Shown here: in pieces, positions 1-26,232 of the stretch
Position numbering within the stretch: the stretch's first letter is position 1
Layout of the letters: every line of letters begins with the position of its first letter
Source of the DNA: a virus
IMG/VR virus record: IMGVR_UViG_3300017987_000324
Location: 1 to 26,232 of that record
Reading direction: 5' to 3' (one strand)
Length of the DNA stretch: 26,232 nt
The notes under the pieces: model-generated
Told to the model about the DNA's origin: nothing
The model's input: only the letters and a program-made list of their open reading frames with translations
The model's database searches: none
Made by a program: the position numbers and the translations under genes

Positions 1-72
1 AGTCAAACCGGCCTGTGCCAATGCGAACATTATGGATTGGTCTGTTGAGCCTTTTCTGATCACATCAATCAT
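1..72 (-). CDS. Partial 5' end of a gene downstream of the LamG-type protein
   Basis: Only the first 24 codons lie in the window (MIDVIRKGSTDQSIMFALAQ and onward); the frame is open to the window edge. The ATG at 70-72 overlaps the stop of the preceding gene in an ATGA junction. A GGAGG sits about 10 bases upstream, so this is a genuine start. The fragment is too short to assign a family. Its place after the tape measure and a carbohydrate-binding-like protein suggests another tail or host-range protein, but that is only inference from position. Confidence 0.6.
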   Translation of the reverse strand, partial: MIDVIRKGSTDQSIMFALAQAGLT

Positions 73-2246
73 GTTTGGAAACCTCCAAGGAATCCTCTGT
101 TAAAATTCCCTTTTAAATTTGTCAAAAGCCCGGAAACCGGGTTAAAATTAATCACCGCCATAGACAGCTTAGCTTCGATACTGGAACTGTTACCTCTGAT
201 CATCGACATGCTGTTGCTAGCGGTTAGGTCAGCAGTAAATGCAAATTCATCACCGTCTTCAAGCGTGTCTTCTGAAGAGACGAGGGACGGCTCAAGCCCC
301 TGATGTACAATGACTGAAGCATCAAGGTTCACGGCTGGAGACACAGCTTGAACCTCTGTATCCCCAGTCTCCAGCGTATTCAGGTACTGCTGTACCTCGG
401 TATCATCCGTGAACTCGACAACGAAAACTCTGTAATAAATCCCGTGTGCCGTAGCACTATATTTTCTGAAGGTGACGGTATCGACATCCGTCAGCTCCAT
501 GTTAACTATCTGGTCGCCGTCGTTCGTGTTAGAACCGCTGTCACGAAGTGTTCCGACTAAGAATGTTTTCGCTACAATAAAAGATCCAGCCGTATCGTCG
601 GTAAACGATGTTGCCGCATCTGAATTGGTATCATTGAGCCACTGAACTTCACTTTCATCATACTGCACGACCTGGATGCTGTATGTACCAGCGACACTGC
701 CGGAGGTAGCACGCTTAATCAGACAATTATTGGAATGCTCGAACTCGACACTTAACCTTCCGTCTGAGTCCATCGCAGTCTGGTTGATGGCGTAGTTCAT
801 CATTATAAATGAACGGTATCGGTTAAACGGATTGCTCATTGTTTCTTCTTCGTCCGTTATAGCCGCACCCATCGCTTGATTATTAAACCGCTCTACAGTA
901 ACCCCAGCACTAAATTCAACCAACTGATATTCAATAGTTATCGTACCTGAACTGCCGTATCTTGTGGCTTGTATGTTAGTAGTCGAAGACATATAAATAT
1001 CGCAATGAAAGTCATCCGCTCCCGGCGCATCGGCACCGCTGACTCTGACACTTGTAAACAGAATCGACTTCGATAAATCAACCGCAGTGACAGCCTGTCC
1101 CTGAGATGTACCAGACATCGTGAAACTGCCGCGTTGGATGTTGTCGATGACAACAGTAGCGGAAGGATCGGATACGGCAGTCCTCGTTCCCTTGGAAGCG
1201 AAAGTAGCAGGATTACCCTGATTTCGCTGGAGGGCATACCTTTCAGTTTCAGCGCAAGAGGACATGATAAACACATCATCTAAGAAACCATCAAAATCAG
1301 GCTCGTCATGGTCTGGGCCATCACCCAGACAAATTACATTATCATTATTTTGAACAGTGGTAATGCCTACGTTGGTTTTCCAGTTACCGTCTATGTATAT
1401 TTCGCAAGTTGTATTTAAAAAATGAAATCCGTATATATGCCAATTACCGTCACCGATTGAAGAAACTGCCGTAAACGCGGCACCAGAGCCAGCGTCTCCA
1501 TAAACGTGAAGTTGCGTATCACTACCAGCGACTCTTGTCACTGCAAACCCTTTGTCACTTGCACCATAACCCGATTTATTAGAAATAATTGTTTCAGCAG
1601 TTGAAGGGTTTGTCACATCAGTTTTCATCGCAAACTGAACATAGAAGACGCCGCCTAAATCAAAATCAACTAAATCAATGTAACTGGAACCGTCACCACT
1701 GAACTCCTGTCCATCAAAATATTGTCCAGATGTTGCTGAATGGGCCGGGTCCCCACTGCTTTGTTTCGTACCATCATTGCTATTGGATGTCCTGTCTGGG
1801 AGATTTGTGCCAGTAGACTCCATGCAGTATACACCTTTATATCGGGAGGCATAAGCATTGTCCCTGCCGTATGTATGGTCATCGGCGAGTGCTGTTTCTC
1901 TGGGCATCCCCCAAACTACATGAATAACGGTATCACCAGTGCCAGTCTTTTTAACCAAAGGAACATTGACATGAATTTCCACCTTGGAATTGGCAGGGGT
2001 ATTGTCCAAGTCAAAATTGACAATATCAAAAGCGAGTGGTGTGAGAAAGTTCGTATTGCTGTCAAAGAACCTTACATCAGCACCGTCTGAGAGAGGGGCG
2101 TATGTTCCATCGGCATCGAGAAACTCATCAGGCAATACATGCTCAGTAACCTTGAAAACAAAGTTACTGATGTCCTGCGTAATCTGAGCGTCATCAATGG
2201 TTATTGACGCATAAGACTCATAATCTCTTGCGATGGAATCAGCCAT
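69..2246 (-). CDS. DUF2341/LamG-like virion protein, probable tail fibre or receptor-binding protein
   Basis: This 725-residue protein probably belongs to the distal tail and binds host surface sugars. Residues about 5-115 resemble a DUF2341-type beta domain, with the pattern DGADVRFFDS followed by a strand-rich stretch ending VIHVVWG. Residues about 135-340 look like a LamG/concanavalin A-like lectin fold: YKGVYCMES, SNDG, a GSSYIDL strand, DGNWHIYGF and EIYIDGNWK are typical of that superfamily. The remaining 380 residues are Ser/Thr/Asp-rich beta structure without a family I recognise. The gene ends in an ATGA overlap with the next gene. Its own ATG follows the previous stop by a few bases and has no clear Shine-Dalgarno, which suggests coupling. 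DUF2341 and LamG modules are known in phage tail proteins; receptor binding here is inferred. Confidence 0.75.
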   Translation of the reverse strand: MADSIARDYESYASITIDDAQITQDISNFVFKVTEHVLPDEFLDADGTYAPLSDGADVRFFDSNTNFLTPLAFDIVNFDLDNTPANSKVEIHVNVPLVKKTGTGDTVIHVVWGMPRETALADDHTYGRDNAYASRYKGVYCMESTGTNLPDRTSNSNDGTKQSSGDPAHSATSGQYFDGQEFSGDGSSYIDLVDFDLGGVFYVQFAMKTDVTNPSTAETIISNKSGYGASDKGFAVTRVAGSDTQLHVYGDAGSGAAFTAVSSIGDGNWHIYGFHFLNTTCEIYIDGNWKTNVGITTVQNNDNVICLGDGPDHDEPDFDGFLDDVFIMSSCAETERYALQRNQGNPATFASKGTRTAVSDPSATVVIDNIQRGSFTMSGTSQGQAVTAVDLSKSILFTSVRVSGADAPGADDFHCDIYMSSTTNIQATRYGSSGTITIEYQLVEFSAGVTVERFNNQAMGAAITDEEETMSNPFNRYRSFIMMNYAINQTAMDSDGRLSVEFEHSNNCLIKRATSGSVAGTYSIQVVQYDESEVQWLNDTNSDAATSFTDDTAGSFIVAKTFLVGTLRDSGSNTNDGDQIVNMELTDVDTVTFRKYSATAHGIYYRVFVVEFTDDTEVQQYLNTLETGDTEVQAVSPAVNLDASVIVHQGLEPSLVSSEDTLEDGDEFAFTADLTASNSMSMIRGNSSSIEAKLSMAVINFNPVSGLLTNLKGNFNRGFLGGFQT

Positions 2247-2249
2247 ATT

Positions 2250-2510
2250 TTATAAAGCCAGTTTGTCGATAGCGGTTTTAATAGCCACGATTTCCGCAAG
2301 GTTTGCGGATACTTCAGCTTTCTGTTCCGAGGTAAAAGATGCTTCCGCACTCACCATGCTACTCAGAGCAGTGAACTCGTCATGTATAGATGTTATGCGG
2401 GTTTGGAAATCCGCCAACTTTTGCTTGGCCTGATTAGCTAAGCTAATAAGATTGTCAGGTGCGACTGTTTTCTTCCTGAGACTTTCCATCTCTGTGTTTA
2501 CAAGTGCCAT
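2250..2510 (-). CDS. Small helical/coiled-coil phage protein, unknown function
   Basis: An 86-residue protein rich in Ala, Glu, Lys and Ser and predicted almost entirely helical (for example LANQAKQKLADFQTRI and the EQKAEVSANLAEIVAIKTAI segment). It has no cysteines, signal peptide or membrane segment. The start is well supported: GGAGG lies 7 bases before the ATG, and the ATG shares its first base with the stop of the gene before it (TAATG). It lies between a membrane-anchored coiled-coil protein and the LamG-type tail protein. It may be a small structural or chaperone-like tail protein. I do not recognise the family. Confidence 0.7.
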   Translation of the reverse strand: MALVNTEMESLRKKTVAPDNLISLANQAKQKLADFQTRITSIHDEFTALSSMVSAEASFTSEQKAEVSANLAEIVAIKTAIDKLAL

Positions 2511-2863
2511 TATTGGCCTCCGTTCTGTTTCAGTTGTTCATAGCTTGCGTTGTGCTGTTTGACGAGAAAGCTCATGCCAACCTCAAGACCTTTGAGTGTC
2601 GAATCGTGGCCGTTGACTTTCTCAGATAATTTTTCCTGCTTGTCCTCTACCTTGTCAAGGTTTTTGCCCATGCGGTCACGGGCTTCATCCCTCTGTTTCC
2701 TTATTGAATGGCAATCAACTTTCGGCACTGGGACTTCCGCAGATTCAGAACCCCTCTTCGCCATTAATTTAGTAATGATTGAATTGATTAATTTGAATGT
2801 TTCTTTAATTGTGAAGTACGCGACCAACGCGCCTATACCCCACTGCATATACTCTTGACTCAT
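2510..2863 (-). CDS. Small membrane-anchored coiled-coil protein downstream of tape measure (holin-like or tail-associated)
   Basis: A 117-residue protein. Residues about 7-30 form one hydrophobic segment (MQWGIGALVAYFTIKETFKL). A basic stretch follows, then a charged helix from about residue 50 to 90 (RKQRDEARDRMGKNLDKVED and onward) with heptad-like spacing, predicted to be a coiled coil. One N-terminal membrane helix plus a coiled coil is seen in XhlA-like and some holin-type phage proteins, but also in tail-associated proteins, so no function is assigned. It overlaps the tape measure stop in an ATGA junction, which indicates translational coupling. Confidence 0.7.
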   Translation of the reverse strand: MSQEYMQWGIGALVAYFTIKETFKLINSIITKLMAKRGSESAEVPVPKVDCHSIRKQRDEARDRMGKNLDKVEDKQEKLSEKVNGHDSTLKGLEVGMSFLVKQHNASYEQLKQNGGQ

Positions 2864-5256
2864 GTTACTGCCCCTTGGAAATATCCTCGTTTATCCAGTC
2901 CCATGAAAAATTCTGCAAACGCCTGTTTATCTCTTTCCAATACCTCAACGATGTTAGTCTCTTCATCCTGGGTCATTGCTATACTTGGGTTGTAGACGAT
3001 TTCATTTGTTACTGTTACACTCGACGGTGTACCGTTGTTTAAAGAATTGACGCCACCAATGCCGACCCGGTTAACGGCCTGAGCATTGAGAATGGCCTCT
3101 TGACCGCGCTCATTGACGCGGATGTTTGCATTAGCGCCGACAGGAAATCCGCCGGTCGCAAAACTTTGTCTCGCTATGTTTGCAATCTGCGTCGCACCCA
3201 TGGCGGCTACTAACCCTGCCTGTATCATGTTCAGGGGAGGAGGCCCGGAAGCGAGTGCCTGCATGAAAGCACGGCTGGCATTTACCCCGGCCTCGGACAT
3301 GGCGAAAGCCTTCATCACCGGCCCGCTCGCCTTGACAGCCTTTAACACTTCGCCCGTAGCCTTTATTGACATGTCCGTAGTTTTTTGCCTGGCCTTCAGT
3401 CTTTCTTTCTGAAGAGCGGCGTCCTTTCTGGCGAACTGCTCGTTCTGTCTCAGAACATCTTCGCCAGCCTGTTTTTCTATGTCCGCAATCCTGAGTGCGA
3501 ACTCGCGACGAATCTGCTCGCGCTGTTCAGCGGTAGCGCCTTCAAAAGCGAGGAGGTCATCCCTTTGCTTTTCCAAGACCTCTATTTGGCCAAAGGTTGT
3601 TCGGTTGAGAAAATCTTCATTTAACTGTGCGACCTGATCATTGAACGCCTTGATTTTTTCGAGCTGTTCCTCAGTCATCGCCCCACGTTTATCATTATTT
3701 TCTTGCTGAATACCGAGCAGTTCTTTTTCCTTCTCAGTAAGGTCTTTCATGGATGTAGCCGCGCCCTCGATAGCACCTCCCATGTCCTGAAAAACTTTAA
3801 CTGTTGCGAAACCCTCTTCATTCATTTCAGTCGCCACTTCGGCAACGGCTGTCCATGCCGCCTGCACATTGTCAGCACCTGACTTCAAATCCTCAATCTG
3901 AGTATTTCTAAAGTCATCAATAGATTTTTTCCATTCCTCGGGGACAATGCTTCCAGGTAGTTTGTCAATGAACCCGACAATGTCTCTAGCCACATCAGCG
4001 GCCATGAGCGTAATAGCATTAAACGCCGCCCGTATACCTTCGGCCGCAGTGACAACCACAGCAAGCACAGTTTGTATACCCACCTGGAGCATGTTGAATA
4101 CATCAGTGATAACCCCGCCGGCTAATGCTATGCCGAACTTGATATTATCCATGTTTTCCAAGATGCCTTCTGCCATCTTTTTGAAAAACGGCATCAACTG
4201 ATTGCCGACTTCAATAAACGCAGTCTGGAAACCCTGTTTAATTTGCTGGGACTTAAATTCGAATGTGTTGGACATCTTGCTGTAGGCTTTCGCTGTTTCG
4301 CCCGCACGTTTGCCCATCAATCCCATGACTTCACGGAAATTCTTTCCTTCCTCTGAAGCCAGTGCTAATATACCCTTTACGCCGTTTATGTTAGGCACGA
4401 GGGCTTTCACACCTTCCAGTGTCCCACCGCCAGCCTTGGTAATGTTATTCAATACGTCTATGAATGTTTCGCCCTCTTCGCCCGTCACCTTGTATGCAAG
4501 ACCCTGGGATTCCATCTGTGCAATAGCTTCAGGGGTCAAGGCATTAATTCCGACCAGGGCACCTTGCATTGCCGTAACTGCGTTCGCAGTATTAAAACCG
4601 GCCTTGGTGAGGGCGGACACGCCGCCGAGCATCTCATCAAAAGACAGACCAGCGGCACGAGCAGTCGGGGCCAAAGGCCCGATGCTTGACGCCAGCTCGG
4701 CGACGGTGGTCTTACCAAATTTCATTGCAGTAAAAAAAGCATCCGATACATCGGTTGCCTGAGAGGCATCCAAACTGAACGCATTAATTACAGTTGTCAA
4801 ACCATCAACGGCAATAGATGTTTCGGTTGCGCCGCCGATAGCCAGTTCAGTAGCAGTGGAAAGAAATTCCATCGCCTGTCCGGCCGGGATACCAGCCGAC
4901 ACAGCATCAAACAGTGACTTGGTCAATGTATCAAGGCCCTGTCCCGACCTCGTGGAAAGTTCGAGCACTTCTTTACTGAACTGCCCAATATTGTCAGACA
5001 TTTCTTCAGAAAGGGTAGCGACTTCCCTCATCTGCGCTTCAAATTTGCCTGCGGCACCGACAGTTTTCTGAAAGAAGGCGACTACACCGGCCCCGGCCAA
5101 GAGCGACCGCATATTCAGGATACTCTTGCCCATCTCTTTGAAAGATGTCTTCATCCGTTTCGTCTGCTTGTTGACGTTGTCGCCCATGTTCTTGAGAACC
5201 TTGGAGACATTATCGACCAGACGGGCAACGAGTGTAATTTCTCTTTCAGCGGCCAT
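2860..5256 (-). CDS. Tail tape measure protein (TP901-type)
   Basis: At 798 residues this is the second-longest product here, after a 725-residue neighbour only in gene order, and in fact the longest in the window. It is the tape measure that sets tail length and helps DNA delivery. It has a basic helical N-terminus (residues 1-50), a TP901/PhageMin_Tail-like core of Ala/Gly-rich helices (about 70-330; LSTRSGQGLDTLTKSLFDAV is typical), hydrophobic stretches at 51-62 and 374-405, then long coiled coils rich in Glu, Gln and Lys (about 500-640). Its place just after the tail chaperone pair is the canonical position. The ATG is 4 bases past the frameshift product's stop. At about 0.15 nm per residue the tail would be roughly 120 nm long; this uses the usual rule of thumb and assumes no processing. 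Confidence 0.95.
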   Translation of the reverse strand: MAAEREITLVARLVDNVSKVLKNMGDNVNKQTKRMKTSFKEMGKSILNMRSLLAGAGVVAFFQKTVGAAGKFEAQMREVATLSEEMSDNIGQFSKEVLELSTRSGQGLDTLTKSLFDAVSAGIPAGQAMEFLSTATELAIGGATETSIAVDGLTTVINAFSLDASQATDVSDAFFTAMKFGKTTVAELASSIGPLAPTARAAGLSFDEMLGGVSALTKAGFNTANAVTAMQGALVGINALTPEAIAQMESQGLAYKVTGEEGETFIDVLNNITKAGGGTLEGVKALVPNINGVKGILALASEEGKNFREVMGLMGKRAGETAKAYSKMSNTFEFKSQQIKQGFQTAFIEVGNQLMPFFKKMAEGILENMDNIKFGIALAGGVITDVFNMLQVGIQTVLAVVVTAAEGIRAAFNAITLMAADVARDIVGFIDKLPGSIVPEEWKKSIDDFRNTQIEDLKSGADNVQAAWTAVAEVATEMNEEGFATVKVFQDMGGAIEGAATSMKDLTEKEKELLGIQQENNDKRGAMTEEQLEKIKAFNDQVAQLNEDFLNRTTFGQIEVLEKQRDDLLAFEGATAEQREQIRREFALRIADIEKQAGEDVLRQNEQFARKDAALQKERLKARQKTTDMSIKATGEVLKAVKASGPVMKAFAMSEAGVNASRAFMQALASGPPPLNMIQAGLVAAMGATQIANIARQSFATGGFPVGANANIRVNERGQEAILNAQAVNRVGIGGVNSLNNGTPSSVTVTNEIVYNPSIAMTQDEETNIVEVLERDKQAFAEFFMGLDKRGYFQGAVT

Positions 5257-5259
5257 CAG

Positions 5260-6068
5260 TTAACCTCGCTTCTTATCTGCGTACTCTCGCATACATCGCT
5301 CGTAATATTCGCAGGCTTGAATGAACTTGGCTGACACATCCCAGACAGGAGGCATGGAAGAGGAAGGAAACCGTTGAACATAACTATAGAACCGCATCCA
5401 CTGGGTAATGTTGGGAGGTATGAAATGTGACGGGCAGTTCCAATATCTGATTCTCTTACCTTCATGCAGTTCCTCGTTAACAGGTTTCGGCGCGGGCCGA
5501 CCATCACAGCCGTATTTCCTCGCTATTTTTTTATCACTCTGGCACCTTTCACAGGCATGCCTATTCAGTACGCCAGAGTGATAGCCCGCTAAAATTCTAA
5601 ACCCTGTAACTCCTCCTCGTTTAACCGTGACTGCTCATTAATAGCTTCGTGCAGTTCTCTCTGCAGAGGGGCAGGGATTCTCTGAAGAACAGTTTTGTAA
5701 AGCTCACCTCCGGGCGCTGTGAAAGTTACTTCGTCTCCGTTCTCGTCCACGAAATTTTTCCACCCGATAATGTTTTGCTTCAAGAGTTCCAGTCGCTGTT
5801 TACCTGTCGTGATATGCAGGCGGTTCGTTCCGGGGTCAAGATAGCCGGCGTTGTCCTCATCGTTGGCGATTTCAATGCCTGTCTTGCCTTTCAGCTTGAA
5901 CACTGGCCACATCGCTTTTGGAATAATGAACTCACCATCGTCACCTTTTTCCCGATAAACTTTCGGTGTATAAAGGAAAGTAGGGTCCTTGGTAAAACCA
6001 AGAAACCCCTTCAGCTTTTCCTTCAGCTCTGGCGTAAGTTTTACGTCTTTAACTTGACTGTTCTCCAT
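5260..6068 (-). CDS. Tail assembly chaperone, extended form made by -1 programmed frameshift (G-T type)
   Basis: This is predicted as join 6068-5598 and 5598-5260, giving 157 + 112 = 269 residues. After the zero-frame codons GGT TTA (heptamer GGGTTTA), slippage back by one base opens a 112-codon frame that begins RILAGYHSGVLNRHACERCQ and ends EYYERCMREYADKKRG just before the tape measure start. The extension frame has no usable start codon between its upstream stop and the slip site, so it can only be reached by frameshifting. It carries CxxC plus further cysteines and a Trp/Pro-rich middle. In lambda and many siphophages the chaperone gene before the tape measure makes G and G-T proteins this way. 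The heptamer and open frame are read directly; use of the shift is inferred. Confidence 0.82.
5532..5604 (-). promoter_or_regulatory. -1 ribosomal frameshift signal: GGGTTTA slip site plus downstream stem-loop
   Basis: The heptamer GGGTTTA (plus-strand 5598-5604) is in the correct phase, G GGT TTA, near the end of the short chaperone frame. A perfect 12-bp inverted repeat starts 14 bases downstream: TATCACTCTGGC (plus-strand 5572-5583 complemented) pairs with GCCAGAGTGATA (5532-5543). The 28-base loop contains the 10-bp palindrome AGGCATGCCT (5553-5562). The spacer is longer than the 5-9 bases usual for such stimulators, so the hairpin's contribution is less certain than the slip site itself. 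Confidence 0.75.
5589..6068 (-). CDS. Tail assembly chaperone, short form (gpG-like)
   Basis: A 159-residue protein encoded between the tail tube and tape measure genes, where lambda-like phages place the tail assembly chaperone that coats the tape measure during tail polymerisation. The C-terminus (residues about 135-159) is an acidic helix ending SRLNEEELQGLEF, a pattern common in such chaperones. The start is an ATG with GGAG about 7 bases upstream. The last six codons contain the -1 slip site that produces the longer form. No enzymatic motif is present. The call rests on position, the frameshift architecture and the C-terminal helix rather than on strong sequence identity. Confidence 0.8.
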   Translation of the reverse strand: MENSQVKDVKLTPELKEKLKGFLGFTKDPTFLYTPKVYREKGDDGEFIIPKAMWPVFKLKGKTGIEIANDEDNAGYLDPGTNRLHITTGKQRLELLKQNIIGWKNFVDENGDEVTFTAPGGELYKTVLQRIPAPLQRELHEAINEQSRLNEEELQGLEF

Positions 6069-6096
6069 GTTTGGCTCCTTTGTTTCATGGTGTTTT

Positions 6097-6963
6097 TTAA
6101 TCGGTCACTACATGACCCTGAATTACTACAATAAATTTCTCTAAACCATCCAAATCATCTTGAAGGATAACTTGAAGCTGGTCCATCGTCGCGCCATCAA
6201 GACGGATAGTCACACCATTTTTAGCCTGACCAGCGAACGACCTGCGAATTCTTATAGCGTTTGAACCTCCGCCAGCCTTATCGGTATAGGTAGCATCGAA
6301 TGTATGCAGAGAAAAATCGCCGTTTGTTTTGGCGTTAAAGACATTCCATTGCTGTCCGTTCTTCACCCTGAAGACAACTCCATTGGTCAGTGCCGCTTGG
6401 TCGCCGAACTTTGAGTCGTCCATCGCACCAGCACCTTGGATATAAATTATCATCCGAGTAATATCCCACTGTAAAGACGGAGGAGGTTCAATCTCGGCAA
6501 TAACACGACCACCAGATGCGTCAATGTTTAAACTATCAGAAAAAATCTGTGCAACTTGATCGACTGCAAAGACCGTGTCCATTGGGTTATCCATATATAG
6601 AGTATCATTACTTATGGAAACGATTTCTCCCTCATAATATCTTGTATTGGAAATCAGATGTATATAATGGCCTGCGTCAGCACCGGAAACATCATTGACA
6701 ACTATAAAAGAGGAGTCAATTGTAGACGCTACTGTCAAGGATGTAGTGTCTATGTTACGATGCAATCGGTAATCAACAATCTCGGTGTGCTGGTCTTGTA
6801 TGTTCACAGCCATCCCACCGTTTGATTCAACCGCTAACCAGTTCCCGGTCGTGTCGCGGATTCCGATTCCACCGTATGCTTTATTTGCCGCATCTTCATA
6901 AGGGGACCCAGCGTCCCCAAATGAAAACACGACAAAAGCCAATAATAGAAGTAAGAAACGCAT
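6097..6963 (-). CDS. Virion-type beta protein with an N-terminal signal peptide
   Basis: A 288-residue protein. It begins MRFLLLLLAFVVFSFGDAGS: a short positive start, a strongly hydrophobic core and a plausible signal peptidase I site after FSFG or nearby. The mature part is beta-rich. It has a region around residues 70-150 (TSLTVASTIDSSFIVVNDVS, GHYIHL, YYEGEIVSI) and a C-terminal half with FGDQAALTNGVVFRV and LQVILQDDLDGLEKF. I associate these patterns with a widespread phage structural family of unknown function. GGAGG lies 8 bases before the ATG. It sits between the tail tube and chaperone genes. A secretion signal is odd for a virion protein and may instead mean action in the envelope or periplasm. 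Family recognition is from memory, not a search. Confidence 0.75.
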   Translation of the reverse strand: MRFLLLLLAFVVFSFGDAGSPYEDAANKAYGGIGIRDTTGNWLAVESNGGMAVNIQDQHTEIVDYRLHRNIDTTSLTVASTIDSSFIVVNDVSGADAGHYIHLISNTRYYEGEIVSISNDTLYMDNPMDTVFAVDQVAQIFSDSLNIDASGGRVIAEIEPPPSLQWDITRMIIYIQGAGAMDDSKFGDQAALTNGVVFRVKNGQQWNVFNAKTNGDFSLHTFDATYTDKAGGGSNAIRIRRSFAGQAKNGVTIRLDGATMDQLQVILQDDLDGLEKFIVVIQGHVVTD

Positions 6964-6975
6964 GATGTATGCCTC

Positions 6976-7947
6976 CTATGCTTTGGCCCCCTGCAGAACC
7001 TCGAACACGTCATTGCCAGAATCTTTGGTGAGCAGGAATGTTTTTTCTGCGGTGCGGGCTCCGTTTCTCTCGCCAGGTGCGACAGCAATCAGATGCGCTT
7101 TAGGTGCACTGAGAGTAATGAGCGGGCTGGAAGAGTAGGAAACGCTCACGGCCCTGCGAGTTGTGCAGTCGCCGATAAGCTCTGCGTACCAGTCTTCGGT
7201 CGCCAGCAAGGTCATCATTGGGTCGAGCGTCATCTGCGGCTCGCGGCCGGCGACGTATGCACCCTTGATACCCTCAGCCTTGCTCGGGTCTGTCCACATC
7301 TGGACATCGTTGTTCATGTTGAACTCGAAAGTGTCGAGTTCCTGAGCAATGCTGTTGACCGTGATGGTGGCGGACAGAATCGGAGGAGGACAAACCGTGT
7401 TGAACGCGGTCGGGTCAATCCTCTGTGCGCTTGTCCGGTCGTCAATAACGTCAAGCATTCCGGTGAACTCGAAGTTCATCTGGGTAGGTTCGCCGACCTG
7501 ACCGATAGTGAAAGTCACGTTCCCCATCGCGCCGACAAGACGGACACGCAGTGCGTCAGGGCTTGCGCCTTCTTCGATTTCCTGAACCTCAATGGTAACA
7601 GGGGTGTGGGTGTTGTCAGCATGTGGGACCCAGCCGATACCGGTTGAACCGTATGCTGTTTTCTTGAAGCCGCATGCCTCGAGCATTTTCGACCATTCAG
7701 GTTCGTCGTCTGCGGCGGCACCGGGTGCCAGGTCAACCTTAAAGCTGACCGTCGCAGACTGTTTGCCCTTAACGGACGCGCTGAAGTCGAGTGTGCCGTC
7801 GGCAATTTTGCGCCGGTATTCTTGCACATCGAAAGAATAAGAAACATCACTGACCCGAACGTCGAAATCCGCGTCAGCGAGAGTCTCGCCGGTGTACGGG
7901 GTGCTTTCCAGCTTGCCATACACTACTGTTTTATTTGTAAGAAACAT
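6976..7947 (-). CDS. Major tail tube protein
   Basis: A 323-residue beta-rich protein, predicted to polymerise into the tail tube. It shows the siphophage tail-tube style: N-terminal MFLTNKTVVYGKLESTPYTG, then DVSYSFDVQEYRRKI, SATVSFKVDL, and a middle PTQMNFEFTGML strand. The position, after the tail terminator and before the chaperone and tape measure, is canonical. The length suggests a tube domain plus an extra C-terminal beta domain (about residues 230-323). The start has GGAGG 7 bases upstream. The gene is visibly more GC-rich than the accessory region. No large competing frame on the opposite strand looks real. Confidence 0.88.
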   Translation of the reverse strand: MFLTNKTVVYGKLESTPYTGETLADADFDVRVSDVSYSFDVQEYRRKIADGTLDFSASVKGKQSATVSFKVDLAPGAAADDEPEWSKMLEACGFKKTAYGSTGIGWVPHADNTHTPVTIEVQEIEEGASPDALRVRLVGAMGNVTFTIGQVGEPTQMNFEFTGMLDVIDDRTSAQRIDPTAFNTVCPPPILSATITVNSIAQELDTFEFNMNNDVQMWTDPSKAEGIKGAYVAGREPQMTLDPMMTLLATEDWYAELIGDCTTRRAVSVSYSSSPLITLSAPKAHLIAVAPGERNGARTAEKTFLLTKDSGNDVFEVLQGAKA

Positions 7948-7958
7948 TTTGTTTCCTC

Positions 7959-8516
7959 CTATGCTAATGTATTCGGGTTAGTGAACGGAGTTCGATAATA
8001 AACTTTAAGCAGTAACGACACCCCGCCTTTGGGCGTATTGTCACGCTGACCGAAGTGAGCATTCCGTGCCAACATACAGTTGAAGGCAGTTCTATTCCCA
8101 GACGCATCAGGTATCCAATAATTAGTGCCGAAATATTTTTCGATGTCCGCTATGAGTTTTTCTTTTTCAAGAGTCATGTCGTCATAATCATCCAACCATG
8201 CCTCAATCCAAAGGTCAGCCACTTTTTCATACAGATGAGTAGTGTTACTGCCTGGGACAGTGTTCTGGTAAATTTCATCTCCCCAAAGAAGGTCGATGGA
8301 AGGAAATGCTTTACGGTGTGCGAACTCAATCTCTTGGACATTGACTTCGCCAATATCATTGAAGTAGCCATTGGCCTGGCTGATGGTATTTTTTATTCCG
8401 TAGGCGGCGGCCGCTCTGACTTTTTCACGGGCAGATTGTGGGGTAGGCAAGGTCATAGAACCAAACCCATAGGATGTTGATGCTGACGGTGTGCCTGAAA
8501 AACTTATCGTCGCCAT
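7959..8516 (-). CDS. Tail terminator/completion-like protein
   Basis: A 185-residue protein with the general plan of minor tail and tail-terminator proteins: a helical region (REKVRAAAAYGIKNTIS), a strand-rich centre (EVNVQEIEFAHRKAFPSIDL) and a C-terminal strand ending SLLLKVYYRTPF. It lies between the gp10-like neck protein block and the tail tube gene, the usual place for the factor that stops tube growth and joins the tail to the head. Its ATG overlaps the previous stop (TAATG). Identification is by position and fold-like pattern. I see no diagnostic motif, so it could be another neck or completion protein. Confidence 0.65.
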   Translation of the reverse strand: MATISFSGTPSASTSYGFGSMTLPTPQSAREKVRAAAAYGIKNTISQANGYFNDIGEVNVQEIEFAHRKAFPSIDLLWGDEIYQNTVPGSNTTHLYEKVADLWIEAWLDDYDDMTLEKEKLIADIEKYFGTNYWIPDASGNRTAFNCMLARNAHFGQRDNTPKGGVSLLLKVYYRTPFTNPNTLA

Positions 8517-8905
8517 TAACTCTGCCCATTATATACAAGGGATGAAACTTCGACTGTATCCCCAGAAGAAATTGAAAGTGATGTTCCGCCAGCCTCCATG
8601 TCACCACCGCCACCAACTGCAGTCAATGAGCCAGAGGCAACTTCGTTTCTGTCCCGGTCTTGTAATTGAAATTTTGCCGCGGTGCCTGATGCACTGGCAG
8701 TTGCTGATGTTATAGTGTCAGCGGTTGACGCCCCTGCGGCGGCATCGCCGAACGCTGGATTTGATAATAATAGCGTAGCTAAAACGGTATCATCGGATTC
8801 CATTATAACAAGCGCGCCTGTAGGATTGGTCGAACCCTCATCGCACTTATCTACTACGAGATCAATTATCTCGTTGCGTATAGCGATTGGATGGGTGAAA
8901 CTCAT
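8516..8905 (-). CDS. Conserved phage structural protein of unknown function (neck/tail region)
   Basis: A 129-residue protein rich in Ala, Ser, Thr and Gly. It begins with an HPIAIRNEIIDLVVDKCDEG helix and continues as beta strands, with ATLLLSNPAFGDAAAGASTA and AKFQLQDRDRNEVASGSL blocks. I recognise this arrangement (an opening helix, a LATL.LS.PAFG strand, then a Gly/Ser-rich beta region) from small proteins in many siphophage connector regions, but no function is known to me. It overlaps the gp10-like gene's stop by 4 bases and is followed by the tail terminator with a 1-base overlap. Confidence 0.7.
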   Translation of the reverse strand: MSFTHPIAIRNEIIDLVVDKCDEGSTNPTGALVIMESDDTVLATLLLSNPAFGDAAAGASTADTITSATASASGTAAKFQLQDRDRNEVASGSLTAVGGGGDMEAGGTSLSISSGDTVEVSSLVYNGQS

Positions 8906-9339
8906 TTTTTCTCGACCTCCTTAAATGCTTCTTCGATTGCCTCCGCAAACATTTCAACACCGATTTTTTCGTCCACAAAATCGCCAGCGACATCAGTTCG
9001 CGGAGGATTTCTCCTCGGGCCGCCGCCAGCCGGCTCATAAGATTTTTCATGGTACTTCCCATACTCTACATTGGAAATAATCTGAGTAGTTATTTCGCCT
9101 GATGCAACTGTGCCGCTTGTCTTGGGCAAGAAACTTTTCCAGAGAGCTCCAGTAATCCTATTCAAACCAGTGTCATCTGCATGACGACCACTGTACCATT
9201 TTTCCTGAATGTGAGAAATAAATTCAAGCCCGGCCTTCGTAAAGTTCCTTTTCAATGCTTTCATAAGATTGGTCCGCATCTGGCGGGTCAATCCTTCGAA
9301 CTTCTTCTCATCGAATTTTATAGTAATCGCTTCAGCCAT
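8902..9339 (-). CDS. HK97 gp10-like neck/tail completion protein
   Basis: A 145-residue protein with an N-terminal helical part (MRTNLMKALKRNFTKAGLEF). A conserved-looking core follows: RITGALWKSF, then ISNVEYGKYHE and a proline-rich PPR segment, then a C-terminal amphipathic helix (VEMFAEAIEEAFKEVEKK). The pattern of a short strand, VEYGKYHE, and a proline-arginine loop is typical of HK97 gp10/virion-morphogenesis proteins that complete the head-tail joint. The ATG overlaps the adaptor's stop (TAATG), with a short AGGT upstream. Its position directly after the head-tail adaptor supports the call. Confidence 0.82.
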   Translation of the reverse strand: MAEAITIKFDEKKFEGLTRQMRTNLMKALKRNFTKAGLEFISHIQEKWYSGRHADDTGLNRITGALWKSFLPKTSGTVASGEITTQIISNVEYGKYHEKSYEPAGGGPRRNPPRTDVAGDFVDEKIGVEMFAEAIEEAFKEVEKK

Positions 9340-10175
9340 TATACCTGTATGTTTCGATGGGCCTGAAGAATACTTCTGACCTCGGGCTGAAGTTTATATG
9401 CACCTGAGAGGTAAAGAGCTTTTTCCTTCCTCCTGAAAGTAGTGCTGTCCTTATTGACGCCGGCATTTTCAAAATCGTCTTTATGCTTCCAGTCGAACCG
9501 GACCTGCATCTCACAAGCCATGTTTATTTCGGGATTGGCCTCAGCCAATGACTGAGCAGTGATTGCCGACACAGTGCCGCCAACGCCGGGAAGATTCGTG
9601 CTTGACCCTTCGCTGGACTGGGATGTCAGGACATCACCTACTTCCCACACGCCCATGAGTGTTTCGACTACGAGAGGGGTCGCTGTTGCAGTGGTGACTA
9701 TAATTCCGATGGCTCCTGAAGATGAGCCGGTTACAAAATTCCCCGCAGTGAATGTGCCGGACATGCTCGTGAGTGCGAGTGTGGACTGAACACCATGCGC
9801 GGCGATACCGCCTGTATATATAACCCGCAATCCTTTGGGTCCTTTTACAACGGGGGTGTCCAAGACTATTGACTTACTGTCGCTTCCTATGTACCAATCG
9901 ACTTCCTCAGACTCACTGCCGTCGTAAAGACCTGTGGTGTCGCTATACACCGATGTTATTGATGAGATGGGATACGCTTTTGGGTAGTAGTTTATGCGAA
10001 TTGCGTCTACATCAAAATACTGAGTGCGTAACTCCAGCTTCAAGTCACGGTTTATAAACCCTTCAATATTTTTTGAGGTAGCAGTTAAAAAATTCATTAA
10101 GGTACGGTTGTTCTGGACATTGTCTTCACAACCGATGTACCGTCTTAAACGATTCAAGCTGGATAGCATTAACAT
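9339..10175 (-). CDS. Head-tail adaptor (gp6-like) with a beta-rich insertion
   Basis: This 278-residue protein is predicted to form the ring under the portal. Residues about 1-125 match the gp6-like adaptor plan: RRYIGCED, a helix TLMNFLTATSKNIEGFINRD, then strands ISSITSVYSD, DWYIG and LRVIYTGGIA. Residues about 205-278 supply the remaining helix (INMACEMQVRFDWKHKDDF). Between them, about 130-205, sits an insertion with two copies of a Gly/Ser beta pattern (GTFTAGNFVTGSSSGAIGII, then GVWEVGDVLTSQSSEGSS) seen as a surface module in phage structural proteins. AGGAG is 5 bases before the ATG. A strong hairpin lies just upstream. Confidence 0.82.
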   Translation of the reverse strand: MLMLSSLNRLRRYIGCEDNVQNNRTLMNFLTATSKNIEGFINRDLKLELRTQYFDVDAIRINYYPKAYPISSITSVYSDTTGLYDGSESEEVDWYIGSDSKSIVLDTPVVKGPKGLRVIYTGGIAAHGVQSTLALTSMSGTFTAGNFVTGSSSGAIGIIVTTATATPLVVETLMGVWEVGDVLTSQSSEGSSTNLPGVGGTVSAITAQSLAEANPEINMACEMQVRFDWKHKDDFENAGVNKDSTTFRRKEKALYLSGAYKLQPEVRSILQAHRNIQV

Positions 10176-10186
10176 GGCTTCTCCTA

Positions 10187-10221
10187 TGGGCAGGGCCTCT
10201 ACAATGTATTGGCCCTACCCA
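10187..10221 (-). other. RNA hairpin immediately upstream of head-tail adaptor gene
   Basis: On the minus-strand transcript, TGGGTAGGGCC and GGCCCTGCCCA pair over 11 positions, counting one U-G wobble, around a 13-base loop. The stem is directly followed by ATAGGAGAAGCC and the adaptor ATG. There is no U tract, so it is not a standard terminator. It could be a processing or mRNA-stability element, or it could modulate access to the adjacent ribosome binding site. Confidence 0.55.
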
Positions 10222-10231
10222 CGGGTTGAGT

Positions 10232-10687
10232 CTAGTAGGTAACTGTGAACTCGGCAGTGTTGGCCTGAGTCACGGGCTCCTTCTCGGACTTGCCGAGAAT
10301 GACGTTGACGCCATACTTCTTGGATGTGGCGATAGCCTGCTCCGCCTTGACGTAGAGGTAGCGCTTGTTGTTCTTGACCTGGATGCGGCCGACGTAGACA
10401 CCGCTGTCGCCATTGCTCTTCTGCGAGAAGGCCGCGCCTGTGATGGCATTGGCTCCTGCGGCAGTAGTGCCAACCGAACTTTCGAGGATTGTCACGTCCA
10501 GGGTGCCGGTTGAGGCGATTGTGTTCAGACTCAGCTCGATGAGAGCTTCGTCGTAATCACGGGTGTCGATGCCGGTGGCCGAAGCCAGTGTTTCGACATC
10601 ATTATACAGGTCAGTCGTTCCCGACCTGTCATCCGGCAGAAACGCACTGGCCGGCCGGATGGATTCTTCGAGTGCTTTAACAGTCAT
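10232..10687 (-). CDS. Putative capsid-associated (decoration) protein
   Basis: A 151-residue beta-type protein encoded right after the major capsid gene. Residues 35-65 (VETLASATGIDTRDYDEALI and onward) and the C-terminal RIQVKNNKRYLYVKAE plus YGVNVILG strands follow a pattern I know from small proteins next to HK97-type capsid genes, often annotated as structural or decoration proteins. No catalytic motif is present. AGGAG lies about 8 bases before the ATG. It is separated from the capsid gene by an 88-base gap containing a hairpin, so its level may be set separately. Decoration is inferred from position and fold style. Confidence 0.7.
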   Translation of the reverse strand: MTVKALEESIRPASAFLPDDRSGTTDLYNDVETLASATGIDTRDYDEALIELSLNTIASTGTLDVTILESSVGTTAAGANAITGAAFSQKSNGDSGVYVGRIQVKNNKRYLYVKAEQAIATSKKYGVNVILGKSEKEPVTQANTAEFTVTY

Positions 10688-10736
10688 TTGAATTCTCCTG
10701 TTTATCTGTTCAGTTAATGAAAATTTTTTGAATGGT

Positions 10737-10765
10737 GTGTAGCCCCCATTAAATAAGGGCTACAC
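10737..10765 (-). terminator. Hairpin after the major capsid gene (partial terminator or processing site)
   Basis: A perfect 9-bp inverted repeat, GTGTAGCCC and GGGCTACAC, encloses an 11-base loop 10 bases beyond the major capsid stop codon. On the minus strand the stem is followed by ACCATTCAAAAAATTTTC, so the nearest T run begins about a dozen bases away. That is not a good intrinsic terminator. It is more likely to attenuate read-through or protect the 3' end of the capsid message. The 88-base capsid-decoration gap is otherwise empty. Confidence 0.5.
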
Positions 10766-10775
10766 GGGCTTTCTC

Positions 10776-12023
10776 CTACCAGTTGGCCTTCGTGTTGATG
10801 GCGTCGCTGATGACGGTGAGTCCGGTTTCGTCCTTGATGTTGATGTCCACACCCTGGAACGCGGCGAGCCAGATCTGCCTGTTGAGCAGAGCAGAGCCAC
10901 CGGAGTTCCCGGCAACATCGGATGCGCGGATTTCCATACCTTCCCACATGCCCAGAAGAACCTGTGACCAGTCACCGAAGATGACGTTGGTGCAGTCCGT
11001 GCTGGAACCCTTTGTGAGGTTGTTCGGCAGGAGCGTGGTCGTACGGATTTTGTATCCGAGCATCTGCTCGACTTCGGCGTCCGTCATAAACGGGCTGATG
11101 ACCGGCATACCCTGCGCGGCGGCCTGGCCACTGTACTGAATGACGCGCTCGGTGGCGAGTCCCTGCTTGACTTCGGGCCGTGTGAGGAAACCGAAGTTGC
11201 CGCCGGGTTTCAGCATGTTGGCAACGTCGATGGCCGTGATCATGTCGGTTGCGTTGTCCACGCGGAACCGCGCACCGTCAGTGCCGAGAGCCGTTGTGCT
11301 TGTCAGCCCGGCATAGTTCACGATGCCTTTGGGCTCTTTGTCAGTGCCCTCTCCCAGCACGATTGCTTCTTCCAGCTTGAGGGCCATTGCGTTGGCCAGC
11401 TCTGCGCGGACGATACGTTCGGCGAGGTTGTTGGACTGATGCAGAACGCGACGGGAAATCTTCGTGAAGGCCGCAAGGGTCTTGGGCCGCAGAACGATTT
11501 CGCCGAAGGTGGTGTTGGACTCGGTGGCGGCTTCCTCTTCGCCAACCCAGTACGCCGTCGGGCGACCGGTGGTCTTCGGAATAGGAAGTTCTCCGCGGAG
11601 GCCGGGCATTTCGGTGATGCCGAGTTCACGGATGGGGGTGCGGGCGATGGCAAGGTCAATGACCATGCTGGAAACTTCGTCAGGAATGAGGAAGCCGCCT
11701 GCGGCACCGGATGATGCGTTGGTGGATTTCTGCTGGAGCTCTTCGACGACGGATTTCTCGAAAGATGCGTCATCGTCCCACTTGCCATTGAGCTGTGCCT
11801 TCAGGCATTTGTGGATGTTGAAACTCTTCGCCTCTTCCTCGCCCATGCCGAGGTTCATCTTGCGGGTTTTCTCCTGAGAATCTTCCACCGCCTTCACACG
11901 CTCGTCGAGTTTTTTCTCGAGTGCGGTAAGGGCATCGGTTGATGTTTCACCCGCTTCTTTGACCTTGTTCAGCACTTCGTCTTTGAAGCCGTCCAAAGCC
12001 GCTTTCAGTTTTTCGTCCATCAT
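10776..12023 (-). CDS. Major capsid protein, HK97 fold
   Basis: This is the main shell protein, about 415 residues from the ATGATG at 12018-12023. The start is fixed by AGGAG just upstream, spaced better for the second ATG. The open frame continues 67 codons further upstream, but that part is a low-complexity shadow of the protease gene. The N-terminal 100 residues are a helical delta/scaffold-like domain (KLKAALDGFKDEVLNKVKEA), usually removed by the prohead protease. The rest shows HK97 hallmarks: GGFLIPDEVSSMVIDLA, TAYWVGEEEA, KTLAAFTKISRRVLHQS, EEAIVLGEG, and the C-terminal VLLGMWEGMEI. It directly follows the protease gene. Confidence 0.95.
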   Translation of the reverse strand: MMDEKLKAALDGFKDEVLNKVKEAGETSTDALTALEKKLDERVKAVEDSQEKTRKMNLGMGEEEAKSFNIHKCLKAQLNGKWDDDASFEKSVVEELQQKSTNASSGAAGGFLIPDEVSSMVIDLAIARTPIRELGITEMPGLRGELPIPKTTGRPTAYWVGEEEAATESNTTFGEIVLRPKTLAAFTKISRRVLHQSNNLAERIVRAELANAMALKLEEAIVLGEGTDKEPKGIVNYAGLTSTTALGTDGARFRVDNATDMITAIDVANMLKPGGNFGFLTRPEVKQGLATERVIQYSGQAAAQGMPVISPFMTDAEVEQMLGYKIRTTTLLPNNLTKGSSTDCTNVIFGDWSQVLLGMWEGMEIRASDVAGNSGGSALLNRQIWLAAFQGVDINIKDETGLTVISDAINTKANW

Positions 12024-12048
12024 TTTCTCCTTTTTGTTAGTGGATGGA

Positions 12049-13329
12049 TTAGATTGTTTTGACCTCTTGTGTTGCGTCTTTGAAGAATGACTCAAGTGCG
12101 TACATGTCTTCGGACTCGGTCGGCTCGTCTTCGTCGTCAAAATCGAGAAGGTCGGCGTCCGGGTCGGCATGCTTTTCGAGTTCGTCTTCAGGTGTAATTT
12201 TATCAGCGTTGGCGAGGAGGTCATCCAGCGCCTTTATTGCATTTTTCATAGCGTCTGCGGCATTCATTACCAGTTCCTTATTCTTTTTTGAGAGAACTGC
12301 CCCTGCTTTCTGATCGACGAGTTCATCTACCCGCTTATCAATCAGCTCTTTGATGAGGTCACTTGCCTGCTTTGCAGTGAAGGACAACATCTTATCCCCG
12401 TTGTCAGCACTGTCTACTGAAGCACCTTCCGGCTTAGTGATGGTATGTGAGTGACCTTCCGATTCGGAAACCTTCCATTCTTCGACAGAATGAGTGTGAT
12501 TGGTGTCGCCCTTGGAAGCAGAGCCGTTGCCAGCTTCGTCAACATTGTAAGGATGAGTGTGCCCATCCGATGTGCCGGTGTCACCGGTGAATTTCTGCTC
12601 CAGATTTTCTTCCTTGAGGACTTCCAGCTCTGCATCTTTGTACCATCCCTTCAGTTCTTTCTTCTCAATTATACCTTTGCTCACAGCCTCCTGCAAGGCG
12701 TTGGCATTGGCCGGCACACCACAGACGGTATGCTCGAGGAGTTCCTGAGACTGGTACTCAACGCCCCATGGCGTCATGCCCAGCGCTTCTCTTTCATCCT
12801 TGGTGGGGTTGTTAACTGTCTTCGGAAGGAACCCAACTGAGCCAGCTTTCATAAAACCTGACTTCGCCATACGGAATGCCTTGTCCGCATCCTCATTGAC
12901 TGCCTTGTCGGCAAACAGCACCCACATCTTCAGCTTAGCCCCGGACTTGCCGTTGGCATCTTTCTGAGGAGAACCGTCTACCCATTCCTTCAGGGAATTC
13001 CCGACTGGGAATGTGCCGTAGTTGTGGAACCCCATGACCACGGGATTCTTTTGGAAATTTTTCAGGTCCCAGCCTTCCTGTCTGATAATATCGCCGTAGC
13101 GGTCAACAGATTCGTCCGAGCATGTGTAGGACAGCACGCGCTCTTCGTAGCCAGGCTGGTAGTCGATGCCGCGTGCTTTGCACAGATTGCGGCACTCGTC
13201 AGGACTCAGCTTCACCGATGATGGAGGGGCAGTTGTTGCCTCTCTTTGCTGATTACCTTCTGTCTTCTGGGCGATAATTTTTTCGGGAGTATCGCCGTAC
13301 CTCTTTAGTATGTATTCAGGAATCTTCAT
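12049..13329 (-). CDS. Prohead (HK97-type) serine protease with His-rich and scaffold-like C-terminus
   Basis: This 426-residue head maturation protease cuts scaffold and capsid N-termini during assembly. The protease domain spans about residues 60-215. It contains VLSYTCSDESVDRYGDII, His102 in FHNYG, Ser164 in KAGSVGF and the LLEHTVCGVPANANAL end motif. Residues 250-300 hold three evenly placed HxH motifs (GHTH at 256, NHTH at 277, GHSH at 292). The last 120 residues are helical and then very acidic (DADLLDFDDEDEP), like an internal scaffold. GGAG is 6 bases before the ATG. Fusion of protease and scaffold would explain why no separate scaffold gene is seen. Confidence 0.9.
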   Translation of the reverse strand: MKIPEYILKRYGDTPEKIIAQKTEGNQQREATTAPPSSVKLSPDECRNLCKARGIDYQPGYEERVLSYTCSDESVDRYGDIIRQEGWDLKNFQKNPVVMGFHNYGTFPVGNSLKEWVDGSPQKDANGKSGAKLKMWVLFADKAVNEDADKAFRMAKSGFMKAGSVGFLPKTVNNPTKDEREALGMTPWGVEYQSQELLEHTVCGVPANANALQEAVSKGIIEKKELKGWYKDAELEVLKEENLEQKFTGDTGTSDGHTHPYNVDEAGNGSASKGDTNHTHSVEEWKVSESEGHSHTITKPEGASVDSADNGDKMLSFTAKQASDLIKELIDKRVDELVDQKAGAVLSKKNKELVMNAADAMKNAIKALDDLLANADKITPEDELEKHADPDADLLDFDDEDEPTESEDMYALESFFKDATQEVKTI

Positions 13330-13338
13330 TGACTCTCC

Positions 13339-13932
13339 TTATTTTTTTACCGCCGAATGGTGGCTTGTTTTCTTCGGTTTTTTCTTCTTGTGAATCCTGA
13401 AAGAGCAACGACAGTTAATGACATTCCCTGCCGATGTTCCCTGCGTGTCACGCGGATACCTTATAGCCTCGCCGTTATTAAATGGCGTGCCGAACTTGGT
13501 TGTTTGTCCATTCAGCATTTGATGGTCCCACGCATCCGCGCTATCACTGCCGGCCGGCCGAACTTTCTCGTCACCCATGGTCAGCCATTCAATCTCTTCC
13601 ACCCCGGCCTCTTCCATAATCTGGAAACGCGCCTCGCTGTGGATGATACCTGTCTCAGTGCGTGCTATAGTGTTGGCACGGAAGTCACCCTTGTAGACCT
13701 TGCGGATTTCAACCTTGAGAAGTTTTGCTGTCTGGGCCTTAGTAAGATTTTCGTTGATGGCTTTTCTCAGCACCTTCTTTATTTTCCCGGCCACTTTTTT
13801 GTTGCTGGTATTATTGACACCCTTGATTTGCTTCAGCCGTTCCTTGAGCGCCTTCTTCGCTTCCGGCGATGTTTCGGACCATGATACCGGGCTCCCCATC
13901 TCCGCTTCCATCTGCGCCTTTTCGTTTTTCAT
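13339..13932 (-). CDS. MuF/SPP1 gp7-like head morphogenesis protein
   Basis: A 197-residue minor head protein, probably internal and portal-associated. The core matches the Mu gpF family: ARTETGIIHSEARFQIMEEA, VEEIEWLTMGDEKVR, a His in AWDHQMLNG, and the terminal NVINCRCSFRI motif. The C-terminus is very basic (HKKKKPKKTS and onward). It overlaps the portal stop in an ATGA junction, so the two are translationally coupled. This family is often fused to or encoded beside the portal. Here it is short and separate, carrying little more than the MuF core plus an N-terminal helical stretch. Confidence 0.88.
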   Translation of the reverse strand: MKNEKAQMEAEMGSPVSWSETSPEAKKALKERLKQIKGVNNTSNKKVAGKIKKVLRKAINENLTKAQTAKLLKVEIRKVYKGDFRANTIARTETGIIHSEARFQIMEEAGVEEIEWLTMGDEKVRPAGSDSADAWDHQMLNGQTTKFGTPFNNGEAIRYPRDTQGTSAGNVINCRCSFRIHKKKKPKKTSHHSAVKK

Positions 13933-15635
13933 TTGGCGCTTGAATTCGGCAGCAACAGTTTGCGGAGGATGTTTGTCTCGGAACCAACATTGAGTTTGAA
14001 GAAAGAAAGGAGAGATTCCCCCTCCTCAAGTTTTGTGACCGCATCCTTCGTGCCTGTTGCCGCCCACTTGTCTACCAAATCCTGATAGCGGTTGCGCTGT
14101 CCGATAAAAAATCTTGAGATAATCTGTTTGAGTTTCTTCTCGTCTGGACCTAAGACCTTGCGGGCGTAGTCATCGGCGAACCGTGACCTGTCCTTGTCTG
14201 CCTTATGTATGGCGTCGATATTGGCCATGAGGTTTTCAGCGGCATCTTCAATGCCTTCTTCCGGGGTCTTTTCTTCTTCGTCACCCGGCTCTTCTTCTTC
14301 AACCTCTTCTTCATCGCCCATGGTGTCGGACACTTCAACTGGCTCATCCTCTTCCAATGCCCGCTCAGCAGGGGTCAGGGAGAAGGGCACAAGGCTGGTG
14401 CTCAGCCATGGGTACTGTGCGATGTCCAGATTAAGTTCGAGGCGGCGGTTGATTTCTTCAACCGGGACCAAAAGTTCCGCAAGAGCTTTCGCCTGCTCGA
14501 GCTTTTCTTTGAAATTTGGTTGAAGGGCCTCTACGTTGGATGTATCGGATATAAGCTGGTACTTACCACCTTCTACAAACTGAATCCATTGTGAGTTAAA
14601 CCCTTCAAGTATTCTCCTGTCGTGAGGGAGTAAAGTCTTTGTCCAGAACGCTTTATCAGCAGAAATGGCAGTGGCGAAGTTAACATCTTCATAGACGCTG
14701 ACCTCTGCCTTGGGAACTCTATACACCGCGAGGATTTCATCACGACCCCATTTCTTTTGGTCGATGAACTGCATGTCCTGGTGGGTACGCTGAAACTGTT
14801 GAAACTTTAAACCGGTATGGAGGACAGCCGTCTTGCCGGCATTGTCACTGCCACCGTATGTTTCGTGCCACTGCTTGCGGAGGGCCTTAATCTGGTCGTC
14901 TTCGAGTTCGGCATCAGTCGATAGGGCACCGCCCAGACTGGCATTGTTATCGAAAAAATTCTCATTGACCTGTGATGCCTTAGCGTCCTGCCGCACTGAT
15001 GATGCCGCCGCCATAAGAGGGGACAATCCCTTGAGAGGGTTGTACGGATTATAAAGATTAATCCGAATGACTTCGCTCAAGTCGTAAGGAATTTTTTCGC
15101 CCTTGTCTCCATGTAACATCCATCCTTTCAGCTCTTTCTTATTCGGGCCTCCAAGGATGGGGCGTATGTTTTGATCATTGAAAGGATACAACTCGACCGG
15201 TATCTCACCTTTATGCAGATTTGCCGGCCGCCCTGTACCTGTCTCAGCTATCAAAAAGCACTGCCCACCTTGTGTATTCTTAGTGGGCAGTAGGAGGTTC
15301 AGGATGATGGCTTCCCAGAATGCGGAAGCCGACATGTATGGATTGGGATTATCAAAGACACTGAGTACAGGATGGTCTTCGACTATCTCTTGTTCTTCAG
15401 TGCCTGTAAGGTCAAGCACTTTCGGGAGTTGAACAAGATTGGTAGCTATCGCAGAGACTGCGGCATATACCCACACATGGTTGGCATACGGTTCGTCGGT
15501 AAGGATGTCTTCCCCGGCTTTTAAAACCGTGGACTTAAAAAAGTTTGGGTCGAGATTTGGAAATTGTTTTTCTACCGCCTGACTGAAACTTCTTAATATA
15601 CTACCATCCGCACCATATAAAGTTTTTTCAAACAA
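13929..15635 (-). CDS. Portal protein, HK97 type
   Basis: A 568-residue portal, the ring through which DNA is packaged. Family features include ANHVWVYAAVSAIATNLVQL near residue 51, HPVLSVFDNPNPYMSASAFW (88-107), ANLHKGEIPVELYPF, DLSEVIRINLYNPYNPLKGLSP (186-206), and KWGRDEILAVYRVPKAEV near 295. A strikingly acidic linker occupies about 427-463, with runs of Glu. It is followed by a helical domain to the C-terminus that probably contacts the MuF-like protein. The start is TTG, with GAGG about 10 bases upstream; it overlaps terL by 8 bases, and no nearby ATG in frame would preserve the N-terminus. It follows the terminase genes in canonical order. Confidence 0.93.
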   Translation of the reverse strand: MFEKTLYGADGSILRSFSQAVEKQFPNLDPNFFKSTVLKAGEDILTDEPYANHVWVYAAVSAIATNLVQLPKVLDLTGTEEQEIVEDHPVLSVFDNPNPYMSASAFWEAIILNLLLPTKNTQGGQCFLIAETGTGRPANLHKGEIPVELYPFNDQNIRPILGGPNKKELKGWMLHGDKGEKIPYDLSEVIRINLYNPYNPLKGLSPLMAAASSVRQDAKASQVNENFFDNNASLGGALSTDAELEDDQIKALRKQWHETYGGSDNAGKTAVLHTGLKFQQFQRTHQDMQFIDQKKWGRDEILAVYRVPKAEVSVYEDVNFATAISADKAFWTKTLLPHDRRILEGFNSQWIQFVEGGKYQLISDTSNVEALQPNFKEKLEQAKALAELLVPVEEINRRLELNLDIAQYPWLSTSLVPFSLTPAERALEEDEPVEVSDTMGDEEEVEEEEPGDEEEKTPEEGIEDAAENLMANIDAIHKADKDRSRFADDYARKVLGPDEKKLKQIISRFFIGQRNRYQDLVDKWAATGTKDAVTKLEEGESLLSFFKLNVGSETNILRKLLLPNSSAK

Positions 15636-17199
15636 TGTTAAAAGTCCTCTTCGGCTGTTTGCGGGCTTGCCACGCTATGCCCCAAGCAAAAATTGAGTCA
15701 TCGTGTTGTCCCTTATCCGCTTCATATTTTCCGCCAGTGTCTACGAAAGTTTTGCATTCTGCAATGAAAACTGTATCATTCACTTGAATGAATCTCTCTT
15801 CCATTGCCTCATTTAGCTCATCTAGTAAAATAGGTCTGGTCTGGGCCGTGGTCAACCACCCAGGTCGTTTTTCTTTCACCGGCTTACCAAACTTATTTTT
15901 ATCGAGCGTGCGGATGTGGTAATAAATCTGGCGGTAGCCGATGCTGTTGAGCGCCGTATTCATAACGGAATGGCCATGGTTGTTGAGTTCTGGGGCAAAA
16001 ATAGCATCGTTATATTTCCGGCATAGCTCAATGCACTTCCGGGCGAACACTTCCGGCCGCCACTTCCCGCGGAGGACAGCCGCCTGGTTCCCGGTCTTTT
16101 TATTCAGAATGGCGCACACCGAGTTGTCCGATGTAGGGTTCCCCTCCGCGGCATCAGCGCCTGCCACATACTCCTCGTCCTCGCCAGGCTCTTCCCACAC
16201 AGTCAGAGATTCTCGTAAGTGCTTAACCGGTAGCGTCTTAGATGATATATCGTCCAACATCTCCGAGTCAAAAAACTGAAGGCCCCTGACCACGAATGCC
16301 TGTTCCCATGTTTCCGGGTATTCCTGCTGAAATAATTTTTTTCGTTCCTTCTTCTTATCCCTCCGCCATAGCATTTGTCCTATAGAGAGCTCAAAGCGCT
16401 CCATGATGTGCTTCTCTTCATCGGTTATGGTTTCTAAAAATTCTGAAGATGTCTCAGAAGTAGGTTCAATTATATTATTCCCATCTATATACCATGGATA
16501 GAACAGGGGAATCCAATTGTTTTCGCCGGCCATCGCCTCTTTGAAGTTCTCATAAAACCAACCTTGGGCACCGTTGGCAGTGGTTTCCAAAACAACCTCA
16601 CCGTGCCTTGCCGCTTCCGTGAACCCGGCCGCCAGGTTTTCAATGTCGTCGTAGGCACCTTGCCACCATGCAACCTCCGAACCGTGAAACCGGTACAGGT
16701 TGTCGCCGCGGCTGAAGGCCTTTGAGCCAGCAGTCCCCACATGAAAGTAAGTGCCGAGCGATGGAATTTCGATATGGCTCTGAGATTCCCTTGGCGAATA
16801 CTGCAGGCGGGTATCAAGATGAAGCATCAGCAATACCATGCGAAAAATCATCTTGGTGTTCTCTCGAGTGTCAGCGACTGTGGCACATGTGACATGTGGC
16901 GAAGTTACGGTCGCCCGATAGGAGAGTGCCTGCTCCCAAGTCGTAAGGCCGGCGCGTCTACTTTTCAGCAAAAGGAAATGAGGTTTGCGCCCTTCCTTTC
17001 TATAGCGCTCCTTCAACGCCTGATGCTTTAGTTGGACATTGTTTGGGACGAGAGAAACGATTGAGCTGTATAAGTTACGAATCTTCACACGCAGGTTAAA
17101 AAATTCTGCAACCGGATACGCCTTAACCTCTCGTGATGTGAGGTACGCCTCTATTGCTCTCTCGACTGTGTCACCAATGCGAAATTGTGGTTGCTTCAT
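15628..17199 (-). CDS. terL: Terminase large subunit
   Basis: This 523-residue packaging motor and nuclease translocates DNA into the prohead and cuts it. The ATPase half has an adenine-binding/Walker A-like segment LLLKSRRAGLTTW (residues 76-88), a Walker B-type strand LYRFHGSEVAWW with Glu175, and the coupling motif ETTANG (205-210). The RNase H-like nuclease half has candidate acids Asp349 in GADAAEGN, Glu404 in APELNNHG and Asp500/501 in KGQHDDSIFA. The ATG overlaps the TerS stop (ATGA). The Shine-Dalgarno is weak, which suggests coupling to TerS. Confidence 0.95.
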   Translation of the reverse strand: MKQPQFRIGDTVERAIEAYLTSREVKAYPVAEFFNLRVKIRNLYSSIVSLVPNNVQLKHQALKERYRKEGRKPHFLLLKSRRAGLTTWEQALSYRATVTSPHVTCATVADTRENTKMIFRMVLLMLHLDTRLQYSPRESQSHIEIPSLGTYFHVGTAGSKAFSRGDNLYRFHGSEVAWWQGAYDDIENLAAGFTEAARHGEVVLETTANGAQGWFYENFKEAMAGENNWIPLFYPWYIDGNNIIEPTSETSSEFLETITDEEKHIMERFELSIGQMLWRRDKKKERKKLFQQEYPETWEQAFVVRGLQFFDSEMLDDISSKTLPVKHLRESLTVWEEPGEDEEYVAGADAAEGNPTSDNSVCAILNKKTGNQAAVLRGKWRPEVFARKCIELCRKYNDAIFAPELNNHGHSVMNTALNSIGYRQIYYHIRTLDKNKFGKPVKEKRPGWLTTAQTRPILLDELNEAMEERFIQVNDTVFIAECKTFVDTGGKYEADKGQHDDSIFAWGIAWQARKQPKRTFNIV

Positions 17200-17738
17200 C
17201 TTTTAATATTCACCGGAATGGATTCCAGGTTAATAGTATTGAGTTCATCCCTTACCTCTTGCCCGAATAAGCGAAGAGTTTCAGGGTCCTTGATATGTTT
17301 AATGGCAACAGCGGCGACCTTCTCAGCCACGTCATCTATTATCCGGTGATTGACATTAACCGTCACTTCCTTTGAGAACTCGTGCTTAAACTTTCGCTCG
17401 AGCCACCACTGCGATGCCTTGTTACCTTGCTGTCCCTTGACGACATGAGAACGCTTGCTCCTCAGAGCCCTCTCTTCAACTGCATAGCGAAAGTTACAAT
17501 AGTTGGTCCGGTACCAATGGTTGACCGTAGCAAATGGCATCTTTAAAATACCCGCCGCATCCTCAAGAGTCACGCCGGCGAATACGTTATCAAGAATGAC
17601 GGTGACAATTGGCTCCAGAAATCCTGTAGCCGCCTGTTCCTTTTCACTCGGGTAGTAAAGCTCTTGCGGTGTTACCGCTGGGACTAACGCACTGACTGAG
17701 TTCTCAAGCTGGTCGCTAACCACATCACCTTCTGCCAA
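17196..17738 (-). CDS. terS: Terminase small subunit-like protein
   Basis: A 180-residue protein placed directly before terL and predicted to recognise packaging DNA. Residues about 45-80 form a helix-turn-helix (VTLEDAAGILKMPFATVNHW). The segment KGQQGNKASQWWLERKFKHE with the following FSKEVTVNV strand is typical of small terminases. The start is a TTG with GGAG 8 bases upstream. This start makes it overlap the radical-SAM gene by 55 bases, and no internal ATG precedes the HTH. The overlap physically links the modification cassette to the packaging genes. Confidence 0.85.
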   Translation of the reverse strand: MAEGDVVSDQLENSVSALVPAVTPQELYYPSEKEQAATGFLEPIVTVILDNVFAGVTLEDAAGILKMPFATVNHWYRTNYCNFRYAVEERALRSKRSHVVKGQQGNKASQWWLERKFKHEFSKEVTVNVNHRIIDDVAEKVAAVAIKHIKDPETLRLFGQEVRDELNTINLESIPVNIKR

Positions 17739-18625
17739 TCTTTCATCTCCGGTTCACTGTTAAAAATAAATTCCTCAATGTTATAGCCAGGCCTCTTGGG
17801 ATAAACTTTGAATCCATTGACCAGCTTTGAATAAAAATTTGCCTGAGCTAGGTCAATAATCTCGAACTCTTCCTGAAGAAGAGAAGACGGCACAAAGGTT
17901 GGCTTGGTACGGGCCACTTCGCCTGACGTGTAGGCACCATCTGCAGGTGCGCCGTATGGATAGTAAAATTGACCTGGCGAATACCACAGACCATTGTTAA
18001 AATGGATGGGCCTGTTCATTGACCGCGTCTTCATCCACTCAGCGTTTTCAGCTATGGTCGCCTTCGTCTCTCCTTCGAGCAAAGTCATGTTGAGGTAGCA
18101 TATCTCGATTGGCCCTGTCTGCAAATCTTTCTTGCCCACCTTACGGTATAGGCAAATGTTTTCAAGACCTATCTCGAGGACACGGCAACCGCATTCATAC
18201 AAAAACTTGGCTCCATACATATCAAGCATGCGCTGGACATTTTTATATGTGCTCATCGCCAGCCACTTGACCCTGTTTTCTTTCAGGAGGAGGAGAGCAT
18301 TTGTTATCTCACTGTGGGCGAAGAAATCTTCGTCTATAAAATGCACACACTCGTCTTTATACTTGGGGATGATGACCCGCGGGTCCCCTTCAACTCTACT
18401 GCCTTTGTGCTCAGCGGCTGTGGGACAGAAGGCGCATTTATTATGACACCCCATAGACATCATGGCCGGCATGGCATGGGTGTATGGGTATACATGCAAG
18501 TCAGCGTCAGGCGTTTTCCAAAATGGATTTTCTTCCTGCACCTCCCTGAACTGCTCAATGGGAATAGCACCACGCTTCAAGGCGTTCACCCAATAGTCTA
18601 CCGGCGGCATTAATCCTATCTTCAT
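17684..18625 (-). CDS. Radical-SAM protein at the end of the modification cassette
   Basis: A 313-residue enzyme with the [4Fe-4S] motif CxxxCxxC at Cys60, Cys64 and Cys67 (SMGCHNKCAFCPTA). It also has an ECVHFIDEDFF strand and VLEIGLENICLY, both in keeping with a radical-SAM barrel. The 55 residues before the cluster are a partial N-terminal region, and the C-terminal part (from about 200) is Tyr/Phe/Pro-rich. The substrate is unknown. It sits last in the preQ0/DpdA operon, overlapping the methyltransferase-like gene by 4 bases, which suggests a shared pathway. It is not QueE, which is present separately. It could modify the base further, or act on RNA or protein. Confidence 0.85.
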   Translation of the reverse strand: MKIGLMPPVDYWVNALKRGAIPIEQFREVQEENPFWKTPDADLHVYPYTHAMPAMMSMGCHNKCAFCPTAAEHKGSRVEGDPRVIIPKYKDECVHFIDEDFFAHSEITNALLLLKENRVKWLAMSTYKNVQRMLDMYGAKFLYECGCRVLEIGLENICLYRKVGKKDLQTGPIEICYLNMTLLEGETKATIAENAEWMKTRSMNRPIHFNNGLWYSPGQFYYPYGAPADGAYTSGEVARTKPTFVPSSLLQEEFEIIDLAQANFYSKLVNGFKVYPKRPGYNIEEFIFNSEPEMKDWQKVMWLATSLRTQSVR

Positions 18626-19035
18626 GGATGCACCAATACCCAGTCTTCGCCGTCTTCAGTTACGATTGGGCGTATCTCATGTGTGTACCCAAACTCTTCA
18701 GCCATATCTAGCTCGCCGTGTCCGCAAAGTATTCCTTCCGGCCGAACACTGTCCCACCACGAGGCTATTAAATTACGAGTAGGTTCGTGTATGTATATAA
18801 AGTCAACCGAGCCATCGTCAAACAGCTCACCAGCTTCATACACATTCTCCCAGATGTTAACAGATGTTGGGAACCGGTCAAGCTCTTCGCCTATGCGGTA
18901 CAACTTACGCCCGTTCCAATGGTGTAACATTTCATTGGCGAAGTCTCTGTCCTTTGGTCCCAGTTCAACCGCCCTCTTCTTCAACCCCATCAGCACGGCG
19001 AGATTGATTATGTCGAGTCTTGTCTTTAATAGCAT
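18622..19035 (-). CDS. Degenerate SAM-methyltransferase-like protein
   Basis: A 137-residue protein that looks like a small Methyltransf_24-type Rossmann domain. Residues 22-34 (AVELGPKDRDFAN) occupy motif I, SVDFIYIHEP (76-85) the acidic strand, and VRPEGILCGHGEL (97-109) the following loop and strand. The glycine pattern of motif I is poor: the expected second glycine is Asp or Arg, and the usual acidic ribose-binding strand reads LYRIGEEL. SAM binding is therefore doubtful. It may be an inactive partner or a repurposed fold. AGGA lies 5 bases before the ATG. It overlaps the radical-SAM gene (ATGA). Confidence 0.65.
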   Translation of the reverse strand: MLLKTRLDIINLAVLMGLKKRAVELGPKDRDFANEMLHHWNGRKLYRIGEELDRFPTSVNIWENVYEAGELFDDGSVDFIYIHEPTRNLIASWWDSVRPEGILCGHGELDMAEEFGYTHEIRPIVTEDGEDWVLVHP

Positions 19036-19036
19036 G

Positions 19037-19909
19037 TTATCCTATAAGGTTGAAAAATTCTGCGCGCTGTGCGGCATCATCTCTAAACGAACCAATCAAC
19101 GCGCTGGTTTTCATCACACTGTTCTGTTTTTGAACGCCTCGTCCGCACATACATAAGTGCTTGGCTTCGACTACAACGCCGACACCTCGGCATCCTTTGA
19201 CATGTTTGAATATGGCATCGGCTACCTGACGGGTCATGGTTTCCTGTATCTGGAGTCTGCGAGCGTATATCTCTACGAGACGCGCCAGCTTCGATAGGCC
19301 AACCACAAACTTCCCTGGCAGGTAGCCGATATGAACTTGACCATGGAAAGGAATCATGTGGTGCTCACATGTTGAATAAAATTCTATCCCCTTGCAGATG
19401 ACCATCTCATCGCTTTTCGTTTCAAAGATTTTTGAAAGAACTTCCTTGGGGTCCTTCTTATATCCACCGTAAACCTCCTTCCATGAACGCACCACCCTGG
19501 CAGGGGTTTCAAGAAGACCGGACCGGCTGGGGTCATCACCTATGTGCTCAATGACTCTGGTGATAAGTTTCTCAGCGTCGCTTTCCTTGCTAGTCTCCCA
19601 TGGAAACACTATCCAGAAATCCTGGTTCTCGAATGGCGCATAGAATGGCTTACCGAACCTCTCTATGTACTCGTCTCGCGTCTGTCCGCTGTCAATAACA
19701 TCGTCCACGATGATGTCTGCCATCTCGGGACCATCTCCATTGTGTAGTTGGCGTGCCAGCCCCAAGCTGTCGAGGATGTATGCAATGAACCAGCCTCCCC
19801 TTGGCACACCATAGACAATTGGCTTCTCCTTGCCTCCTGTGGCATGCGGGAATGTGCGGGACAATATGCTTTCCAGTTCTGTTATGCTTACTCTAATTAT
19901 ATTTCTCAT
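19037..19909 (-). CDS. folE: Phosphoribosyltransferase-GTP cyclohydrolase I fusion
   Basis: A 290-residue two-domain protein. Residues about 1-105 resemble a purine-type phosphoribosyltransferase: IVYGVPRGGW (31-40) and the PRPP loop DDVIDSGQT (69-77). Residues about 110-290 are a complete GTP cyclohydrolase I, which makes dihydroneopterin triphosphate from GTP, the first step to preQ0. It has LLETPARVV, Zn ligands in CEHH (Cys181, His184) and HLCMCGRGV (near Cys253), GLSKLARLVEIYARRLQIQE and GSFRDD. FolE alone is usually about 180-220 residues. The ATG overlaps the queE stop (ATGA). The fused PRTase may recycle guanine released by DpdA into GMP; this is inference. Confidence 0.93.
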   Translation of the reverse strand: MRNIIRVSITELESILSRTFPHATGGKEKPIVYGVPRGGWFIAYILDSLGLARQLHNGDGPEMADIIVDDVIDSGQTRDEYIERFGKPFYAPFENQDFWIVFPWETSKESDAEKLITRVIEHIGDDPSRSGLLETPARVVRSWKEVYGGYKKDPKEVLSKIFETKSDEMVICKGIEFYSTCEHHMIPFHGQVHIGYLPGKFVVGLSKLARLVEIYARRLQIQETMTRQVADAIFKHVKGCRGVGVVVEAKHLCMCGRGVQKQNSVMKTSALIGSFRDDAAQRAEFFNLIG

Positions 19910-20460
19910 GCTATGCCTATGATTTTATGTGTCTGCAGTGACAGTCCCCAGTCGGGGTTCATCTTTACCATGCCTATACATTCGGCAAGGTTGTTTCGGT
20001 TGTACTCAGGTTGAAGGTAGTAGTGGTCAAACTCAGTGCCCTGATAATACTCCTCAAGATTTTCAGCCCCAGTGTATACCAGCTTGAGCTCGTTACCTTT
20101 TCTCACTTTGAAGTCAGGTGTCTTCGGGCTAACCGTCACCCACGCCTTGTTGAATATATCGCTTTCAATTGTGCCGTTGGTTTCTATGAACATGCGGTAT
20201 CCATGCGCCTTTAACTTGCATGCCAATGCCATGTCGAATTGGAGGAGTGGCTCTCCGCCAGTAAGTACAATGTTTCGGCACTGATAGGCCATGACCTCTT
20301 TGTATATATCATCGAACCCCATCTCAAACTTAACCTCATGGTTTGTGTCGCACCATTGGCAGTTAAGATTGCATCCGGCGAAGCGAATGAACAAAGCGGC
20401 CATGCCTGAGTTAGCTCCTTCCCCCTGGATGGAGTAGAATATTTCGTTGAGCTTATACAT
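19906..20460 (-). CDS. queE: 7-carboxy-7-deazaguanine synthase (QueE)
   Basis: A radical-SAM enzyme converting 6-carboxytetrahydropterin to 7-carboxy-7-deazaguanine, the ring-contraction step to preQ0. It shows NEIFYSIQGEG at the N-terminus, the CNLNCQWCD cluster motif (CxxxCxxC), LTGGEPLLQ, and ETNGT followed by SPKT and LKLV strands. From the ATG at 20458-20460 it is 184 residues. An upstream ATG at 20476-20478 adds six residues but increases overlap with queD, and neither start has a strong Shine-Dalgarno. I prefer the shorter form because family members begin close to NEIF. It overlaps queD by 8 bases and folE by 4. Confidence 0.95.
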   Translation of the reverse strand: MYKLNEIFYSIQGEGANSGMAALFIRFAGCNLNCQWCDTNHEVKFEMGFDDIYKEVMAYQCRNIVLTGGEPLLQFDMALACKLKAHGYRMFIETNGTIESDIFNKAWVTVSPKTPDFKVRKGNELKLVYTGAENLEEYYQGTEFDHYYLQPEYNRNNLAECIGMVKMNPDWGLSLQTHKIIGIA

Positions 20461-20797
20461 AGGGATTGCCCGCTTCATAGATGGCTACGTTATTCGATGA
20501 CTCAATCACTTTTGCCTTCCAACATTCCGGCACTGTCTCCGTTATCCACTTGGCGATGTTCTCGGCAGTGGGGTTGAATGGCAGCATCTCATTGAGATGT
20601 TTATGGTCGAGCACGCCATGTACAAGGTCTTTGAGTTTCTTGAAGTCAATCACCATGCCATACTCGTCTACCATTTCCGCTTTGCAGTATACAGTGATTA
20701 TCCAGTTGTGGCCATGCACTCTTCCGCATGGGCTGTCATAAGGTAGGTTGAGCTGGTGTGAGCCAGCCAACTCGAATGTCTTTTCGATATAATACAT
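20453..20797 (-). CDS. queD: 6-carboxy-5,6,7,8-tetrahydropterin synthase (QueD)
   Basis: A 114-residue T-fold enzyme that converts dihydroneopterin triphosphate to 6-carboxytetrahydropterin. Zn ligands are His14 (AGSHQL), His28 and His30 in CGRVHGHNW; Cys24 is the catalytic cysteine. DHKHLNE (64-70) and PTAENIA (77-83) are the standard QueD/PTPS signatures, and Glu99 in VIESSNN anchors the pterin. The length is normal. AGGAGG stands 4 bases before the ATG, the best ribosome binding site inside the cassette. It follows the glycosyltransferase gene with only an 8-base gap. Confidence 0.95.
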   Translation of the reverse strand: MYYIEKTFELAGSHQLNLPYDSPCGRVHGHNWIITVYCKAEMVDEYGMVIDFKKLKDLVHGVLDHKHLNEMLPFNPTAENIAKWITETVPECWKAKVIESSNNVAIYEAGNPYV

Positions 20798-20805
20798 ACA
20801 TCCTC

Positions 20806-21675
20806 CTATAAGAATGAGTTGTCAATAGAACCAATAAATTGCTGTAGCTTATTGTAGAGGTGGCGACATACTGACGCCCTCCCCTTCATTGAGCGAGTGA
20901 CGGCCCAGTCTATGCACGATATGTAATTAGGGCCGCGGAAATAAACCTCGGGCAAGCTCCGTCCATATATCTCGGGATAGCATAGCCCGTCTACCATCAC
21001 TGGGATGACCCCGTTCTGTATGCACTCGATAACACTGATGCCCAATGTCTCTTTGCGCGCTGGAAAAACTGAGCACCTGTAACGGCGTAGCATTTCGATG
21101 TATCTATCCTTGGATGTGTTCCCCTCTTCCAAACGCAGGCACTCAATCCCTGGCACACCCTTCACCACGTCATACCCTTTGTCCTCAGAAAGGCGGCCGG
21201 TAAAACACACATCACCAGACTTAATCCACTCAGTGGTAGGTGGGATGCTATAGTCGATGTATGGAAAGGCCGTAACCCTCACATTAGTTAAGTGAGGATA
21301 CTTGGCAAGGATGAGGTCCTTATGCCATTGAGTGGCAACGAATATCTTTTTATAGAGTGGGAAGTTCTCCAACTCAATCGCCTCAGCCTCGGCGTTGCCA
21401 TAATCAAAGTCATAGGGCTCATAGCTTCCGCCGTGAGCGAAGCCGTACACATCACCATCCAATTGAGTGATGTCCATACGGCATATATCAGTAACGATAT
21501 ATTCGCTCGAAGGCGGAGCTGTCATGGGTGTGGCTTCTTTGAGTTCATCAATCCAGTTATGGTCATACCCTATTAGCCTCTGGAAGATAGCGGTGTCAAC
21601 ATGCTTGAGCAAGCGCCTTGCAAAATAAGCTGACCAATTCGTCTCAGTGTAAAATGGAACGATCAGACATTTCAT
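20806..21675 (-). CDS. GT-B (GT4-like) glycosyltransferase coupled to the DpdA gene
   Basis: A 289-residue protein with a GT-B layout. The N-terminal Rossmann-like half includes VDTAIFQRLIGYDHNWIDEL and KKIFVATQWHKDLILAKYP. The linker FPYIDYSIPP is followed by VCFTGRLSEDKGYDVVKGV (156-174). The donor-site EX7E motif is Glu209 and Glu217 in ETLGISVIEC, within SVFPARKETLGIS. It is shorter than typical GT4 enzymes (about 350-400), with small linker regions. The ATG overlaps the dpdA stop (ATGA), so the two products are made together. A role in glycosylating modified DNA is inferred from this coupling; cell-surface or virion glycosylation is an alternative. Confidence 0.85.
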   Translation of the reverse strand: MKCLIVPFYTETNWSAYFARRLLKHVDTAIFQRLIGYDHNWIDELKEATPMTAPPSSEYIVTDICRMDITQLDGDVYGFAHGGSYEPYDFDYGNAEAEAIELENFPLYKKIFVATQWHKDLILAKYPHLTNVRVTAFPYIDYSIPPTTEWIKSGDVCFTGRLSEDKGYDVVKGVPGIECLRLEEGNTSKDRYIEMLRRYRCSVFPARKETLGISVIECIQNGVIPVMVDGLCYPEIYGRSLPEVYFRGPNYISCIDWAVTRSMKGRASVCRHLYNKLQQFIGSIDNSFL

Positions 21676-22538
21676 TGTAGTAAACTCCTGTACTTCTTAT
21701 AGTCAAAATATTGACCGTCCTTGCTATCAAGAACAGCCATGAGATGTTTCCAATACGCCCCGCTGTCGGCTAGATGTATGTATCGGTCATAGCACCGAGC
21801 ATAGTCAGAGGAAGCATTGAGATATGCGTTCATTGAGTAGGCGCATGAGAATGCCTTGGCCCCTACAGTTAGTTGCTTGTTTTGGATGAGCTCCTTCGCG
21901 TTGGTGTTACATTTACCAGCCGCCTCAACCAGCTCCATGCTGGGACCATTCCTCTTGATAAAAGACGCTATCATATTGAATTTCTTTTTCCGATAGTCAT
22001 ACTCTACCACGCGCCCATACTTGGACCCTGAGATAAAGGTGCTTGAATCGGCCGAGTAGATAGGGAGCTTCAATATGCCAGGCAGTTGGACATAGGCTAA
22101 GGCGTGTATCTTAATGTCCTTGAACGTATACTTTGCCATGCGGCATCGGTAAAGGAAATCAGCTCTATCTCTTCGGCCGCCTGATATACATACATACTTA
22201 TTGCTGTTCTCATAGTACCAGCGAAAGTCTTCGATGCTGTCACCCTCTATCCATATAGGGATAGGCTCTAGGCCGGCGTCCAGCATAGCCTTGTAGTTAT
22301 CCTTGCTCTTAGCTGGTGATCGGATAACGTCCAGCATGATGTACTTATCAGTGTACTGCTTTATCTGCTTACAAAAAGCTATGTACTCTTTCACTGTGAT
22401 GTTGGCACCACACTTATAAGCAGTGAAGGCCCCTGAGTCAATCATTAGGTTGACCCGGTCGGCGTTGTCCAATATTTCATTGAACGTCTTGCCCGCCTGC
22501 TTGGCGTACCAATACGATATGAGATAGCTAGGCTTCAT
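21672..22538 (-). CDS. dpdA: DpdA-like DNA guanine transglycosylase (TGT-fold)
   Basis: This 288-residue protein is predicted to swap guanine in DNA for preQ0, as DpdA does. The sequence follows a shortened tRNA-guanine transglycosylase barrel. LMIDSGAFTAY carries Asp34 in the place of TGT's DSGGFQ. Asp70 in IMLDVI and CISGGRRDR (near 117-124) correspond to base-recognition loops. Asp164 in YSADSSTF is the candidate nucleophile, matching the S-x-D-S pattern of phage DpdA proteins. It is shorter than tRNA TGT (about 370 residues) and lacks the cysteine cluster that binds zinc there. It overlaps queC by 11 bases; its ribosome binding site is weak. Substrate is inferred from context. Confidence 0.88.
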   Translation of the reverse strand: MKPSYLISYWYAKQAGKTFNEILDNADRVNLMIDSGAFTAYKCGANITVKEYIAFCKQIKQYTDKYIMLDVIRSPAKSKDNYKAMLDAGLEPIPIWIEGDSIEDFRWYYENSNKYVCISGGRRDRADFLYRCRMAKYTFKDIKIHALAYVQLPGILKLPIYSADSSTFISGSKYGRVVEYDYRKKKFNMIASFIKRNGPSMELVEAAGKCNTNAKELIQNKQLTVGAKAFSCAYSMNAYLNASSDYARCYDRYIHLADSGAYWKHLMAVLDSKDGQYFDYKKYRSLLQ

Positions 22539-23190
22539 AGACAGTAGGGTCCTTCACCCCAGCCAGTTGGAACGCTTCCCTTCTCTCTACGCATGCACCA
22601 CACTTGCCACAGTGAACGTACTTACCCTTATAGCATGTCCATGTATACTTGAACGGAACTTCAAGTTTATCGCCCAGCTTGACTATGTCAGCTTTACTCA
22701 TGCCAAGGAACGGTGCTTTAATAGCTACTATGTCGCTGGTCCCTAATTTGACAGCCCTGTCCATAGCATGTATGTATTCAGCTCTGCAGTCAGGATAAAC
22801 AGCGTGGTCCCCGCCATGTGCCCCTATATAGACACTGCTCATACCATTGTTATCAGCATAGCCCGCGGCTATTGATAGCATGATGCCATTCCTGAAAGGA
22901 ACGATAGTATCTATCATGGTAGGTGACTCGTAGTGGCCCTCCGGTATAGGACCTCCGTCCGCCATCAGCGCTGATTGGCTTATAGCCGGCATGAAGTCGA
23001 GCGGGATAACCATTCGGTCAACATCGGCCACCGCACAGATAGAGGTTGCATGTATGGCCTCTTGGATGTTGTGCTTTGAACCATAGGTAAAGCTAATAGC
23101 TGTGACCTTGTGCCCCTCCTTGAGGAGCTGATAAAGCAGGACGGTAGAGTCGATACCGCCTGAGTGTATAAGCACTACATTCTCAGACAT
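22528..23190 (-). CDS. queC: 7-cyano-7-deazaguanine synthase (QueC)
   Basis: A 220-residue enzyme that turns 7-carboxy-7-deazaguanine into preQ0 with ATP and ammonia. The N-type ATP pyrophosphatase P-loop SGGIDS is at 10-15. FTYGSKH, DTIVPFRNGIMLSIAAGYA (94-112), IGAHGGDHAVYPDCR and the C-terminal zinc site with Cys186, Cys194, Cys197 and Cys200 (in CYKGKYVHCGKCGACVERR) are all present. It is a plain QueC with no fused amidotransferase domain. The ATG overlaps the ParB-like gene by 8 bases. The whole family signature is intact. Confidence 0.97.
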   Translation of the reverse strand: MSENVVLIHSGGIDSTVLLYQLLKEGHKVTAISFTYGSKHNIQEAIHATSICAVADVDRMVIPLDFMPAISQSALMADGGPIPEGHYESPTMIDTIVPFRNGIMLSIAAGYADNNGMSSVYIGAHGGDHAVYPDCRAEYIHAMDRAVKLGTSDIVAIKAPFLGMSKADIVKLGDKLEVPFKYTWTCYKGKYVHCGKCGACVERREAFQLAGVKDPTVYEA

Positions 23191-23752
23191 TGACTGTTAT
23201 CCCTTCGTCAGGCCACGTCCCTTCTATCATGCCACGGATGGAGGTCAATACATCGTCGTATAAAGCGTGGTTGGTTACGACCACTTTAATCTCATAGGGT
23301 TTTAGCCCTGGGTTCTCCGGTGGTGTTTCTTCATCTTCAAAGTTAAAGTCTGGAACCTCCAGCTCATTGAGCAGTAAGCTCATCTTCTCTTCGTCTTCCA
23401 TCTCTTCAAGAATAGCTTGGAGCTTTTCATTATCCCAGTCGCCTGTTATCCCTGTATAGTTAAGCGCTACATTCAGCGCCTTCTCTTTCACTTCAGGAAG
23501 ATCGACTACGATAACATCTGTCTCTTCGACGCCCTTGCGAGTAAGGTCATACAAGCGCTGGTGCCCACCGACTATCACACCGGTGCGCTTATTCCAGATG
23601 ATGGGCTGAACCAATCCGAATGTATCTATTGAATTGCTCAATCCTTCCCGCGCCTTGTCAGTCATTACTCTAGGATTGTATCCAGCCGGCTTCAGCTCGG
23701 CTATGTTCATCCTCTGCATATCGACCAGCCCCAGCTTACTTTTATCTTCCAC
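23183..23752 (-). CDS. ParB/sulfiredoxin-fold protein at the head of the modification operon
   Basis: A 189-residue protein. Residues about 15-110 form a ParB N-terminal-like domain: MNIAELKPAGYNPRVM, IDTFGLVQPIIWN, and the nucleotide-binding VIVGGHQRLYDL (59-70). The C-terminal part is acidic and helical and then beta-like (EIKVVVTN). There is no helix-turn-helix as in partition ParB. The start is a GTG with AGGAGG 4 bases upstream; internal ATGs at residues 12 and 15 are possible alternatives. It lies just downstream of a putative promoter. Small ParB-like proteins commonly neighbour phage DNA-modifying enzymes, and the bacterial Dpd system needs DpdB beside DpdA in some cases. A helper role for DpdA is inferred. 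Confidence 0.82.
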   Translation of the reverse strand: MEDKSKLGLVDMQRMNIAELKPAGYNPRVMTDKAREGLSNSIDTFGLVQPIIWNKRTGVIVGGHQRLYDLTRKGVEETDVIVVDLPEVKEKALNVALNYTGITGDWDNEKLQAILEEMEDEEKMSLLLNELEVPDFNFEDEETPPENPGLKPYEIKVVVTNHALYDDVLTSIRGMIEGTWPDEGITVNV

Positions 23753-23777
23753 GCTTCCTCCTATGGTTGTCTTTCAA

Positions 23778-23805
23778 GATATAGAATAAGAACCTCATTG
23801 GTCAA
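23778..23805 (-). promoter_or_regulatory. Putative sigma70-type promoter for the modification operon
   Basis: On the minus strand, TTGACC (23805-23800) is separated by 16 bases from TATATC (23783-23778). The -35 has five of six consensus bases and the -10 four of six. Transcription would start around 23771, giving a leader of about 20 bases before the GTG of the ParB-like gene. A half-dyad TTCAAGAT (23774-23781) overlaps the -10. This matches the full dyad at 23941 and could be a repressor contact. The promoter is predicted from sequence only. Confidence 0.45.
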
Positions 23806-23836
23806 GCAACTCACCGTTTTTTCACTCCCCAAATAC

Positions 23837-23845
23837 TTATCCACA
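23837..23845 (+). other. Perfect DnaA box
   Basis: TTATCCACA matches the strongest E. coli-type DnaA binding site exactly. It is followed after five bases by a looser TTTTCACAC-type sequence and lies about 130 bases from a very AT-rich tract, an arrangement seen at DnaA-dependent origins. A single 9-mer can occur by chance, so its meaning depends on the context. Confidence 0.45.
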
Positions 23846-23917
23846 ATTTTCACACATCTTTTCCCTAATTTTTGCAAAGTAGATTGCCCTACCGCCGCTC
23901 ACACCATACATGGCATT

Positions 23918-23930
23918 TTTAGCGCCTAAA
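23918..23930. promoter_or_regulatory. Interrupted palindrome TTTAGCGCCTAAA
   Basis: TTTAG and CTAAA arms flank a 3-base centre. The site lies inside a wider, weaker inverted pair, AAGTAGAT at 23877-23884 and ATCTACTT at 23935-23942. It is operator-like in size, and no specific regulator is known. Confidence 0.3.
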
Positions 23931-23940
23931 GACCATCTAC

Positions 23941-23955
23941 TTCAAGATTATTGAA
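23941..23955. promoter_or_regulatory. Operator-like dyad TTCAA-N5-TTGAA, copy 1
   Basis: TTCAA GATTA TTGAA is a perfect 5-bp dyad with a 5-base centre. With the adjoining ACATA it forms a 19-base unit that recurs, inverted and with two mismatches, at 24159-24177. Paired sites like this usually bind a dimeric repressor; the small HTH protein encoded at 25301-25462 is one candidate, purely by proximity. Confidence 0.45.
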
Positions 23956-23970
23956 CATATATAGTGGGAC

Positions 23971-24080
23971 AGTAGTTAATTATAATATTATTATTAATCA
24001 TTATTATTAATGAATACACTACAGTTACCCCAGTTTACTAATTTTAAAATTATAACTCTCTTTTAAAGAAAAAAATTAAT
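23971..24080. other. Extremely AT-rich tract with duplicated ATTATTATTAAT
   Basis: Two adjacent copies of ATTATTATTAAT occur around 23987-24011 within a run nearly devoid of G and C, followed by TAATTTTAAAATTA and an A-rich stretch. This could be a DNA-unwinding element or an UP-type or intrinsically bent sequence. No open frame of note crosses it. Confidence 0.5.
24039..24052. repeat. 14-bp perfect palindrome TAATTTTAAAATTA, copy 1
   Basis: TAATTTTAAAATTA is self-complementary and occurs twice in this region. Including flanks, 24038-24055 and 24267-24284 are an exact 18-bp inverted repeat. The pair frames most of the upstream half of the control region and could be protein binding sites or arms of a larger cruciform. 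Confidence 0.45.
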
Positions 24081-24126
24081 GGCGTTTTTTGCCTAAATAC
24101 ATCGACTGCAGTTCCAAATCACTAAT

Positions 24127-24138
24127 GTTAATATTAAC
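24127..24138. promoter_or_regulatory. 12-bp palindrome GTTAATATTAAC
   Basis: A perfect dyad lying just downstream, in minus-strand sense, of an orphan Shine-Dalgarno-like AGGAGGGGG at about 24150. It has operator-like size and symmetry, but the cognate protein is unknown. Confidence 0.35.
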
Positions 24139-24162
24139 ACAAAAATATGACCCCCTCCTATG

Positions 24163-24177
24163 TTCAATTATTTTGAA
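24163..24177. promoter_or_regulatory. Operator-like dyad TTCAA-N5-TTGAA, copy 2
   Basis: TTCAA TTATT TTGAA repeats the dyad at 23941-23955 in inverted orientation, including the TATG flank (19-base unit, two mismatches). Two spaced copies within 220 bases make a chance origin less likely and suggest cooperative binding or looping. Confidence 0.45.
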
Positions 24178-24197
24178 ACAGATGGCCCCTGAGCTCC

Positions 24198-24228
24198 CCA
24201 AAGACAGAAACAGCCCTCCGTAGAGGGC
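24198..24228 (-). terminator. Intrinsic terminator with C(UACG)G tetraloop closing the accessory block
   Basis: On the minus strand GCCCTC-TACG-GAGGGC forms a 6-bp GC-rich stem (24228-24213) capped by an UNCG-class loop with the favoured C-G closing pair. It is followed by the T-rich TGTTTCTGTCTTT. It lies 50 bases past the stop of the last upstream gene and before the control region, the expected place for a terminator. The tail is interrupted by G and C, so efficiency may be moderate. Confidence 0.6.
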
Positions 24229-24269
24229 CGTATCCATCAACTTTTTAAGGGGTAGTCAAACCCGTTTTA

Positions 24270-24283
24270 TAATTTTAAAATTA
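24270..24283. repeat. 14-bp perfect palindrome TAATTTTAAAATTA, copy 2
   Basis: The second copy of the palindrome at 24039-24052. It overlaps the TAA stop (24281-24283) of the zinc-ribbon gene. The duplicated 18-bp unit is inverted relative to copy 1. Confidence 0.45.
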
Positions 24284-24520
24284 GCGGCTCTTACCGCCAT
24301 GGTGGATTCGACATCGTTTTTTCTGAGTGGGAAGGGCCATGGACCCGGCCAGAATCCGACGCCGGCTCTCGGCCGAATCAGTCCTCGGCGGCATGCCGGC
24401 CAGACAGCTCACGCACAAATAACACCCGCACTCGGCCTGGGCCATCTCCACGCCAACCAGCTCTGCCCCCTCTACCGTGTACCCGCACATGTCGCACGTC
24501 GCCACTTTTTTCTCTGCCAT
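24281..24520 (-). CDS. Small zinc-ribbon-like protein
   Basis: A 79-residue protein from the ATG at 24518-24520. It has CDMCGY near the start and CGCYLCVSC about 22 residues later; the CxxC...CxxC pairs fit a zinc-binding ribbon. The C-terminus is basic (ESRRRILAG, KKRCRIHHGGKSR). The ATG overlaps the previous stop in a TGATG junction, with GAGGAG upstream; an in-frame GTG lies one codon earlier. A small Zn-ribbon with a basic tail could bind nucleic acid, but no function is known. It is the last gene before the control region. Confidence 0.72.
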   Translation of the reverse strand: MAEKKVATCDMCGYTVEGAELVGVEMAQAECGCYLCVSCLAGMPPRTDSAESRRRILAGSMALPTQKKRCRIHHGGKSR

Positions 24521-24933
24521 CACTCCTCCTCATGGGTTAAGTCCGGGCACTCAGCTATCACTTTCGCCCTCATCACGTCATAGTTTCTTTTACATTCCGC
24601 ATGAATCCATCCGGGCCCGCGGTTGTGATATTCATCCACCGACTTCCAGCACTGGGGGTGGCGCATGGCCAGTTCCAGGCACCGCTTTAACGCGGGCATG
24701 GGCCGGTCCAATGTTCCAAAGGGCATGCCGGAAGCATAGTCCCCATCAATCCCGGTCCGGGCGATGATGGTGGGCTCTATCTTGCCTGGACAGTAATAGT
24801 AATCAGTGGCGCGGGCCTCCTCGGCCGTCCCGCGGATTTCACTGCCTAAATAAATACACCCGTCGCAGTCATGCGGATGAAACGGCTCCCACCGGCCAGG
24901 CCGGTTGTCATAGGTATTGAACACTCCAGTCAC
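24520..24933 (-). CDS. Cys/His-containing phage protein of unknown function
   Basis: About 137 residues from a GTG at 24931-24933, set by AGGAGG 4 bases upstream. The frame can be read from an ATG at 24990, but that would overlap the previous gene by 56 bases and has no better ribosome site. The core PHDCDGCIYLGSE plus YYYCPG and later HPQCWKS and HAECKRNY give a scatter of Cys and His that could bind metal. I associate the DCDGCIYLG...YYYC pattern with small accessory proteins of phages and plasmids, but I know no function. It is encoded between two other cysteine-rich proteins. Confidence 0.72.
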   Translation of the reverse strand: MTGVFNTYDNRPGRWEPFHPHDCDGCIYLGSEIRGTAEEARATDYYYCPGKIEPTIIARTGIDGDYASGMPFGTLDRPMPALKRCLELAMRHPQCWKSVDEYHNRGPGWIHAECKRNYDVMRAKVIAECPDLTHEEE

Positions 24934-24934
24934 T

Positions 24935-25285
24935 TTACCTCCTTTTTGGATTGCATTTACAATAGTGATACCCGCAATCAGGGCAATCATCTAAATCATA
25001 TTTTTTATTGGTGTCCTCCTTGGCCTCTTCTTCACTCCATTTCTTCCGTATCCATTTATTGACAATTTTATCTGTGGATGTTTTTCCTGGTGAAAGAGGA
25101 GGTGCTTCCTTCGGGAAAACCTCATACTCGGGCTCAAGGCTTGAACAGCACCGAAGAAACTCAACGTCGCAATCGGGCCTTCCCTCTTGAGCGCAATACC
25201 AAATCTTTTGGCCTTGCGAATTCCGCCAGGTATAATAAACCCGGCAGAACCCGGCATCCGTGTGGTCGTACTTCAATTCACTCAT
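24935..25285 (-). CDS. Accessory protein with C-terminal CxxC zinc-ribbon-like motif
   Basis: A 116-residue protein with scattered cysteines in the first half (GFCRVYYTW, WYCAQ, DCDVEFLRCC). It has a charged middle (KKWSEEEAKEDTNKKYDLDD) and a C-terminal CPDCGYHYCKC that could bind zinc. AAGGAGG lies 8 bases before the ATG. The stop sits inside the next gene's Shine-Dalgarno. Function is unknown. A shorter frame on the same strand (24991-25257) is a shadow with less plausible composition. Confidence 0.7.
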   Translation of the reverse strand: MSELKYDHTDAGFCRVYYTWRNSQGQKIWYCAQEGRPDCDVEFLRCCSSLEPEYEVFPKEAPPLSPGKTSTDKIVNKWIRKKWSEEEAKEDTNKKYDLDDCPDCGYHYCKCNPKRR

Positions 25286-25300
25286 CAGTCAATCCTCCTT

Positions 25301-25462
25301 TTACTCAATCATCTTCCTGATTTCTTTTGCCACTCTCCATCTATCCACGCCCAACAACTCGCCTATGTCTGCCATTGAATAATTAAAAGTTGTGTACCAA
25401 TACAAAATTTTCTTCCGGTCTTCGTCGGTGAGTATGCGGGTCTTTGAACCTTTGGGCCTCAC
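25301..25462 (-). CDS. Small helix-turn-helix protein (GTG start, 53 aa)
   Basis: This short gene starts with GTG at 25460-25462, overlapping the radical-SAM stop (GTGA). GGAGG stands 4 bases upstream, and the gene ends at TAA 25301-25303. It reads VRPKGSKTRILTDEDRKKIL, then YWYTTFNYSMADIGELLGVD, then RWRVAKEIRKMIE. The last 26 residues form a clear helix-turn-helix (SMADIGELLGV as first helix and turn, DRWRVAKEIRKM as recognition helix), as in resolvase or homeodomain-like DNA-binding proteins. It is tightly packed between its neighbours. It may regulate phage transcription, with the dyads at 23941 and 24163 as possible targets, but that link is speculative. Confidence 0.78.
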   Translation of the reverse strand: MRPKGSKTRILTDEDRKKILYWYTTFNYSMADIGELLGVDRWRVAKEIRKMIE

Positions 25463-25959
25463 TCGTCCTCCTCGACGCATCTCATAAATACTTCGTCTTT
25501 GGGTAGTGGGCAGTTTTCAATCCATTCGATATTATCTTTCACCGCCCATCCTTTTGGGATTTGTGATATATAAACGCCTTTGAATATATTCACCCGCAGG
25601 CTTCGCTTTATACCATTCGTGAAACTGGCAAATGCTTTGAAAGGCAATACATCTCTCTGGGTGTGAAGAGTTATGGTTATCCCGTCCAGGGCGTTCAATA
25701 AATCAATCGACTCATTAATCCGATACTTCACCATGGCCGTATATAAATATATCTCGGCCTTGCTCTCCCTCCTTATGTCGCGGATGACGCTATGCACACG
25801 GTCAACATATAGCATCGGCTCGCCACCGGTCAGCATAATTTCGCTGTAAGGCGAATAGTCCACGCAGTAGGGAAGGTCCTTCAAGTTCCACTGCTTATTG
25901 CAACAACCCTGGCAGTTACGGTTGCAATCTTCCCAAAGCAAAAGTCTCAGCTTACTCAT
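25459..25959 (-). CDS. Compact radical-SAM protein
   Basis: A 166-residue protein with Cys12, Cys16 and Cys19 in WEDCNRNCQGCC and the SAM-binding IMLTGGEPML (GGEP at 45-48), then strands AEIYLYTAM and GITITLH. It is only slightly more than half a usual radical-SAM barrel, like QueE or NrdG-type activases. It lacks QueE's N-terminal IQGEG motif, and a bona fide QueE is encoded elsewhere. It overlaps the upstream gene's stop (ATGA), with GGAGG 8 bases before the ATG. The substrate is unknown. Confidence 0.82.
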   Translation of the reverse strand: MSKLRLLLWEDCNRNCQGCCNKQWNLKDLPYCVDYSPYSEIMLTGGEPMLYVDRVHSVIRDIRRESKAEIYLYTAMVKYRINESIDLLNALDGITITLHTQRDVLPFKAFASFTNGIKRSLRVNIFKGVYISQIPKGWAVKDNIEWIENCPLPKDEVFMRCVEEDE

Positions 25960-26210
25960 TTACTCACACCTCCTTTAAAATGGTAATATAGTTTGCGTTG
26001 AAGCTTCGGCAGTGTGTCTGGGTCGAATGGTGCCGGCTCTTCAACCTCAAGGGTAATGCGCGGCGGAATTTCACGCCTATCCCTTTTATACTCTCTATAG
26101 TCGAACGGTGGGTGTTTACTTTTTGACCATTCAACTTCCCACGGAAGGCATAGCTCGTACGAGTCTCCGCACATGACCTGGACATGTATGCGAGGGAACT
26201 CATCGAACAT
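25956..26210 (-). CDS. Hypothetical protein at the window edge, start uncertain
   Basis: An 84-residue reading from the ATG at 26208-26210. The same frame stays open to the window edge (RGYCEVL precedes the Met), so the true start may lie outside and the entry may be partial. The composition is protein-like: Trp/Tyr/Pro-rich with acidic stretches, such as SYELCLPWEVEW and ITLEVEEPAPFDPDTLP. A competing frame starts with GTG at 26221 and ends at 25964, but its composition is that of a shadow. It is coupled to the radical-SAM gene by an ATGA overlap. I do not recognise a family. Confidence 0.6.
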   Translation of the reverse strand: MFDEFPRIHVQVMCGDSYELCLPWEVEWSKSKHPPFDYREYKRDRREIPPRITLEVEEPAPFDPDTLPKLQRKLYYHFKGGVSK

Positions 26211-26232
26211 AAGTACTTCACAGTACCCTCTC

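Follow-up and report, generated by a model that had tools for sequence, protein, structure and literature searches.

The window analysed here is the IMG/VR record IMGVR_UViG_3300017987_000324, a stretch of 26,232 nt that probably represents a fragment of a phage genome. Nine minus-strand ORFs, between positions 17684 and 23752, form a tightly packed operon directly upstream of the terminase (Table 1), with the order ParB-like gene, queC, dpdA, glycosyltransferase gene (GT), queD, queE, a fusion of a phosphoribosyltransferase-like (PRT) domain and folE, a 137-residue ORF and a radical-SAM gene. The ParB-like gene has a GTG start behind GGAGG, and 4 nt are shared by the GT start and the dpdA stop. 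When scored against the codon usage of eight other phage genes, all nine ORFs are positive in frame 0 (+0.12 to +0.29) and negative in the two other sense frames. A preliminary description had reported FolE, QueD, QueE and QueC signatures and a DpdA-like protein in one operon; profiles and motifs confirm this, and the 7-deazaguanine cassette is genuine and a single operon. At its downstream edge, the mechanically assigned TTG start of the terminase small subunit gives a 55-nt overlap with the radical-SAM gene, and the large subunit (TerL) is 58-66% identical to its counterparts in the virus records L094, L201 and L202.

Table 1. Features of the cassette and its surroundings in the window.
Feature	Position	Strand	Basis
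ParB-like protein, 189 aa; probable DpdB counterpart	23183..23752	-	PF02195, PHROG 620
QueC, 7-cyano-7-deazaguanine (preQ0) synthase, 220 aa	22528..23190	-	PF06508, TIGR00364
DpdA (DpdA1-like guanine transglycosylase), 288 aa	21672..22538	-	PHROG 887, catalytic residues
Predicted GT4-type glycosyltransferase (GT), 289 aa	20806..21675	-	AF2 model, fold matches, EX7E
QueD, 6-carboxytetrahydropterin synthase, 114 aa	20453..20797	-	PF01242
QueE, 7-carboxy-7-deazaguanine synthase, 190 aa	19906..20478	-	PF04055, TIGR04508, CNLNCQWC
PRT-FolE, phosphoribosyltransferase-like domain + GTP cyclohydrolase I	19037..19909	-	PF01227
Orphan 137-aa ORF, coding	18622..19035	-	Coding score; 0 families
Orphan radical-SAM-type protein, 313 aa	17684..18625	-	CX3CX2C at residue 60
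Terminase small subunit, downstream-edge landmark	17196..17738	-	PHROG 4102, E 6.3e-5
Terminase large subunit, landmark	15628..17199	-	PHROG 2, E 9.5e-21
Region upstream of operon without long ORF; promoter expected here	23753..24280	-	

FolE, QueD, QueE and QueC convert GTP into preQ0, and the window encodes a protein of each family. QueC exceeds the curated cut-offs of PF06508 (219.3 bits) and TIGR00364, carries the SGGIDS motif but no Gat domain, and is 47% identical to QueC of Arthrobacter phage Sonali. FolE exceeds those of PF01227 (232.3 bits, residues 113-289) and TIGR00063 and contains the CEHH motif. Its N-terminus (residues 1 to about 105) is a fused phosphoribosyltransferase-like domain, absent from the preliminary description, which scores only 13.5 bits against PF00156; the fusion protein aligns over its full length with proteins of JG054, MMDA13 and ply2008005c, and coverage is at least 80% in 33 of 392 matching phage records. 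QueD (PF01242, 92.3 bits, over the curated cut-off) has the cysteine preceding HGH and reaches 83.2 bits against the NCBIfam equivalog TIGR03367, under its strict cut-off of 89.25. QueE contains CNLNCQWC and is recognized as a radical-SAM protein (PF04055, 48.8 bits, over the curated cut-off); its match to TIGR04508 (151.6 bits, E 2.5e-44) lies under the strict equivalog cut-off of 240. No match to QueF or QueF-L, ArcS, DpdC, or an amidotransferase or Gat-QueC was found in the cassette, the record being 26 kb long and probably a fragment. By profiles and motifs, the full FolE-QueD-QueE-QueC complement of the second group of phage preQ0/DpdA systems of Hutinet 2019 is present. According to that paper (PMC6884629), dPreQ0 was measured in the DNA of CAjan and Rosebush, which both encode FolE-QueD-QueE-QueC-DpdA without an amidotransferase. 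The earlier proposal of a self-sufficient preQ0 pathway with DpdA is thus supported, and a 7-deazaguanine would be expected in the phage DNA.

DpdA matches PHROG 887 (queuine tRNA-ribosyltransferase; E 1.9e-29) and no TGT family in Pfam or NCBIfam. The motifs that had marked it as DpdA-like were found, DSGAF at residue 34 and DSS at residue 164, and D34, H145 and D164 are invariant among the window protein and 10 phage DpdAs (11 aligned sequences). DpdA2 lacks a conserved histidine (position 196 in 9g) that separates it from DpdA1; we take H145 to be this residue, 9g itself lying outside the alignment. The protein is also devoid of CxCx2C, a feature of tRNA TGTs. The ParB-like protein scores 26.8 bits against PF02195 (ParB_N; cut-off 26.3) and matches PHROG 620 (E 6.5e-35); the phage proteins listed as its matches are ParB-like in a general sense, and many of them bear a methyltransferase annotation. 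Its gene is separated from dpdA by one gene, queC, and a ParB-like gene is placed ahead of dpdA in CRB2, Sour, Sonali and Finch. Among the best 80 of at least 505 virus relatives of DpdA, 46 loci have such a gene no more than 400 bases from dpdA, and the ParB matches comprise 48 adjacent and 2 elsewhere. ParB was the best match of no ORF in the best 80 of at least 444 GT loci, and among the best 80 of at least 547 terminase loci it occurs in L202 only. The CRB2 paper (PMC6392294) likens the gene to dpdB and suggests homology. The window protein is probably, on these sequence relationships, the phage counterpart of DpdB. The view that the ParB-like gene falls outside the known sets is wrong, since CRB2 and Sour carry it and the CRB2 paper makes the dpdB comparison.

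To judge from gene content, the pathway part of the cassette is already known from Mycobacterium phage CRB2 and Gordonia phage Sour, where ParB-dpdA-queC-queD-queE-folE precedes the terminase. The kinds of genes are the same and the order is nearly so, but queC and dpdA are swapped, and the window adds the N-terminal PRT-like domain of FolE, the GT, the 137-residue ORF and the radical-SAM gene. The product of a module of this type would be dPreQ0, by analogy with Rosebush and CAjan (PMC6884629). Bacterial Dpd systems likewise pair a TGT-like DpdA with a ParB-superfamily partner, as described in PMC12839542 and PMC6392294; the window fragment differs in that no DpdC or restriction genes were seen and in having its own preQ0 genes and the GT.

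The GT scores 25.9 bits against PF00534, just under the cut-off of 26.4. Its AF2 model (pLDDT 74.6, pTM 0.78) has a GT-B fold, with VIA Z-scores of 18.1 to 6eji and 17.9 to MshA (3c4q), and the EX7E motif is intact, E209 and E217 being invariant in 78 aligned sequences. Model and motif together place it, as a prediction, in the retaining GT4 type. The acceptors of GT4 enzymes are numerous and include tetrahydrobiopterin, which weighs against assigning 7-deazaguanine; the fold matches include two glucosyltransferases for tetrahydrobiopterin, 5zes (Z 15.7) and 9v0l (Z 15.6), both outranked by many GT4 enzymes that use other acceptors. The protein is divergent, with 19-28% identity to 65 relatives (the alignment contains the window GT and the 65 distinct sequences among 73 GT ORFs of at least 300 residues), and short, with 289 residues versus 325 in L202 and 342-363 in ACP17, PA5oct and Phosso. 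The tree contains only very long distances and leaves the window GT unplaced. Single-protein scans of viral contigs with the GT and with DpdA found no relatives; these scans require exact 8-residue stretches and so exclude close relatives only. A PDB sequence search with the GT gave no credible match; a four-sequence profile matched 8xsg (E 0.0026), and a 66-sequence profile matched nothing at E 1. A role as tRNA-queuosine mannosyltransferase (QTMAN) is unsupported, no such entry being among the 50 listed fold matches; the QTMAN N-terminal domain PF12038 has no match in the window, and 14 control genomes are equally silent.

Homologues of the GT at E 0.01 occur in 14 of 50,697 phage records, including the P. 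aeruginosa phages PA5oct, Cassandra and Paride. Four of these 14 loci, from three genera, were examined, and all four lie within 7-deazaguanine clusters; in ACP17 and PA5oct the GT directly follows a TGT-like gene. A scan of virus sequences yielded at least 444 relatives. Of the best 80 of these loci, 79 contain at least one of FolE, QueD, QueE and a TGT-like gene (profile E 1e-3): a TGT-like gene in 70, QueE in 46 and QueD in only 15. The QueD-fold protein h405, perhaps identical with DpdL, the decarboxylase of Cui 2023, is found in 69 of the 80, and the QueC and DpdA1 profiles match in none. Among terminase-control loci (the best 80 of at least 547), which contain less DNA per locus (mean 8.7 kb versus 12.8 kb), 7-deazaguanine genes are found in one, L202, and among 14 control loci of an HxsC-like radical-SAM protein also in one, a weak QueE match. 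The scan patterns were derived from four GTs, three of them from 7-deazaguanine clusters, so that family members elsewhere may be under-sampled. In the virus loci examined, the GT family lies almost always beside 7-deazaguanine genes; this linkage is an association and does not give the acceptor.

Within these loci the linkage to the TGT-like gene is loose in places. In the 73 loci with a GT ORF of at least 300 residues, the TGT-like gene is at most 100 bases away in 11, at most 1.5 kb in 25 more, further off in 29 and not found in 8; h405 lies within 1.5 kb in 64. The motif DSGG[FYL]Q is carried by all 68 TGT-like ORFs (30 of which were aligned). In whole records, QueC gave partial matches in 3 of 26 GT contigs (E 1e-7 to 4e-4, with a summed score over the family cut-off), none in three named phages and none in L202; both DpdA1 records used as positive controls matched at E 2e-56 or better. 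The clusters of PA5oct, ACP17, Phosso and the virus contigs L102-L181, which combine GT, h405, a TGT-like gene, FolE and QueE, thus resemble the window in the GT family with EX7E and in the FolE and QueE homologues, but have the DSGG[FYL]Q protein in place of DpdA1, and h405 and no QueC in the loci. In the window, an incomplete record, h405 has no match at E 0.01.

The sibling phage L202 (IMGVR_UViG_3300012346_000267, a 56-kb record) has the order ParB-DpdA-h405-GT-142-residue ORF-QueD-QueE-PRT.FolE-TerS, and ParB, DpdA, GT, QueD, QueE and PRT.FolE are kept at the same site as in the window, with 58% (TerL), 59% (FolE) and 43% (ParB) identity. It differs in having h405 and, in the whole record, no QueC, which the window possesses.

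We favour, with some reserve, the reading that the cassette is a CRB2-type 7-deazaguanine DNA-modification operon with an added dedicated glycosyltransferase that puts a sugar on the 7-deazaguanine. From what is known of the families, FolE, QueD, QueE and QueC would make preQ0 from GTP, and DpdA, probably aided by the ParB-like protein, would exchange guanines in the phage DNA for it. The GT4-family enzyme would use a nucleotide sugar as donor and glycosylate the 7-deazaguanine, either once it is in DNA or ahead of its insertion. A precedent is the huimycin cluster, described below, which joins preQ0, a methyltransferase and a GT. A point against this reading is that preQ0 lacks a C7 hydroxyl that could act as the acceptor atom. 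Since the GT is retained in the sibling and most distant clusters, which have h405 and no QueC, the sugar may be attached at a site that the two bases share and not at the C7 nitrile. The likely benefit would be stronger shielding from restriction, and the 137-residue and radical-SAM genes would be additions to the operon.

Alternatively, the operon may be a plain dPreQ0 system as in Rosebush and CAjan, in which the GT, 137-residue and radical-SAM genes are unrelated passengers. The core set is indeed one for which dPreQ0 has been reported (PMC6884629), and neither the 137-residue nor the radical-SAM gene has a phage relative at E 1e-5 or a match in the L202 locus. We nevertheless consider this unlikely, since the frequency of GT loci with 7-deazaguanine genes relative to the terminase controls, the four named-phage loci and the conserved site in L202 make the GT unlike a random passenger.

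It is equally doubtful that the products of the radical-SAM and 137-residue genes alter the base further, through methylation or a radical rearrangement for instance, to give a multiply modified 7-deazaguanine. Both are coding and belong to the same operon, with a 1-nt gap and a 4-nt overlap. A precedent by analogy for combining preQ0, a methyltransferase and a GT is the huimycin cluster huiA-huiG of Kutzneria albida, which according to PMC7439116 contains queC, queD, queE and folE homologues together with genes for a methyltransferase and a GT, for both of which preQ0 is the proposed substrate; its product is, however, a free antibiotic nucleoside, and it has no dpdA. In DpdA1 modules elsewhere, at least 3 of 72 in-module and at least 1 of 66 flanking ORFs match a methyltransferase Pfam family (among the first 25 of 50 and first 25 of 39 families), and at least 1 of the 72 is a radical-SAM protein, the scan covering 72 of the 80 in-module and 66 of the 156 flanking ORFs; a recurrent link was not seen. 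The 137-residue ORF had been called methyltransferase-like by eye, a label that falls away: it matches no family in Pfam, PHROGs or NCBIfam at the thresholds used, and in searches that covered the phage collection and, by profile, the fetched loci, its best phage match has E 0.8. The radical-SAM label is weaker than first stated: CHNKCAFC is present at residue 60, but the PF04055 profile reaches only 16.8 bits (cut-off 29.5). This protein has no match in the phage collection or, in a search without positive control, in the whole L202 record, and scans of viral and of genome contigs gave no close relatives (exact 8-residue stretches required); its structure prediction is useless (pLDDT 35.4), and PDB sequence searches with both proteins gave no credible match. 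The suggestion that the final base could be new is strengthened for the GT by locus linkage and finds no support in these two genes.

It is improbable that the GT has a soluble intermediate, a pterin or a 7-deazaguanine, as its substrate and yields a free glycoside, as cyanobacterial BGluT does from tetrahydrobiopterin: FolE and QueD make pterins, the two pterin enzymes are among the fold matches, and h405 is close to the GT more regularly than QueE is present, but the TGT-like gene in most GT loci points to 7-deazaguanine in nucleic acid, and other GT4 enzymes rank higher. Modification of host tRNA (queuosine-like) instead of phage DNA is very improbable, for although cellular enzymes of the TGT fold have tRNA as their substrate and the same genes make queuosine precursors, DpdA lacks CxCx2C and can be aligned to phage DpdAs. 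The ParB-like partner accompanies DpdA1, is the best match of no ORF in the 80 GT loci and occurs only in L202 among the terminase loci, and CAjan requires dpdA to have dPreQ0 in its DNA (PMC6884629).

Glycosylated pyrimidines are known from phage DNA (T4-type). In the literature searched, no sugar on 7-deazaguanine in DNA is described, and the novelty would lie in the GT, with its predicted GT4 fold and EX7E, being tied to 7-deazaguanine clusters. Sugar-bearing 7-deazaguanine as a hypermodification of phage DNA, made by a GT4 family with two chemistries, one with QueC as in the window and one with a QueD-fold protein without QueC, and spread over long-tailed phages of the present kind and jumbo phages such as PA5oct and Phosso, seems to us about evenly balanced. 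If the GT acts in this way, it would provide a purine counterpart to the glycosylated pyrimidines and widen the known anti-restriction shielding, with a named, testable enzyme family of at least 444 virus relatives and 14 named phage records. Since the family lies beside 7-deazaguanine genes, the DNA of this phage may carry a sugar-bearing guanine, and a GT that neighbours FolE/QueE and a TGT-like gene offers a simple marker for picking phages for LC-MS/MS.

Between positions 17000 and 24600, promoter-like matches show no excess (11 versus a shuffle mean of 11.6), whereas terminator-like matches do (15 versus 6.1 in shuffles), and a terminator-like hairpin is located at 24231-24210, upstream of the operon.

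The cassette is confirmed as a single operon on the minus strand of the window: FolE, QueD, QueE, QueC and DpdA-like genes, recognized earlier by eye, are all present according to family matches and signature motifs, although QueD and QueE score under the NCBIfam equivalog cut-offs. The coding score, measured on the phage's own codon usage, is positive for all nine frames. By their coordinates, neighbouring genes overlap by up to 26 nt or are separated by no more than 8 nt; dpdA and GT (the cassette glycosyltransferase) share 4 nt, as do queE and folE, and the 137-aa ORF and the radical-SAM gene. The radical-SAM gene is followed by the small and large terminase genes and then by portal, head and tail genes. 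Upstream of the operon lie ∼500 bases without a long ORF, and promoter-like matches across 17000-24600 are no more frequent than in shuffles. A terminator-like GC hairpin with a T-rich tail (24210-24231) marks the upstream edge of this region. The window is an entire IMG/VR record (26,232 bases) of an uncultured phage; it is classed as linear and is therefore probably a fragment.

Genes of the 7-deazaguanine cassette, in operon order
Feature	Position	Strand
ParB-like	23183-23752	-
queC	22528-23190	-
dpdA	21672-22538	-
GT (glycosyltransferase)	20806-21675	-
queD	20453-20797	-
queE	19906-20478	-
phosphoribosyltransferase-folE fusion	19037-19909	-
137-aa ORF	18622-19035	-
radical-SAM gene	17684-18625	-

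The glycosyltransferase appears, from its genomic context, to be a real finding and the main one of this analysis. At E 0.01, 14 of the 50,697 phage records searched match it, and the four GT loci examined, in PA5oct, Cassandra, ACP17 and Phosso (three genera), all hold 7-deazaguanine genes. In ACP17 and PA5oct the gene immediately preceding GT carries the TGT-like signature DSGG[LF]Q. A profile of four GTs retrieved at least 444 relatives from viral contigs, the best 80 of which were analysed. At least one FolE, QueD, QueE or TGT-like gene (profile E 1e-3) is present in 79 of these 80 loci, including a TGT-like gene in 70, FolE in 60, QueE in 46 and QueD in 15; the sole exception is a 5.4-kb contig (L135) bearing GT and h405, a recurrent QueD-fold protein. 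The controls behave differently: 7-deazaguanine genes were found in 1/80 loci retrieved via terminase large subunits, namely L202, a sibling phage, and the 14 loci retrieved via an unrelated window protein gave one weak QueE match. Addition of a sugar by GT is thus a supported prediction, backed by strong genomic linkage. In one 7-deazaguanine cluster (L102) two GT-profile matches occur, at 7653-8681 and 11614-12615 (E 3e-112 and 4e-8), which perhaps perform two sugar transfers.

GT ORFs of at least 300 aa occur in 73 loci. Of these, 11 have the TGT-like gene no more than 100 bases from GT and a further 25 have it within 1.5 kb; it is more distant in 29 and was not found in 8. Given these varying distances, GT is tied to the cluster and not always to the TGT-like gene as its neighbour. 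The motif DSGG[FYL]Q is present in 68/68 TGT-like ORFs of the GT loci, and all 39 matches of the TGT-like profile in the PDB up to E 1 are tRNA-guanine transglycosylases, although the matches are weak (E 0.04 to 0.83). In hhalign (E 1.6e-5, probability 78.8) the profile aligns with that of DpdA1, the subfamily of the window DpdA, over the DSGG/DSGA motif and an S-x-D-S motif further on.

The AlphaFold2 model of GT, based on a 66-sequence alignment, has a pLDDT of 74.6 and a pTM of 0.78, with residues 28-42 and 48-51 poorly modelled. In Foldseek and VIA-align comparisons it groups with GT4-type retaining enzymes of the GT-B fold, with Z-scores of 18.1 for 6eji, 17.9 for MshA, 17.6 for BshA and 17.2 for PimA; since several matches are tied, donor and acceptor are not readable from them. 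All 78 aligned GT sequences keep both glutamates of the EX7E motif, E209 and E217.

The GT and DpdA1 loci differ in a further component. The h405 protein (∼125 aa) is a relative of the QueD fold (hhalign probability 95.4, E 1.7e-8) and lies within 1.5 kb of GT in 64 of the 73 loci; it may be the CDG decarboxylase DpdL. Among the best 80 of at least 444 GT loci, 69 contain h405 and none QueC, whereas among the best 80 of at least 505 DpdA1 loci, 62 contain QueC and none h405; a single weak match to GT (L029, E 7.6e-4) turned up in the latter set. Whole GT contigs yielded partial QueC-family matches in 3/26 (E 1e-7 to 4e-4, in sum above the cut-off), and the whole records of ACP17, PA5oct and Phosso yielded none; two of two DpdA1 records, used as positive control, gave full matches. 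The sibling phage L202 (IMGVR_UViG_3300012346_000267), a 56-kb contig with a TerL 58% identical to that of the window, shows the order ParB-DpdA-h405-GT-142-aa ORF-QueD-QueE-PRT.FolE-TerS, and its whole record has no match to the QueC Pfam family. GT has thus been kept in the corresponding cassette before the terminase of a related phage. While the window combines GT and DpdA1 with QueC, with no h405 seen, L202 combines them with h405, so GT may accept a feature common to both 7-deazaguanines.

A literature search, with partial coverage of the key sources, found no link between a glycosyltransferase and phage 7-deazaguanine DNA, and the novelty of the link is provisional. For PA5oct, the available text of a jumbo-phage survey from 2021 mentions a system for deazaguanine synthesis and incorporation, with no GT link (PMC7824862). 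The nearest chemical precedent for a sugar on a preQ0-type base is huimycin, whose cluster is described as containing queC, queD, queE, folE, a methyltransferase and a glycosyltransferase, the latter proposed to attach N-acetylglucosamine to the methylated preQ0 base (PMC7439116).

The pathway and DpdA part of the cassette is already known from CRB2/Sour-type modules. Mycobacterium phage CRB2 and Gordonia phage Sour have ParB-dpdA-queC-queD-queE-folE followed by terminase, with one small ORF between queD and queE in Sour; the identical six-gene run is found at another site in Arthrobacter phage Sonali and Rhodococcus phage Finch. The window DpdA matches PHROG 887; at E 1e-5 it also has matches in 172 phage records, with identities below 60% throughout and less than 80% of DpdA covered in each. 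D34, H145 and D164 are invariant among 11 aligned phage DpdAs. dPreQ0 is reported as measured in Rosebush and CAjan, both with pathway and DpdA and without amidotransferase (Hutinet 2019, PMC6884629). By analogy with this known biology, 7-deazaguanine is very likely present in the window phage's DNA. The PRT-FolE fusion also occurs in Nipunavirus-type and other phages and in L202; the PA5oct GT cluster has, by eye, a separate PRT-like ORF (E 0.011 to the N-terminal PRT-like domain of window FolE).

The ParB-like gene, which the preliminary description placed outside known sets, is a known companion of dpdA. A gene of this type is found no more than 400 bases from dpdA in 46/80 virus loci (best 80 of at least 505 from the DpdA-profile search), with 48 ParB-like ORF matches adjacent to dpdA and two elsewhere. 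DpdB, a ParB-superfamily protein, is described as generally accompanying DpdA, and CRB2 ORF1 as a possible DpdB homologue (PMC6392294). Eight modules (L042, L049, L050, L052, L057, L074, L088 and L089) have two dpdA-profile ORFs, and L052, L088 and L089 also two ParB-like ORFs, which suggests paired insertion enzymes.

The 137-aa and radical-SAM genes remain unexplained additions. The former has no family match in Pfam, PHROG or NCBIfam, so its "methyltransferase-like" label was given by eye only and finds no backing; the phage collection holds no relative (best E 0.8). The radical-SAM protein has the CX3CX2C motif with a Pfam score below threshold. Searches with it gave nothing in the phage collection, and the viral and genome contigs yielded no close relative. 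Neither protein matches the L202 locus, nor the radical-SAM protein the whole L202 record (searched without a positive control). Among the matches listed for 72 ORFs scanned inside DpdA1 modules are DUF6884 (7), YaaA-type (4), phosphoribosyltransferase (4), methyltransferase (at least 3) and radical-SAM (1) domains, and among those for 66 flanking ORFs, vitamin-uptake transporters (5). The DUF6884/YaaA-type ORFs lie inside phage DpdA1 modules (e.g. L082, 5451-6398); bacterial DpdC is reportedly assigned to Pfam family YaaA (PMC12839542). A 330-aa ORF without Pfam match lies between folE and dpdA in L047 (6946-7935), and another 7-deazaguanine module contains a pyridoxal-phosphate-dependent-enzyme match (L063, 6259-7089). 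A second, small radical-SAM protein of the window (25459-25959, minus strand), which served as the unrelated control, is related to Bacteroides crAss-like phage proteins annotated as HxsC-like; it matches 37 phage records (best 35% identity) and has relatives in 14 virus contigs.

Follow-up and report, generated by a model that had tools for sequence, protein, structure and literature searches.

The window, i.e. the whole stretch of DNA that was analysed (26,232 bases), corresponds to an entire IMG/VR record, a linear and fragmentary contig. Its source is a tailed phage: the large terminase, portal, tape measure and major head protein are recognised, although the large terminase shares at best about 30% identity with those of known phages. 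On the minus strand, nine genes run from 23752 to 17684 in the order ParB-QueC-DpdA-GT-QueD-QueE-FolE-orf-rSAM, GT being the glycosyltransferase of interest in this study. Neighbouring genes overlap or are separated by gaps of at most 8 bases. The features of this run are:

23183..23752, minus strand: ParB-like domain protein (Pfam/PHROG comparison)
22528..23190, minus strand: QueC, preQ0 synthase (Pfam QueC, 5.1e-65); 11-base overlap with dpdA
21672..22538, minus strand: DpdA, predicted DNA deazaguanine transglycosylase of the TGT superfamily, 288 aa; DSGAF motif
21672..21675, minus strand: ATGA stop/start overlap of dpdA and GT, 4 shared bases
20806..21675, minus strand: GT, GT-B/GT4-like, of the deazaguanine-cluster family, 289 aa; R161/K166 donor site and EX7E motif (E209..E217)
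20453..20797, minus strand: QueD, 6-carboxytetrahydropterin synthase (Pfam PTPS, 2.8e-26); starts 8 bases past GT
19906..20478, minus strand: QueE, 7-carboxy-7-deazaguanine synthase, radical SAM (PHROG 2076, 2.1e-31)
19037..19909, minus strand: FolE, GTP cyclohydrolase I (Pfam GTP_cyclohydroI, 3.3e-69)
18622..19035, minus strand: small ORF within the run, matching neither Pfam nor PHROG
17684..18625, minus strand: weak radical-SAM-like ORF with CX3CX2C, last in the run

FolE, QueD, QueE and QueC constitute a complete gene set for preQ0. Together with DpdA, the same genes make up the phage 7-deazaguanine modification systems of 9g, CAjan and Rosebush (Hutinet 2019, PMC6884629), from which the window differs by the insertion of GT between dpdA and queD; neither glycosylation nor sugars came up in a text search of their description. 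In many related operons, too, dpdA is preceded by a ParB-like gene. The last two members of the run are uncertain as members of the pathway, both the small ORF and the radical-SAM-like ORF, for which no counterpart was found in related operons. A further small radical-SAM-like ORF lies beyond the operon at 25459-25959 (Fer4_12, E=4.6e-7).

The DpdA of the window matches PHROG 887 (queuine tRNA-ribosyltransferase) at 1.9e-29, and its DSGAF and D-S-S motifs align with those in DpdA of CAjan, NP1 and R7M. The 3' end of dpdA reads ...CTA CAA TGA, the GT start codon is the ATG within CAATGA, and an AGGAG lies upstream; the overlap suggests that translation of the two genes may be coupled. The first-pass annotation had described a GT-B enzyme with an EX7E motif that overlaps the dpdA stop by 4 bases, and the overlap and operon layout seen here, as well as the motif and the fold model, confirm this description.

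A glycosyltransferase family of deazaguanine clusters

In sequence comparisons the window GT is a divergent protein. Its match to Pfam Glycos_transf_1 (PF00534) has E=8e-6 and 25.9 bits, with a curated cut-off of 26.4; phmmer against the PDB gives no useful match; and in the family alignment the protein is shorter than its relatives and shares 19-28% identity with them. A family profile made without the window still retrieves it at E=2.4e-22. The AlphaFold model (49 sequences) has the two Rossmann domains of the GT-B fold (pLDDT 76.9, pTM 0.80), and its best PDB fold matches are SenB, BshA, PimA, WaaG and other GT4-type enzymes.

The EX7E motif of the window GT is E209-TLGISVI-E217. Among 49 family members, D63, H81, G83, D89, E101, R161, K166, K189, E209 and E217 are invariant. 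When 31 further relatives are compared with the window, D89, E101, R161, K166, K189 and E217 remain so, H81 is present in 28 of the 32 sequences, and D replaces E209 in 11. Judged by these residues, GT looks like an active enzyme that depends on a nucleotide sugar.

The alpha- and beta-glucosyltransferases of phage T4, which act on hydroxymethylcytosine, share the GT-B fold with GT and add a sugar to a phage base after replication, as is proposed for GT. However, the base would here be a deazaguanine and not a pyrimidine, and the best fold matches are of the GT4 type: T4 AGT and BGT are absent from the 50 best PDB matches, and there is no sequence match either. In its proposed type of substrate, GT would resemble the animal enzymes QTMAN and QTGAL, which mannosylate or galactosylate tRNA queuosine and thus place a sugar on a 7-deazaguanine nucleoside. 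According to PMC12518689, the acceptor groups of these enzymes are hydroxyls on the cyclopentene of tRNA queuosine; in the clusters inspected here, we noticed no enzymes that complete queuosine.

Gene neighbourhoods of the family

The window GT matches 14 out of 50,697 phage records, which belong to three types: Wroclawvirus (PA5oct/Paride-like), ACP17 and Phosso. Five records, with each type represented, were inspected, and every one has GT inside a deazaguanine cluster; the same holds for phages X1 and BUCT-ZZ01, whose family members are more distant. A system for deazaguanine synthesis and incorporation has been recorded for PA5oct (Iyer 2021, PMC7824862); none of the passages found in that study ties a glycosyltransferase to it, and glycosyltransferase genes are treated there within polysaccharide clusters. 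Our literature search, of limited coverage and partial texts, found no link between a glycosyltransferase and phage deazaguanine clusters, and an earlier mention is possible.

Scans of IMG/VR with the single sequence of the window GT or of the window DpdA gave no matches, and profiles were needed. With a GT profile built from the phage-record matches, at least 444 relatives were found in IMG/VR, and 80 loci, which are related to one another, were kept. All 80 contain at least one deazaguanine-type gene near GT. Where the contig extends at least 4 kb beyond GT on both sides, a DpdA-like gene is present in 44 of 44 loci, as are two or more of DpdA, FolE and QueE; the DpdA-like gene lies on the GT strand in 74 out of 74 cases. 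GT is a member of a previously unnamed glycosyltransferase family that is almost always found within phage deazaguanine clusters. A conserved family of about 174 aa (cluster 8; L058:6407-6952 and relatives) occurs in 43 of these 80 loci, and free-standing HGPRT-type PRTase genes occur in 44. A salvage of the guanine released by DpdA through such a PRTase is an attractive idea, but for the similar N-terminal extension of the window FolE, which contains a phosphoribosyltransferase-like loop, the resemblance is weak (E=0.046 with Pfam Pribosyltran, 0.37 in a further comparison).

In 71 of the 80 loci, the DpdA-like gene belongs to a family of about 400-540 aa (e.g. L003:4427-5701, L002:4379-6001), 10 out of 28 scanned members of which are assigned to PHROG 10773, annotated as unknown. 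These proteins carry the motifs DSGGFQ, NVLQG and HxLG and an invariant late Asp. Pfam TGT is matched by 6 of the 28, the family profile also matches TGT structures, and all 50 best PDB fold matches are TGTs; a profile comparison with the window DpdA gives E=4e-4, yet a probability of just 34%. PHROG 10773 and its relatives thus represent a DpdA-like enzyme with the TGT fold.

The association extends to cellular genomes, in which GT and a DpdA-like gene occur together in 11 of 15 loci. In alphaproteobacterial loci, a transporter of the Vut_1 family, to which preQ0 transporters belong, directly precedes GT (Pfam: Shimia, Devosia, Azospirillum). The DpdA-like gene follows GT in Shimia, Thalassobius and two Sulfitobacter loci and precedes it in Devosia. 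The Shimia locus (L108:5343-13789) consists of a MASE1 sensor, the Vut_1 transporter, GT, the DpdA-like gene, a 585-aa protein and a tyrosine recombinase, and is possibly an integrative element that uses salvaged preQ0; the Sulfitobacter and Thalassobius loci (L103, L106) resemble it. For the relatives from Magnetospirillum and Azospirillum, no dpdA was found within about 8 kb. In Magnetospirillum, an Mrr-type restriction endonuclease lies immediately ahead of the GT-family gene (L111:6627-7535).

The second survey took DpdA as its starting point. A profile built from three known phage DpdAs and that of the window yielded 80 other loci, of which 31, including all 17 listed first, contain the GT family. 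These 31 have a fixed order on one strand, DpdA - PTPS-like - GT, followed by QueD - QueE - FolE wherever the contig extends so far, and in many of them a ParB-like gene precedes.

The first-pass annotation had proposed such a survey of whether GT neighbours dpdA, and both surveys strongly favour a deazaguanine role; the outcome that would have spoken against it, homologs lying for the most part next to surface or fibre genes and lacking a dpdA neighbour, was looked for and did not occur. We are therefore highly confident that GT is part of the deazaguanine DNA-modification pathway. It seems very improbable that GT serves another acceptor, such as a surface glycan, a protein or the queuosine of host tRNA, and owes its position to chance or to expression timing. 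Most GT4 enzymes do use other acceptors, and the relative in Paenibacillus is part of an ACP/ATP-grasp cluster that lacks dpdA; but both independent surveys recover the linkage, which holds for two distinct DpdA families and extends to cellular loci, and the reference phages inspected have no annotated surface-glycan genes around GT. A surface-glycan role was rejected on the basis of synteny.

Probable acceptor, donor and order of steps

The second survey also gives the distribution of QueC. It is present in 36 of the 80 DpdA1-type loci, none of which contains GT, and none of the 31 GT loci contains QueC. Counted by loci, this mutual exclusion has p=4e-12 (Fisher), but it weakens when relatives are merged by DpdA identity, to 0.0007 at 60%, 0.012 at 50% (18 clusters) and 0.08 at 40%. 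Furthermore, the PTPS-like gene accompanies GT in 31 of 31 loci and occurs once without it. The operon of that locus is otherwise identical, but where GT would be expected it has a membrane protein (L136:6328-6909) that by eye resembles transporters of the Vut_1 type. The PTPS-like protein (L052:7030-7461 and relatives) is a small T-fold protein with weak similarity to PTPS. It retains H14, H40 and H42, likely zinc ligands, whereas no counterpart to the QueD cysteine appears in its alignment; this residue was apparently lost. The protein may generate the acceptor or bring it into position.

The complete genomes of PA5oct, ACP17, Phosso and BUCT-ZZ01 contain GT, while QueC is undetectable in them, and no QueF reached the cut-off among the 19 records searched. 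Consequently, the pathway encoded by these four phages ends at 7-carboxy-7-deazaguanine (CDG) unless the host helps, and the GT family goes mostly with a CDG-type branch. The first-pass annotation had noted that preQ0 offers no acceptor hydroxyl; this concern was well placed. QueC is missing from every GT locus of the DpdA1-type survey, and the usual acceptor of GT is therefore probably not preQ0 itself but a derivative of CDG. A scheme along these lines, in which a QueC-independent branch has CDG as its end point, the PTPS-like protein remodels CDG or assists in creating an acceptor, and GT adds the sugar, with a window variant that proceeds via QueC, is put forward tentatively; we hold it to be somewhat less probable than its negation.

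The window is an exception, as it combines QueC with GT and the PTPS-like gene was not found in it. One could argue that its GT is an unused relic, left after QueC was gained and the PTPS-like partner lost, so that the DNA would carry plain preQ0. The exclusion of QueC and GT elsewhere, the missing partner and the short, divergent GT sequence are compatible with such a loss of use. We nevertheless regard it as improbable, because the ORF is intact, its start overlaps dpdA, and the donor site and EX7E motif are retained; moreover, the Vut_1 loci and Xanthomonas phage PhiXhv-15 likewise pair GT with another preQ0-related gene and without the PTPS-like gene.

With regard to the sugar donor, an epimerase family occurs in 25 out of 80 GT loci, and the member tested is a UDP-glucose 4-epimerase. 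In PhiXhv-15 (L100:5747-9833), a Gat-QueC fusion, annotated as fructose-6-phosphate aminotransferase, a PIG-L deacetylase, a divergent GT and a Gfo/Idh-type oxidoreductase follow one another. A GT4-fold enzyme and a PIG-L deacetylase also go together in bacillithiol and mycothiol synthesis (BshA/MshA), where however the acceptor is malate or inositol phosphate, while the window GT sits in a deazaguanine cluster. The epimerase and the PIG-L neighbour in PhiXhv-15 suggest UDP-sugars as donors, for instance UDP-Glc, UDP-Gal or UDP-GlcNAc.

The genes, fold classes, conserved sites and near-invariant linkage are direct observations; from them we infer DNA as the acceptor, the 7-substituent as the acceptor site, the donor and a protective purpose. 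According to this model, FolE, QueD and QueE would produce CDG, which QueC would convert to preQ0 in the window phage, and DpdA would exchange guanine in DNA for the deazaguanine. GT would then use a UDP-sugar to glycosylate the position-7 group of the inserted base, in all likelihood with a hexose or N-acetylhexosamine, the order being synthesis, insertion and glycosylation. The sugar would shield the phage DNA from host nucleases. On the basis of synteny we consider it reasonably likely that GT places its sugar on the inserted base, and many phages probably modify a 7-deazaguanine base in DNA in this way. Against this reading stand the pairing of GT with QueC in the window although preQ0 lacks a hydroxyl, the shortness of the window GT and its low identity to its relatives, and the relatives without a nearby dpdA in Magnetospirillum, Paenibacillus and Azospirillum.

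Synteny alone fits glycosylation of DNA and of the free base alike. GT could thus act before insertion, on the deazaguanine while it is still a free base or on a pterin formed earlier in the pathway, with DpdA then inserting the glycosylated base. The PDB fold matches of GT include a tetrahydrobiopterin glucosyltransferase, and the FolE/QueD intermediates are pterins. However, such a base would need to fit a TGT-type pocket, and the alphaproteobacterial loci combine GT, the DpdA-like gene and Vut_1 without FolE, QueD or QueE in the surveyed stretch, which makes a locally encoded pterin step unnecessary. Action before insertion is accordingly judged unlikely, and a pterin acceptor in particular was demoted because GT clusters without FolE, QueD and QueE nearby exist. 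Of the glycosylated deazaguanine in DNA proposed by the first-pass annotation, the assignment to the pathway is strongly supported by both independent synteny surveys; the DNA product keeps its conditional status.

Among the phages with this family are some that can be cultured (Paride and PA5oct, both on P. aeruginosa, as well as ACP17 and X1), and the question is therefore answerable by routine mass spectrometry. To our knowledge, glycosylated purines in DNA would add a further class to the base modifications of phages. If the QueC-independent branch holds as well, many phages would contain glycosylated 7-deazaguanine DNA bases that form a class of their own, new to science. A sugar-bearing deazaguanine in DNA would explain genes so far labelled hypothetical, namely PHROG 10773, the PTPS-like protein and GT, and would help to identify the host defences that GT-carrying phages evade.
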